A DNA stretch of 47,494 nucleotides, from contig JAMPHW010000003.1 of the NCBI GenBank assembly GCA_023663235.1, forward strand, positions 97,099-144,592. Reading direction: 5' to 3'. The notes under the pieces were generated by a model. That model did no database searches. It was not told the DNA's origin and saw only the letters and a list, made by a program, of their open reading frames with translations. Origin of the DNA: Ruminococcus sp. (lineage in GTDB: Bacteria > Bacillota_I > Bacilli_A > RF39 > UBA660). Below are positions 1 through 47,494 of this stretch, piece after piece. Position numbers and translations under genes: made by a program. Every line of letters begins with the position of its first letter. The first letter of the stretch is position 1.

Positions 1-607
1 CTATATCCATTAAACCGCCCATTATTAAAGTTAAAAAGGCTGGATGATGATTACTAAATGTTATAGTTCGATAATAAAAGTCTAATTGCCACAAACCGTC
101 ATAAGCCATAGTTCCAGGATAATAAAAGATTAAATAAATAATACTTACGCTTAATGTCATTATAAAGGTTATTAAAAAAGGATGCTTATCTAAAATAGTT
201 TTGGTTTTCTTTAAAGTTATTTTATTATTTATTAGATAGTATAAATAATTTAGCAAATAGTAAAAAACGAAAGTAAATACACTTAAAATTACTAATAATG
301 AGGATATTCTAGATAACTTAAAAAAATAAGTTATAGAATCCCCTTTTTGATAACTAATGCCAATTATGATAAAGATACTAAATAATAAAGCATTTAAAAA
401 CGTTTTTAAGTTAAATTTAGAACTATATTTATCTAACTTATCCATTAATAATACTAAACTTATTGTTAAAAAGCTTAAGGCAAATATAGAAGTACCTAAA
501 TCAAAGTAATCTTTTAAAATTGTCATAAAACAAACACAAATTAATAAATATATAACCTTTTTCATAACTAAAGTATATATTTTAGCTTTTAAAGTTTCAA
601 GTCCCAT
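1..607 (-). CDS. Polytopic membrane protein, DUF6020/GT-C-like (3' end outside window)
   Basis: The reading frame is open from an ATG at 607 to the window edge, giving about 202 residues of a longer protein. It has repeated hydrophobic segments and near residues 160-195 a YYPGTMAYDG..QLDFYY stretch followed by FSNHHPAFLTLIMGG. This pattern of an extracytoplasmic acidic residue, a conserved Q and an NHHP motif recalls DUF6020-type integral membrane proteins, distantly like lipid-linked-sugar GT-C glycosyltransferases. No strong SD precedes the ATG, so the start is tentative. It lies 21 nt downstream of sigK. A role in envelope glycan assembly is inferred, partly from the GT4 gene upstream. Confidence 0.55.
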   Translation of the reverse strand, partial: MGLETLKAKIYTLVMKKVIYLLICVCFMTILKDYFDLGTSIFALSFLTISLVLLMDKLDKYSSKFNLKTFLNALLFSIFIIIGISYQKGDSITYFFKLSRISSLLVILSVFTFVFYYLLNYLYYLINNKITLKKTKTILDKHPFLITFIMTLSVSIIYLIFYYPGTMAYDGLWQLDFYYRTITFSNHHPAFLTLIMGGLMDI

Positions 608-628
608 TTTATAGATATTTACAACTTT

Positions 629-1324
629 TTACAGCAATTTATTATTTTTAACAAATTCTCTAAATATTTTGGTTAAAGCTCTTTTTTCAATTCTAGAAAC
701 ATAACTACGTGATATATGAAGTTTTTTGGCTATTTCTTTTTGAGTCTCTTCTAATTCACCAAACAAGCCATATCTTTTAATTAATATTTCTTTTTCTCGT
801 TCATTTAAAACATTAAAATAATTTTTTAAAAGATTAATATTTTCTTTTAAATGAAGAGCTTCAGCGATATCCATACTATCATCTTTAATAACTTCTAATA
901 AACTAACTTCATTTCCATCTTTATCATAGCCAATCGCATCATTTAAGCTTATTGTATTATTATTTTTTTTATTACTTCTAAAATACATTAAAATTTCGTT
1001 TTCTATACAGCGAGCTGCATAGGTTGTTATTTTAGTAGATTTGCTGCTTTTATAAGAATCAATACCTTTAATTAGTCCGATTGTTCCGATGCTTATTAAA
1101 TCATCAGTATCATAGTTATTATTATCGAATTTTTTTACTAGATGAGCGACTAATCTTAAATTATGTTCAATTAATTTATTACGAGCATCTTTTTTACCAT
1201 TAAGCATATCTTCAATTGTTTTCTCTTCTTCTTCCTTAGATAAGGGCTCAGGAAAAACTTGATTAGAATAGCTGCCAGTAAAAAAAAGCATATCTTTAAT
1301 AATATTAAGTAAATTTATAAACAT
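629..1324 (-). CDS. sigK: RNA polymerase sporulation sigma factor, SigK-type (pro-sigma-K)
   Basis: A 231-residue sigma-70 factor. Region 2 shows ARNKLIEHNLRLVAHLVKKF, DLISIGTIGLIKGIDSY and TYAARCIENEILMYFRS. Region 4 has an ETQKEIAKKLHISRSYVSRIEKRA-type HTH. The N-terminus up to about residue 29, ending SYSNQVFPEPLS, matches the layout of Bacillus pro-sigma-K, in which a short hydrophobic pro-sequence is removed by SpoIVFB. In Bacillus, sigma-K directs late mother-cell genes such as coat and cortex genes. The gene is uninterrupted, with no skin-like element. Its SD (AGGAAG) lies inside a terminator-like hairpin at 1327-1361. SigE is an alternative assignment, but the N-terminus favours SigK. 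Confidence 0.87.
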   Translation of the reverse strand: MFINLLNIIKDMLFFTGSYSNQVFPEPLSKEEEEKTIEDMLNGKKDARNKLIEHNLRLVAHLVKKFDNNNYDTDDLISIGTIGLIKGIDSYKSSKSTKITTYAARCIENEILMYFRSNKKNNNTISLNDAIGYDKDGNEVSLLEVIKDDSMDIAEALHLKENINLLKNYFNVLNEREKEILIKRYGLFGELEETQKEIAKKLHISRSYVSRIEKRALTKIFREFVKNNKLL

Positions 1325-1326
1325 AA

Positions 1327-1361
1327 AAACACTTCCTAGTAAATTATATTAGAAAGTGTTT
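1327..1361 (-). terminator. Hairpin between 1371 gene and sigK that contains the sigK SD
   Basis: The arms 1327-1337 and 1351-1361 pair over 11 positions with one mismatch. On the minus strand a U-rich run follows and leads straight into the sigK ATG at 1324. The 3' arm contains AGGAAG, the only plausible sigK SD. The structure can act as a terminator for the upstream gene and as a translational block on sigK. Confidence 0.6.
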
Positions 1362-1370
1362 ATTATATTA

Positions 1371-1799
1371 TTAAAAACCACAATGTAATTCGACTTTTAT
1401 ATCATATGACGTTTTACTATAATTATCTTTAGGCGTAATTATAACTCTAGTTCTTTTGGCATCGCAAGCTTCTTTAGTATCTGAATTAACAAAGTTTGTA
1501 ATCTCTTTCCCTTTATCTTTATTATAACTTTTAATATTTTCTAAACTTATTTTAATACCTGATTTTTCAGTTGATTTTAGAAAATTAATTCTTTCGTCAG
1601 TATTATCACTTAACAAAGGATAATATTCATTTTCATAAAAATCTTTACCTAGTTTTTCTAGCTCTTTTTCTAGTTCCCTTTTATTACTTCCCCCACTATT
1701 TAAAGAAACAACTAATATTAATAGAGCAAACATTAAAATAATTAAAATACCATCTATTAGTAAAATTATTTTTCGATGTTCTTTTATAAATTCTCTCAT
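1371..1799 (-). CDS. Small N-terminally anchored membrane protein, paralogue of 40339-40761
   Basis: The 142-residue protein has a basic N-terminus, one transmembrane helix at about residues 12-34 and an outward-facing domain with only two cysteines (CDAKRT and the C-terminal HCGF). I do not recognise the family. It aligns along its whole length with the protein encoded at 40339-40761: LEKLGKDFYENEYYP versus LETLGKTWYETYYWP, and CDAKRTRVIITP versus CDTNKTKVTVIP. The conserved cysteine pair suggests an extracytoplasmic disulfide. It sits 12 nt downstream of the GT4 gene and has a clear AAGGAG SD, so it is probably in that operon. Confidence 0.7.
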   Translation of the reverse strand: MREFIKEHRKIILLIDGILIILMFALLILVVSLNSGGSNKRELEKELEKLGKDFYENEYYPLLSDNTDERINFLKSTEKSGIKISLENIKSYNKDKGKEITNFVNSDTKEACDAKRTRVIITPKDNYSKTSYDIKVELHCGF

Positions 1800-1811
1800 T
1801 TTATATACTCC

Positions 1812-2954
1812 TTAAGATTTAGTTAAATCTTGATATATTTTTATAGCTTTATCCGTAACACTTTTAGCTCCATAATTATCGGCGACTTCTCTTAATGTTT
1901 TTATATCATATTTATCTATGTTATGATAAACCTCTAGTATAGCTCCCGCAAGGTCTTCGGTAGCCCCTATATCTACTAGTTTACCACAATTATCATTAAT
2001 ATATTCTTCAGGGCCAAAACATTTTGTTGAAACAACAGGCATGCCACTAGCTAAAGCTTCTACTCCAGGAATTGCAAAAGTTTCATTATCACTTGCTAAA
2101 ACAAGTAGTGTATGATTTTGAAAAATATCAGCGATTTCAGCTTTAGTTTTTCTTCCAACGAAATCAACATATTTATCCATATCTAATTCATGACATTTAT
2201 TTTTATAATAATCCTCTAAAAAGCCATCACCTATAACAGTTAATCTTGCATCTAAATCTGGTTCTAACTCTTTAATTTTCTTTAAGGCTGCAATAACATC
2301 ATCAATTCTTTTACCTTGCCTTAAAGCTGATGCGGTAACAATACGCAAACCTTCTGGGGTTTTATGTTCTTTTTTAAATATTTCAGTATCAACTAAATTA
2401 GGAAGGACGCTACATTTTACTTTATGTTTAGCGATTTCCTTTGCCATAAAGCCACTTACAGTTGTAAAATAAGCATTTTCTAAGACAAAATCGCCATATT
2501 TCTTACTTGGCTCTTCAAAAAATCTTTTATAGTATGTAGCATGTTCAGTAACAACAACTGGAATATTATATTTTTTACCAATTAAACAAGCAGCATAGCC
2601 TGAGGGAATTGTTACTTGGGCATGAATAACGTCTGGTTTAGGATTATCTTTCAAATATTCTTTAAAAGCTCGTTCAAGGGTTTTACTATACCTTTTCATT
2701 TGCATATCAAAGCTAATTTTATGAATGTCTAACATTCTAGTCATATAAACATTATAATTATGTTCTTTAATAACCTCTTTCTTTTTCATAAATAAATATT
2801 TAGGAATATTTTTTAAACCATGTCTATCAATATAAAGCATATTAACATTAATATTTTCTCTAGCTCCTAAAGCTTCACAAAATTCTTTATGATAAACACC
2901 TATTAACTTATCAGTTCCATTAGGATACCAACAAGGAATTACTAGAATATTCAT
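1812..2954 (-). CDS. Family 4 glycosyltransferase (GT-B fold)
   Basis: This 380-residue protein begins MNILVIPCWYPNG, as is usual for cytoplasmic GT4 enzymes that use nucleotide-sugar donors. The C-terminal Rossmann half shows LRIVTASALRQGKRIDDVI, LTVIGDGF and VDFVGRKTKAEIADIF, then the donor-binding FAIPGVEALASGMPVVST with the glutamate of the EX7E pattern. The length is standard. A GAGGTGAT SD precedes the ATG. The acceptor cannot be read from sequence. The neighbouring membrane protein genes point to envelope glycan or glycolipid synthesis. Confidence 0.85.
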   Translation of the reverse strand: MNILVIPCWYPNGTDKLIGVYHKEFCEALGARENINVNMLYIDRHGLKNIPKYLFMKKKEVIKEHNYNVYMTRMLDIHKISFDMQMKRYSKTLERAFKEYLKDNPKPDVIHAQVTIPSGYAACLIGKKYNIPVVVTEHATYYKRFFEEPSKKYGDFVLENAYFTTVSGFMAKEIAKHKVKCSVLPNLVDTEIFKKEHKTPEGLRIVTASALRQGKRIDDVIAALKKIKELEPDLDARLTVIGDGFLEDYYKNKCHELDMDKYVDFVGRKTKAEIADIFQNHTLLVLASDNETFAIPGVEALASGMPVVSTKCFGPEEYINDNCGKLVDIGATEDLAGAILEVYHNIDKYDIKTLREVADNYGAKSVTDKAIKIYQDLTKS

Positions 2955-3050
2955 CCTATCACCTCTATATTATCATTTTATCAAAAGTTGGGGAAATAGT
3001 CTATAAGAAAGTTAAAGAAATAAAGCTAATATTATTTAAGTTTTATATTT

Positions 3051-4064
3051 TTATTTAAGTTCAAAGGTTATAGAACTTTTTGCTTGATTAAATTTAATAG
3101 TTGTTAAAGCACCATTAATTATAGTCATTCTAGGTGACACATGCCCTATATCAGCATTTATAATTATAGGTATATTAAGGTCATTTAAGACTTCAGAAAT
3201 TGCCTCTTTAAAACTAATATCATAATAACTACTATTAGTAGCACTTCTTCCGAATATTATACCTGTTGAATATTTAAACCAGCCTTTTTCTTTAAAACGC
3301 CATAATGTTCTAATTAAAGCTTCACTGGTGAGTTCACAGTTATCGAAATACCAAACTATACCATCATTTTTATATCTATCAGTAAAATCTAAAGTTTTAT
3401 CATATTTTGTTCCAAAAAGTTCTGATAAAATATCAATACAACCACCAATTATGCGACCTTTTATTAATACTTCTTTTGCATTATTTAAAGTTTCCCATTT
3501 AACTGTTGCATCTAAATTAAAGGGTTCATCGCCTTTTATATATTTGGTATAACCACTTTCACATTTAGAAAAGCTTTCTTGAGCTATAATATTTCCTTTT
3601 AATATTTCTAAATTATTTTCTAATGATTTATGCCACGGATTCATACCAAATTGAGCAAAATTGTCACCATAAATAGTAGCAATATCAAAATTAGTAGTTA
3701 TAGTAAATAATAAACCAGTGGGATCAGAATAACCTTGTAACCATTTTGGATTATTTTTAAGAATATTCCAATCTATATAACTTAACATTTGTAAAAGAAA
3801 ATCACCACCGGCAGCACACCAAATCATTTTTACTTCACAATCTAAATAAAGGGATATTAATTCTTTTGCTTGAATATTACTGGGACTACTTTTACCTTTA
3901 ATACTTGTTCTTACATTTGTAGTTTCTTTTATTTTAAAACCTAATTTTTGAAAATTAACTATAGCAAAATCTAATCTTTTTAATTTTGCCTTATCAGTTA
4001 TACCGTCTGATGGAGCAGTAACGCCAATTGTATCATGTTCTTTAATAAAATCTGGATATATCAT
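3051..4064 (-). CDS. Peptidase S66 (LD-carboxypeptidase/MccF-like)
   Basis: The 337-residue protein has the S66 layout: IGVTAPSDG near the N-terminus, an oxyanion-type CAAGGD loop around residue 85, the nucleophile motif GYSDPTG with Ser113, and a C-terminal NADIGHVSPR with the predicted catalytic His308. Acidic candidates lie at residues 241-244. Family members remove the terminal D-Ala from murein tetrapeptides or cleave microcin C-like conjugates. No signal peptide is visible, so it is probably cytoplasmic. Its ATG overlaps the stop of the BRO-domain gene by 4 nt (ATGA), which implies translational coupling. Confidence 0.82.
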   Translation of the reverse strand: MIYPDFIKEHDTIGVTAPSDGITDKAKLKRLDFAIVNFQKLGFKIKETTNVRTSIKGKSSPSNIQAKELISLYLDCEVKMIWCAAGGDFLLQMLSYIDWNILKNNPKWLQGYSDPTGLLFTITTNFDIATIYGDNFAQFGMNPWHKSLENNLEILKGNIIAQESFSKCESGYTKYIKGDEPFNLDATVKWETLNNAKEVLIKGRIIGGCIDILSELFGTKYDKTLDFTDRYKNDGIVWYFDNCELTSEALIRTLWRFKEKGWFKYSTGIIFGRSATNSSYYDISFKEAISEVLNDLNIPIIINADIGHVSPRMTIINGALTTIKFNQAKSSITFELK

Positions 4065-4912
4065 TCTTTTATTTCCTTTCTATTTTCTATATATTTTCCA
4101 TTTAAATTATTAGAGCTAGTAATTATATTTCTTCCAAGTTCTTTTTCTAAATTATCACGCGTATTTTTAGCAATATTACCTCCACGTTTAGCAATATCTT
4201 TATTTTCTTTTAAACCATAAGGATGATATTCTTTAGCTAATTCTCTAGTGGCAGTTTCTCCAATATCAGTAAGTAAGATTTCTAAATCTGTCATATTATC
4301 TCTTAACGACTCTTTTCTAATTCCTTTAAAATTTTTATATTCACTTGCTTTCATACCAGACCATTCTTTATATATTTCATTGGTAAGAATTCCAAATTCA
4401 TAATCTTTTTCGACTCCATTTTTCTTCCAAATATCTGTTAATTTGTTACGATTAATAATAGCTTTAATTCTGGCTTCAATCCATTTATCATCATAACCTT
4501 TATTATAGTAGTAATTTATAGCTCTTTTAATAGCAATTTCAGGGTCAAATACTTCATCAATACGTTCACTTCCTAAAGATGCTAGCCAAAGTTTAAACGG
4601 CTCAGCATTATGGCTTGGAACAGATTCTATAAGCCTTAAAATGCCCTTTGTATCCAAAACATCAGTACTGTAAAACTTGTTATCGGAAGCTTTTAATTTT
4701 AGTTGTCCGATATTTTCGGACAACTGACTTCCTTCCTTATTTAACTTAATTTTTAAATCATTCCAATACTTTCTCGGTCTTTCACTATCAGTTAATACCT
4801 TAATAACATCTATCACACTAAAATAATAGTCCCCTTTTTCACTATCCCATACACTTCTTATTTCATTTCCTTGAAATAAATTGGATATTGTTTCTAACTT
4901 ATTTTCGTTCAT
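4061..4912 (-). CDS. BRO-N domain protein (phage antirepressor-like)
   Basis: 283 residues starting MNENKLETISNLF. This ATG is preferred over an upstream one at 4966 because AAAGGAAAAG sits directly before it. The N-terminal half has Bro-N features: IRSVWDSEKGDYYFSVIDVI, then SERPRKYWNDLK and a VLDTKGILRLIESVPS stretch ending in FKLWLASLGSERIDE. The C-terminal half is a helical basic domain found in chromosomal BRO-like proteins. BRO-N domains bind DNA and are typical of phage antirepressors, but no phage genes flank this one. It has its own strong promoter and is coupled to the S66 gene. Confidence 0.75.
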   Translation of the reverse strand: MNENKLETISNLFQGNEIRSVWDSEKGDYYFSVIDVIKVLTDSERPRKYWNDLKIKLNKEGSQLSENIGQLKLKASDNKFYSTDVLDTKGILRLIESVPSHNAEPFKLWLASLGSERIDEVFDPEIAIKRAINYYYNKGYDDKWIEARIKAIINRNKLTDIWKKNGVEKDYEFGILTNEIYKEWSGMKASEYKNFKGIRKESLRDNMTDLEILLTDIGETATRELAKEYHPYGLKENKDIAKRGGNIAKNTRDNLEKELGRNIITSSNNLNGKYIENRKEIKE

Positions 4913-4964
4913 TTTCTTTTCCTTTCGTTTGATATTTTTAAAGTTTATTCCAATCTCTAATATC

Positions 4965-4993
4965 AATATACCAAACTAAAGTTCTAGTGTCAA
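4965..4993 (-). promoter_or_regulatory. Sigma-A-type promoter of the BRO-domain gene
   Basis: TTGACA at 4988-4993 and TATATT at 4965-4970 on the minus strand are separated by exactly 17 nt. The -10 lies about 50 nt upstream of the chosen ATG. Confidence 0.75.
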
Positions 4994-4999
4994 GAAAAA

Positions 5000-5036
5000 T
5001 TTTTAAAAGAAAAATAATAGGCTTTTTAGCCTATCA
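5000..5036 (-). terminator. Rho-independent terminator of the DUF362 gene
   Basis: The minus strand reads ATAGGCT, a 4-nt loop, AGCCTAT, then a T-rich run (arms 5028-5034 and 5017-5023). It lies about 10 nt after the stop codon at 5046. Confidence 0.8.
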
Positions 5037-5045
5037 TTTATCTAT

Positions 5046-5930
5046 TTAATCAATATTTATAAGTTCATATTCTCTAGTACCAAAACCTAAATTACTCGCA
5101 GCTTCAATAGTATGAACACCATGCAAAGACTCGATTCTTTCAATTAAAGTGTCCTTGCCTGGATCTTCACTGTTATAAACTAAATCTAAGCAAGCTTGAT
5201 CGATAGCAATAGGATCTAAACTTGCAAGTATGCCAATATCTTTCATACATGGAGCACTAGCATTACCATCACAATCACAGTCTTTAGAAATATTTTTCAT
5301 TACATTAATATAAACAATATTACCTTTAAAATAATCTATTATGCTTGCCGCACTATCAGCCATAGCTTCTAAAAATTTATCTTGTTCTGGGATATTATTC
5401 CATAATTCATGTTGATCCTTAGTTGCTCCAGCAGTATGAATGTAAGATTTACCTGCAGATGATGCACAACCAATAGAAAGTTGTTTTAAGGCGCCACCAT
5501 ATCCTCCCATAGCGTGGCCTTTAAAATGTGATAAAACAAGCATACTATCATAACTTGCCATATTTTTACCAACATAATTTTCTTTTATAACCTTACCATT
5601 TGGAATATCAAGTACTAAATCAGGTCCTTCAGCATCTAATAAATCAAAAGGAAAATACTTATCCCATTCATGTTCTTTAATTAACTCTTCATGTTTTTCG
5701 GTAGTATTTCTAGCTCCTTCATAGGCGGTGTTACATTCAACAACAGTACCATTTACTTTATCAACTAATGGTTTTACAAATTCTGGACGTAAATAATTTT
5801 GATTTCCTTTTTCACCTGAATGAAGTTTAACAGCTACTTTTCCTGTTAATTCTTTTCCTAACTTTTCATAAATATTAACTAGATTTTCACTAGTAATATT
5901 ACTTGTAAAATAAACTTTTGCTTTTTCCAT
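5046..5930 (-). CDS. DUF362 domain protein
   Basis: The 294-residue protein starts MEKAKVYFTSNITSENL, with GAAAGGATAAG just upstream, so the longer in-frame start at 5963 is less likely. DUF362 hallmarks are VAVKLHSGEKGN near residue 40, SHFKGHAMGGYGGALKQLSIG near residue 145 and a cysteine-containing DCDCDG..SAPCMKDIG segment near residue 225. Larger DUF362 proteins carry a 2[4Fe-4S] ferredoxin domain. Here only the core is present, although the CDCDG..C cluster could bind metal. The function is unknown. It is monocistronic, with its own promoter and terminator. Confidence 0.8.
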   Translation of the reverse strand: MEKAKVYFTSNITSENLVNIYEKLGKELTGKVAVKLHSGEKGNQNYLRPEFVKPLVDKVNGTVVECNTAYEGARNTTEKHEELIKEHEWDKYFPFDLLDAEGPDLVLDIPNGKVIKENYVGKNMASYDSMLVLSHFKGHAMGGYGGALKQLSIGCASSAGKSYIHTAGATKDQHELWNNIPEQDKFLEAMADSAASIIDYFKGNIVYINVMKNISKDCDCDGNASAPCMKDIGILASLDPIAIDQACLDLVYNSEDPGKDTLIERIESLHGVHTIEAASNLGFGTREYELINID

Positions 5931-5954
5931 AATCTTATCCTTTCTTATATTTCT

Positions 5955-5985
5955 ATTATACACTATAAATGGTATTAGAAGTCAA
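5955..5985 (-). promoter_or_regulatory. Promoter of the DUF362 gene
   Basis: Minus-strand TTGACT (5980-5985) and TATAAT (5955-5960) with 19 nt between them. The -35 sits in the same TTTTTCTTGAC context as the promoters at 4988 and 9964. Confidence 0.55.
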
Positions 5986-5989
5986 GAAA

Positions 5990-6012
5990 AAATCATCTAC
6001 TTGAGATGATTT
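5990..6012 (-). terminator. Terminator of secE-nusG
   Basis: A perfect 9-bp hairpin (5990-5998 with 6004-6012, loop ACTTG) is followed by T-rich sequence on the minus strand and touches the nusG stop codon. It separates this operon from the DUF362 promoter. Confidence 0.75.
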
Positions 6013-6545
6013 TAAGCTTTACTAACTTGATAAACTTCAACTTCTACTGGAGTTTCTTGACCAAACAAGTCAATTAAGACATTTAAACGACTATTTTCTA
6101 AATCAATATTATCAACTTTACCAAACATACCTTTAAATGGACCATCAACGATATTTACTTTATCGCCAACAGCAAGTTCAGCTTCAATATTAACACGACT
6201 CATACCCATGTTAGATAATATTTTATCAATTTCTTGAGGTAATAATGGTGTAGGTTTAGCTCCTTTACCAGAAGAACCAATAAAACCTGTAACACCTGGA
6301 GTATTACGAACAATGTACCAAGCTTCATCGCTCATAACCATTTCGACTATAACATATCCTGGAAACATTTTTTTCTTTTTTTCTTTTTTTACACCATCTT
6401 TTACTTCAACTTCAGTAGTTTCTGGAATAATAATACGATAGATATAATCTTGTAATCCCATAGATTCAACTTTAGCTTCTAGTTTTTCTTTAACTTTAGC
6501 TTCATGTCCACTATAAGTATTAACAACATACCATTCTTTTTCCAT
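6012..6545 (-). CDS. nusG: Transcription termination/antitermination factor NusG
   Basis: 177 residues, the normal length. The NGN domain starts KEWYVVNTYSGHEAKVKEKL and continues with PGYVIVEM and NTPGVTGFIG. The C-terminal KOW domain shows VGDKVNIVDGPFKGMFGKVD. NusG binds RNA polymerase, modulates pausing and couples it to NusE/S10 or Rho. A K-rich insertion (VKKEKKKKMFPGY) is within family variation. Its ATG overlaps the secE stop by one base (TAATG). The usual downstream rplK-rplA genes are not present; a terminator follows instead. Confidence 0.95.
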   Translation of the reverse strand: MEKEWYVVNTYSGHEAKVKEKLEAKVESMGLQDYIYRIIIPETTEVEVKDGVKKEKKKKMFPGYVIVEMVMSDEAWYIVRNTPGVTGFIGSSGKGAKPTPLLPQEIDKILSNMGMSRVNIEAELAVGDKVNIVDGPFKGMFGKVDNIDLENSRLNVLIDLFGQETPVEVEVYQVSKA

Positions 6546-6802
6546 TAATTAAAAGCCCCCTTGATATAAGAAATAATTAAACTCATTAATAAAAAGAATA
6601 AAACTAAAACAATTATAAAAATAATAGTTGAGAAAGTATATTTAAAAACTTCTTTTTTGCTAGGCCATTTTACTTTAGATAATTCGTTTTTAACCCCTAC
6701 AAAATAGTTTTCTTGTTTAACTTTTTTTTCTTCCTTTTTGGATTTTTTTGCTGCTTTTGTCTCTTTAACTTTTTTAGCTTCTTTAGCCTCTTTTTTTGCC
6801 AT
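6545..6802 (-). CDS. secE: Preprotein translocase subunit SecE
   Basis: 85 residues with one C-terminal transmembrane helix (about 52-76), preceded by the signature GVKNELSKVKWPSKKEVFKY that forms the amphipathic surface helix clamping SecY. The first 30 residues are an unusually Lys/Ala/Glu-rich tail, probably disordered and cytoplasmic; typical Firmicutes SecE is about 60 residues. The SD is AAGGAGAAG. It is coupled to nusG by a TAATG overlap. Confidence 0.93.
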   Translation of the reverse strand: MAKKEAKEAKKVKETKAAKKSKKEEKKVKQENYFVGVKNELSKVKWPSKKEVFKYTFSTIIFIIVLVLFFLLMSLIISYIKGAFN

Positions 6803-6883
6803 TTTAACTTCTCCTTTTTATGTATTAAAAAAAGCACTTTCGTGTTCATTTATAATCTACCACAAAAATCAGAAAAAAGCAAC

Positions 6884-7552
6884 CTATTTAATTAATTTTC
6901 TTTCACATCTACTTAAAACTAAATTGCTTTTATTATAAGCACCATCTAAATCTTGTAAAGCATATTTATGAGTTAATAAAACATCATCTAAGTGAATGTG
7001 AGAAAGACTTGGACTAGAAATTATTTGATAATTATCACCATCCATAATCGTTCCTTGTCTAAAAGTCTCAGCTTGTCTTTCATTTTTAAATAATAAACAT
7101 TTTTCAGTGGAATCTAAATCTTTATAAATAGATATTAAATGAGGCGATGTTATATAGAGTGAAGTATCAGGTATTTCAAAACCATAAGTTTTTAATAAAT
7201 AAAGCAGAAATGGTTTCCGTTGTTTTTTATTAGTATTACAAGAATAGAAATCATTATCTATACAAATATTTAACCAATAAGACATTAAAAGAGATGCAAA
7301 CCCCAGTCCACGATATGCATCTTTTACATACATACCTATATAACGACAATCTTTAGTATTAAAGTCTAAATAAAAATAAATATAACCAACACAATGCATA
7401 TCTTTATCATATATTTTAATAAAATATTGATCTAAATTTTGGCATTTAAAAAAAGATTTTTCTAAACAAATTCTATAAACATTATTTTGATAAACAATCA
7501 TATCAATTAGTAAATGTTTATCATAAGGTAAATCGCAAGTAAGCTTAAGCAT
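6884..7552 (-). CDS. GNAT-family N-acetyltransferase
   Basis: 222 residues. The acetyl-CoA pyrophosphate-binding motif A is visible as GMYVKDAYRGLGFASLLM near residues 74-91, preceded by beta strands such as CVGYIYFYLDF. The substrate is not deducible. The C-terminal 90 residues do not match a simple GNAT core and may recognise substrate. An AAAGGGG SD precedes the ATG. It lies between secE and the DUF368 gene with short spacers. Confidence 0.7.
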   Translation of the reverse strand: MLKLTCDLPYDKHLLIDMIVYQNNVYRICLEKSFFKCQNLDQYFIKIYDKDMHCVGYIYFYLDFNTKDCRYIGMYVKDAYRGLGFASLLMSYWLNICIDNDFYSCNTNKKQRKPFLLYLLKTYGFEIPDTSLYITSPHLISIYKDLDSTEKCLLFKNERQAETFRQGTIMDGDNYQIISSPSLSHIHLDDVLLTHKYALQDLDGAYNKSNLVLSRCERKLIK

Positions 7553-7600
7553 AGTAAAAACCCCTTTTCTTTAAGCTTTTATATTATATTTTATTATTTG

Positions 7601-8377
7601 TTATTTGTCAAATAGAAATCCAAGGAATCCGCCAATTATAAATATAATTAAAGATGTAATATTAAAGCCTTCTAATAGTTTTAAAAATAATATAATTAAA
7701 GAAGATAACATTAAAGCTAAAATAACACTATAGGTTTCTTCTTTTTTATTTTTAAATAAATAATTCATTATAAAACTTATAACAATAACACCAATAATAA
7801 GACCTAGAAAATAGATAATAAACATTAAATTAAAAGGATTAGCAAGAACATTTAAGACTAATTCATAACTACCTAATATCATAAATATAGCTGTTCCACT
7901 TATACCAGGAATAATAGAGGTAAAAGCATCTATAACACCTAGTAAGGATATATATAAATAGTGAATAAAAGAGTCATTAAAATAAAAGGTATTAGAATTA
8001 TTCTTAGTAAGTAATAAAAACATAATAATTATCGTTATAAAAAATAAGAAAACGTTCTTTTTAGTTATTTTTACTTTTTTTACAAATGGTAATAAAGTTC
8101 CCATAATTAAACCTAGAAATAAATACATAGTTTCATAATAATAATTAGAAAGTAAAAATAATATTAATTTACTAAAAAATATAATTGCTAAAAAGACCCC
8201 AATACCAAAATTTATTAAAAGTTTACTATTTTTTTTAACATTACTAAAAAAGTTAGTTATAGCATCAATAATATTTTCATATATTCCTAAAGTTATAGCA
8301 AGCATAGAGCCTGATATACCTGGAATTATTTTTCCTAAACCAACAACAAAACCTTTTATAATAAGTAAAAAGTCCAT
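7601..8377 (-). CDS. DUF368 membrane protein (PopT-type polyprenyl-phosphate transporter)
   Basis: 258 residues, strongly hydrophobic, with about 8 membrane segments. The family's duplicated re-entrant motif is clear: GLGKIIPGISGSMLAI near residue 14 and FTSIIPGISGTAIFMI near residue 153. DUF368 proteins (PopT), like DedA proteins, have been reported to recycle undecaprenyl phosphate across the membrane, supporting peptidoglycan and teichoic acid synthesis. That role is inferred here by family. The SD GGTGATT precedes the ATG. It lies downstream of the surface-protein gene at 8418. Confidence 0.83.
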   Translation of the reverse strand: MDFLLIIKGFVVGLGKIIPGISGSMLAITLGIYENIIDAITNFFSNVKKNSKLLINFGIGVFLAIIFFSKLILFLLSNYYYETMYLFLGLIMGTLLPFVKKVKITKKNVFLFFITIIIMFLLLTKNNSNTFYFNDSFIHYLYISLLGVIDAFTSIIPGISGTAIFMILGSYELVLNVLANPFNLMFIIYFLGLIIGVIVISFIMNYLFKNKKEETYSVILALMLSSLIILFLKLLEGFNITSLIIFIIGGFLGFLFDK

Positions 8378-8417
8378 ATAATCACCATTTAATTATATGA
8401 ACTTTAAGTATTTATTA

Positions 8418-9875
8418 TTAAACTACGACTTTTAGTGGATTAGACTGGGTTCCATCACCTGTAAACTCTACATCTGCGCGAAGATTAATTACAGGACGGA
8501 TATGACGAACAGTTTGTAAATTCCAATTTACAGCCCCATCACCAAGACAACCAGAAGCATCAATACGAAACATACGTGCTTTATTTTCAATACTTTCAAA
8601 GTTAAAGGGAGATATCGTCCAATAATTTTGATTTGTACTTAAATAATTGCTTGTTGAACTTTCTATATACGCCAATCCAGCATAACTAGCTTCATCGGCA
8701 GTTATCATTCCTACTGGCGTTGATAATTTTTTATTTCCTTTATTTGAAGTACTGTATGTATATAAATCATTATTGTTTCCACATTTAAGTGTTGGTGTCA
8801 CTGCCGTTGATGTTGGTGTTGGACTAATTCCATTTGGTCTTAATCTTACATAAGCGCCATACCCAGTATGAGTCGTTCCTGCCCCACCAGAACCATTACC
8901 TGTATTTATACCATTAACCACTATTGGGTTGGATGTTGTAGTTGGAGTTCTATCTCCACAGAAGCCGGCATTTAAATCTATTTTTTTAATATTTGGCGTA
9001 CCAACCTTAAGATTAGAATTTATAAACCAATTATCTAATGCTTTTTTTACAGTACTATCATTAATATTGTCGTGCGTCGCTTTATATGTACTAGAATTAG
9101 GCGTTCCATACATAAAGCCAACATAAGCGTTATCATCAGCTTTTTCATTAAAATCATTTATTTTTATTTGAGTTTCTTCACCTGTTATTTGTGGTTCTAA
9201 CCTATTTCCATTTTCATCTTGTGTTCTTCCTTGATAAATTATTCTTATGCTTCCATCACCATTAATTCTAATTATTCTCCAATAATAGCCACCGAATTCT
9301 ACCCAGTTATCTAAAGGGTTTCCTGCAAAATAATAACTTATTCCATCATCATCTTCAGCTTCAAATATCATGCCATATGTTGTTTCGCCATATGGGACAT
9401 TAAAATCTTTATTTTCTATTGTTCTTTTTGATTTATATTTATAGTGTGTATTTAATAGTTCAGTCATTGTTCTAGAGTTTTCAGTATTTTTGTCTAAATA
9501 TAATATACATTTAGATGACTTGCTTACACTAGTAAATACGTGTTCACCTAAAATATTTGTATACAATTTAGCATTACTATCCTTATTATTCTTATTTGTT
9601 CCTTTATAACAATAGCTTTGACTTTCATTTATTTTATAACCACTAGGTATTAAAGTATTGCTATCTTGTTCAACATTATCAAGATATAAAGCTACAATAT
9701 TTATATCATAAGGACTAGCAATAACTTTGCCTTCTGTTAAAGGAATAGATGCTGTCATTCTATAATTTGCTTTTGATGTTATAAATGTTATTGTAACCGT
9801 AAGTAATACTACCATTATTAAGCCACACAAAAAATACTTTTTGAAGCTCTTATTTCTTAATTTTTCTATTTTCAT
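8418..9875 (-). CDS. Membrane-anchored surface protein with C-type-lectin-like C-terminus (paralogue A)
   Basis: 485 residues from an ATG preceded by GGAG (the in-frame start at 9908 lacks an SD). One N-terminal transmembrane helix is followed by an extracellular region. Conserved blocks shared with the proteins at 25316 and 46466 include the chain YYFAGNPLDNWVEFGGYYWR, DGSIRIIYQG, AYVGFMYGTP, GFCGDRTP, NNDLYT, ADEASYAGLAY and IRPVINLRADVEFTGDGT. The segment between YWTISP and IRPVINLR is where the copies differ. The architecture resembles DUF6273/formylglycine-enzyme-like or C-type-lectin folds that bind ligands at a variable C-terminal face. Export and adhesion are inferred. It has its own consensus promoter. 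Confidence 0.65.
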   Translation of the reverse strand: MKIEKLRNKSFKKYFLCGLIMVVLLTVTITFITSKANYRMTASIPLTEGKVIASPYDINIVALYLDNVEQDSNTLIPSGYKINESQSYCYKGTNKNNKDSNAKLYTNILGEHVFTSVSKSSKCILYLDKNTENSRTMTELLNTHYKYKSKRTIENKDFNVPYGETTYGMIFEAEDDDGISYYFAGNPLDNWVEFGGYYWRIIRINGDGSIRIIYQGRTQDENGNRLEPQITGEETQIKINDFNEKADDNAYVGFMYGTPNSSTYKATHDNINDSTVKKALDNWFINSNLKVGTPNIKKIDLNAGFCGDRTPTTTSNPIVVNGINTGNGSGGAGTTHTGYGAYVRLRPNGISPTPTSTAVTPTLKCGNNNDLYTYSTSNKGNKKLSTPVGMITADEASYAGLAYIESSTSNYLSTNQNYWTISPFNFESIENKARMFRIDASGCLGDGAVNWNLQTVRHIRPVINLRADVEFTGDGTQSNPLKVVV

Positions 9876-9940
9876 TTGTTTATTTCTCCTACAAAATAAG
9901 CAAACCATGGTTATTTTAGAAATTTCTAGCTTATAAACTA

Positions 9941-9969
9941 ATTATAATATTCACTATAATAAAAGTCAA
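9941..9969 (-). promoter_or_regulatory. Promoter of surface paralogue A
   Basis: Minus-strand TTGACT (9964-9969), a 17-nt spacer and TATAAT (9941-9946), about 65 nt upstream of the ATG at 9875. Confidence 0.75.
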
Positions 9970-10042
9970 GAAAAATTCTCTTATTAGGACTAAAAAATTC
10001 ATTCATAGTTAAATTAATGAGAAAATAAAAGTGGTGAAATAA

Positions 10043-10498
10043 ATGGACTATGGAGAAATTTTAAAAAAAATTAGAACAGAAAGAAATCTTACCCAAAGTG
10101 TTGTAGCAGAATATTTAAATATATCGCAAGTTACTTATTCTCATTACGAAATACAAGAAAAAATTATCCCATTAGAAAGATTGAATGAATTGACTAATTT
10201 TTTTAATGTTTCAATAGATTATATTTTTTCTTTTACTAATGTTTTAAATTACAAAAACAACTTAAAAGATATAGACAAAGCTTTGTCTGGCAAAAGAATA
10301 AAAGAACTTAGACAAGAAAATAAAATGACTCAAAAAAAATTAGCTGAAATTCTAAATACTGCACATCAAGTAATATCAAGATATGAAAAAGGTATTTATG
10401 TTATTGCTACCCCTTTTCTTTATGATATCTGCAAAAAATATCATATTTCTGCTGATTATCTTTTAGGTAAAATTGATAATCCTAAATATCTAAAATAA
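10043..10498 (+). CDS. Tandem-HTH XRE-family transcriptional regulator
   Basis: 151 residues made of two consecutive XRE helix-turn-helix domains. The first (about 5-60) has LTQSVVAEYLNISQVTYSHYE and RLNELTNFFNVSIDYIF. The second (about 77-147) has MTQKKLAEILNTAHQVISRYEKG and DYLLG. Each half resembles a single Cro/C1 repressor, so the protein may grip DNA as a built-in dimer. No effector domain is present. A GTGGTGA SD precedes the ATG. The protein at 19232-19684 has the same length and layout. It ends 2 nt before the promoter of the 10.5-kb locus and is a candidate regulator of it. Confidence 0.8.
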   Translation: MDYGEILKKIRTERNLTQSVVAEYLNISQVTYSHYEIQEKIIPLERLNELTNFFNVSIDYIFSFTNVLNYKNNLKDIDKALSGKRIKELRQENKMTQKKLAEILNTAHQVISRYEKGIYVIATPFLYDICKKYHISADYLLGKIDNPKYLK

Positions 10499-10500
10499 TA

Positions 10501-10529
10501 TTGTTTAAATATATAAAATGTGTTAGAAT
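10501..10529 (+). promoter_or_regulatory. Plus-strand promoter facing into the 10.5-kb palindromic locus
   Basis: TTGTTT (10501-10506), a 17-nt spacer and TAGAAT (10524-10529), with a TG dinucleotide one base before the -10 (extended -10). Transcription would start near 10536, just before the left terminal repeat at 10540. Confidence 0.6.
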
Positions 10530-10559
10530 CAATTTAGTAGAGCATTAGGAACATAATGT

Positions 10560-10700
10560 CTACTTGTTTGTTTCGACATTAACGTCTATCTTATCTGCAT
10601 AAATAATAATAGTCGTTGATGTCTTTTTATTATGTCTGCTTTCTTTAGAAAGCAAACTTTTTATGAAGTCTAGAATTACTTCTGACCACACTCTAATCAC
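10560..10700 (-). CDS. Possible 46-codon ORF, GTG start, overlapping the hydrophobic micro-ORF
   Basis: This frame opens at a GTG that shares bases with the TGA stop of the 24-codon micro-ORF (GTGA overlap) and runs to a TAG at 10560. The peptide begins VIRVWSEVILDFIKSLLS, then becomes polar and basic (KESRHNKKTST), and ends in a beta-like segment. An open frame of this length could arise by chance in a few percent of such sequence, and no clean SD precedes the GTG. I list it because the stop/start overlap suggests coupling, as in leader-peptide arrangements. Confidence 0.25.
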   Translation of the reverse strand: MIRVWSEVILDFIKSLLSKESRHNKKTSTTIIIYADKIDVNVETNK

Positions 10701-10771
10701 CTCACTATTCTACAACCAAACCCCAAAAAGAGAATCGAAAATAAAATAGTTATGAAAATTAAAGCAGACAT
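10697..10771 (-). CDS. Hydrophobic 24-residue micro-ORF, type I toxin-like candidate
   Basis: An ATG at 10771, four bases after AGGA, opens a 24-codon frame beginning MSALIFITILFSILFL and ending in a short basic tail (CRIVR). One transmembrane helix with a charged C-terminus is typical of type I toxin peptides. The SD and the ATG region are the 5' arm of the long-range inverted repeat and would be paired with the transcript's 3' end, the way hok-type mRNAs hide their SD. A consensus promoter lies directly upstream, and an opposing promoter could make an antisense RNA. No homologue is recognised; this is inference. Confidence 0.4.
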   Translation of the reverse strand: MSALIFITILFSILFLGFGCRIVR

Positions 10772-10796
10772 CAAGTCCTAATGCTCAATTTCAATG

Positions 10797-10825
10797 TATC
10801 ATATAAATTAAATTATGTCAAAATG
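10797..10825 (-). promoter_or_regulatory. Minus-strand promoter of the 10.5-kb locus (near-consensus)
   Basis: The minus strand carries TTGACA, a 17-nt spacer and TACATT with an extended -10 TG, so RNA would start near 10789 at the right terminal repeat. The -35 overlaps the hairpin at 10820-10849. Confidence 0.6.
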
Positions 10826-10849
10826 CAGATTTTGATAAATCTGCATTTT
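10820..10849 (+). terminator. Perfect 13-bp hairpin, likely terminator of the plus-strand RNA
   Basis: The arms 10820-10832 and 10837-10849 pair perfectly around a TGAT loop, and the right arm ends in TTTT. It would end RNA from the promoter at 10501. Because it overlaps the -35 of the minus-strand promoter, it could also influence initiation there. Confidence 0.6.
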
Positions 10850-11099
10850 AGAGTGTAAATTTTGTGTTAAATTTTGAGCTAAAATAAGTACTTTTTGTCA
10901 TTTTTGACGCATCTTTTACATAATTAATGTACAAATTTTATAAAATCTGTAATTTTAAAATTTTTTTCAAAATAAAAACACTGTAATAGTTTCATATTCT
11001 AGATATTAAACATCAGTGTTATTTATTTAAAGTTTTACTTAAGGATTAATCTTGTATCCTAATTCTTTTTATATTTAACCTTAATCAAATATTTTAGTT
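10850..11099. other. AT-rich intergenic stretch
   Basis: Apart from the terminator at 10971-11024, I see no convincing ORF, promoter pair or repeat here. It separates the structured locus from the fragment at 11100. Confidence 0.5.
10971..11024 (-). terminator. Terminator-like hairpin after the phosphoketolase operon
   Basis: AACACTG and CAGTGTT (11014-11020 with 10977-10983) pair around a partly paired interior containing GTTT/AAAC, followed on the minus strand by TTTATTTT. It is the first terminator-like element downstream of the operon ending at 11247. Confidence 0.5.
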
Positions 11100-11231
11100 T
11101 TAAAAGGATATTGGACGCACACCAATCGTAGTGTTGTTCACGTTGGTGTTGTTGAGGTAGCCAGACGAATCCACACGGAACACGGCAGCGCCGTTATTAT
11201 ACCAGAACGAAAAACCACTCAATTCGCTAGA
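11100..11231 (-). pseudogene. GC-rich C-terminal fragment of a lectin-like protein; possible DGR template repeat
   Basis: A 43-codon frame bounded by stops, without a start codon. It encodes ELSGFSFWYNNGAAVFRVDS, then SGYLNNTNVNNTTIGVRP and a TAA stop. This corresponds to the C-terminal block of DUF6273/C-type-lectin proteins and to the YWTMSP...FRV...GIRPVINLR end of the surface paralogues in this window, although DNA identity to them is low. It is much more GC-rich than its surroundings and has a run of AAC codons, as in template or variable repeats of diversity-generating retroelements. No reverse transcriptase is encoded in the window. A decayed gene end is the simpler reading. Confidence 0.5.
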
Positions 11232-11246
11232 TTAACCCTATTTAAT

Positions 11247-12380
11247 TTATATATCTAATCTTAAAACAATATCACTTTCAGGATAAGTTATGCAAGGATG
11301 AATATAATCGTTTTCAGCTTCAGCTTTCTTTAGATTATTGCCAATCATTTTTATTTTGCCTTCAAGAAGGATACTTCTACAATAGCCACATACACCTACC
11401 CTACATAAAGACGGAGCATTAATACCAGCTTTTTCCATCGCTACTAAAAGGGTTTCATCGCTAGAACATTTAGCAAGAATAAAATCATTTTTTAAAATAA
11501 CTTTAAGATCATATGTTACTACTTCTTGAGGATTATATTCCATAAAGAAATTTTCGAAATGAACAGATTTCTTAGGTATATTGAATTCACTTAGAATCTC
11601 ATTCATACTTTTATATAAAGCTTTAGGTCCACACATTAAAATGGTATTAAATTCCTTTATATATGGCTCTAACATTTCTTTAGAAATATGTCCGTTTAAG
11701 TAGTCTTTCTTTTCATCTCTAGTTAATGTAACAACAAATTTAACTTTTTTACTTCTTTTATTTATTTCTTCAATTCTTTTTCTAAATATTATATCTTCAT
11801 AGGTTCTAACACTATAAAAGACAGTTAAATTACAATCTTCATAACCATCAATTATAGCTTCCGCTAAAGACATAAACGGTGTAATCCCGCTTCCTCCAGC
11901 GATAGCAATGACATTCTTTTCATCTCGTACTTTATTAAAGCCAAAGTTTCCTGTAGGATAAGATACGATAAGTTCAGAACCGATATGTAAATTATCTAAT
12001 AAGTAATTACTTACTTTACCATTTTCTAATCTTTTAACAGTTATTTTATAAATGTTTTTATTTACAAGAGCTGGAGATGATGAAATGGTATAAGCACGAG
12101 TTGTATATTCGCTACCTATTTTAACTTTAACACTTAAATACATTCCTGGGGTAAAGGTTTTAAGTTCATTTGTTCCTTTAGATGTATTTGGAGCTAAAAG
12201 AAAACTTTTGGTATCTGGTGTTTCTTCGATAATTTCTTTTACAATAACTTTTTGTTCATTAGTATAAGTAGAAGTGACATTATCAACTATTGTACTTGAT
12301 AAAGGTTTTGCGGGATATTCATTTATTATTCCTTTTCTTTCCTTTTTAATACTATCTATTTTATTTACTTTATTCTCCAT
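11247..12380 (-). CDS. Flavin reductase/ferredoxin fusion (FAD-NAD(P)H reductase with C-terminal 2Fe-2S domain)
   Basis: 377 residues. After a 40-residue lead comes an FAD-binding barrel with RAYTISSSP, then the NAD(P)-binding AIAGGSGITPFMSLAEA and MCGPKALY. A C-terminal plant-type ferredoxin domain has the cluster cysteines in SLCRVGVCGYCRSIL plus a fourth in IHPCITYP. This is the layout of class IA oxygenase reductases and Hcr/vanillate-reductase-like proteins, which move electrons from NAD(P)H via flavin to the cluster. It overlaps the CrtI-like gene by 11 nt, so it probably supplies or withdraws electrons for that enzyme. The partner is not known. Confidence 0.85.
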   Translation of the reverse strand: MENKVNKIDSIKKERKGIINEYPAKPLSSTIVDNVTSTYTNEQKVIVKEIIEETPDTKSFLLAPNTSKGTNELKTFTPGMYLSVKVKIGSEYTTRAYTISSSPALVNKNIYKITVKRLENGKVSNYLLDNLHIGSELIVSYPTGNFGFNKVRDEKNVIAIAGGSGITPFMSLAEAIIDGYEDCNLTVFYSVRTYEDIIFRKRIEEINKRSKKVKFVVTLTRDEKKDYLNGHISKEMLEPYIKEFNTILMCGPKALYKSMNEILSEFNIPKKSVHFENFFMEYNPQEVVTYDLKVILKNDFILAKCSSDETLLVAMEKAGINAPSLCRVGVCGYCRSILLEGKIKMIGNNLKKAEAENDYIHPCITYPESDIVLRLDI

Positions 12381-13860
12381 CTATTTCACTTCTTTCTAAT
12401 AATTTATTAGTTATATAATAACCACTATAGAAGGCATTATCAACGCCACCACCGAAAATAGAACTACCACCAACAAAGCTTATATTAGGAAGGCATTCTT
12501 CTTCATAGTTAAGTAATCTATTAATACTATTATCATAGCCAAGTCTTCTATATCCTAACATATTTCCATTTTCATTATTAGTGAATCTACTAATTGTATA
12601 TGGAGTAGCAACTTCTATCTCTTCAATATATTCTTTAATATCTAAATCAAAAGCTTCTTCAAATTGTTTTATTAAACCATCGGCGATATCCATTTTAGTT
12701 CGATAATAATTATCTTTCGAAACTTTAGCGAACGGATCACCAAAATAACTGGTTTTTAAAATTAAAATAGTTGTATTTCTTGGACTTATTTCTTCATTTA
12801 CAACATTGGGTACAATAGCTTCCCAAGTATTATGGTTAAAGTTTACCATTTTTTTAACATTTTCTTTACTATCTAGGGTGTTAAACTGATAATACTTATA
12901 ATAATTTAAATTAAGTTCTTCATGTGAAGCATTTAAACCTAAATAAACGACAACACCATTAGTAGATAAAGTTCGGGCATTTTCTCTTCTTAAAGCTTCT
13001 TTATCAGGATTTTTTATTAAATTCTTTAAAGCATATCTTGAAGATGGATTGCAAATTATATGTTTTGCTTTATATTCTTTACCATCTTTAGTTAAAACGC
13101 TTATATAATCTTTTTCTTCCTTTATTTCTATAACATAAGAATTATAGTAAATCTTGCCGCCTTTGTTTTGAAACTTTTTAACCATTTTAATAGTTAAATC
13201 TAGACTTCCGGATGGAAGATAAGTTACTTTTTTAAAGATTATCTTATACATGAATTCTGCAAAATCAATAAAACTTAATTTATTTAAAGGACTACCAAGT
13301 TCAATCCATAAATAACTTAATCTATTAATTGTTTCTTTAGGCATTTTAAGAGCTGTAAGAGCATCACTAGCATTTTTATCAACAAATTTATAAAAGTTAG
13401 GATAATCGTTTTCTAAATCAGTATTGCCTTTTTCTATTTCTCCTAAAGCATCATGAACTTCTTTAGTAATTCTAATAAATTCTTTAATTGATTCTAAAGA
13501 GCCATTGTGAAGTTCTTCTAACAAAGCGGCCATTTCTTCAAAGTCACCTTTAATATCGAAGTCCTCTTTTTCATCTAAGGCTTTTATTCTTGTATTAAAA
13601 GGAATAACTTGAGGTTCGATATTTAAACCAAATTTCTTAAATAGTCTTTGGATAACGCCAACATGATTTTCATCACCGTAATTATATAAATCGTATAAAG
13701 AAACATCAAATTCAAATCGTCCCCTTTTAAAGGTTGTAACAAGTCCTCCAGGTAAACTATTTTTTTCTAATAATAACACTTTTCTATTGTTAACCGCAAG
13801 ATTTAAGCCAGCGCTTAAGCCTCCAATACCAGCGCCAATTACGATATAATCATAAATCAT
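12370..13860 (-). CDS. CrtI/phytoene-desaturase-like FAD-dependent oxidoreductase
   Basis: 496 residues with an N-terminal dinucleotide-binding fold, YIVIGAGIGGLSAGLNLA, then LLEKNSLPGGLVTTFKRGRF, the glycine-rich pattern of the CrtI/CarC flavoproteins. A C-terminal FAD-contact segment reads FVGGSSIFGGGVDNAFYSGY. Related enzymes desaturate carotenoids or saturate retinol, but no carotenoid synthesis genes are nearby, so the substrate is open. The ATG follows the phosphoketolase stop directly (TAGATG), with AGGAG inside that gene, so the three genes form one operon. Confidence 0.8.
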   Translation of the reverse strand: MIYDYIVIGAGIGGLSAGLNLAVNNRKVLLLEKNSLPGGLVTTFKRGRFEFDVSLYDLYNYGDENHVGVIQRLFKKFGLNIEPQVIPFNTRIKALDEKEDFDIKGDFEEMAALLEELHNGSLESIKEFIRITKEVHDALGEIEKGNTDLENDYPNFYKFVDKNASDALTALKMPKETINRLSYLWIELGSPLNKLSFIDFAEFMYKIIFKKVTYLPSGSLDLTIKMVKKFQNKGGKIYYNSYVIEIKEEKDYISVLTKDGKEYKAKHIICNPSSRYALKNLIKNPDKEALRRENARTLSTNGVVVYLGLNASHEELNLNYYKYYQFNTLDSKENVKKMVNFNHNTWEAIVPNVVNEEISPRNTTILILKTSYFGDPFAKVSKDNYYRTKMDIADGLIKQFEEAFDLDIKEYIEEIEVATPYTISRFTNNENGNMLGYRRLGYDNSINRLLNYEEECLPNISFVGGSSIFGGGVDNAFYSGYYITNKLLERSEIDGE

Positions 13861-16224
13861 CTAATTTACTCCTTTCTTCTTAAATACATAATCAGTAATA
13901 AGTTTCATATCAACACCGTTTTCTCTTATGTATGAATAATGCTTTTTTAAAACTTCTTTACAATAAATTTCTAGTTTTATTGTATTTTCGTTATGAATAT
14001 TTAAATGTTTTAAAGCTAATAAAACCAAGTTGAATCTATCTATTTTATTTAATACACGCATATCAAATGAGGTTGTTATTGCGCCCTCTTCATTATAGCC
14101 TCTTACATGAAGATTATTATTATGTCTTTTATAAGTAAGTTCATGAATTAAGTTAGCATAACCATGAAAAGCAAAAATAATTGGTTTATCAGTTGTAAAT
14201 AATTCATCATATTCTTTATCTGTTAGGCCATGAGGGTGGTCTTCATTACTGACTAATTTCATTAAATCTATAACATTTACTACTCTTATTTTTAAATCAG
14301 GTAAATACTTCTTTAGAATTTCTGATGCAGCAATAATCTCTAAATTAGGAGTATCACCAGCACTTGCTAAGACAATATCAACACCATTTTCATCACTGCA
14401 AGCAAAATCTAGACGACCTATACCATTAGTACAATGTTTAATTGCTGCTTCTTTATCTAGCCATTGTAATGATGGATGTTTACTAGCTACAATAACATTT
14501 ATATAATTTTTAGTTTTAACGATGTGGTCATAACATGATATTAAGGTATTTGCATCTATAGGTAAATAAATTCTTACAATATCGGCTTTTTTTGTAACAA
14601 TATGATTTAAAAAGCCAGGATCTTGGTGAGTATAACCATTATGATCTTGTTGCCAAACATGGGATGTAAGTAAAATATTTAGACTAGCAATTGGAGCTCT
14701 CCAAGGAATTTCTTTACTTATCTTTAACCATTTAGCGTGTTGGCTTACCATAGAGTCAATTATTCTACTAAAAGACTCATACGTATGAATTAATCCATGT
14801 CTACCTGTTAATAAATAACCTTCTAATAAACCTTCACAGACATGTTCAGATAAAACAGAATCAACGATGGCTCCATTAGTATTTAAATATTCGTCACCTT
14901 TAATAGTTTCGGCATTCCATTTACGGTTTGTTACTTCAAAAACATGGTTTAAGCGGTTTGATAAAGCTTCATCAGGTCCAAATATTTTATAATAACCTTT
15001 ATTTTGAACGACTATATCTCTTATAAAATATGACAAACTCATCATGTCACTAGCTTTATATAAACCAGGAACATTAATATCTAGCATATATTTTGTAAAA
15101 TCAGGGACTTTTAAATCTCGCATAATAGTGCCACCATTAGCATGGACATTATTACCCATTCTTCTTAGTCTTTTAGGTATTAATTCTTGTAATCCTCTTT
15201 TTAAAGTACCATTTACATCAAATAATTCTTTAGGGCGATAACTTTTAAGCCAGTTTTCAAGAATTTCTAAATTATCTATATGTTCTTTATCTACTTGGAT
15301 TGGAACTTGATGAGCTCTAAATGTTCCTTCAACAATTTTTTCTTCAACGATTTTAGGGCCAGTCCATCCTTTAGGTGTTTTTAAAATAATCATTGGCCAT
15401 ATAGGTCTTGATGTATCTTTATTTTTCTTGGCATTAGTTTTGATATCTTTAATTTTTCTTACAACAATTTCTAAAGCTTCGGCCATATCTTCATGAATTG
15501 AAGTTGTGGTTTTATATTCAACAATTATTGGATCATATCCTAAACCTTTAAAATACATAATCAACTCTTCTTCAGAAATTCGTGCAAGTATGGATGGATT
15601 AGCTATTTTATAACCATTTAAATGCAATATTGGTAAAACAACACCGTCAGTTAGAGGATTTATAAATTTATTTATTTGCCAACTAGCAGCTAGCGGTCCT
15701 GTTTCGGCTTCACCATCGCCAATTATACAAGCTACCCAAAGGCTTGGGTTATCTAAAACGGCTCCATAAGCATGAGCAAGACTATATCCAAGCTCTCCGC
15801 CCTCATTTATACTTCCAGGAATTTCTGGTGCTACATGACTAGAAGTGCCGCCAGGAAAACTAAATCTTTTAAATAAATTTTTTAATCCTTCTTCATCATA
15901 AGTAATATCAGGATAAAATTCACTATAAGTTCCTTCTAAGTAAACATTAGAATAGGCCGCTCCACCGCCATGACCTGGACCTGCAACAAACATCATATTT
16001 AAATCATACTTCTTAATAATACGATTTAAATGAACATAACAAAAGTTTTGGCCTGGTGTTGTTCCCCAATGACCAACTAATTTTTTCTTTATATGTTCCA
16101 ATTTTAAAGGTTCTCTTAATAGAGGATTGTCTTTTAAATAAAGTTCCCCTGCTGCTAAATAATTTGTAGCTCTAAAATAAGCATCAATTTTTTCTAATTC
16201 TTCCACCTTTAATATTCTTTCCAT
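13861..16224 (-). CDS. xfp: Phosphoketolase (xylulose-5-phosphate/fructose-6-phosphate)
   Basis: 787 residues, the family's usual length. TPP-dependent hallmarks are GHWGTTPGQNF near residue 51, FVAGPGHGGGAAYSNVYLEG near 80, the TPP/metal motif CIIGDGEAETGPLAASWQ near 165, and GNNVHANGGTIMRDL and QQDHNGYTHQDPG in the C-terminal half. It splits xylulose-5-P or fructose-6-P with phosphate into acetyl-P and glyceraldehyde-3-P or erythrose-4-P. The acetyl-P would yield ATP through acetate kinase. It heads the redox operon, with a plausible extended -10 promoter (TATAAT at 16250-16255). Which sugar phosphate is preferred cannot be read. Confidence 0.95.
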   Translation of the reverse strand: MERILKVEELEKIDAYFRATNYLAAGELYLKDNPLLREPLKLEHIKKKLVGHWGTTPGQNFCYVHLNRIIKKYDLNMMFVAGPGHGGGAAYSNVYLEGTYSEFYPDITYDEEGLKNLFKRFSFPGGTSSHVAPEIPGSINEGGELGYSLAHAYGAVLDNPSLWVACIIGDGEAETGPLAASWQINKFINPLTDGVVLPILHLNGYKIANPSILARISEEELIMYFKGLGYDPIIVEYKTTTSIHEDMAEALEIVVRKIKDIKTNAKKNKDTSRPIWPMIILKTPKGWTGPKIVEEKIVEGTFRAHQVPIQVDKEHIDNLEILENWLKSYRPKELFDVNGTLKRGLQELIPKRLRRMGNNVHANGGTIMRDLKVPDFTKYMLDINVPGLYKASDMMSLSYFIRDIVVQNKGYYKIFGPDEALSNRLNHVFEVTNRKWNAETIKGDEYLNTNGAIVDSVLSEHVCEGLLEGYLLTGRHGLIHTYESFSRIIDSMVSQHAKWLKISKEIPWRAPIASLNILLTSHVWQQDHNGYTHQDPGFLNHIVTKKADIVRIYLPIDANTLISCYDHIVKTKNYINVIVASKHPSLQWLDKEAAIKHCTNGIGRLDFACSDENGVDIVLASAGDTPNLEIIAASEILKKYLPDLKIRVVNVIDLMKLVSNEDHPHGLTDKEYDELFTTDKPIIFAFHGYANLIHELTYKRHNNNLHVRGYNEEGAITTSFDMRVLNKIDRFNLVLLALKHLNIHNENTIKLEIYCKEVLKKHYSYIRENGVDMKLITDYVFKKKGVN

Positions 16225-16266
16225 GAAATATCACTCTACCCTATTATTTATTATAACAAAAGTATA

Positions 16267-16348
16267 TAAAAAAAGCCATAGTTTATTATGGTTTAAAAAT
16301 ATTTTTTTCTAACTAATTTATGAAGATTAGCATTATCTTTCATAAATT
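16267..16348 (-). terminator. Two tandem hairpins between the Ppx/GppA-like gene and xfp
   Basis: One hairpin pairs 16315-16327 with 16335-16348 (long, one bulge). The next pairs 16273-16280 with 16287-16294 and is followed on the minus strand by an uninterrupted T run. They end the transcript of the gene at 16362 and lie just upstream of the xfp promoter. Confidence 0.7.
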
Positions 16349-16361
16349 TTCTTATAGCTTT

Positions 16362-17252
16362 TTATTTATCGTTAATTACGCCATTTATTAAATTTAAATC
16401 TGAAGGAATAATTGTTTTAATATTAGCAAGTTCAAAGATAGCTAAAGGAATGATTGCTCCTGGTCTTGCGCCATCCATCCATTTAGGGTTTCCAGGCATA
16501 AGGTCATATAGCTCTTGTAAAGTAATGCTATCAAAAACCTTTTTAGTTCCAACAATATAATCCTCTAAACTAAGCATATATTTATGAATGCCATCATCAA
16601 ATAAAGTATTAGGTACCAAATTAAAATTAGTTAGTTTTTCGAATCTTTCTTCTCCACCAGTAAATATAGCACAATCGTAATCGTTATCAAAGGAAATATC
16701 TGCTAATCTTTCTTTTACAAAATCATTCATATCTTCTATGGTTGCAGCACTAATACTTTCATTAACTTCGGGAAAAGCATTCATTAAATCAGCAACTCCA
16801 ACAGTTAAATTTTTTCTATCTACAATAGAACCCTTATCAAAAATAACTAGCTCTGTAGTTTTGCCACCCATATTAATTATCATAACTTTTTTGTTATTGT
16901 AATCGTGTTCCATAGCTTTTCCTAAATAATAATTTTCTATGCCATGACTAATAATATTAAAATGTAAATCTAATTCGTCATTAAATAATTTAACCATTTC
17001 TTGTTTCTTTTCAGGTATTAATTCTCTAAAAATACCAGTAACATAAATATTTGTATTTTCATATTTCATGTTATATTTATCTTTTAACGTTTTAAAATAC
17101 TCTATAAGTTCCTTTTTATTTTCTAAACTTATTCCTTCGGTTTTAGAAAAATCATTTTTAAAATAAATAGAATGTTCCTCTAATAACTCTAATTGTTCTT
17201 CATATTTATAAACTTTAATAGTTGAAGAACCTAAATCGACATAAAATTCCAT
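16362..17252 (-). CDS. Ppx/GppA-like ASKHA-fold protein
   Basis: 296 residues with the two phosphate-binding loops of the actin-like ATPase fold: FYVDLGSSTIKVY at the N-terminus and IINMGGKTTELVIFDKG near residue 128. FTGGEERFE near residue 200 fits the adenosine-binding loop. Ppx/GppA enzymes hydrolyse polyphosphate or pppGpp. The sequence is divergent and short of the C-terminal HD-like domain, so the substrate is uncertain. An AGGAGG SD precedes the ATG. It is transcribed alone between tRNA-Ala and xfp. Confidence 0.65.
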   Translation of the reverse strand: MEFYVDLGSSTIKVYKYEEQLELLEEHSIYFKNDFSKTEGISLENKKELIEYFKTLKDKYNMKYENTNIYVTGIFRELIPEKKQEMVKLFNDELDLHFNIISHGIENYYLGKAMEHDYNNKKVMIINMGGKTTELVIFDKGSIVDRKNLTVGVADLMNAFPEVNESISAATIEDMNDFVKERLADISFDNDYDCAIFTGGEERFEKLTNFNLVPNTLFDDGIHKYMLSLEDYIVGTKKVFDSITLQELYDLMPGNPKWMDGARPGAIIPLAIFELANIKTIIPSDLNLINGVINDK

Positions 17253-17411
17253 AAATCCTCCTAATTTTCTTTATTATATCATAAAAGTAGCCTTTTAATA
17301 AGATATTTAAGAAATTTATTATTAATAACTTAAAAATGCAATAAATTTATTCTATTGTTGACTAGATATTATTATAAGCGCTAGAGAGTCGCGGATAAAC
17401 TATTATTATGC

Positions 17412-17441
17412 AAAAACAAAAAACTCCGTATTTACGGAGTT
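17412..17441 (-). terminator. Terminator of tRNA-Ala
   Basis: A perfect 9-bp hairpin (17422-17430 with 17433-17441) is followed on the minus strand by TTTTTTGTTTTTG. It begins about 11 nt after the tRNA 3' end. Confidence 0.85.
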
Positions 17442-17452
17442 AATATTCATCT

Positions 17453-17529
17453 TGGTGGAGGATGTGGGACTCGAACCCGCGACCCTCTGCGTGCAGGGCA
17501 GATGCTCTAGCCAACTGAGCTAATCCCCC
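17453..17529 (-). tRNA. tRNA-Ala (UGC), CCA encoded, two unusual positions
   Basis: The 77-nt cloverleaf has acceptor stem GGGGGAT/ATCCTCC, D-arm GCTC...GAGC, anticodon stem TCTGC/GCAGA and loop CCTGCAC, giving anticodon TGC, and the TTCGAGT loop. The encoded CCA is at 17453-17455. Position 33, normally U, reads C, and the T-stem has one C.A mismatch (positions 50/64). A good promoter and terminator flank it, so it is probably expressed. Confidence 0.88.
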
Positions 17530-17541
17530 AAGAACATAACT

Positions 17542-17570
17542 ATCTTATCATATGAGATAGTTAAAATCAA
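17542..17570 (-). promoter_or_regulatory. Promoter of tRNA-Ala
   Basis: Minus-strand TTGATT (17565-17570), a 17-nt spacer and TAAGAT (17542-17547) with an extended -10 TG. RNA would start a few bases before the mature 5' end at 17529. Confidence 0.65.
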
Positions 17571-17584
17571 GCTTTTTTATTAAT

Positions 17585-17788
17585 TTATTGTATTTTTACT
17601 AAACCTTTTTCAACTTCTTCTAAAGCACGACCTAGTTCTTTCTTGTTAACATAATCTTTTTCTTTCATTTGAAAATGTTTATTCTCTAACATTTGCTTAC
17701 TTCTTCTTGAAGATACATGAACTAAAACATACTTAGAATTGACAATATTTAAAAGTTTATCAATTGACGGATATAACATAAGCTCCAC
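17585..17788 (-). CDS. rpoZ: RNA polymerase omega subunit
   Basis: 67 residues, the usual Firmicutes length. It carries YPSIDKLLNIVNSKYVLVHV near the N-terminus, then SSRRSKQM, and ends with GRALEEVEKGLVKI, the conserved omega helix pattern. Omega folds around the C-terminal tail of beta-prime and aids enzyme assembly. The SD is AAAGGAAGTGGAG. In many Firmicutes rpoZ follows gmk, which is not next to it here. Confidence 0.88.
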   Translation of the reverse strand: MELMLYPSIDKLLNIVNSKYVLVHVSSRRSKQMLENKHFQMKEKDYVNKKELGRALEEVEKGLVKIQ

Positions 17789-17866
17789 TTCCTTTACAAT
17801 AATATAATACTAAATATTTACATATTTATGAAGTAAAACTATTAATTATTTACACTTTATTAACAA

Positions 17867-18496
17867 TTAAAATAAACTCATCTGTCCCTCAATTTGATCA
17901 TCTTTTAAGACTCTTCTTCTAATTAAAACTTCATCTTGCTCTACTTCCGTTAATCTTTCTTCACTATAAGCCTTTTCAGCATCTCTTCGTGGTTTATCAA
18001 GTTGAGAAGTAATCATCGCAAAATCAAATAAGGCTTTATAACTCTTAGTACACATTCTATCGACGAAATCCCCCGCCTCCCCTAAAACATCACACGAATA
18101 AGGATCGTATCTTAATTCATAAAATGAGTCAGGCAAGTTTTGTCTAGTTTTATAACAATCCATAATACTCATATTTTCTCTTACTTCTCTACTTATATAA
18201 TCAATTATAACTCTTTTAGAAAAATAAGGTTTATCTTCGGCAAATGGGACTCTGAGAACTTTTATTCTTCGATAATAATACATTATAACCAATGTTTCAT
18301 ATAAATCCCTTTTATTAATTATGCCTTTACTTACTAAATAGTTTTTAAATTGTAAAGGATTTTCAAACTGAAAAGTAAAATTACAAATATCTTTTAGGTT
18401 ATAAGGATCTCCTTCTGGTAAAAATCCTTTTATTTCTGTAAAACGTTTTTTGCCATTAAAATGATGATAGTCATCAAAACATAAAGTGTACTTCAT
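17867..18496 (-). CDS. Unrecognised protein with C-terminal beta-clamp-binding-like motif
   Basis: 209 residues, soluble, rich in Tyr, Arg and Asp, with no family I recognise. It contains LRYDPYSCDVLGEAGDFVDR near residue 125 and a charged C-terminal tail. The last residues, GQMSLF, match the QL(S/D)LF pentapeptide by which many bacterial DNA replication and repair proteins dock on the DnaN sliding clamp. That hints at a role in DNA transactions, but short motifs can arise by chance. The SD is weak (GAGTTGAT). It is followed by rpoZ and preceded by another unknown gene, possibly as one transcript. Confidence 0.6.
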   Translation of the reverse strand: MKYTLCFDDYHHFNGKKRFTEIKGFLPEGDPYNLKDICNFTFQFENPLQFKNYLVSKGIINKRDLYETLVIMYYYRRIKVLRVPFAEDKPYFSKRVIIDYISREVRENMSIMDCYKTRQNLPDSFYELRYDPYSCDVLGEAGDFVDRMCTKSYKALFDFAMITSQLDKPRRDAEKAYSEERLTEVEQDEVLIRRRVLKDDQIEGQMSLF

Positions 18497-18528
18497 AAAA
18501 TCAACTCAAAGTTATTATAACAATATTC

Positions 18529-19113
18529 TTATAAATAATCAATTAATAATGTCTTTAAGATGGACTTTTCTTTATTGCTAGACGGAATATTAGTATATTC
18601 CCATAATAAATCAATATTTTTTTCAGACTGTTTTAAGTGAAATAAAATTATGTTTTTTAGAAAAGTACTTAAATCAAAGGTAAGGCTAGAATACTTGTCT
18701 ATATTTTCAATAACTATTTGGATTGTTTCTCTTTCTTTTTTCATCTTTTTATTAGCTATTAAATTATATATTAAAATATATATAGCACTTTCTTTATCAA
18801 ATACATTAAATAAATTTTCATAAATAAGATTTTTATATTTAGTGTTGTCTAATATCTTATAAAATTCTTGTAAAGTTAGGGTATATAATATTTCAGATGG
18901 AAAATCTTTTAATATAGGGGTAAAATCAATGTCTTGTTTTAGTCTCGTAATATCATAATTAGATAGTATATATTGCCAGCTTGATATAGCATTTTCTTTA
19001 TTTTCTTTAAAAATTGATATAAGAATTTTATATATTGCCTCAATATCACTATCGCAATCTATATCATCTTTAATATTATCGAATAATTCAATTAAAAAAG
19101 TTCTATCAATCAT
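18529..19113 (-). CDS. Unrecognised helical protein
   Basis: 194 residues, acidic and predicted all-helical, with many Ile, Leu, Lys and Asp residues and no signal peptide or membrane helix. It has repeats of an amphipathic type (for example FKENKENAISSWQYILSNYD and LLWEYTNIPSSNKEKSILKT) that could form a HEAT-like or TPR-like solenoid, but no domain is assigned. A good AGGTGGG SD supports it as a real gene. It lies 32 nt upstream of the gene ending in the clamp-like motif and divergently from the XRE gene at 19232. Confidence 0.6.
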   Translation of the reverse strand: MIDRTFLIELFDNIKDDIDCDSDIEAIYKILISIFKENKENAISSWQYILSNYDITRLKQDIDFTPILKDFPSEILYTLTLQEFYKILDNTKYKNLIYENLFNVFDKESAIYILIYNLIANKKMKKERETIQIVIENIDKYSSLTFDLSTFLKNIILFHLKQSEKNIDLLWEYTNIPSSNKEKSILKTLLIDYL

Positions 19114-19231
19114 ATTTACCCACCTATCACAATTTTATCATATAATTCGCAAATTGTAAAATATTATGCATATAAACTCCAAAAATTTCATATTTATTAT
19201 TTTTTTGAGAAAATTATTAAAGGTGATTAAA

Positions 19232-19684
19232 ATGCAATTTCCAAGAATGAAAGAATTACGTGAAGAAGCGGGATTAAAACAAAAGGATTTAGCCCAAGCA
19301 ATGAAAGTAACTAAAGGTTCTTATAGTATGTGGGAATGTGGTAGTGATACAATTCCTCTTCGAAGATTAAATGAGTTTTGCAATTATTTCGATGTTTCTA
19401 TCGATTATGTTGTTGGATTAAATGATAAGAGAAAATATGCAAATGCGACACCTGATATTAAACTAAAAATTACGGGTGATAATCTAAAAAAGATTAGAAA
19501 TAAAAAGAACTTAACCCAAACAGCAATAGCTAATGAACTTAGTATCAATCAACCAACTTGGAATAGATATGAAAATAGTCGCACTCTTATATTAACTGTT
19601 GTTTTAATTGAACTTGCACAAAAATATCACTATTCTATAGATAAAATACTAGGTAAAGATAAAGAAGAAGATAAAAATATTTAA
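19232..19684 (+). CDS. Tandem-HTH XRE-family transcriptional regulator (second copy)
   Basis: 150 residues from an ATG preceded by AAAGGTGAT; a longer in-frame start at 19166 has no SD. There are two XRE helix-turn-helix domains: LKQKDLAQAMKVTKGSYSMWE with RLNEFCNYFDVSIDYVVGL, then LTQTAIANELSINQPTWNRYE with YSIDKILG. The length and domain order are the same as in the protein at 10043-10498, so the two are paralogues. It lies just upstream of the tRNA-Arg/tRNA-Pro promoter and divergently from the unknown gene at 18529. No operator could be assigned. Confidence 0.8.
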   Translation: MQFPRMKELREEAGLKQKDLAQAMKVTKGSYSMWECGSDTIPLRRLNEFCNYFDVSIDYVVGLNDKRKYANATPDIKLKITGDNLKKIRNKKNLTQTAIANELSINQPTWNRYENSRTLILTVVLIELAQKYHYSIDKILGKDKEEDKNI

Positions 19685-19690
19685 AAATGC

Positions 19691-19719
19691 TTGCTTTTTA
19701 TGCATTAATATAATATAAT
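19691..19719 (+). promoter_or_regulatory. Promoter of the tRNA-Arg-tRNA-Pro unit
   Basis: TTGCTT (19691-19696), a 17-nt spacer and a perfect TATAAT (19714-19719), about 35 nt before the first tRNA. Confidence 0.8.
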
Positions 19720-19754
19720 AATTATGCAAATTTGAAGATGCAACTAAGTAAGTT

Positions 19755-19831
19755 GCACCCTTAGCTCAATTGGATAGAGCGCTAGACTACGGATCTAAAG
19801 GTTAGGGGTTCGACTCCCTTAGGGTGCACCA
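19755..19831 (+). tRNA. tRNA-Arg (ACG), CCA encoded
   Basis: 77-nt cloverleaf with acceptor GCACCCT/AGGGTGC, D-arm GCTC...GAGC, anticodon loop CTACGGA (anticodon ACG, read as ICG after deamination of A34 by a TadA-type enzyme) and TTCGACT T-loop. The outermost anticodon-stem pair (27/43) is a C-A mismatch. Confidence 0.93.
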
Positions 19832-19834
19832 CTT

Positions 19835-19911
19835 CGAGGAGTAGCACAATTTGGCAGTGCGCTTGGTTTGGGACCAAGAGGTTGCAGGTTCAAATCCTGT
19901 CTCCTCGACCA
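19835..19911 (+). tRNA. tRNA-Pro (UGG), CCA encoded
   Basis: 77-nt cloverleaf with acceptor CGAGGAG/CTCCTCG, the C1 start typical of tRNA-Pro, anticodon loop TTTGGGA (anticodon TGG) and TTCAAAT T-loop. It begins 3 nt after the tRNA-Arg CCA, so the two are co-transcribed. Confidence 0.95.
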
Positions 19912-19921
19912 TGATTTGAAA

Positions 19922-19951
19922 TAAAAAGACATTTAATAATGTCTTTTTTTA
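19922..19951 (+). terminator. Terminator of the tRNA pair
   Basis: AAAGACATT, a short loop and AATGTCTTT are followed by a T run, starting about 11 nt after the tRNA-Pro CCA. Confidence 0.85.
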
Positions 19952-20027
19952 TGCAACTCTCTTGGTTTAAACCCCTTTAAACATTTAGAATAAGATTATA
20001 AAAAGCAAAATTTTTAAATAAAATTAT

Positions 20028-20774
20028 TTATTTCACATCTATTTTATCAAATAATTTTACTAAATCCATCTCCTGTATTTCAAAACCAATTCCATGATTA
20101 TAAACTTCGCCTTTGCGATTTCCTGTTGTATAATTATCTAATTTTAAAGTAACTCTAATAACACCTTCTTCAATTAACTTTAGAAATTGATCAAAAGATT
20201 TTAAATGATAAAAATCTATATCATAATATTTATAATAATCTATACCATCCTTTTTCCACGGCCAAGCTTTGATTAATGCCAGATATTTTAATTTTTTGTT
20301 CAATTTATTTTCTAAAGTCTTAAAATCCCAATATAACCCCTTTTCTAAATAGTTATAATTTCGGTCACATATTTCTAAATAAATTCTTTCTTCCTCACGA
20401 TTAACTTTTAATTTAAAAAGGAATCTAGCAGAAATAAAAGTAGAACAACTAGCTAAAACAGAAGCATATAAAACTTTTAGCTTACTTTTATTAACTTTAG
20501 GAAAGCCATATGTATCTCTAAGTTTTTTTAAAGTATCTCTTTTAGTGTTATCAAAATTAGCATTAAATAAAGTCGTATATGCGGTACTATAAGATCTTTT
20601 AGTTTTAATCTCTATACCATTATAATCAGGAAGTTCAGAGTGGTTTTCTTCTAATCCTAATAAGCTCTCAAAAGTATATCCAAGACCTGTATATCCACCT
20701 CTCCTACTCTTAACATATCCCATACTTTTTATTCTTATAAATTCTTCTTTTAATTTTTTTATTTCTTCAGTCAT
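20028..20774 (-). CDS. MvaI/BcnI-like (MutH-fold) restriction endonuclease
   Basis: 248 residues from an ATG preceded by GGGGGG; a longer in-frame start at 20876 would run through the promoter element and is rejected. Signature segments of MvaI/BcnI-type PD-(D/E)XK nucleases are GGYTGLGYTFESLLGLEENH near residue 23 and LPDYNGIEIKTKR near residue 48, giving the active-site D...E-I-K triad. MvaI and BcnI cut CC(A/T)GG and CC(C/G)GG as monomers; the site here is unknown. No DNA methyltransferase is encoded in the window. A 45-nt upstream element at 20808-20852 is shared with the YhcG-type nuclease gene. Confidence 0.78.
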   Translation of the reverse strand: MTEEIKKLKEEFIRIKSMGYVKSRRGGYTGLGYTFESLLGLEENHSELPDYNGIEIKTKRSYSTAYTTLFNANFDNTKRDTLKKLRDTYGFPKVNKSKLKVLYASVLASCSTFISARFLFKLKVNREEERIYLEICDRNYNYLEKGLYWDFKTLENKLNKKLKYLALIKAWPWKKDGIDYYKYYDIDFYHLKSFDQFLKLIEEGVIRVTLKLDNYTTGNRKGEVYNHGIGFEIQEMDLVKLFDKIDVK

Positions 20775-20807
20775 TATAAAAACCCCCCAACTAAAGAATT
20801 GTTTTAT

Positions 20808-20852
20808 ATCATAGCATATTAAATGCGCAAAAAATGTCGAAAAAAAGGAGCA
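20808..20852 (-). promoter_or_regulatory. Shared 45-nt upstream element, copy 1 (MvaI-like gene)
   Basis: On the minus strand it reads TGCTCCTTT, 2 nt, TTCGACA, 18 nt, TGCTATGAT. The copy at 45795-45839 has the same blocks at the same spacing, with about 32 of 45 positions equal by hand alignment. TATGAT with an upstream TG looks like an extended -10. An imperfect GCAT/ATGC dyad lies just upstream of it. The element ends 33 nt before the ATG. Confidence 0.6.
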
Positions 20853-20915
20853 ATTCCCAAAAATGTATACTTTCAAACAAATAAAAAACCCTTTTATAAG
20901 GGTTTAGATTATTTT

Positions 20916-21482
20916 TTAAATATATTTACTTACTAATTCTTTTAATGTGTCATAATCACGATAACCGATAAAACCATCAACGGCTTTACCATCTTTAATT
21001 ATTATAACAGTTGGTGTATAGCCATGATCAGAGAATAACTTGGCTATTGTTCCTGTTTCACTATTAACTGTTGTTTCAATCGTAAATTTTTCAATTAATT
21101 CAGCCATATCAGTTTTCCAGTTTTGAGTTTGAGTTAGATTATAATAATCAGTTGTATATTTTAATTCTTCTTGTAATTTATTTAATAAAGGTACTAAAGA
21201 AACACATACTGAACAATTACTACGTCCAATATATAAAATATGAGTTCCTTTGTCATTAAATAAAGCTAGAGCTTCATCTGCATTAACAGCATTCATTTTA
21301 CTTACATCATAGCTAACAGCATCACTATTGCTAGAACCACCACTACTAGAATTATTTCCACTGCTATATGAATTATTACCTTTAAAATATAATCCTATAA
21401 TTAAAATACCTATTACTAAAAAGCCTAATAAAACAATATACGTTAAATTTTTAATTTTAACTTCTAAATTACTTTCGTTCAT
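20916..21482 (-). CDS. Membrane-anchored thioredoxin-like protein (CXXC)
   Basis: 188 residues with one transmembrane helix at about 13-33, a Ser/Gly/Asn-rich linker (36-56) and an extracytoplasmic thioredoxin fold. The redox motif is RSNC-SVC (Cys90, Cys93). YTPTVIIIKDGKAVDGFIGY holds the cis-Pro loop. It resembles the PedC/BrcD group of bacteriocin transport accessory proteins and other surface thiol oxidoreductases. It may handle disulfides in the exported proteins with paired cysteines in this window (inference). The SD is AAGGAGGAG and the promoter is at 21510-21539. Confidence 0.82.
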   Translation of the reverse strand: MNESNLEVKIKNLTYIVLLGFLVIGILIIGLYFKGNNSYSSGNNSSSGGSSNSDAVSYDVSKMNAVNADEALALFNDKGTHILYIGRSNCSVCVSLVPLLNKLQEELKYTTDYYNLTQTQNWKTDMAELIEKFTIETTVNSETGTIAKLFSDHGYTPTVIIIKDGKAVDGFIGYRDYDTLKELVSKYI

Positions 21483-21509
21483 CTTTTCTCCTCCTTAAAA
21501 TTCATGTAT

Positions 21510-21539
21510 ATTATATACTCAAATGCCATTAAAAGTCAA
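21510..21539 (-). promoter_or_regulatory. Promoter of the thioredoxin-like gene
   Basis: Minus-strand TTGACT (21534-21539), an 18-nt spacer and TATAAT (21510-21515). The -35 overlaps the end of the glycosylase gene. Confidence 0.75.
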
Positions 21540-22011
21540 GTTTTATAATTTCATAAGCTCCTACTAAATCCTCTAAAGAAAATTTAGCATTAGCAGGACT
21601 TGTACTAGGTAAGAGTATTCCTTCAATATTTAAAGTATTTTTTAAGTATTTATTGTATAAATTATATGCGGTCTTGCCATTTAAATAAATTTTTTTAATA
21701 TTACTGTTACTAATTATTTTAGAAATATCATTAGGTATTACTTTTTTTATTGAACTATCACTAGATTTATTAATTTCACAAGATGCACAAACATCATATA
21801 AGGCAATGTTATGCTTAGATAGAAAAGCTTTTTTAGATAAAGTATCATAGTCTATATTAGTATTATAAATCTTACTTAAAACTTGCCAAAAACGATTTTT
21901 AGGATGAGCATAATAAAAGCCTATTTCTCGTGATTTTACACTTGGAAAAGATCCTAATATCAATATTTTAGAATTCGCCTCATAAAAAGGCTCAATTGTA
22001 TGTTTTTCCAT
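21529..22011 (-). CDS. DNA-deoxyinosine (hypoxanthine) glycosylase, UDG superfamily
   Basis: 160 residues. HTIEPFYEANSKILILGSFP then SVKSREIGFYYAHPKNRFWQ match the signature of the hypoxanthine-DNA glycosylase family (TIGR04274-like) within the uracil-DNA glycosylase superfamily. LLPSTSPANAKFSLE near residue 138 corresponds to the second motif. The expected role is excision of deaminated adenine. No strong SD is visible, and the gene starts just after the terminator-like hairpin of the SPFH gene. The assignment rests on motif memory rather than a search. Confidence 0.78.
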   Translation of the reverse strand: MEKHTIEPFYEANSKILILGSFPSVKSREIGFYYAHPKNRFWQVLSKIYNTNIDYDTLSKKAFLSKHNIALYDVCASCEINKSSDSSIKKVIPNDISKIISNSNIKKIYLNGKTAYNLYNKYLKNTLNIEGILLPSTSPANAKFSLEDLVGAYEIIKLDF

Positions 22012-22017
22012 AATTAT

Positions 22018-22043
22018 AAAAAGATAAGTTATTTCTTATCTTT
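22018..22043 (-). terminator. Hairpin at the end of the SPFH gene
   Basis: AAAGATAAG and CTTATCTTT pair around a short loop overlapping the SPFH stop codon, followed by TTATAATT on the minus strand. The T-tract is short, so read-through into the glycosylase gene is likely. Confidence 0.5.
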
Positions 22044-22916
22044 CATAACTTCAGCTAATGTTGAACCAAAAGTTGCTATGTCTTGTAAATTAGCAGGTAC
22101 AATCATTTTAGTTGATTGACCGTCAGCTACTTTGGCTAAAGCTTCATAACTCTTAAGAGTAAGTACTGCTGTATCTGCTTTAGCACCCTTTAATAATTCA
22201 ATACCTTTAGCTTCGGCTTCCTTTATTTTAAGCATCGCTTCAGCTTCACCTTCAGCAATCTTAATTTGACTTTCTTTTTGCGCTTCGGCTCTTAGAATAG
22301 CACTTTCTTTTTCTCCTTCAGCGATTAAAATACTACTTTTCTTTTCACCTTCGGCTTGTAAGATTTTTTCGCGTCTTTCACGTTCAGCACGCATTTGTTT
22401 TTCCATTGCTTCTTGAATATCTCTTGGTGGTAAAATATTTTTTACTTCAACTCTATTTACTTTAATTCCCCAAGGATCTGTTGCTTCATCTAGTATAGCA
22501 CGCATTTTACTATTAATAATATCTCTACTAGTTAAAGTTTGATCTAATTCTAACTCACCAATAATATTTCTTAATGTTGTAGCTGTTAAATTTTCAATTG
22601 CACTTATAGGATTATCTACACCATAAGTATATAATTTAGGATCAGTTATTTGAAAATAAACAACTGTATCTATTTGCATTGTTACATTATCTTTAGTAAT
22701 AACTGGTTGTGGATCAAAATCTTTAACAATTTCTTTTAATGTAACTACTTTAGAAACACGATCAACAAATGGAATTTTAAAATGTAAGCCATTTGACCAT
22801 GTAGCAAAATAACTACCTAACCTTTCTATAACATATGCTTTTGCTTGTGGAACTATTTTAATATTAGGTATAACAATAATTGCAACTAATACTAAAATAG
22901 CAATAAATATCTCCAT
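22029..22916 (-). CDS. SPFH/Band 7 protein (QmcA/stomatin-like)
   Basis: 295 residues from the ATG at 22916, with an SD (AAGGGTG) 6 nt upstream. An N-terminal membrane helix (2-22) is followed by the SPFH domain, KAYVIERLGSYFATWSNGLH and FDPQPVITKDNVTMQIDTVV, then RVEVKNILPPRDIQEAMEKQ and a long Ala/Glu-rich coiled coil (about 165-245). Such proteins oligomerise into membrane cages or lipid microdomains. The gene begins 1 nt after the NfeD stop, the classic conserved pair. Confidence 0.9.
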   Translation of the reverse strand: MEIFIAILVLVAIIVIPNIKIVPQAKAYVIERLGSYFATWSNGLHFKIPFVDRVSKVVTLKEIVKDFDPQPVITKDNVTMQIDTVVYFQITDPKLYTYGVDNPISAIENLTATTLRNIIGELELDQTLTSRDIINSKMRAILDEATDPWGIKVNRVEVKNILPPRDIQEAMEKQMRAERERREKILQAEGEKKSSILIAEGEKESAILRAEAQKESQIKIAEGEAEAMLKIKEAEAKGIELLKGAKADTAVLTLKSYEALAKVADGQSTKMIVPANLQDIATFGSTLAEVMKDKK

Positions 22917-22917
22917 A

Positions 22918-23340
22918 TTATTCACCCTTCCTAACCACTAGCTTAACGCCATCTATGGATTCTACTATTACAGTAGTTCCAACCTCAATTTTTTTATCAC
23001 TTGTAGCACTCCACTTTTTACCGTCAACTTTTACTTCACCAATTTTTAATTTAGTAATTTCCTCGGTTACAACGCCTTCCATGCCAATTACTCTATCTAA
23101 ATTAGTTTTAACATCTTTTTTGCCAAACTTTTTAACTAATACAGGACGCGTAATAAGCATTAAAATTAGACCAAGAACTACAAAAACTGCGAACTGTATA
23201 TAAAATTCATCTATAACGAACGATAAGAATAAACTTACTAGGCCACTTGCTATAAACCAAACACTCACTAAATTTATTGTTATTGCTTCTAAAAAAGCCA
23301 AAAGGATAACAATAACTAGCCATAATATCCACATATCCAT
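22918..23340 (-). CDS. NfeD family membrane protein
   Basis: 140 residues: two or three membrane helices (about 3-66) and a C-terminal OB-fold (about 78-140) with GMEGVVTEEITKLKIGEVKV and WSATSDKKIEVGTTVIVESI. This is the short NfeD form, without the protease domain of the long form. It is paired with the SPFH gene, with which NfeD proteins are thought to assemble. The SD is GGTGG. Confidence 0.9.
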   Translation of the reverse strand: MDMWILWLVIVILLAFLEAITINLVSVWFIASGLVSLFLSFVIDEFYIQFAVFVVLGLILMLITRPVLVKKFGKKDVKTNLDRVIGMEGVVTEEITKLKIGEVKVDGKKWSATSDKKIEVGTTVIVESIDGVKLVVRKGE

Positions 23341-23421
23341 AAATCCACCTACCTAATTTAATTATACGGCAAATAGCTACAAAATACAACATTTATTATT
23401 TTAATTTAACTTCTAACTATT

Positions 23422-24306
23422 TTAATTTTCTTTTAAAAATTCGATAAATTTATTTATATGATTAGCTAAAATATTATTCTTTAACATAATTATACCATAA
23501 CTAATATTAGGTGTATTATTTTTAACATTAATTTCAAATAATATTTTATTTTTTAATTCTTCTTCGACATAGAGTTTAGTTACATACCCTACTCCATAAC
23601 CAATCTTAACAAAATCGATTAATAAATTAGAACTGGCTATATTCATTTTAGGTATTACTTTTAAATTATTTTCTTTAAAGTATTTATCAGCATTTATTCT
23701 ACCATTCGCTGGCATTTTAGGAAGAATAATCGGATATTTAACAAGTTCTGTTATAGTTATTTCTTTATTTATTAAGCTTTTATAATCTTTACTCGCAACA
23801 AATATATATTTAGTTTCTCCAAGTTTAATATAATTAAAATCATTATCTAAGTTGCTTGGAAGCTTACTTATAATAAAATCAATTTGACCATTTTTTAACT
23901 CTTTTAATAAATGCTCAGTTGGATCAGTATAAATATCAATACAAATACTTGGATATAATTTATGAAATTTAGCAAGTCTACTTAAAAGATATTTTCTAGT
24001 TAATGTTGTGCTGATACCTATTTTTATCGTGCCAATATTATTATCTTTATAAATACTAAGTTCTTTTTCACAATCGTCTAGAAGACTTAATGATTGTTTT
24101 ACTTTTAAAAAAATCTTTTCACCAAATTCATTTAAAACAACACCTTTTTTGGTTCTAATAAACAGTGGATTACCAAGCATATTCTCTAAGTTCTTTAATT
24201 GTTTTGTAACTGCTGGCTGGGATATATGCAATTCTTCGCTAGCTCTTGTTATATTTTTGGTAACTGCAACTATATAAAATATCCTATATAATTCTAAATT
24301 AATCAT
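23422..24306 (-). CDS. LysR-family transcriptional regulator
   Basis: 294 residues. The N-terminal winged HTH reads NITRASEELHISQPAVTKQL then LENMLGNPLFIRTKKGVVLN; the C-terminal two-lobed effector domain includes IGTIKIGISTTLTRKYLLSR. The inducer is unknown. It is divergent from the HD-domain gene at 24396, the usual arrangement of a LysR regulator and its target. Its SD (GGAGG) lies inside a perfect inverted repeat at 24308-24322, suggesting autoregulation. Confidence 0.9.
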   Translation of the reverse strand: MINLELYRIFYIVAVTKNITRASEELHISQPAVTKQLKNLENMLGNPLFIRTKKGVVLNEFGEKIFLKVKQSLSLLDDCEKELSIYKDNNIGTIKIGISTTLTRKYLLSRLAKFHKLYPSICIDIYTDPTEHLLKELKNGQIDFIISKLPSNLDNDFNYIKLGETKYIFVASKDYKSLINKEITITELVKYPIILPKMPANGRINADKYFKENNLKVIPKMNIASSNLLIDFVKIGYGVGYVTKLYVEEELKNKILFEINVKNNTPNISYGIIMLKNNILANHINKFIEFLKEN

Positions 24307-24307
24307 T

Positions 24308-24322
24308 ATAACCTCCGGTTAT
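24308..24322. promoter_or_regulatory. 15-bp palindrome over the lysR SD
   Basis: ATAACC-TCC-GGTTAT is a perfect 6-bp inverted repeat with a 3-nt centre. The minus strand contains the GGAGG SD of the LysR gene. It may be an operator or an SD-hiding mini-hairpin. A plausible plus-strand promoter (TTGCTT 24322-24327, TTTAAT 24345-24350, 17-nt spacer) begins at its edge. Confidence 0.45.
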
Positions 24323-24395
24323 TGCTTAGATAATTTTTTTATATTTTAATTATATCATATTTTGTGTAATAATGGTATTAGAAAGAGGTGTTATT

Positions 24396-25262
24396 ATGAG
24401 TTATATGACTAAAAATCAGATTAAGGAAGGACTATATTATGGAAAGGATAAAAATTATTCGCATTTTATAATCTATTTAGATACTTTTGATTATGAATAT
24501 GGATTTTGGTATGTTAAAAATGATGAAAATGTAAATAGTATTATATGTGAACTTAATAGCCGAGATATGACAAAAATAGTAGAAGTTTATAATTACAGCC
24601 TAGATTTAGAAGAGCAACTAGCAGAAGTTAGAGCATTTCATATTGAGGAGCCTAAAAAGATAAGCATTACTGCTAAAGCTTTAGAGTTTGCTACTTTAAA
24701 GCATAAAGGAGAGACGAGATTTAATGGTACTGATTATATCAACCACCCAATAAGAGTAGCTAAATTAGTGAAAAAATATAAAAACTCTCATGAAATAGAT
24801 GCTTTAATATCAGCTGCTTACCTTCATGATACATTAGAAGATACAGCTACTACTTATTATGAATTATGTAGTGAGTTCGGAATTTTAATTGCTAGTTTAG
24901 TACAAGAGCTCACTACTAATGAAGATTTTAAGAATCTTTTAGGTAAAACTTTATATTTAGAACTTAAATTAAAAAGCATGAGTAACTGGGCTTTAGATAT
25001 TAAACTTTGTGATAGATTAGATAATTTGTCAGATATGGATGACGCAACACCAGAGTTTAAAAACAAATATGTTATTGAAACAGCTAATATTATAGCTTTT
25101 CTTTTAAATAATCATAAACTTACCAAAACTCATCAAGCTATAATTAGTGATATTATCGCCTTAATAAAACAGTATCAAAATGAAAAAGCTATTCGTATTT
25201 TAGAAAATAATTCAGAGCTTAATAGAACAAGAGTAAAAGAAAAACTAATTGAATTATATTAA
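24396..25262 (+). CDS. HD-domain phosphohydrolase, RelA/SpoT-hydrolase-like
   Basis: 288 residues from an ATG after AGAAAGAGGTG. The N-terminal 80 residues are a small alpha/beta region I do not recognise. From about 95 onward comes an HD domain in the arrangement of SpoT/MESH1 alarmone hydrolases: AKALEFATLKHKGETRFNGT, DYINHPIRVAKLV, AAYLHDTLEDTATTY and DIKLCDRLDNLSDM, supplying the metal-binding His, HD and Asp. The synthetase domain is absent. Hydrolysis of (p)ppGpp is a reasonable guess, but other nucleotides are possible. It is divergent from lysR. Confidence 0.72.
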   Translation: MSYMTKNQIKEGLYYGKDKNYSHFIIYLDTFDYEYGFWYVKNDENVNSIICELNSRDMTKIVEVYNYSLDLEEQLAEVRAFHIEEPKKISITAKALEFATLKHKGETRFNGTDYINHPIRVAKLVKKYKNSHEIDALISAAYLHDTLEDTATTYYELCSEFGILIASLVQELTTNEDFKNLLGKTLYLELKLKSMSNWALDIKLCDRLDNLSDMDDATPEFKNKYVIETANIIAFLLNNHKLTKTHQAIISDIIALIKQYQNEKAIRILENNSELNRTRVKEKLIELY

Positions 25263-25269
25263 AGAAATA

Positions 25270-25303
25270 AAAAATTACTTTCTTAATTAAGAAGGTAATT
25301 TTT
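25270..25303. terminator. Bidirectional terminator between convergent genes
   Basis: A 15-bp hairpin with one G.T pair (25270-25284 with 25289-25303), loop AATT, flanked by A and T runs. It sits between the HD-domain gene and the surface paralogue B and can serve both. Confidence 0.8.
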
Positions 25304-25315
25304 AATGATGGATTG

Positions 25316-26683
25316 TTAAAAAACTTTGTAAGGATTATCTATAGTACCTAAGCCAGTTAATTTTATATCAGAGCGAATATTAATGACAGGACGGATGCCA
25401 TACTTGTAAAGGCCCCAAACATTTCCAAAATAGTCACCAGTTACACGAAACATACTAGTCTTTCCATTCTCAGTAAAATTAGAAGGAGACATTGTCCAAT
25501 AATCTAAACTAGTATATAAATAGTTGTTTTTTGCCGATATACCATATGCCAACCCAGCATAGTTTACTTCGTCTACAGTTATTAAACCGACTGGATACGT
25601 TAAGGCTCCATTTCCTTTGTTTGCACTATCGACTGTATATAGATCATTATCATTAGCACATTTAAATGTCGGATCAAGTTTTTTAGTCACCCCTCTAATA
25701 TACGCGCCATAATATGTTGTTATTGTTCCAGTACCGCCATTTTTATCAATTTCTGAGCTTTTTAAACTTGGTGTTCTATCGCCACAAAATCCAGTATTTG
25801 AGTCTATTTTATCAAAGTAAATGCTTCCTTGCTTAATATTAGAATTTATAAACCATTTATCTAATTCTTTTTTTACATTACTATCGTTTTTATTCTCATG
25901 TGTTTCTTTATAAGTTGAACTTCCTGGAGTTCCATACATATATCCCGTATATGTATTATCATCACTTATATCACTAAAATTACTAATTCCTATTTGCGTT
26001 CCCTCTCCTGTTGCTTTAGGCTCTGTTCCTTGATATATCATTCTAATGGAGCCGTTTCCATTTATTCTTATTATTCGCCAATAATAGTCTCCAAATAATA
26101 CCCAATTGTCTGTTGGATTTCCTGCGTAATAATAAGTTTTTCCATCATCATCTTCGGCGTAATATATTATCTTTTCTGTGAGAGCATTTTCTCCTGTTAC
26201 TGTTTTATTAAACGGTAAATATTCCTTATTTCTTATATTTTTATTATCTATATTAGCTAGTATTGATTTACAAGCACTTCCACATATTCCTTTATCAAAA
26301 TATAATATACATTTACTTTCTTTTTGTAAGTTTGATATAACATGTTCACCATATTCATTGGTATATAGTTTTGCTTCTTTGTCTATTTTATCTTTTGTTC
26401 TTATATAACAATAACTTTTTTCTTCATTTATAGTATAACCTTCGCTTGGCATTGATGAAGTTTTATCTAATTCAGTGTAATTAACGCCATCCCCATTACT
26501 AGTGTAGATTGCTACTCTATCATAATTACTATTATTTTTTACTGTTCCAGATGCTAATTCATATGTTGCTGTCACTCTATATTTTGCTCTACTAACTAAC
26601 ATCGTCACACTAAGTATTAACAACAATCCAATTATTACACCATAAATTACCTTTTTATTATTTTTTAACTTATCTAGCCTCAT
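25316..26683 (-). CDS. Membrane-anchored surface protein with C-type-lectin-like C-terminus (paralogue B)
   Basis: 455 residues from an ATG preceded by AAAGGAAG; an in-frame start 21 codons upstream has no SD. One N-terminal transmembrane helix (about 10-30) is followed by LVSRAKYRVTATYELASGTV. The shared blocks YYYAGNPTDNWVLFGDYYWR, GYMYGTPGSSTYKETHENKN, GFCGDRTP, NDLYT and GIRPVINIRSDI place it with the proteins at 8418 and 46466. The variable part between YWTMSP and GIRPVIN differs from both. Paired cysteines near residues 150-155 (KGICGSACKS) are unique to this copy. Surface location and ligand binding are inferred. Confidence 0.65.
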   Translation of the reverse strand: MRLDKLKNNKKVIYGVIIGLLLILSVTMLVSRAKYRVTATYELASGTVKNNSNYDRVAIYTSNGDGVNYTELDKTSSMPSEGYTINEEKSYCYIRTKDKIDKEAKLYTNEYGEHVISNLQKESKCILYFDKGICGSACKSILANIDNKNIRNKEYLPFNKTVTGENALTEKIIYYAEDDDGKTYYYAGNPTDNWVLFGDYYWRIIRINGNGSIRMIYQGTEPKATGEGTQIGISNFSDISDDNTYTGYMYGTPGSSTYKETHENKNDSNVKKELDKWFINSNIKQGSIYFDKIDSNTGFCGDRTPSLKSSEIDKNGGTGTITTYYGAYIRGVTKKLDPTFKCANDNDLYTVDSANKGNGALTYPVGLITVDEVNYAGLAYGISAKNNYLYTSLDYWTMSPSNFTENGKTSMFRVTGDYFGNVWGLYKYGIRPVINIRSDIKLTGLGTIDNPYKVF

Positions 26684-26717
26684 ACTATCTTCCTTTACCT
26701 TTCTTATTATACCCAAG

Positions 26718-26746
26718 TTTATAATATCTTTCATTATATTCGACAA
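26718..26746 (-). promoter_or_regulatory. Promoter of surface paralogue B with Spo0A-box-like -35
   Basis: Minus-strand TTGTCG (26741-26746), a 17-nt spacer and TATAAA (26718-26723). The -35 is embedded in TTTGTCGAA, which equals the Spo0A box consensus. A second TATAAT lies closer to the gene. Confidence 0.5.
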
Positions 26747-26749
26747 AAC

Positions 26750-27100
26750 ATAGCAAAATATATTATATTTTTCTGACCTATATTTTTATTATACAATATA
26801 GTTGATATTATTTCAATTATTTTGTGATTATATTTTTTATTATTTTTACTTATATTTTAAACGATTAAAGTAATAATCTTGTGGTTATATTTTTATTTTA
26901 AATTTGCTCACCATTATATTTAACTAAGATTGTACAAATAAAAATACCTAATTCTAAAAGAAATTAGGCAAATTGGCTTAAGAGTTCAAAAGTTGCCTGA
27001 ATACCAATTGATATTAATTATCATAACCCCCAACTATTGACACATTACAAATTTTAACAAGAAAATAAAAATATATACTATTACTTATCTTAAATAAATC
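26750..27100. other. AT-rich intergenic stretch
   Basis: Very AT-rich and without a convincing ORF. It holds the terminator at 26940-26969 and a weak hairpin between AATTGG and CCAATT near 26970-27010. A 12-codon minus-strand frame after GGGGG near 27020 is too short to call. Confidence 0.5.
26940..26969 (-). terminator. Terminator-like hairpin downstream of the DUF4832 gene
   Basis: CCTAATT and AATTAGG pair around a short loop, followed on the minus strand by TATTTTTATTT. It lies about 130 nt after the stop codon at 27101. Confidence 0.55.
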
Positions 27101-28267
27101 TTACTTTTGATAAATTAAAACTAGTTCTTTTTCTAAATATGCATTAGACAAATGAATAACATTTTCATCATTTTCTAAAATAAAATATATATTATTATTT
27201 AAATCATCATTACTTAATTTATAATTAAATTTAAAGCTTTTATTAGGCAATAAATTTCTAATATCATAATCTAATAATACTTTCTTTTTCCCAATAATTA
27301 AATAACAATTAAAACTATAATATATAGGTGCAATTCCTTTATTATAAATTTTAAAAGTTATATTATTATTAATTAACTTAATATTATCTATATAAAAGTC
27401 ATAACCTAACAAAGAAGATAATTTAGATATTAATTCTTTATCCCCTTTATTATTAAAAGCTAAATCATTTATTAGCCATGAAGCATGAGTTGCTTTAAGA
27501 CACTCCATATAATCTTCAGTTGTTTTATTACCACTTATTAAGGCCTTCTGTTCTTCAGGTCTAATTTCACCACCTATCGGAAATTTAATCCATTTTTTAT
27601 CCAACTTATAATTATTCATTAAAAATACAAAATGGTGTTCTTTAGATGGTAATGTTAAATAGCAAAAAGAGTCATCATGAAAACCAATATTATATTTTTG
27701 ATATAAAACACTATTAGGATAACGATGCAATATCTTGGTCTTTATAAAGAATTTATTATAAGCTTCAATTATAGAAATTTGAGTTTTCTCGTCTGGCATT
27801 AAATCATCATTAGGAAAGCAATGCCACTCACCCCAATGTCCAATTAATCCCATTTCAATAAAAGCTATTCTTTTATCACCATCATACTTTTTCCCAAACT
27901 CTTTAATAAAATTTAAAAGTACATTTATCAAAACTTTAGAATGATAATCAGGTGATATTCCACCTCCAAATTCAGAATATTTAACCATTTTTATTTTATT
28001 TTGTAAAAATTGAGGAACTCCGGTTTCCAAAGTCGGATAATCTAAATATATTCTAAAAATAGAATGGTGACCTCTTTTATATATTATATTTAATTTATCT
28101 TCTAATTTATTCCAATTATAACAATTATCACTTATTAAAATATCATATAAAGGAAAATAGAAAAATTCCATTGAACACTCCACTTTATTTTTTCTTATAA
28201 AAGGCACAAATCCCTTATAAGGGTTAAAACCCAAATATTTTTCATATTGTTGTTTTATAATTCCCAT
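27101..28267 (-). CDS. DUF4832-type glycosidase-like protein
   Basis: 388 residues. RGHHSIFRIYLDYP near residue 70, IAFIEMGLIGHWGEWH near 138 and the later GGEIRPEEQ and ATHASWL match the DUF4832 TIM-barrel proteins, in which the HWGEWH glutamate resembles a glycosidase acid. The last 90 residues form a beta-sandwich-like tail (IKLINNNITFKIYNKGIAPI). No signal peptide is visible, which is odd if it acts on extracellular glycans. An AGGAGG SD precedes the ATG. It lies downstream of ileS, after a terminator. Confidence 0.72.
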   Translation of the reverse strand: MGIIKQQYEKYLGFNPYKGFVPFIRKNKVECSMEFFYFPLYDILISDNCYNWNKLEDKLNIIYKRGHHSIFRIYLDYPTLETGVPQFLQNKIKMVKYSEFGGGISPDYHSKVLINVLLNFIKEFGKKYDGDKRIAFIEMGLIGHWGEWHCFPNDDLMPDEKTQISIIEAYNKFFIKTKILHRYPNSVLYQKYNIGFHDDSFCYLTLPSKEHHFVFLMNNYKLDKKWIKFPIGGEIRPEEQKALISGNKTTEDYMECLKATHASWLINDLAFNNKGDKELISKLSSLLGYDFYIDNIKLINNNITFKIYNKGIAPIYYSFNCYLIIGKKKVLLDYDIRNLLPNKSFKFNYKLSNDDLNNNIYFILENDENVIHLSNAYLEKELVLIYQK

Positions 28268-28291
28268 GTTATTCCTCCTAGTATATTAATT

Positions 28292-28326
28292 TTAAAAAGA
28301 AAGCTTATCCTAGGCTTTCTTTGTTA
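28292..28326 (-). terminator. Terminator of ileS
   Basis: AAAGAAAGC and GCTTTCTTT pair around a 9-nt loop over the ileS stop codon and are followed by T-rich sequence on the minus strand. Confidence 0.7.
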
Positions 28327-31300
28327 TTATATTAGCTGTATGTCCATTTAAATCGACTTCATTATTTATATTTTCATCATAAATAAATTCTGTAGCTAAA
28401 GTTTCACTAGCAACATATTCATTAAATTCTTTAACAGTATTTTTAACTAACTCATCACCATTATAAGTAATAATTATTCTATCACTTACATTATAATCTT
28501 CATTTTTACGAATATTTTGAACTTTAGAAACAAATTCACGAGCGATACCTTCTAAGATTAATTCTTCAGTTAAAGTTGTATTTAGAATAATAAAATCATT
28601 ATTTTCCATACCTACATTAAAGCCTTCTTTTTCAGATATCCTAATGTCAACCATTTCTTTAGTTATAGTAAACTCTTCATCTTGGATAGTTAATTTTATT
28701 GTTTCATCATTATTTAGCTTATTAATCTCACTAGGGTTTAATTTCTCAAGTAACCTGGCAAATTCTTTAACTTTAGGTCCCATTGTTTTACCTACTACTT
28801 TAAAGTTTGGTTTTAGAGTAAAATTCATGTATTCATTTAAATCTTTAACAAATTTTATTTCTTTAACATTTAATTCTTCTTTAATTAATGGAGTTAAATC
28901 ACCTATTAAGGATTCGTTTTTACCATCGATTAAAGCTTCACTTAATGGTTGTCTTACCTTTATTTTATTTTCTTCTCTAACGAAACGTCCTATACTTATT
29001 AAATTTCTTACTAAATCCATTTTATTTTCAATTGTTTCATTTATAAGCGATTCATTACATTTTGGATAGTCTGATAAATGAACAGATTTTTCACCAGTTA
29101 GATTACGATACATTTCTTCACTAATAAATGGTGTTATTGGAGCGATTAATTTAGATAGACCAACAAGTACTTCATAAGTTGTAATATAAACACTTTTTTT
29201 AGAGTTATCAAGAACACTTCCCCAGAAGCGATTACGATTACGTCTAATATACCAATTAGATAAATCCTCTGAAACAAAGGCAGTTAAAAGTCTTACTACT
29301 TTATTTAAATCATATTCATCAAAGGCCTCAGTTACATTTTTAATTAAACGATTATACTTAGATAATAACCATTTATCTATTTCTTCTCTATTTTCATATG
29401 TAACATTACATAAATCAGTATCAATATTATCTACATTAGCATACATAACGAAGAAATTATAAGTATTACGAAGTGGATTAAAGAATTTAGAATAGACTTC
29501 TTTTAAACCTTCAATATCAAATTTTAGTGGTGTCCATACTGGAGAAACATAAGGAAGATAAAATCTTACAGTGTCAGCACCATATTCTTTTATGGTAGTA
29601 AATGGTTCAACAATATTTCCTCTACTTTTAGACATTTTTTTGCCTTCGGCATCTAATAATAAATCATTTACTAAAACATTTTTAAATGGACTACAACCTT
29701 TAACAAAAGTTGAAATAACCATTAAAGTGTAGAACCAACCTCTAGTTTGATCGATTCCTTCACAAATAAAGTCTGCTGGAAATTGGGTCTCCCATAATTC
29801 TTTATTTTCAAATGGATAATGATATTGTGCAAAAGGCATAGCTCCACTATCAAACCAACAATCTAAAACATCTGGAATACGAGTCATGCTACCATTACAT
29901 TTAGGACATTTTAAATGAATATTATCAATATAAGGTTTATGTAAATCAAAGTCATCATTTATTTCTTCTATAGCCATTTCTTTTAATTCAGCAATAGAAC
30001 CTACCATATGATTATGTCCACATTCACATTTCCAGAAAGGTATTGGACTACCCCAATAACGACTACGAGAAACATTCCAATCTTTAGCATTACTTATCCA
30101 ATTAGCAAATCTTTTTTCACCAACATAAGCAGGATACCAATTAACACTAGCATTGGCTTCGACCATTTTATCACGATACTCGCTTACCTTTATATAATAG
30201 CTAGGCATAGAGTAATAAATAAGTGGTGTATGACATCTCCAACAATGAGGATAATCATGAACTATTTTTTGTTTTCTAAAGACTTTTCCTTGTGATTTTA
30301 AATATTCAGCGACTTCTTCATTAACGTCATGGACAAATCTACCCTTCCAAGGGCCTTCAGTATAACAGCCATCTTTACCAACAGGATTAATAAGAGGAAT
30401 ATCATAATTTTTACAAACATTTGCATCATCTTCACCAAAAGCAGGTGCTATATGGACAATACCTGTTCCATCTTCCATTGTTACATATTCATCGCAAGTA
30501 ACAAAGAAAGCTTTTTTATCTACACTTATTTCTGGTATTAATTGTTCATATTCTTGATATTCGAGAGTCTTTCCCTTAAACGTATCTAAAACTTCTACAT
30601 CTTCACCTAAAACGGTTTTAACCAAAGCTTCAGCCACAATAAATTTATTACCCTTAGATAAAGCTAAACAATAATTTTCATTAGGATTAACACATAAAGC
30701 AACATTAGCAAGTAAAGTCCATGGGGTTGTAGTCCAAGCTAAGAAATAAACATCCTCATCCTTTTTCTTGAATGGTACATAAAGCGTTAAAGCTTGATCA
30801 GCCACATATTCTTGAGCTACTTCATGAGTTGCAAGACCCGTTCCGCAATGAGGACAATATGGAACTACTCTAGTTCCTTCATAAAATAAATTTTCTTCGA
30901 AATATTTTTTAAGTATCCACCATTCAGTTTCGATATATTCATTTTTATAAGTTAAATAAGGATTTTCAACATCAATAAATTGTCCCATTTTACTAGTTAA
31001 ATCCGTAAAAGCAGCTTCATTTTCTCTAACACTTTTACGACACTCTTCATTGAATTTATCAATCCCTAATTCTTCAATTTCTTTTTTGGAAGATATACCT
31101 AGTTTTTTTTCAACATGATTTTCAACAGGTAATCCATGAGTATCCCAACCTACTTTACGGATAACTTTATATCCTTGCATAACTTTATACTTACATATAG
31201 CATCTTTAAGATTTTTAGCTACCATATGATGAAGTCCTGGGAAACCATTAGCAAATGCTGGACCGTCATAAAAAACAAAATATTCATCATCTTTTCTATT

Positions 31301-31405
31301 TTCTATTTGGTCTTTATTTATTTTATTGATACCACCCCAAGATTTTAAAATATCCTCTTCTACTAAGCTTATTTCTCTTTTATCCAAACTTTTAAAATTT
31401 TTCAT
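28310..31405 (-). CDS. ileS: Isoleucyl-tRNA synthetase, IleRS2 type with altered HIGH motif
   Basis: 1031 residues from the ATG preceded by AGAAGGAG; the longer frame runs back into the T-box terminator. It is a class I synthetase charging tRNA-Ile. VIRKVGWDTHGLPVENHVEK and the 1030-residue length match the eukaryote-like IleRS2 group, known for mupirocin resistance, rather than Bacillus IleRS1. The HIGH motif reads G57-L58-H59-H60 (NGFPGLHHMVAKN), with first and third positions exchanged. KMSKS is intact (GKKMSKSRGNIVEP). An editing domain, a zinc-like CPHCGTG and CPKCNG are present. It is controlled by the T-box at 31424-31598. Confidence 0.95.
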   Translation of the reverse strand: MKNFKSLDKREISLVEEDILKSWGGINKINKDQIENRKDDEYFVFYDGPAFANGFPGLHHMVAKNLKDAICKYKVMQGYKVIRKVGWDTHGLPVENHVEKKLGISSKKEIEELGIDKFNEECRKSVRENEAAFTDLTSKMGQFIDVENPYLTYKNEYIETEWWILKKYFEENLFYEGTRVVPYCPHCGTGLATHEVAQEYVADQALTLYVPFKKKDEDVYFLAWTTTPWTLLANVALCVNPNENYCLALSKGNKFIVAEALVKTVLGEDVEVLDTFKGKTLEYQEYEQLIPEISVDKKAFFVTCDEYVTMEDGTGIVHIAPAFGEDDANVCKNYDIPLINPVGKDGCYTEGPWKGRFVHDVNEEVAEYLKSQGKVFRKQKIVHDYPHCWRCHTPLIYYSMPSYYIKVSEYRDKMVEANASVNWYPAYVGEKRFANWISNAKDWNVSRSRYWGSPIPFWKCECGHNHMVGSIAELKEMAIEEINDDFDLHKPYIDNIHLKCPKCNGSMTRIPDVLDCWFDSGAMPFAQYHYPFENKELWETQFPADFICEGIDQTRGWFYTLMVISTFVKGCSPFKNVLVNDLLLDAEGKKMSKSRGNIVEPFTTIKEYGADTVRFYLPYVSPVWTPLKFDIEGLKEVYSKFFNPLRNTYNFFVMYANVDNIDTDLCNVTYENREEIDKWLLSKYNRLIKNVTEAFDEYDLNKVVRLLTAFVSEDLSNWYIRRNRNRFWGSVLDNSKKSVYITTYEVLVGLSKLIAPITPFISEEMYRNLTGEKSVHLSDYPKCNESLINETIENKMDLVRNLISIGRFVREENKIKVRQPLSEALIDGKNESLIGDLTPLIKEELNVKEIKFVKDLNEYMNFTLKPNFKVVGKTMGPKVKEFARLLEKLNPSEINKLNNDETIKLTIQDEEFTITKEMVDIRISEKEGFNVGMENNDFIILNTTLTEELILEGIAREFVSKVQNIRKNEDYNVSDRIIITYNGDELVKNTVKEFNEYVASETLATEFIYDENINNEVDLNGHTANIITKKA

Positions 31406-31423
31406 AAATTCTCCTTCTAAATA

Positions 31424-31598
31424 TAAAAAAGGTGTATACCAAAGGGCGAAATATCGCGGTACCACCTTATTTTTTAACTTTTACTTTTAACGCAAGTTAC
31501 ACGTAATATCCTAAATATCAGATATTAAACTCCCAAGTGATTTCTTAAAAGATTTTAATTAACTTTCACCAAACGTTAACTCTCTATATAAAATTACT
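31424..31598 (-). promoter_or_regulatory. T-box riboswitch leader of ileS (Ile specifier ATC)
   Basis: The minus strand holds the invariant AAGGTGGTACCGCG of the antiterminator, followed by a terminator in which AAGGTGGTACC pairs with GGTATACACCTT before a T run (31424-31467). Upstream, GGTGAAAG and TTGGGAGT are stem I features. An ATC triplet at 31521-31523, followed by TGA, fits the isoleucine specifier. Uncharged tRNA-Ile would favour antitermination. Confidence 0.93.
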
Positions 31599-31599
31599 T

Positions 31600-31869
31600 T
31601 TAAGCGTCTTGTTCTTCGTCTATGTTCTCACTAATAAATTTTGTTGTAAATAATGATGTTAAAGCTTCGATTAGTTTTTCATCAGTTACTTTTTCAACAG
31701 ATAATTCATTATCAATTTCTATTTTTTTTAAGAAAATAAATTCTTTAGTAGGTAAATCATCTTTATCAAGTCCTACACAATATAAGTATGTATCTTTACT
31801 TAATTCTGTCATATCTAATATTAGATATTCAACATCATTATCTAAAGTTAAAACATCATTAATTTTCAT
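31600..31869 (-). CDS. Small acidic protein, DUF1292-like
   Basis: 89 residues, acidic, no membrane segment. MKINDVLTLDNDVEYLILDM and FIFLKKIEIDNELSVEKVTD suggest a small beta-rich fold like DUF1292 proteins, followed by a helix. The similarity is loose. The SD is AAAGAGG. It starts 25 nt downstream of the 1276-residue repeat protein and is probably its operon partner. It ends just before the ileS T-box. Confidence 0.6.
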   Translation of the reverse strand: MKINDVLTLDNDVEYLILDMTELSKDTYLYCVGLDKDDLPTKEFIFLKKIEIDNELSVEKVTDEKLIEALTSLFTTKFISENIDEEQDA

Positions 31870-31894
31870 TAAAAACCTCTTTCCTTTTTATTCT

Positions 31895-34800
31895 TTATAA
31901 TGCAAAGCCTTTATTTTTATTTTCAAACATATCTAAAATATCACGTTTAGACTGGCTATCAGCTTCTAACTTTTTGACTTCTTCTTCTGAAAGTGTACCA
32001 GCATCTATTTTAGCTTGATTTTCTTCAATTTGAGCTTTAATGTTAGCTATTAAAGCTTGCTCAGCTTCAGTAAGTTCTTGACTTTGTTCTTCAATAAAGC
32101 TTGTTCCACTACCCATCATTTTAGCTATCTCTTCTGGCGACATAGGAGGTTGGGCTTGTTGAACTGGAGACTGTAATTCTTTATCTGCTTCTTTTCCTAA
32201 AACCTCACGAGGCCCTGAACCATTATAAGGACCAATTATTCCTCTTGCTTCTAACATATCCATTAAGCGTGCTGCTTTAGAATATCCTAATTTAAATTGT
32301 CTTTGAATAACTGATACAGTAACATTATCTAATCCTTTAACAAAAGATTCAACCTCAGGATATAATTCTTCATCATCTTTTTGATAATATTTTGTTTTAT
32401 CTGGGTCTTCTTCAGGTTTTACTTCATGAGGCGGTAAAGCTGGAATCTCATGGTCACCACCTAAGTTTTCTAATATTTCACCTGTATTAATTTCAGGAGC
32501 TTGAGCAGCAGGTTGGGCTGGCGCTTGAGCGCCAACAACATTCGCTACTGCTGGATTATTTTTGGCCTCTGCGGTTATATCATTTACTCTTTGTTGAACA
32601 CGTGCTTGAGCATCAGCTTCTATTTGTTTAGCTACATTACCAGATATTTCTTCAACTATACTATCAACTTTTCCTAAAGATTTTTCAATGTTTTCTATAC
32701 CCCTAACTAACCCTATATAAGTGTCTTTTAAGGAATGAGCTATTAATACACCTTCTACTTCTTCTAAATCTTTTGCTGTTAAGGAATATTTCAAAACATT
32801 TCTCATTGTTTCTAAATTTATTTTCAATTGTTGATTTTCTGGAATAGTTAAATCTTGTTTTTCTACTTTAGCAAGTTTAGCTTCAATTTCAGCAATTTTG
32901 GCTTCATTAGCTGATAAGTCAATTTCGTTATTTTTCTCTAACTCTTCACCAAGTTCTTCTAATTCTTCGTCTTTATCTCTGCCTTTAAATTTACCCTTTA
33001 TTTTATCAAGTAAATCTCCTAATTTGTCAGTTATTTTCTTCTTATTATCAGGATTTAAATCAGGTAAACGTTCTTCATCTTCACTTTTTAAATATTTTTT
33101 AATAAAATAAGCATCAAGTCCTACAATACCAGCGCCTGCTAAAGCAAATGCTAAATGTTTTAAGCTTCTAGATATCATGAAGTTGCCACTTAGTAATTGA
33201 CCTGCGTTAGTGAATACTGCTCCATTAACCATATTTGCAAAGCCAGCATTACATAAATTATTAACTATTCCTGTCATAGCTGGAGCAAGAGCTGTATTAT
33301 GCGCTGCGATATAACTGCAAGCATAGATAATAGGTTGACCTAATAAAGCAGCACCAACACCAATAGCTAAAATTGTTAATCCTATTGCAGCTACTGTCTT
33401 TTTATTATTTTTCCACCATTCTTTAGCAGCTTCTTTTAATCCACGAATTTTTATCTTACTTCTTAAGGCTTTAGCCTTATCTTTAAAGCTTGCTTTTTTT
33501 GGTTTATCTAATTCTTTTAGTACTTTAGTAGCATTGCGATAGTTTTCTTCGTCATTTCTATCTATTTTAACGCCATCAACTTCAACTAAATCGTTTGATT
33601 TTTCAGCATTATTCAAAATATCCTTTATTGTTGTTAAAGCTTTTTGTTTGTCAACCTTTTTGCTATCAGACATATCAGCACTTTTAAGAGTATCTAATTC
33701 TTTTTCTACCTCAGCTAATTTAATCTCATTTTTGCTCTTTTCAGGATGGTCAGGTGCTTTTTCAAGTGATGCTAATTTTTCAATTAACTCTTTATAGGCT
33801 TGTTCATCATCTTTAGCAACTTTTATGCCATCAACATCAACTAAATCAGTTGATTTTTCAGCATTTAATAAAATACCTTTTAATTTATTTAACACTTCTA
33901 ATTTTTCTTTATCTTCTTCTTTTGAAGCATCTAAACTTCTAATTTTATTATCAACTTCTTGAAGTTTTAATTTATTAGGTGTTTTATTTTTTCTTATATC
34001 TTCTAATTTGCCATTAATATTTCGATAATATCCAGCATATTCAGAAGCTATTTTGGCTCCATCATTAATTTCTTCTAATTTAACAGAATCTTTTGATGCT
34101 TCTAGATATTTAAGTTTACTAATTAATAAATTGTACTCTTCTTCATCTTCTAGTAATACAGTTTTATTATCCGCTAAAATAGGATTAGGAGTATTTTTTG
34201 CTCTTTCATTTAAAGCTATTAATTCTTTTTTTATCTGTTCAATTATTTTGTCATTCTCTGCTATTTTAGGAGCTTTTTCACTATATTTTTTAGTACTATT
34301 AATTAATTTTTTATATTCTGTAATTTCATTATCAATATCACTTAAATAACCTAATCCCCAAACATTAACTAAATCAGAGCGATTATTAGCAAGATTATTG
34401 TTCATCTTTAAGTAAATAATCATTTGACATACTGCTTCATATTCATCAAAATCGTCAGCTAAAACAATAGTGTCTCTAGATGTTTTTCTAGAAGGAATAT
34501 TAGTATATGATTTATAATCAATGAAATTTTTTTCTAATTCAACTAAATATTCTTCTAATTCTTTAATCATTTTATCGTTAAATTCACGAGCTTTAGTATC
34601 TGGATCATTAGCTTTTAAAACTTCATCTTGACGCATTAATTTTTTTAAATCAGCTATATCTGTTGGTAAAACATGAGCAATACCCCAAACGCTCTCTAGT
34701 TCTTTATCGCTAGCATCCGCTCTATTTAAAATCTTTAACATCTCAATTAAATTTAAATATCTATCTTTATTAACTCTTTTAACTATAACACCATTAGGCA

Positions 34801-35725
34801 TTTCTTCATAAGCTTTATTAAGTAATTTTGGTTCAGCTAAACTTGCCATTTCTTTTTTTATGTCTTCAATTAACTTAGTATTAATGCCTTTAGGTTGTAA
34901 GTATTTAAAGTTATCAATCTTTCCAAGCAAAGAATTAGCTTTGTCTTTTTCGGATACATTAACACATAATATATCATTAACTAAAACAATTTCTGTACTA
35001 TCTTTTACATTAGATAGCATTTCTTTTAAATCGACTAAACTATTATAAGCTTCTTCATGTTCAGGTAAAATAGAGTATCCATCTTTACTAAAAGTTGGTG
35101 TATTTTTAGGGTGTTTAGTAAATTCTTCTCTTAATCTTGCCATTTCTTTATCAAGAGTTTCTATAAATTTAGCATTTATTTCATTTTTAATATTAACAAG
35201 AGTTTTAGTAACGATTTCTCTATTCTCAGCATAATCAGCGATACTAGCATTTATTTCATCAAAACGAGTTTTCCAAACAGAATATTCCATAGATGATAAT
35301 CTTGATTGTAAATCAGCAGCTTGTTTAGAAATTTTTTCATAATTTCGACTAATATTATCTAAGCCTGCTTTAACTCTTTTGAATCTTTCAGTTAAAGGTA
35401 GAATTTCTTCTGCTAAACTAAATGCATTAGCAAGTAAATCTTCTTCAATTACTCGACTATCTTCATCTAATATTTCATTTACTTCAATTTTTAAAATATC
35501 ATAAACATTAGTTAAATAATTATCTTGAGAACCTTCAAGTTCAATAATATTATTCTCTTTCTTATAGTCTTGATAAAATAGATAAGCTAGAGACTTAAAC
35601 TCTTCTGATCTACCTTTTCTTACCTTTATATTTGTATTAGGAATTATTTCGATATCAGTATCGTTAATATTTTGAGCTTCTCTTAATATTTCTATTAATT
35701 GAGCTTTGTAAGTATTGATATCCAT
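31895..35725 (-). CDS. Giant repeat/coiled-coil membrane protein with C-terminal FtsK-gamma winged helix
   Basis: 1276 residues from an ATG after AAAGGAGG. Residues about 1-760 hold coiled-coil helices alternating with repeat units such as VLVNDILCVN, SVWGIAHVLPTDIADLKKLM, NVWGLGYLSDIDNEI, LVDVDGIKVAKDDEQAYKEL and LVEVDGVKIDRNDEENY. Two hydrophobic segments lie near 775-795 and 855-875. After an acidic and a Pro/Ala-rich stretch, residues about 1110-1178 read ELYPEVESFVKG, VIQRQFKLGYSKAARLMDML and ARGIIGPYNGSGPREVL, the FtsK/SpoIIIE gamma DNA-reading domain. No Walker motor is present. It is a paralogue of the protein at 35834 and has its own promoter. The role is unknown; linking DNA to the membrane is inference. 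Confidence 0.75.
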   Translation of the reverse strand: MDINTYKAQLIEILREAQNINDTDIEIIPNTNIKVRKGRSEEFKSLAYLFYQDYKKENNIIELEGSQDNYLTNVYDILKIEVNEILDEDSRVIEEDLLANAFSLAEEILPLTERFKRVKAGLDNISRNYEKISKQAADLQSRLSSMEYSVWKTRFDEINASIADYAENREIVTKTLVNIKNEINAKFIETLDKEMARLREEFTKHPKNTPTFSKDGYSILPEHEEAYNSLVDLKEMLSNVKDSTEIVLVNDILCVNVSEKDKANSLLGKIDNFKYLQPKGINTKLIEDIKKEMASLAEPKLLNKAYEEMPNGVIVKRVNKDRYLNLIEMLKILNRADASDKELESVWGIAHVLPTDIADLKKLMRQDEVLKANDPDTKAREFNDKMIKELEEYLVELEKNFIDYKSYTNIPSRKTSRDTIVLADDFDEYEAVCQMIIYLKMNNNLANNRSDLVNVWGLGYLSDIDNEITEYKKLINSTKKYSEKAPKIAENDKIIEQIKKELIALNERAKNTPNPILADNKTVLLEDEEEYNLLISKLKYLEASKDSVKLEEINDGAKIASEYAGYYRNINGKLEDIRKNKTPNKLKLQEVDNKIRSLDASKEEDKEKLEVLNKLKGILLNAEKSTDLVDVDGIKVAKDDEQAYKELIEKLASLEKAPDHPEKSKNEIKLAEVEKELDTLKSADMSDSKKVDKQKALTTIKDILNNAEKSNDLVEVDGVKIDRNDEENYRNATKVLKELDKPKKASFKDKAKALRSKIKIRGLKEAAKEWWKNNKKTVAAIGLTILAIGVGAALLGQPIIYACSYIAAHNTALAPAMTGIVNNLCNAGFANMVNGAVFTNAGQLLSGNFMISRSLKHLAFALAGAGIVGLDAYFIKKYLKSEDEERLPDLNPDNKKKITDKLGDLLDKIKGKFKGRDKDEELEELGEELEKNNEIDLSANEAKIAEIEAKLAKVEKQDLTIPENQQLKINLETMRNVLKYSLTAKDLEEVEGVLIAHSLKDTYIGLVRGIENIEKSLGKVDSIVEEISGNVAKQIEADAQARVQQRVNDITAEAKNNPAVANVVGAQAPAQPAAQAPEINTGEILENLGGDHEIPALPPHEVKPEEDPDKTKYYQKDDEELYPEVESFVKGLDNVTVSVIQRQFKLGYSKAARLMDMLEARGIIGPYNGSGPREVLGKEADKELQSPVQQAQPPMSPEEIAKMMGSGTSFIEEQSQELTEAEQALIANIKAQIEENQAKIDAGTLSEEEVKKLEADSQSKRDILDMFENKNKGFAL

Positions 35726-35775
35726 ATATATTCCTCCTTTCACATCTTTTAAAACACCAAGTTAAACCTTTAATT

Positions 35776-35804
35776 ATTATAACATAAGTAGGCTAATTTA
35801 GCAA
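35776..35804 (-). promoter_or_regulatory. Promoter of the FtsK-gamma repeat-protein gene
   Basis: Minus-strand TTGCTA (35799-35804), a 17-nt spacer and TATAAT (35776-35781). A GGGGA/TCCCC hairpin at 35815-35827 lies directly upstream; its T-tract faces the plus strand, so its role is unclear. Confidence 0.7.
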
Positions 35805-35833
35805 TTCATTAATTGGGGAATATCCCCTATTTT

Positions 35834-38638
35834 TTATTTAAATAATCTTACAGTACTATCAGATATGATACTAGCACTATCCACTAAAGTTTCAATATCA
35901 CTCATAGCTCTTTTAATTTCAGGTGCTTGACGAGTGTCTGCAAGAAATTTATTTAGATTTTTAATAACATAATTCATTTGTTGAACTAATTCTTCAGGCT
36001 CTAGCGACATTAAATTTCCAACATCTTCTCTGGCAATATTTAAATCTTTATATTTATTTAAATCTAGACTTGTAAGTTTCATAAATGAATCACGATATTC
36101 CTGAGCTTTAGCTATATCTTGACGTTCTTTAGCTCTTTCAAACAACTTAATTTGAGCTAAAGCTTGTTTTTCTCTTAAGTCATTAATAGAACCATTTAAA
36201 ACATTAATCTTGGCATATTCAGAAATAAATAACTCTTGGGAATGTTCTGTTATATAAACTTTAATTTCTTTAATTTCACGATTAGCAATATCTATAGCAT
36301 CTTCATTTCGAGCGATAATAGTTTCACTATCAGGCATATGATTTTCTTTTTCGTGTTTAATATCTAAATTATTCATTTCAATTTCTTGTTCTAATTGTTC
36401 TATTCTTTTATATTCAAATCCAAAACGTTTTTTGGTTCCTTCATTAATATAAGTTACTAATTCTCGAAGTCTTTTATTTGCTTCATTAATTAATGCTTCA
36501 CCCTTCATAATGCCTTGTATTAAAACAGCATCATAATCATCTAAATAAAGTTCTGGATGATTAAGGGCATCGGGAAGGCCTGTCGCATCTACATCTTGAA
36601 TATTAACAGTATAATAATGACCATTAAGCTTATTATTTCTTGTATCTTCATCGCCTAAAGCCATTTTACATCTATCGACAATATTATCGACAATTTTAAT
36701 TAAGCGTGATACATAAGGATTAGTTCCTAGACGTTCTTCTTCCTCATCAACTAGACTTACGGCGATTAAACTTTTTAAAAATATTTTAGCATTTTTGAAA
36801 CTGTGCCACTTTCTAGATCCTTTTACCCGAGAAGTAATTTGAGCTGATGGCAAAGCTTCTTGAACAAGCACTTGACTATCTTCGCTTTTTACAATCCCAA
36901 CTGGACCTCTTGAATTAGCAAGTAAAGTTTGAACTTCTGTTAAAAGACTATCTAGTTCACTATGTCTTCCTTCGGTTAAAGTATCTAAGATTTGACTTAC
37001 AGCTCTATTCATATTTTCTTCAGATGCTAAGGCTTGGTTATCCTTTAATACATCCATAAAATAGCTATTTATTTCTTCTTGGGTCTTCGGATAGGCATTA
37101 AGGGCTCTGTTGGGCGTGGGTAAGGCAGGTAATTCTGCTTTACTCCCTCCTTTTCCTATAATTTTCTTTAAAGCTTCATCTAAAGCATCCGCTCTTGTTT
37201 CTTCACTTTGATTTAATGCTGCTTTTAAAATAGCTTCAACATCATATATTGGCTTATCACTTTTAGGAGTGCCAGTTACAGCGGGTATCCCAAATAATTC
37301 TAGCATTTTAGATTGCTCTAAAGTATTAGCATTTCTTTGGCTTAGTAAGTTAGCTTGCAAAGTTTCTAAAGCTTGTCTTTTTAAATCAGTTTCATTTAAA
37401 GACTCTTCTTTAAGTGCTAATGCTTCTTTTTTGCTCATCTTTATTTCATTAAGTTTAGCGGTACTTCTTTCGTATTCTTTTATATATCTTAAAGGAACAT
37501 AAACACCATCAGAAGCGACATCTTTTTTAGCTTTATCAGTTTCGATACCTCTTCTTAAAATATTATATCTACTCATTAAAGCTTCTTTTTCTTCTTTGGT
37601 TGTATTTTCATCTATGTTTCTTAAATCTTCAACAAGACTATTTAAAGCATTTCTATTACTATCTTCCATTGGAACTTTATCTCTTAGATAACTAGTTCTT
37701 AGGATTAAGTCTTTAAATTTCGTAACATCTTTATAGGGAACGTAACCAATATTCCATACTCTTGTTAATTTTTTATTTTGAACACTTAATAAACCAAGCA
37801 TTTCTCTTACAGCTTGTTCTTCATAATCTGGAGCTGTTTCTAAGTAAGCAGTAAGATCACTTACTAAATCAGCATTAATTAATCTACTATCATAGTTTTC
37901 ATGATAAAATTTAGTATTAGCGATAGCTTCTATAAAAGCATCTTTTATTTTTCTTGGAATAAAGGCAATATTTAAAACTTTTTCAACAACATCTTCTTCT
38001 TTTATATTTAAAAAAGTTAAGACATCACACAATCTATCATAATCGTTAACATAATCTTTAGCTATTTCTTTACCATTTTTAGCTTTATAAGTATATTTAT
38101 GTTGTTCACCTTCGATACCTCTTAAATATTTTTCTATTCTAGTTTTTAATTCATTATTAAAGGCAACATGACTTTCGTAAGGTGATACTTGTTCATTTAA
38201 AGCTTCAGGGTCTTTTAACTCTGGCATATCTAATGTTTCGATAGTTTCTTCTTTTGGTCTTAAACTAGCAAATAACGCTCTAGCCTCTTCTTCTTTACTA
38301 GCATTAACGCAAATAGTATCATCAATTATAACTAATCTTTCTCTATCTGTAGTAGCATTTTTTATTTCTAATAATCTTCTAATTGTTTTATATGTCTCAG
38401 TAGAAGATGCTTGTTCCATAGCTTTTTCAACAAATCTTAAAAAGTTGGTATCAGCTTCACTTTTGAATTTTCCGATAGCTTTTAGAGTATTGTGTCTTCT
38501 ATCTACTAAATCACTAACTAATTCCACAGTAAAACTCGCAACATCATCTAAGTTTGCTATACGGTTTCTAAATTCAATATTTAAAGCATCTAAATTATTA
38601 TAAAGTTGAACTAATCTATCGTTTAAAGGTTTACTCAT
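35834..38638 (-). CDS. Large coiled-coil repeat protein, paralogue of 31895-35725
   Basis: 934 residues, cytoplasmic by appearance, with no membrane segment or enzyme motif that I recognise. It shares repeat units with the downstream giant protein: LVIIDDTICVNASKEEEARA (near residue 98), VLNIAFIPRKIKDAF, RVWNIGYVPYKDVTKFKDLI (near 290) and VASDGVYVPLRYIKEYERS (near 375). A compact region near 600-690 and a long coiled coil near 730-870 follow. The gene uses GGGGG as SD and has a near-consensus promoter. It sits 108 nt upstream of the FtsK-gamma gene, which also has its own promoter, so the two are adjacent but separately expressible. The function is unknown. Confidence 0.7.
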   Translation of the reverse strand: MSKPLNDRLVQLYNNLDALNIEFRNRIANLDDVASFTVELVSDLVDRRHNTLKAIGKFKSEADTNFLRFVEKAMEQASSTETYKTIRRLLEIKNATTDRERLVIIDDTICVNASKEEEARALFASLRPKEETIETLDMPELKDPEALNEQVSPYESHVAFNNELKTRIEKYLRGIEGEQHKYTYKAKNGKEIAKDYVNDYDRLCDVLTFLNIKEEDVVEKVLNIAFIPRKIKDAFIEAIANTKFYHENYDSRLINADLVSDLTAYLETAPDYEEQAVREMLGLLSVQNKKLTRVWNIGYVPYKDVTKFKDLILRTSYLRDKVPMEDSNRNALNSLVEDLRNIDENTTKEEKEALMSRYNILRRGIETDKAKKDVASDGVYVPLRYIKEYERSTAKLNEIKMSKKEALALKEESLNETDLKRQALETLQANLLSQRNANTLEQSKMLELFGIPAVTGTPKSDKPIYDVEAILKAALNQSEETRADALDEALKKIIGKGGSKAELPALPTPNRALNAYPKTQEEINSYFMDVLKDNQALASEENMNRAVSQILDTLTEGRHSELDSLLTEVQTLLANSRGPVGIVKSEDSQVLVQEALPSAQITSRVKGSRKWHSFKNAKIFLKSLIAVSLVDEEEERLGTNPYVSRLIKIVDNIVDRCKMALGDEDTRNNKLNGHYYTVNIQDVDATGLPDALNHPELYLDDYDAVLIQGIMKGEALINEANKRLRELVTYINEGTKKRFGFEYKRIEQLEQEIEMNNLDIKHEKENHMPDSETIIARNEDAIDIANREIKEIKVYITEHSQELFISEYAKINVLNGSINDLREKQALAQIKLFERAKERQDIAKAQEYRDSFMKLTSLDLNKYKDLNIAREDVGNLMSLEPEELVQQMNYVIKNLNKFLADTRQAPEIKRAMSDIETLVDSASIISDSTVRLFK

Positions 38639-38681
38639 AAATAATTCCCCCTTTTAAAATACATTCTTTGCTTTTGCGTGT

Positions 38682-38710
38682 ATAATACCATAAATTTAAG
38701 ATTTTGTCAA
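38682..38710 (-). promoter_or_regulatory. Promoter of the 934-residue repeat-protein gene
   Basis: Minus-strand TTGACA (38705-38710), a 17-nt spacer and TATTAT (38682-38687) with an upstream TG. Confidence 0.78.
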
Positions 38711-38854
38711 ATTACCAATTTAAGGGAAAATTTTATAAAACCCAGTGTTTAAGCCTAAATAGACATAATTATTAATTTATATTTTGGATTATAAAAATTA
38801 ATATTCTCCTATTTAATAAAACTAATAATTAAAAATCATCATAAACATTTAAAT

Positions 38855-38883
38855 TTGGCTACTAAATTTAGTTCAAATATGTT
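38855..38883 (+). promoter_or_regulatory. Possible promoter of the phosphomannomutase gene
   Basis: TTGGCT (38855-38860), a 17-nt spacer and TATGTT (38878-38883), about 33 nt before the ATG. Confidence 0.45.
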
Positions 38884-38916
38884 ATTATTATATAAGAATA
38901 GAAAGAGGGAAAGTTC

Positions 38917-40272
38917 ATGAACCCAAGTATTTTTAGAGAATATGATATAAGAGGTACTTATCCAAGCACAATTAACGAAACAGTAGCTTATACTATAGGC
39001 AAAAGTTATGGTAGTTATTTAAGAGAAAAACTCAACCAAACAACTTGCATTGTGTCTCATGATAATCGCGTTTCTAGCCCTGCTATAGCTGCATATCTTA
39101 CAAAAGGAATAACTGATAGTGGTCTAAACGTTTATAATTATGGGATGACTACCACGCCAATGCATTATTATGCGAGATATATTCACAATTTATTTGGTAT
39201 TATGGTTACAGCTAGTCATAATCCTAAAGATGATAATGGTTTTAAATTTTCTTTTGATAATTTAGCTAATGCTAGAGGTTCGATGATTGAAGACTTTAAA
39301 AACTATACACTTGCAGGTAAATATTTAGATGGTAATGGTACTGTATCAAGCGGTAATATAACGGATAAATATGTAGAATTTTTAAAATATGGTGTAGAAT
39401 TTGGTAGAAGAAAAAGAAAAGTTGTTATTGATGTTGGTAATGGTACAACTTCGATTGTTGCTAGAAGAGTATTTGAAAGTGTAAATGTCGATTTTGAAAT
39501 TATTTATGAAGAAAGCGATGGTAGATTTCCTAATCATCATCCTGATCCTAGTGTTGAAGCTAATTTAGAAGCTTTAAAAAAAGAAGTAATAAATAAAAAA
39601 GCAGATCTTGGAATTGCCTTTGATGGTGATGGTGATCGTTTAGGTATAGTTGATGAAAAAGGTAATGTTGTTCCAAATGACCATTTTATGATTTTAATTA
39701 TTAGAAATATTATAAATACCGCTAAAAATAAAACATTCTTATATGATGTAAAATGTACTAAGGCTTTAGAAGACGAAATTAAAAGATTAGGTGGAACACC
39801 AGTATGTTACAGAACAGGAGCAAGTTACACCCAAGCTAAAGTTAAAGAAGATAATATGCCTTTTGGTGGAGAATATTCTGGACACTTCTTTTTTAGAGAT
39901 AAAATTGCAGATGTCGGAAGCGGAATATATGCAGGTCTTAGATTGATTGAGATTTTAAGTAAAACTAATGAACCTTTAAGTAAATTACTTGCGGACATTC
40001 CAAAATATTATAGTACGCCAGAAATTAAGTTTCCAAGTCCTGATGAGAAAAAATTTGAAGTAATGAAAGGAATTAAAGATTTTTGCGAAAGTCAAAGTTG
40101 GGTAATTAATGCGATTGATGGAATTAGAGTTAATTTTAAAACAGGTTGGGCTTTAGTTCGAGCAAGTAATACGGGACCAAATATCACGATGCGATGTGAG
40201 GCAACAACCGAAGATGGTTTAAAAAACTTACAGACAATTTTTACTAATTTAATTAATACTTATAATAAATAA
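38917..40272 (+). CDS. Phosphomannomutase/phosphoglucomutase
   Basis: 451 residues, typical for the alpha-D-phosphohexomutase family. The phosphoserine loop is TASHNPKDDNGFK (Ser100), the magnesium loop FDGDGDRLG (236-241), the sugar-binding loop GGEYSGHFFF and the phosphate-binding loop RASNTGPNITMRCEA. It interconverts hexose 1- and 6-phosphates and feeds nucleotide-sugar synthesis for envelope glycans. The choice between mannose and glucose cannot be made from motifs; the GEYSGH loop and overall length favour the PMM/PGM subgroup. A GAGGGA SD precedes the ATG. It is monocistronic, with a terminator following. Confidence 0.9.
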   Translation: MNPSIFREYDIRGTYPSTINETVAYTIGKSYGSYLREKLNQTTCIVSHDNRVSSPAIAAYLTKGITDSGLNVYNYGMTTTPMHYYARYIHNLFGIMVTASHNPKDDNGFKFSFDNLANARGSMIEDFKNYTLAGKYLDGNGTVSSGNITDKYVEFLKYGVEFGRRKRKVVIDVGNGTTSIVARRVFESVNVDFEIIYEESDGRFPNHHPDPSVEANLEALKKEVINKKADLGIAFDGDGDRLGIVDEKGNVVPNDHFMILIIRNIINTAKNKTFLYDVKCTKALEDEIKRLGGTPVCYRTGASYTQAKVKEDNMPFGGEYSGHFFFRDKIADVGSGIYAGLRLIEILSKTNEPLSKLLADIPKYYSTPEIKFPSPDEKKFEVMKGIKDFCESQSWVINAIDGIRVNFKTGWALVRASNTGPNITMRCEATTEDGLKNLQTIFTNLINTYNK

Positions 40273-40300
40273 GAAAGTTAATTCTTTCTTTTTTTATTAT
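40271..40300 (+). terminator. Terminator of the phosphomannomutase gene
   Basis: AAGAAAG and CTTTCTT pair around a short loop and are followed by a T run, right after the stop codon. Confidence 0.75.
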
Positions 40301-40315
40301 TAATTATTTAAAACA

Positions 40316-40340
40316 AGAAAAAAGAAGTATTAAAACTTCT
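40316..40340 (-). terminator. Terminator of the small membrane protein gene at 40339
   Basis: AGAAGT and ACTTCT pair (40335-40340 with 40323-40328), followed on the minus strand by TTTTTTC, next to the stop codon. Confidence 0.7.
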
Positions 40341-40761
40341 AATTATCTAAACCACAATCTAGAGTAACTCTTATACTATAATCCTTTATGCCAAAAGGTG
40401 ATGTAGGTATTACTGTAACCTTAGTTTTATTAGTATCACATTTTTCACCTGTTTTTTCATTTACGAACAAATCTATTTTACCTTCACTAAAGGGATATTT
40501 ACTTAAATTATTTAAATCTATTGTAACACCTTCAACAGTATATTTGCTTAAAGTATCTGCCCTTTTTTCATCATCATTACCAACATTTGGCCAATAATAA
40601 GTCTCATACCAGGTCTTACCTAAAGTTTCTAATTCTTTATTTAAATTAATATTTTTATTAGAAAAAGCAAATAAACAAACAATAATTATTATAACTACTA
40701 TAATAGCTCCAATAATTATCATAAAATGTTTATTATTTAATATACTTCTTACCTTTCCCAT
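40339..40761 (-). CDS. Small N-terminally anchored membrane protein, paralogue of 1371-1799
   Basis: 140 residues from the ATG at 40761 (GGAG 8 nt upstream; a GTG one codon earlier is less likely). A strong transmembrane helix lies at about 12-33, then an exported domain with two cysteines, CDTNKTKVTVIP and the C-terminal LDCGLDN. It aligns along its whole length with the protein at 1371: ELETLGKTWYETYYWP, DERADTLSKY-like spacing, GVTIDLNNLSKYPFSEGKID, then FVNEKTGEKCD. The family is unknown to me. It may be a substrate of the membrane thioredoxin at 20916, given the conserved cysteine pair (inference). Confidence 0.7.
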   Translation of the reverse strand: MGKVRSILNNKHFMIIIGAIIVVIIIIVCLFAFSNKNINLNKELETLGKTWYETYYWPNVGNDDEKRADTLSKYTVEGVTIDLNNLSKYPFSEGKIDLFVNEKTGEKCDTNKTKVTVIPTSPFGIKDYSIRVTLDCGLDN

Positions 40762-40814
40762 CACTTTTACTCCGTTTCATTTAATATAAGAAATTATCTA
40801 AATATAAAAGCTTA

Positions 40815-41051
40815 TTATTCTTCGAAAAACTTATTAATGCTTGTTTTTAGAATTACACTAATTTTATATAAATCATAAATAGATATTTTACTATCATCAT
40901 GAGCTTGTTCTAGTTTTTCTAAAAATGACTCTTTTATATCGGCATATTCACATAGTTCTTTAATTGTCATATTATTTAATTCACGATATTTTTTGATGTT
41001 TTTAGCAACTATTTTATACATATTAGCATTAAAATTATAATCTTTGTTCAT
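40815..41051 (-). CDS. Small XRE-family HTH protein (tandem copy 1)
   Basis: 78 residues from an ATG preceded by GGTGAGG (a longer start at 41093 is not supported). A single XRE domain, IVAKNIKKYRELNNMTIKEL then YADIKESFLEKLEQ, ends in ISVILKTSINKFFEE. It is about 40% similar by eye to its neighbour at 41106, with the same ending KISVVL..S..KFFEE pattern, so the pair is a tandem duplication. It could be a Cro-like repressor. The second HTH helix is less canonical than in the neighbour. Confidence 0.75.
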   Translation of the reverse strand: MNKDYNFNANMYKIVAKNIKKYRELNNMTIKELCEYADIKESFLEKLEQAHDDSKISIYDLYKISVILKTSINKFFEE

Positions 41052-41105
41052 TAAGAACACCTCACCCTTATATTTTACAATTTTTTTAGGCAATTATAAA
41101 GAGGT

Positions 41106-41363
41106 TTATTCTTCAAAAAACTTTTCCATAGAGACGTTTAAAACGATTGATATTTTATATAGAGTATTTAAACTCATTCCTTCTTTACCAAAAGTTGTTT
41201 CAAATCTTCTTAGAAAATCATTAGATACGCCTATATCGATTGCTAGTTGTTCTTGGGTTATCCCTGCCATCTTACGATATTTTCGGACGTTTCTTGCAAC
41301 TACCTCAATAATATTGTTTCTAAAACTAAAATCTCTTTTAAATGTTGTCATTTTTACATTCAC
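41106..41363 (-). CDS. Small XRE-family HTH protein (tandem copy 2)
   Basis: 85 residues, starting MNVKMTTFKRDFSFRNN; GGTGGAG lies 5 nt before this ATG. The XRE domain reads VARNVRKYRKMAGITQEQLA then IDIGVSNDFLRRFETTF, with a C-terminal LYKISIVLNVSMEKFFEE that may dimerise. It lies 54 nt upstream of the first copy, probably co-transcribed. A 39-nt double-hairpin element at 41403-41441 sits just upstream and could be an operator or RNA switch for the pair. Confidence 0.78.
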   Translation of the reverse strand: MNVKMTTFKRDFSFRNNIIEVVARNVRKYRKMAGITQEQLAIDIGVSNDFLRRFETTFGKEGMSLNTLYKISIVLNVSMEKFFEE

Positions 41364-41402
41364 TCTCCACCAATTATTTTACTAGTTTAAGAGATTTTAT
41401 TC

Positions 41403-41441
41403 TATGAAGTAATACTTCCTACATTGAGTTTACTCTTCATA
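41403..41441 (-). promoter_or_regulatory. Nested inverted repeats upstream of the small XRE pair, downstream of mutL
   Basis: Outer arms TATGAAG/CTTCATA enclose two small hairpins on the minus strand, GAGT-AA-ACTC and GAAGT-ATT-ACTTC. It could terminate mutL transcripts imperfectly (no T-tract) or act as an operator for the XRE proteins. Confidence 0.4.
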
Positions 41442-41479
41442 AATACATTATAATATTAAATGAGAAATTAAGCAATAGT

Positions 41480-43243
41480 CTAATTCATAACTCTTTTAAA
41501 CATGCGCTCTAAATCGTAAATACTAAATTTAATAATAGTAGGTCTTCCATGGGGACAATTATAAGGATTATCGCATAAAACTAACTCTTTTAATAATTCT
41601 TCTATAGCAGATGTAGATATATGCATATTAGCTTTAATACTCATTTTACAAGCTAAAGTTATAGCAATACTTTCATTAAATTTAACGGGACTAAATTTAT
41701 CTTTGTTAATTATTACCAAATCAATTATTTTGCGGACACTTTCTTCTTCATATCCTTCTAAAAGCCAAGTAGGATGACCTGATACTTTAAAAGTATTAAC
41801 GCCAAATTCTTCGATAATAAAACCCATTTCAGTTAGAACATTTATATTTTCTTTTAATATTACATAATCACTGGCAGATAATTCGACAGTTATAGGAATT
41901 AACAATCTTGAAGTTGCACTTTTATGTTCTTTTAGAGCTTTCATATATTTTTCGTAATTGATGCGTTCTTGAGCAGCATGTTGATCAATCATGTACACAC
42001 CTTCATCATTCTCAGCAATTATATAAGTTCCTAGTGCTAAACCTACAGGATATAAGACTAAAGATTTCATATCTTTATTTACTAAAATATCGCTATTTGT
42101 TTTAAGTTCATTTTTATTATCTTCTTCTATTTCAATTTTAAAATCCATAGAAGTTTGGACATTTTCTTTACTATCGTTTGTCATATTAGAGACAATACTA
42201 GCTATTACATCATCTTTAATAATATTTACACTTTCTTCTTTTAAAGCATTTGGAATAAGAAGATTATTATATAAAGTATCTTTGATAGTTGTATAAATTA
42301 AATCGTATAAATCATTTATTTTACTTAATTTTATATCTTGTTTAGTTGGATGGATATTAACATCAACAAGGGTTGGGTCGGCATTTATTTTTAAAATAAT
42401 TACAGGATATTTTCCTTCAGGTTTATATGTATAATAAGCGTCATTTATGGCTCTATTAATTTCCATATTTTTAACTACGCGATCATTAACAAAAGTATTT
42501 ATATCATTTTTATTACTTCTAAGTATTTCAGGTTTACAGATATAGCCATAAATATCAAAATCATTATTACTAGCTTTAAATTCTAACATTTTATTGGAAA
42601 CATTTAAACCATAAATTTCATGAATAGTCTTTAATAGATTATCACTACCACTAGTTTTAACGATTAATTTGCTATTATTATTTAGTGTAAACTTAATATG
42701 AGGATAAGCAAGAGCAAGTTTTTCAATTAAATTAATACAGTTATAACTCTCAGTATTTTCACTTTTTAAATATTTTAAACGAGCTGGCGTATTATAAAAA
42801 AGATTTGTTACAACGATAGATGTCCCTTTACGTAAATCGCCACTTCTTTCTTCTAATAATTCGCCACCTTTAATATGAATAAAACTAGAACTTACGCCAT
42901 CACTAGTTTTTAAAGTTACTTCAGAAACACTAGCAATTGATGGTAGCGCTTCACCTCTAAAACCCATAGTATTTATAAAAAACAAATCATCATCACGGAT
43001 TAATTTACTGGTGGCATGTCTCCCAAAAGCCATTTTAGCATCTGTACTATCCATGCCATCGCCGTCGTCAATTACTTCAATGGATTCTAACCCGCCCTTT
43101 TCTAAATTAACAATAATATTGGTAGCATGAGCATCAATACTATTTTCAACTAGCTCTTTTACAATACTAGAACATTTTTCGACAACTTCTCCAGCAGCAA
43201 TTTTATTAGCTAGATTCTCACTCATAACTTGAATTTTACTCAT
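41480..43243 (-). CDS. mutL: DNA mismatch repair protein MutL (endonuclease type)
   Basis: 587 residues from an ATG 5 nt after GGAGG (an upstream in-frame GTG is less likely). The N-terminal GHKL ATPase shows IAAGEVVEKCSSIVKELVEN, DDGDGM, GFRGEALPSIASV and TNLFYNTPARLKYL. The C-terminal dimerisation/endonuclease domain carries DQHAAQERINYE near residue 420, ACKMSIKA and CPHGRP, the metal-binding nicking site of MutL proteins from bacteria lacking MutH. No mutS lies in the window. It overlaps yqeH by 8 nt, so it is in the yqeG-yqeH-mutL operon. Confidence 0.95.
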   Translation of the reverse strand: MSKIQVMSENLANKIAAGEVVEKCSSIVKELVENSIDAHATNIIVNLEKGGLESIEVIDDGDGMDSTDAKMAFGRHATSKLIRDDDLFFINTMGFRGEALPSIASVSEVTLKTSDGVSSSFIHIKGGELLEERSGDLRKGTSIVVTNLFYNTPARLKYLKSENTESYNCINLIEKLALAYPHIKFTLNNNSKLIVKTSGSDNLLKTIHEIYGLNVSNKMLEFKASNNDFDIYGYICKPEILRSNKNDINTFVNDRVVKNMEINRAINDAYYTYKPEGKYPVIILKINADPTLVDVNIHPTKQDIKLSKINDLYDLIYTTIKDTLYNNLLIPNALKEESVNIIKDDVIASIVSNMTNDSKENVQTSMDFKIEIEEDNKNELKTNSDILVNKDMKSLVLYPVGLALGTYIIAENDEGVYMIDQHAAQERINYEKYMKALKEHKSATSRLLIPITVELSASDYVILKENINVLTEMGFIIEEFGVNTFKVSGHPTWLLEGYEEESVRKIIDLVIINKDKFSPVKFNESIAITLACKMSIKANMHISTSAIEELLKELVLCDNPYNCPHGRPTIIKFSIYDLERMFKRVMN

Positions 43244-44165
43244 ATTTACCTCCACTTATATTAGGTCTAATTTCTAAATATTCTAAATTACTTGTAATAG
43301 TTGTGGCTTTTTTTATATTAATAAAACCTAAACCATTTATAACAATATCCGAATTTTCAGGAATATTATAAGTAAACTTTAGATTTATATCTTTATATTC
43401 TCTTTTTATATTAATGTTTGGGAAATAGAGAGTAATACTATTAGAATCTATTTTAAAAATATTATCTTTTTCTATTATAATATTAGTTGATTTTTTTAAA
43501 TTATAAGTTATAGGTTTGATAATATTATCTAAAATAATATTTAAATTAGCATAATTAAAACCTGGAGTATCATATAATACATAATCATCAATATTAAATT
43601 TAATAAAATCTAAGGTTGTATTTGGCTTAGAACTTACAATTATTTCTTTACTTATATTATTTTTCTTTAAAATATTATTCATAAATGTTGATTTGCCAGC
43701 ATTAGTTATTCCCATAATAAAGCAAGTATTAAAATTATATTTATCCATAATTTTAAAAATATTTAAATTATTATAATCATTTTTATTGCTAAGAAAAACT
43801 ATATCTTCTTCGATATTATAAACATCTTTTAACCATTTTTTTATTTTTAAAAACTTTATGTCTTTTCTTAAAGTATCGCTTTTACTAATAACAAGAATTT
43901 TAGGTAAATTAATACTTTTAAAAATATTTAATGAAGATTTATTAATATTTAGATAATCAATCATAAAAAAGACTAAACCATTTTTTTTGTTTATTTTATT
44001 AAGTAGTTTATTAGTGTCTATTTCTTCTAAATCACTTTTTTCACCATAGTTTTTTAATCTAAAGCAACGCATACAATAAGTATTACTTAAATTAGGGGTA
44101 TATCCGGCTTTATTTTTATCTTCATTTTGGAGATTTTTACCACATCCAATACATTTTTTAATCAT
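43236..44165 (-). CDS. yqeH: YqeH-type circularly permuted GTPase
   Basis: 309 residues from an ATG after AAAGGTGA. The N-terminal zinc finger is KKCIGCGKNLQ...CMRCFRLKNYG. The GTPase motifs are in permuted order: G4 ISKSDTLRKD, then G1 GITNAGKSTFMN near residue 178 and G3 YDTPGF. The G2 region is KPNTTLD. Bacillus YqeH assists 30S ribosome biogenesis. The order yqeG-yqeH is conserved in Bacilli; here mutL follows instead of aroE. Confidence 0.9.
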   Translation of the reverse strand: MIKKCIGCGKNLQNEDKNKAGYTPNLSNTYCMRCFRLKNYGEKSDLEEIDTNKLLNKINKKNGLVFFMIDYLNINKSSLNIFKSINLPKILVISKSDTLRKDIKFLKIKKWLKDVYNIEEDIVFLSNKNDYNNLNIFKIMDKYNFNTCFIMGITNAGKSTFMNNILKKNNISKEIIVSSKPNTTLDFIKFNIDDYVLYDTPGFNYANLNIILDNIIKPITYNLKKSTNIIIEKDNIFKIDSNSITLYFPNINIKREYKDINLKFTYNIPENSDIVINGLGFINIKKATTITSNLEYLEIRPNISGGKYE

Positions 44166-44676
44166 AATATTCACCTTTTATTAAAAGATTTTGCTTTTTT
44201 AGACTTAAATAGACAAATTTTTCAAAAAAACGATTAATTTTAGTACAAAACTTTTCATATTCACCTATAGGACTTATTAAAATTGAAGTTATACCTACTC
44301 TATTAGCTCCAAAGATATCGGTTAAAAGTTGGTCACCAATCGCGGCAATTTCATGTTCTTTAAATTTATAAATATCCATTATTTTTAGATATTTCTTTTT
44401 AAATGGTTTATGACTACTTGCTGCAGTATCGACATTTAAGCCTTCTTTAAAGGGAATTAATCTTTTATAACCACTATTAGATAAAATAATTACTTTAAAA
44501 TCTTTTTCTAAATAAGCGAATAATTCTTTTACTTTTTTAGATGGAACTTCTGTTTTAACTGATACTAAAGTATTATCTAAATCAAATAAAAGACACTTAA
44601 TACCTTTTTTCTTAAGTTTTTTATAATCAATATCATATATATTTTTTTGATAAATATCAGGTTTAAAATTCTCCAT
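44158..44676 (-). CDS. yqeG: YqeG family HAD IIIA-type phosphatase
   Basis: 172 residues with the HAD motifs in order: CLLFDLDNTLVS (nucleophile Asp), VIILSNSGYKR (motif II), HKPFKKKYLKIM (motif III Lys) and AAIGDQLLTDIFGANRVGI (motif IV). YqeG proteins are phosphatase-like, with phosphatidylglycerophosphatase activity reported for relatives. It overlaps yqeH by 8 nt and starts the operon. The SD is AAGGAG. Confidence 0.9.
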   Translation of the reverse strand: MENFKPDIYQKNIYDIDYKKLKKKGIKCLLFDLDNTLVSVKTEVPSKKVKELFAYLEKDFKVIILSNSGYKRLIPFKEGLNVDTAASSHKPFKKKYLKIMDIYKFKEHEIAAIGDQLLTDIFGANRVGITSILISPIGEYEKFCTKINRFFEKFVYLSLKKQNLLIKGEYYD

Positions 44677-44734
44677 AACAAAACTCCTTATAAGTATTAT
44701 AACACAAAAATAAGACCTATAATATATAAAGAAT

Positions 44735-45766
44735 TTATTTGTTTTCTAAAATCTTTTCAATTTCATTTATTAACATCTCTTTATCAGGAATATAATAAGT
44801 ATAAGTAGAAGCAAAAACATTATTTGATAATCCACCTAAAGCATATTCCATAGTAATTTCTTTTTTACCTTTACAAAGTATTATTCCGATTGTTTCATTA
44901 TCAAAATCATCTCTAATTTCATTATTATAATAATTAACATACATATTCATCTGACCTACATATTCAGGTTTCATTTCATCCATTTTTAAATCAATCAAAA
45001 CATAAGAATGTAAAATTTTATTATAAAAGACAAGATCTATATAATAATGAGTATTATTGTCTAAAGTAATCCGCATTTGATTTCCTACATACATAAATCC
45101 TTTTCCAAGTTCCATTAAAAATGCCGATAAATGATTTATTAAACTCTTTTCTAAATCACTTTCAAGAATTGGCTTTTCTTCTTTTATTCCTAAAAATTCA
45201 AATACATATGGTTCCTTTAAAATATCTGTCGGTGTAGTAATAACTTGTCCTTTTCTAGATAGTTCATAAACTTTTTCTTTATTTTTATAACCTTTTGATA
45301 AAAGTAATCTTTGAAACAAAGAAGAATCTATTTGTCTTTTTAATTCTCTTACAGACCATTTAGAATTAAGACATTCTTTCTCATAAAAACTCCTTTCTTG
45401 TTCATCTTCAATATAAATTAAATAACAATAATGGGACCAACTCAAATTGCCAGACATTGTCTGGCAATTTTCATATCTTATAAAGAAAAGCCTCATATTT
45501 TGAAGATTGCTTCTACTAAAACCACTTCCGAATTTAGTAGTTAATTTTTTAGATAGTCTTAATAGTACTTCTTTACCATAATCTGCTCTAATATTACCAT
45601 TTTGTTCATTTTTAACTATAATCTTACCTATATTAAAATAAGTATTTATTAGAGTATTATTTATTTGATATACTATTTTTTCCTTATTATTATTTATAAT
45701 ACTAGATATTTCTTCATATAAATTATCAAGTAATTTTTCATTGTCTTTCAAATTGTTTTTTAACAT
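44735..45766 (-). CDS. YhcG-type PD-(D/E)XK nuclease (DUF1016)
   Basis: 343 residues. The N-terminal DUF1016 helical domain includes YGKEVLLRLSKKLTTKFGSG and FSRSNLQNMRLFF then WSHYCYLI. The C-terminal nuclease half shows DLEKSLINHLSAFLMELGKG, YYIDLVFYNKILHSYVLIDL and KMDEMKPEYVGQMNMYVNYY, with the D...(E/D)xK core in DLVFYN..YVLIDLK. Such proteins are linked to mobile elements and restriction loci. AAAGGAG is the SD. The upstream element at 45795-45839 is shared with the MvaI-like nuclease gene. No restriction-modification genes flank it. Confidence 0.85.
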   Translation of the reverse strand: MLKNNLKDNEKLLDNLYEEISSIINNNKEKIVYQINNTLINTYFNIGKIIVKNEQNGNIRADYGKEVLLRLSKKLTTKFGSGFSRSNLQNMRLFFIRYENCQTMSGNLSWSHYCYLIYIEDEQERSFYEKECLNSKWSVRELKRQIDSSLFQRLLLSKGYKNKEKVYELSRKGQVITTPTDILKEPYVFEFLGIKEEKPILESDLEKSLINHLSAFLMELGKGFMYVGNQMRITLDNNTHYYIDLVFYNKILHSYVLIDLKMDEMKPEYVGQMNMYVNYYNNEIRDDFDNETIGIILCKGKKEITMEYALGGLSNNVFASTYTYYIPDKEMLINEIEKILENK

Positions 45767-45794
45767 TTAAAAGCTCCTTTCTTTTTTATGGACT

Positions 45795-45839
45795 ACTATA
45801 GCACAAATATTGTGCGAAATTTGTCGAATGAAAGGAGCA
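45795..45839 (-). promoter_or_regulatory. Shared 45-nt upstream element, copy 2 (YhcG-type nuclease gene)
   Basis: TGCTCCTTT, 2 nt, TTCGACA, 18 nt, TGCTATAGT on the minus strand, in the same register as 20808-20852. Here a perfect dyad GCACAA-ATA-TTGTGC (45801-45815) overlaps the spacer and the TGC before the -10. It lies 28 nt before the ATG and 7 nt after the ylbE stop. Confidence 0.6.
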
Positions 45840-45846
45840 TTTTTAA

Positions 45847-46068
45847 TTATTTTAAAGCATTTAAGACATTACTTATTAGATCTATATTATCTATAGCATC
45901 ACTTATCTTATCTGTTGTTCTAAGTTTATATTTTATTTTCATGTCATCTTTAAATCTTTTAAGATTACTATAATCCCTATTTAAATCTTTTAACCAATAA
46001 GAATTATATTTTAATAAGTCATACATCTTTTTATCTTTTTGTAATTCTAATAAAGTATATCTATCCAT
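45847..46068 (-). CDS. ylbE: YlbE-like protein
   Basis: 73 residues, matching Bacillus YlbE in length and pattern: YTLLELQKDKKMYDLLKYN then YWLKDLNRDYSNLKRF and YKLRTTDKISDAIDNI. The SD GAGGA overlaps the end of ylbD, and the ATG is 2 nt after its stop. Its function is unknown; YlbE sits next to YlbD in Bacillus. Confidence 0.72.
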   Translation of the reverse strand: MDRYTLLELQKDKKMYDLLKYNSYWLKDLNRDYSNLKRFKDDMKIKYKLRTTDKISDAIDNIDLISNVLNALK

Positions 46069-46070
46069 TT

Positions 46071-46421
46071 TTAATCCTCAAAAAACTTATTTATAGGTCT
46101 AGGGGTTGATGGTCCTTTTGCTATAGGGGTTACACTACTTCCCTTTCCCGTTAATTCTTCTACTAAGCCTAAAGCTTTTTGGGCAGTATTTATATGTTTT
46201 TGCACACTTTCCATATCAATGTTTTTAACTATATTTGATATATTATTAAAATTATTAGTGCTGATATTATTATTAAAATAGTTATCCCAAGCTCTATTAT
46301 CTTCACCATAAATATCATAGATTTCATACAGTTTTTGCCAAGAAGTATTACCAGACTTAATACTATTTACTAATTCAGGATGATTTCTTGCAAAACTTTT
46401 AAAGGCTTCTTTTTTATCCAT
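46071..46421 (-). CDS. ylbD: YlbD-like putative spore coat protein
   Basis: 116 residues from an ATG after GGTGGT; a GTG four codons earlier is rejected. The N-terminus FKSFARNHPELVNSIKSGNT then SWQKLYEIYDIYGEDNRAWD matches the YlbD family, and NIDMESVQKHINTAQKALGL matches its C-terminal helix. The middle is Asn-rich. In Bacillus YlbD is annotated as a putative coat protein. With ylbE and sigK it is a sporulation-type signature. Present function here is inferred only. Confidence 0.78.
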   Translation of the reverse strand: MDKKEAFKSFARNHPELVNSIKSGNTSWQKLYEIYDIYGEDNRAWDNYFNNNISTNNFNNISNIVKNIDMESVQKHINTAQKALGLVEELTGKGSSVTPIAKGPSTPRPINKFFED

Positions 46422-46465
46422 AATTACCACCAATAAAATATATGATATTAAAGTTTATTTATGAT

Positions 46466-47494
46466 TTAAACTACTTTATAAGGATTAGATATCGTTCCAT
46501 CGCCAGTAAATGTAACATCTGATCGTAAATTAATTACAGGTCTTATGCCAGCTTCAACATCTACATACCAATTTCCAATGTAACCTCCAATAACAAATAC
46601 ACTAGCATATCCTCCATTGCTATCATAATAATATGGTGACATTGTCCAATACGCGTTGCCATTATTTAAATAATTATTATAATTAATTTGGTTTGAGTAT
46701 ACCATACCAGCATAATAAACTTCATCAGCGGTTATTAATCCTACTGGATAAGTAAGAGCTTTATTTCCTTTATTAGAACTTTTAAATGTATATAAATCAT
46801 TATTGTTAGTGCATTTATAAGTCGGAACTATCACATTATTATTTGTAGAAATTAATCTAGTGCGAGCACCATAGTATGTTAATATTGTATTATACCCGCC
46901 TTCGTTATTTATTGAAGTATTGCTTGAACTAGGCTCTCTATCACCACAGAAACCAGTATTTAAGTCTATTTTATTAAAATAACTAGTACCTTGCTTAATG
47001 TTAGAATTGTTAAACCAATTATCTAAGGCCTCTTTTATTGTACTATTATTTGTATTAGCATGAGTTGCCTCATATGTACTTGAACTAGGCACCCCATACA
47101 TATATCCAACATAAGCATTATCTCCTCGTTTATCATTAAATTTACTTGTTCCCGTTTGAGTTCCGTCTCCTGTTGCATTTGCTGTTGTTCCTTGATATAT
47201 CATACGAATTGAACCATCACCATTTATTCTAATTATTCTCCAATAATATCCTCCAAACTCTATCCAATTATCAAGTGGATTACCTGCAAAATAATAAGTC
47301 TTTCCATCGTCATCTAAATCAACATATATTGTATTCTTGGTTTCTCCACTTACGATTAGATTAAAAGTACCATCAAGTCTAGTTTTTTTATTAATATAAT
47401 AATTTTGTAATAACTCTTTCATTGTAGTAGATTTATCTACATCTATTTTATCAAAATATAAATAACATTTATCGCTTTTTGATACTCCACTAAA
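46466..47494 (-). CDS. Membrane-anchored surface protein with C-type-lectin-like C-terminus (paralogue C, 5' end outside window)
   Basis: The frame stays open from the window edge to the stop at 46466, about 342 residues. An internal ATG at 47422 is not the start, because the upstream frame SDKCYLYFDKIDVDKSTTMK aligns with the paralogues. Shared blocks are YYFAGNPLDNWIEFGGYYWR, DGSIRMIYQGT, GYMYGVPSSSTYEATHANTN, GFCGDREP, NNDLYT, ADEVYYAG and GIRPVINLRSDVTFTGDGT. The segment from YWTMSP to GIRPV (Tyr/Gly-rich) differs from copies A and B. The N-terminal anchor presumably lies outside the window. Confidence 0.65.
   Translation of the reverse strand, partial: FSGVSKSDKCYLYFDKIDVDKSTTMKELLQNYYINKKTRLDGTFNLIVSGETKNTIYVDLDDDGKTYYFAGNPLDNWIEFGGYYWRIIRINGDGSIRMIYQGTTANATGDGTQTGTSKFNDKRGDNAYVGYMYGVPSSSTYEATHANTNNSTIKEALDNWFNNSNIKQGTSYFNKIDLNTGFCGDREPSSSNTSINNEGGYNTILTYYGARTRLISTNNNVIVPTYKCTNNNDLYTFKSSNKGNKALTYPVGLITADEVYYAGMVYSNQINYNNYLNNGNAYWTMSPYYYDSNGGYASVFVIGGYIGNWYVDVEAGIRPVINLRSDVTFTGDGTISNPYKVV

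Follow-up and report, generated by a model that had tools for sequence, protein, structure and literature searches.

A repeated element in a genus of gut Bacilli with an architecture like that of type I toxin-antitoxin modules

The element and its copies

The window, which is the whole stretch of 47,494 nucleotides analysed here, carries a compact element just downstream of a gene for a double-HTH regulator. In the element a small minus-strand ORF lies between the arms of an inverted repeat, and the repeat is flanked by two promoters that fire inward (Table 1). An earlier note on this DNA had described the 11-bp repeat and the two convergent promoters, each with a 17-nt spacer and an extended -10 box, and we can confirm this description from the sequence. 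Seen in the window alone, the promoters would not attract attention. A promoter scan found 18 candidates against 16.8 +/- 4.5 expected, which is no excess over chance, and the plus promoter of the element falls below the threshold of that scan. Their support comes from the comparison of copies, where at least 9 of 12 positions match for the antisense promoter in 28/52 copies (17% in shuffles) and for the sense promoter in 28/53 (11% in shuffles). The element is a copy of a dispersed repeat whose palindrome and two convergent promoters are real.

Table 1. Features of the element and the adjoining gene, in window coordinates
Feature	Position	Strand	Remarks
Double-HTH (HTH_3/HTH_19) regulator gene	10043..10498	+	ends just 5' of the element
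Antisense RNA promoter, TTGTTT-17-TAGAAT	10501..10529	+	-35 10501-10506, -10 10524-10529, TG before -10; RNA start predicted near 10536
Predicted antisense (antitoxin) RNA, ~95 nt	10536..10631	+	start and end predicted
Inverted-repeat arm GAGCATTAGGA	10540-10550		3' strand of the closing helix of the peptide mRNA
Conserved small ORF (putative toxin), 43 aa	10560..10691	-	GTG start 10691, TAG stop 10562-10560
Intrinsic-terminator-like hairpin GACATTAACG...CGTTGATGTC + TTTTTATT	10575..10631	+	covarying; within the C-terminal codons of the peptide ORF
24-aa hydrophobic leader ORF of the earlier note	10697..10771	-	poorly conserved
Shine-Dalgarno GAGGTG (strong) of the conserved ORF	10698..10703	-	6 nt 5' of the GTG
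Inverted-repeat arm TCCTAATGCTC	10776-10786		5' strand of the closing helix of the peptide mRNA
Peptide mRNA promoter, TTGACA-17-TACATT	10793..10821	-	-35 10821-10816, -10 10798-10793, TG before -10; RNA start predicted near 10786
Palindrome CAGATTTTGATAAATCTG, putative operator	10826..10843		just upstream of the peptide -35; site of the Spo0A boxes in relatives

A blastn search with 10480-10830 against its own 1.50-Mb genome gives 16 matches, counting the query itself. Among 60 genomes drawn as relatives, again including its own, 30 give a match, namely 27 of the 36 from the genus and 3 of the 24 others, the latter three being short and near the threshold. In relatives the matched part is mostly 10515-10628, which takes in the tail of the plus promoter together with the plus RNA. 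Copies of the repeat in this genome often also include the HTH gene and a surface-protein-like gene beside the element, and the HTH gene at 10043-10498 is part of a larger repeated cassette. The copies sit in varied contexts. For the comparisons below we used 67 distinct copies, 11 from this genome and 56 from relatives, where they were gathered with a DNA profile. Leaving out 14 truncated, broken or short copies gives a set of 53 full copies, nine in this genome and 44 in relatives. For the peptide alignments A2 (40 members) and A3 (12 members) we hand-picked sequences by their spread or likeness.

A profile of 40 peptides, all from the genus, matches 108 places in 29 of the 36 genus genomes and finds nothing in the remaining seven. 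When 395 genomes of the class were drawn, the profile matched three genus members and gave one match among the 392 others, which lies inside a 471-aa ORF and looks like chance. As judged from these 36 genus and 392 other class genomes, the peptide family is confined to one genus. One named record with the peptide was found, a goat-colon MAG labelled Bacilli bacterium. We rejected a phage or plasmid origin, as the window peptide has no match in plasmids or phages and alignment A3 none in viral contigs.

The small ORF, its predicted peptide and the two predicted RNAs

Two ORFs on the minus strand could be read from the same RNA. The earlier note had chosen the first of these, describing it as a 24-residue transmembrane peptide. 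A hydrophobic ORF of this kind does exist, with a mean hydrophobicity of 0.84, and in this genome it begins with MSALI in all nine full copies. Its conservation across the 53 full copies is poor: a start is found in 38 and a length of at least 20 aa in 22, and in other genomes the start is often missing, the ORF shrinks to as little as 4 aa and the sequences are unrelated, with no common peptide. The note had itself proposed that homologous loci keeping the RNA structure and losing the ORF would speak against the peptide, and this is what happens to the 24-aa ORF, while the downstream ORF of the same RNA is kept. We therefore rejected the leader as the conserved product.

The downstream ORF is recovered by the peptide profile in 66 of the 67 copies defined on DNA, the exception (L010) being cut by a contig end. 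In the window it ends in KKTSTTIIIYADKIDVNVETNK, its TAG stop lies inside the 3' helix motif AAGTAGACAT, and an alternative in-frame GTG at 10700 would give 46 aa. It is the second minus-strand ORF in the nine full copies of this genome, preceded in most of them by a GAGGTG-type ribosome site, and over all copies an SD-like sequence stands 5' of an ATG, GTG or TTG in most. Of 58 copies tested, 54 keep the frame free of stops over 34 codons or more, compared with 1 and 0 for the other frames. The substitution and indel tests were made on independent pairs of copies, since counts over all pairs are not independent. In the C-terminal half of the ORF 102 of 237 substitutions fall on third positions (p 0.001, 29 independent copy pairs), and in the N-terminal half 41 of 106 (p 0.14), with a second-position deficit at p 0.05. 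The synonymous share compared with the other frames is likewise in excess in the C-terminal half (p 0.009) and not in the N-terminal half (p 0.32). Indels in multiples of three make up 26/77 in the ORF and 12/100 in the leader. ORF conservation together with these tests suggests that translation is likely and that selection on the first half of the peptide is loose. The codon signal of the C-terminal half lies where the hairpin of the antisense RNA also constrains the DNA.

This double use of the DNA raises the question whether the element is simply a dispersed repeat or plain structured RNA, similar to a MITE with terminal inverted repeats, in which the ORF is a by-product of conserved hairpins. 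The many copies in varied contexts, the covarying inverted repeat at the element ends and the weak codon-level selection in the N-terminal half would all fit, and the codons for KKTST and VNV are the same DNA as the T-run and the stem of the antisense hairpin. Against it stand the open frame, the SD-like sequence before the start codon and the multiple-of-three indels described above, and also a hydrophobic pattern which, in the 40-peptide alignment, is retained outside the region of the antisense hairpin.

The predicted peptide appears cationic and amphipathic. AlphaFold models the window peptide with a helix at residues 2-15 and strands at 25-30 and 35-40 (mean pLDDT 69), a helix plus a KKTST beta-hairpin. 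Over 40 sequences the mean net charge of the whole peptide is +5.2, and the helix region has a hydrophobic moment of 0.46 and a mean hydrophobicity of 0.09; amphipathicity exceeds that of shuffles at p <0.1 in 17 of the 40. In these models the peptide appears to lack the very hydrophobic helix that PMC8309996 lists for type I toxins of the membrane class, and its hydrophobicity is below that of typical type I toxins. The window peptide has no match in Pfam or NCBIfam. Scans of the 40 peptides gave one weak match in Pfam, where a single member hits a family of unknown function, and one weak stray match in PHROGs, and the best hit of a profile search against PDB reached only E 0.35. No homology to a known toxin was found in these searches.

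Both strands of the element are predicted to fold strongly. The minus strand reaches -86.9 kcal/mol (shuffled mean -48.5, z -8.6) and the plus strand a z of -5.9, and in neither case did a shuffle attain this stability. To compare pairings within and between copies, we used a swap test on 50 of the 53 full copies. The 5' leader pairs more strongly with the 3' end of its own copy than with a swapped one (-29.2 and -25.1 kcal/mol, 0/5000 permutations), and the arms of the terminator hairpin behave likewise (-13.6 and -8.5 kcal/mol, 0/5000). One of two control pairings was null (4337/5000) and the other mildly positive (24/5000; -7.20 and -6.57), so relatedness inflates the test somewhat. RNAalifold, run on 34 copies picked by hand for spread or likeness, predicts 28 pairs, 15 of which show two-sided changes in the 5'-3' closing helix and the terminator hairpin; columns 9-324, for example, pair as AU in 17 copies and as GC in 13. 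The earlier note's remark that no known RNA family was recognised agrees with Rfam, where the window stretch matches no family at the gathering score and a lax scan returns only sub-threshold, chance-like matches; we thus rejected a known family.

The closing helix does not seem to hide the ribosome site in the way proposed for this locus by analogy with hok. Over the 53 copies the mean predicted probability that the SD of the conserved ORF is unpaired is 0.31 at full length and 0.32 after 40 nt are cut from the 3' end, and in the window copy it is 0.56. With no difference made by the 3' end, we rejected hok-like hiding by 5'-3' pairing; in the models the SD is held by a local hairpin. For this hairpin the swap test (2005/5000) is uninformative because the arms hardly vary. 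In our own reading of the alignment the ribosome site of many relatives would lie opposite a conserved CCTCC segment, and RNAalifold instead pairs this segment with a G-run that follows it.

On the plus strand, all 53 full copies have a T-rich tract (5-8 T of 9) behind the conserved hairpin. We read the two together as terminating an antisense RNA of about 95 nt, which is predicted to span the end of the ORF and the 3' UTR. The earlier note had assumed a full-length antisense partner. We rejected this on the terminator-like hairpin, which the plus RNA would meet after about 95 nt. The scan of the window flags a different hairpin further down (10637-10654), not the one at 10575-10631, and for the peptide mRNA we saw no terminator. 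Between the nine full copies of this genome the antisense RNAs are distinct, the duplex with the own target being calculated at -170 kcal/mol and that with sister copies at -98 kcal/mol.

Upstream motifs

In relatives, 31 of the 44 full copies carry TGTCGAANNNTGTCGAA, with no fewer than 11 of 14 positions matching, ahead of the -35 box of the peptide promoter, and the other 13 are without good Spo0A boxes. TGTCGAA is the core of the Spo0A box (PMC3485338). The tandem TGTCGAA boxes are nearly always at one fixed place (54-56 on the scale of our script), about 60 nt before the start of the leader. The exact tandem pattern occurs at 102 sites in 36 genomes and at none in a reversed control; of these, 14 precede a peptide match by 143-206 nt and 8, with places compared by eye, are just upstream of spo0A. 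The spo0A gene was found in all 36 genomes, in 34 of them above the cut-off. A tandem pair shortly upstream of spo0A itself (G000:C44:32794-32810; similar in seven other genomes) suggests autoregulation of this gene in the genus. Among the papers listed by our literature searches, none visibly links a type I module to Spo0A boxes.

In this genome, eight of the nine full copies carry the palindrome CAGATTTNNNNAAATCTG in place of the Spo0A boxes, and the ninth (L034) has kept the Spo0A pair. The palindrome has 19 sites in this genome and none in the control. That the HTH protein binds it is a guess. Some of the sites come in pairs with a spacing of about 50-110 bp, at a distance from the peptide element, and the palindrome may therefore mark a wider regulon; sites of the palindrome include G000:C49:39610-39733, C33:40685-40756, C48:325-428, C17:10387 and C4:25761.

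Of the 56 copies in relatives, 18 have an HTH gene nearby (L011, L027 and L058 are examples). In several of these the gene sits at the opposite end of the element and its 3' end faces the peptide promoter, which differs from the arrangement in this genome. The copy L034 (3374-3868) is inverted beside a 3'-end remnant of the HTH gene, with tandem Spo0A boxes and no palindrome. The window contains a second double-HTH gene at 19166-19684 (+), related to the first and located just upstream of two tRNA genes.

Known systems, alternative readings and a neighbouring protein family

In type I toxin-antitoxin modules generally, a toxin ORF of less than 60 aa is overlapped by an antisense gene with its own promoter and terminator, and the ribosome site of the toxin is sequestered. 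The element has an ORF of 43 aa in the window, conserved predicted elements of such an antisense gene, and an SD that is sequestered in prediction to the degree given above. Fst and Ldr are Gram-positive type I modules with a convergent layout and peptides of less than 60 aa, like the element. They differ in the peptide, which here has no Pfam match and, in its alignment, no membrane helix of the PXXXGC type that PMC8309996 gives for Fst/Ldr.

The Bacillus subtilis modules TxpA/RatA, BsrG/SR4 and BsrE/SR5 likewise have a small peptide with a charged region, and the 3' overlap of toxin and antisense RNA described for them in PMC6562991 is matched by the parts of the element. In contrast to these modules, the peptide has no Pfam or NCBIfam match that would indicate homology to the TxpA/BsrG family, no match in phage or viral collections and apparently no strongly hydrophobic membrane helix, and a C-terminal beta-hairpin is predicted. 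The element also differs in placing the antisense terminator hairpin inside the toxin codons, and in its covarying 5'-3' closing helix and its Spo0A boxes. For Clostridioides difficile, PMC6563280 describes convergent overlapping genes (CD2517.1/RCd8 and others), peptides of 34-59 aa and several modules per chromosome, and the element resembles these in layout, peptide size and number. The toxins there have a hydrophobic N-terminus and a lysine-rich C-terminus and often prophage or CRISPR-array neighbours, whereas the element peptide appears to be without such a helix. Long-distance 5'-3' pairing in the toxin mRNA together with local anti-SD hairpins is described for aapA/IsoA of Helicobacter, which is multicopy for aapA, and for hok/Sok (PMC6733600). 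The element shares the several chromosomal copies and the 5'-3' pairing, but its closing helix does not cover the SD in predictions, a 3' cut frees nothing, and its antisense RNA overlaps the 3' end of the mRNA. By analogy the element would work like the named type I systems, and its peptide falls outside the named toxin families.

The designation of this locus as type I toxin-antitoxin-like in the earlier note is supported in its architecture, because the comparison of copies shows conserved convergent promoters, a covarying 5'-3' helix, a conserved small ORF under a predicted antisense RNA and a high copy number; the 24-aa toxin, the full-length antisense RNA and the hok-like hiding of the SD did not stand. 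From the sequences compared, we think it probable that the element belongs, as one copy among many, to a new family restricted to the genus, whose members would function in the manner of Gram-positive type I toxin-antitoxin modules of the TxpA/RatA type, with overlapping 3' ends.

We infer the following course for its transcription, silencing and action. Transcription from the minus promoter would give a peptide mRNA some 250 nt long. Its two ends would form the closing helix, and its ribosome site would be kept in a local hairpin, with an anti-SD-like CCTCC segment in many relatives. Translation would yield a cationic peptide, about 35-50 aa in length, in which an amphipathic helix at the N-terminus is followed by a beta-hairpin at the C-terminus and whose site of action is probably the membrane. 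From the plus promoter would come the antisense RNA, fully complementary to the last codons and the 3' end of its own mRNA, which it may block through duplex formation and decay. In most copies of relatives the tandem Spo0A boxes could raise expression on entry into stationary phase or sporulation. In eight of the nine full copies of this genome the palindromic operator would take their place, perhaps for the neighbouring HTH protein.

It is possible, though we regard it as speculative, that the family represents a new class of Spo0A-switched self-acting peptides. It would then comprise dozens of dispersed modules in which the DNA of one hairpin provides both C-terminal codons and the antitoxin terminator, fired at the commitment to sporulation or stationary phase, with an HTH operator swapped in for the Spo0A boxes in one species. 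If the type I reading is right, an undescribed type I-like module with a tie to Spo0A would be present in uncultured gut Bacilli in up to about 10 copies per genome. A single hairpin serving as peptide codons and as the terminator of a silencing RNA would be a clear-cut example of overlapping constraints. The distinct antisense RNAs of the copies in one genome would offer a way to study how modules working side by side escape cross-talk.

A peptide that is made and controlled by antisense RNA need not be toxic to its own cell, and could have a regulatory, sporulation-linked or secreted function (similar to bacteriocins or cannibalism factors) under Spo0A. The tandem Spo0A boxes, the cationic amphipathic peptide without a classical transmembrane stretch and the missing homology to known toxins are consistent with this. 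We nevertheless find it unlikely: PMC6733600 and PMC6562991 describe, as safeguards of type I toxins, an antisense RNA encoded opposite the toxin, a ribosome site that is sequestered and an mRNA closed by 5'-3' pairing, and no immunity or export gene stood out as common to the copies in a scan of their flanks, in which neighbouring ORFs were unannotated. The reading as a repeat or plain structured RNA, weighed above with the ORF, is less probable still. That the hydrophobic leader is the toxin, with a ribosome site hidden as in hok, is very improbable, as the downstream ORF is the one retained.

Related long proteins are encoded in the window at 8418-9908, 25316-26746 and 46466-47422 (-), with a remnant at 11100-11222 (-). 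They have no Pfam match, a membrane anchor-like N-terminus and a common 'WRIIRINGDGSIR' core. Several genomic copies of the long-protein gene are arranged divergently to a double-HTH gene and close to the element, and truncated 3' remnants occur nearby, a pattern that suggests a recombining repertoire of surface proteins.

Follow-up and report, generated by a model that had tools for sequence, protein, structure and literature searches.

Within the 47,494-nucleotide stretch of DNA analysed here (the window), a reverse-strand gene (31895–35725) encodes a 1276-residue protein, counted from its ATG, that combines repeat units, a coiled coil and a predicted membrane anchor with an embedded FtsK gamma domain and that contains no FtsK motor. 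The explanation we hold most plausible, with somewhat less than an even chance of being correct, is that this protein ties either oriented sites on the chromosome or Xer complexes to the membrane and does not translocate DNA. The narrower proposal, in which a motor-free tether reads polar chromosome motifs and motif reading is thereby separated from DNA pumping, is possible but on the unlikely side.

Identification of the Gamma Domain and Absence of a Motor

The preliminary description of this DNA had placed a gamma winged-helix signature at residues ~1110–1178, and profile searches bear this out. A Pfam scan of the protein matches PF09397 over residues 1123–1182, numbered from an upstream GTG (1117–1176 from the ATG; 32198–32377, reverse strand), with 73.4 bits and an E value of 1.2e-20, well above the curated cut-off of 30.6 bits, while a profile search of the whole genome gives 79 bits at the same site. 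A profile built from other gamma domains scores the protein at 85 bits, and because gamma-less members of its own family reach at most 0.8 bits with that profile, the match lies far beyond chance. Searching PDB sequences with the domain returns FtsK gamma structures only, with relatives at E 2e-11. A single-sequence AlphaFold model of the domain (mean pLDDT 68) has the expected three helices, with the wing unresolved, and its top 14 PDB matches in Foldseek are all FtsK gamma domains, at weak E values of ~0.03–0.15. From this model and a column comparison with 60 other gammas, the recognition helix can be assigned to SKAARLMDMLEAR, residues 1155–1167 (32243–32281, reverse strand).

That the protein lacks an FtsK motor, as had also been proposed, holds up equally well. 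Pfam finds no match in it to PF01580 (the FtsK_SpoIIIE motor) or to the FtsK N-terminal membrane domain, and neither the protein nor its neighbour contains a Walker A motif. No frameshifted motor lies beside the gene, whose neighbours are a 934-residue paralogue, a DUF1292-like gene, ileS with its T-box, and pgm. The whole-genome search locates a single further gamma domain, which closes a 759-residue frame on a separate contig; this frame is a normal FtsK, complete with a motor that includes the Walker A sequence GSTGSGKS. A broken or frameshifted FtsK is thereby ruled out, since the intact FtsK is encoded on a different contig and the gene has no piece of a motor beside it.

The open reading frame runs without interruption from 31895 to 35743 (reverse strand), and starting at the GTG at 35743 would give a protein of 1282 residues. 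The ATG at 35725 is the likely start, because a ribosome-binding site, AAAGGAGG, can be read directly upstream of it at 35740–35733 on the same strand. Although the genome is a draft in 53 contigs, it is extremely improbable that misassembly has joined the end of an FtsK to another gene: the gene is one open frame within a 154-kb contig, the gamma domain is flanked by a family N-terminal part on one side and a family-like tail on the other, and its identity to the genome's own FtsK gamma is only 52%.

Architecture and Predicted Topology

The repeats, coiled coil and two hydrophobic segments noted earlier are all borne out. In an AlphaFold model of the first 614 residues (12 sequences, mean pLDDT 80), a small N-terminal part leads into a predicted long coiled-coil hairpin (35117–35527, reverse strand) and then into helices alternating with short beta hairpins. 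A unit profile defines six divergent repeats of ~60 residues each, predicted to be cytosolic (33503–35074, reverse strand) and showing the beta-hairpin/helix pattern in the model; the profile made from these six units also matches most relatives, and a candidate seventh repeat after the membrane hairpin scores 6.6 bits, under the best shuffle, and is not counted. For the N-terminal fold Foldseek gives no convincing match, VIA-align gives matches mostly over the coiled-coil region and at a level usual for helical models, and a profile of this part finds weak matches only among PDB sequences, at E 0.01 or worse.

Hydropathy places the two hydrophobic segments at about residues 784–808 (33320–33394, reverse strand) and 856–880 (33104–33178, reverse strand), and a segment resembling the first is present in most relatives. 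Basic residues border both, with KALRSKIKIRGLKEAAKEWWKNNKK before them and FIKKYLK and NKKKITDK after, and for this reason both ends of the protein should be cytosolic. From hydropathy and charge, the two segments are predicted to form a membrane hairpin, with both arms, gamma domain included, in the cytosol.

In the C-terminal arm the gamma domain lies between linkers rich in Pro, Ala and Gln and is followed by a helical tail (31955–32098, reverse strand) that weakly resembles the tails of gamma-less relatives. A profile of eight relatives' tails matches it weakly, with 22.4 bits for the isolated tail and 18.8 bits in the full protein (the best of 500 shuffles reaches 13.8 bits). This weak resemblance of the sequence beyond the gamma domain suggests that the domain was inserted within the arm and not fused at its end.

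A Genus-Specific Family in a Conserved Slot

Relatives of the protein occur in nearly all of 36 genomes of the genus, taken to be ‘Candidatus Caccenecus’; a few gave a match to the FtsK gamma only. In the regions fetched, the family occupies a conserved slot, in which a divergently oriented pgm is followed by the family protein, in most cases by a DUF1292-like gene encoding 80–98 residues, and by ileS. The locus in the window has this same gene order. The divergent neighbour is a pgm-type phosphomutase by Pfam (38917–40272, forward strand), conserved genus-wide; the small gene (31600–31869, reverse strand) falls just under the Pfam cut-off for DUF1292 and is likewise conserved throughout the genus. 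Beyond it stands a T-box leader (31439–31625, reverse strand; Rfam RF00230, 103 bits) and then the gene at 28310–31465 (reverse strand), which from its sequence, its T-box and its conserved position in relatives we take to be ileS.

Between pgm and the gamma-bearing gene lies a tandem gene that is paralogous to the N-terminal repeats, encodes 934 residues (35834–38638, reverse strand; BLAST E 2e-7) and has neither a membrane segment nor a gamma domain. Elsewhere in the genus this paralogue yields only short matches, over the repeat region, to the relatives' main slot protein.

The slot protein evolves fast, with about 25–36% identity to its relatives as against ~80–85% for pgm and 63–85% for ileS, and the N-terminal repeat part of the gamma-bearing protein is 28–36% identical to most relatives, at E values down to 3e-86. 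Lengths range from 389 to 1713 residues, and several of the shortest members lack both the DUF1292-like gene and strong membrane segments. Variation within the family is greatest in the C-terminal arm; the 1713-residue member (locus L063 of genome G011, 3616–8757, reverse strand) has a long C-terminal extension with no Pfam match of note. A search of 193 genomes from the order finds no family member outside the genus. The slot between pgm and ileS is occupied, in one sister genus, by a 288-residue protein with a hydrophobic segment (locus L166, 8966–9832, reverse strand), whose similarity to the Caccenecus family is below detection.

The studied protein shares its position, its repeats and its membrane hairpin with this family, and differs in the gamma domain, which none of the 24 other scanned members possesses; across all 25 full-length members scanned it alone matches PF09397, and no other known domain of note appears in the relatives' C-terminal arm. 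At the level of whole genomes, a second gamma domain occurs in one of the 36, the one studied here. These comparisons would make the host protein a genus-specific membrane-anchored scaffold and the gamma domain an addition in a single species.

So restricted a distribution, together with the hypervariability of the arm in which the domain sits, would fit the capture there of a functionally neutral domain. We nonetheless regard this as quite unlikely: the domain has diverged by ~50% from every FtsK gamma compared and yet preserves its core and its DNA-contact residues, which points to constraint more than to a neutral capture in the recent past.

Contact Residues and the Choice of Ligand

The residues retained were identified by aligning the protein to 60 other gamma domains and to the E. 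coli numbering. Q1147, R1148, G1153, Y1154, A1157, A1158, R1159, E1165, G1168 and R1179 are all kept, and most of the invariant gamma positions are intact; drift is greatest in the first helix and the turn behind it. Recognition of KOPS by E. coli FtsK draws on R1300, E1303 and E1306 (PMC2680272). Their counterparts here are R1159, D1162 and E1165, the one substitution being conservative and Asp at that position being usual in the FtsKs of Bacilli as well.

The same surface of gamma contacts both XerD and KOPS DNA in E. coli, where R1289 makes the strongest XerD contact, a critical salt bridge (PMC5052618). This arginine is kept as R1148, while R1292 is replaced by K1151 and N1296 by S1155, at a position that is Asn in 54 of the 60 gammas compared. 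The lysine found in the wing of Bacilli gammas is replaced by Gly. Because of these last two changes, N1296 to Ser and wing lysine to Gly, specificity may have changed.

With KOPS DNA and XerD using one surface of gamma, either could be the ligand. It is conceivable that the domain serves mainly as a protein dock, holding XerD (or FtsK) rather than DNA at the membrane and so modulating dimer resolution. The shared surface, the retained R1289 and the Lys at R1292 are all compatible with such a role, as is the presence in the genome of two Xer-type recombinases, whose best scores are to XerD and XerC, both below the curated equivalog cut-offs. The Ser at N1296, a residue that hydrogen-bonds to XerD, fits it less well, and a pure dock would have no need of the KOPS-specific R1300 and E1306, which are also kept. 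Docking of this sort is a serious alternative, albeit one that we consider unlikely.

It is also doubtful, in our estimation, that what was captured is a generic winged helix, now recognizing some other, non-polar DNA site or regulating transcription as part of a membrane-anchored regulator. Fusions of gamma to unrelated proteins occur elsewhere, and both the long branch of this one and the changes to its recognition-helix and wing residues would accord with a new specificity; the intact state of most invariant gamma positions, however, speaks against it.

Origin of the Domain

At 52% identity to the gamma of the genome's own FtsK, the domain stands at a distance similar to that between SpoIIIE and SftA, a pair with 55% identity whose motifs are believed to be similar (PMC4744071). 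The same figure gives no support to recent copying from the FtsK of this species, whose gamma is no closer than those of FtsKs from other families. Among phage and plasmid sequences considered as donors, the best matches fall below 60% identity and none is close. A gamma tree built on 65 columns gives the domain a long branch and places no donor.

A Proposed Motor-Free Membrane Tether

The tether that we favor would be built on a scaffold whose extensive repeats and coiled coil lie in the cytosol, ahead of a membrane hairpin, and whose C-terminal arm is cytosolic as well; in one species an FtsK-type gamma flanked by flexible linkers would have been added within that arm. The gamma probably still binds short polar motifs related to those of the cell's own FtsK, XerD, or both, and would thereby retain at the membrane either Xer complexes or oriented sites of the chromosome. 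Having no motor, the protein would be unable to pump DNA, but it could hold, mark or compete. In FtsK one KOPS is bound by three gamma domains (PMC5052618), and a tether reading such a motif would therefore need to form oligomers.

Judged from sequence, such a tether agrees with the topology predicted and with the key residues that have been kept. In its favor we count the PF09397 match of 73–79 bits, the genus-wide syntenic family, and the intact FtsK and two Xer-type recombinases encoded in the genome; against it stand the occurrence of the gamma in one genome only, its long branch, the oligomers that it would call for, and the substitutions at N1296 and the wing lysine. Should KOPS-like motifs still be read, cells could position oriented regions of the chromosome at the membrane with no translocase involved, and the protein would offer a natural test of the role of gamma apart from the motor. 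It also indicates that gamma can pass between proteins as a reader module, in cellular genes and not in phage genes only.

Relation to Known Gamma Proteins

The protein resembles FtsK and SpoIIIE in its gamma winged helix, in most of the DNA- and XerD-contact residues, in its membrane anchoring and in the linkers around the domain. It differs from them in that no FtsK_SpoIIIE motor, alpha domain or FtsK membrane domain is found; its hydrophobic segments, near residues 784 and 856, are not N-terminal as the FtsK membrane domain is, and its gamma is internal, with ~100 further residues on the C-terminal side.

The combination had at first been taken to be new, and this is true in part. Phages are documented to encode gamma domains that come with no motor, both in small terminases and as single gamma genes (PMC8190038). 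The small terminases of Bacillus phages Sam46 and Sam112 resemble the present case in having gamma fused to a protein without a translocase motor, but they function in DNA packaging, their gamma is N-terminal, and a membrane part is not reported (PMC8190038). Our searches added further gamma domains on non-motor proteins, namely an RdgC with C-terminal gamma from Pseudomonas phage PA8 (locus L189, 1463–2683, forward strand) and a 256-residue FtsK_gamma–Mrr_cat fusion from a relative in the same class (genome G332, locus L181, 1270–2040, reverse strand), possibly a gamma-guided nuclease; in these the partner is RdgC or an Mrr nuclease domain and not a repeat scaffold. Motor-free gamma fusions were therefore already known, and what is new is the architecture, in which a cellular, membrane-anchored scaffold of a single species bears gamma and has no recognised enzyme domain, a version we have not found elsewhere. 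No other long motor-free gamma protein emerged from the phylum sample, where nine of nine long-frame candidates have a Walker A motif.

A Paenibacillus plasmid protein (locus L193, 404–4474, forward strand) unites a topoisomerase, FtsK_gamma and the FtsK motor in one chain and, because of that motor, is no precedent. A further motor-free case is a Mycobacterium phage product annotated as a sliding clamp, which has a C-terminal gamma (locus L190, 664–1737, forward strand), and a 246-residue protein (genome G303, locus L180, 1562–2302, forward strand) matches FtsK_gamma with 48 bits, the rest of its length having no assigned function.
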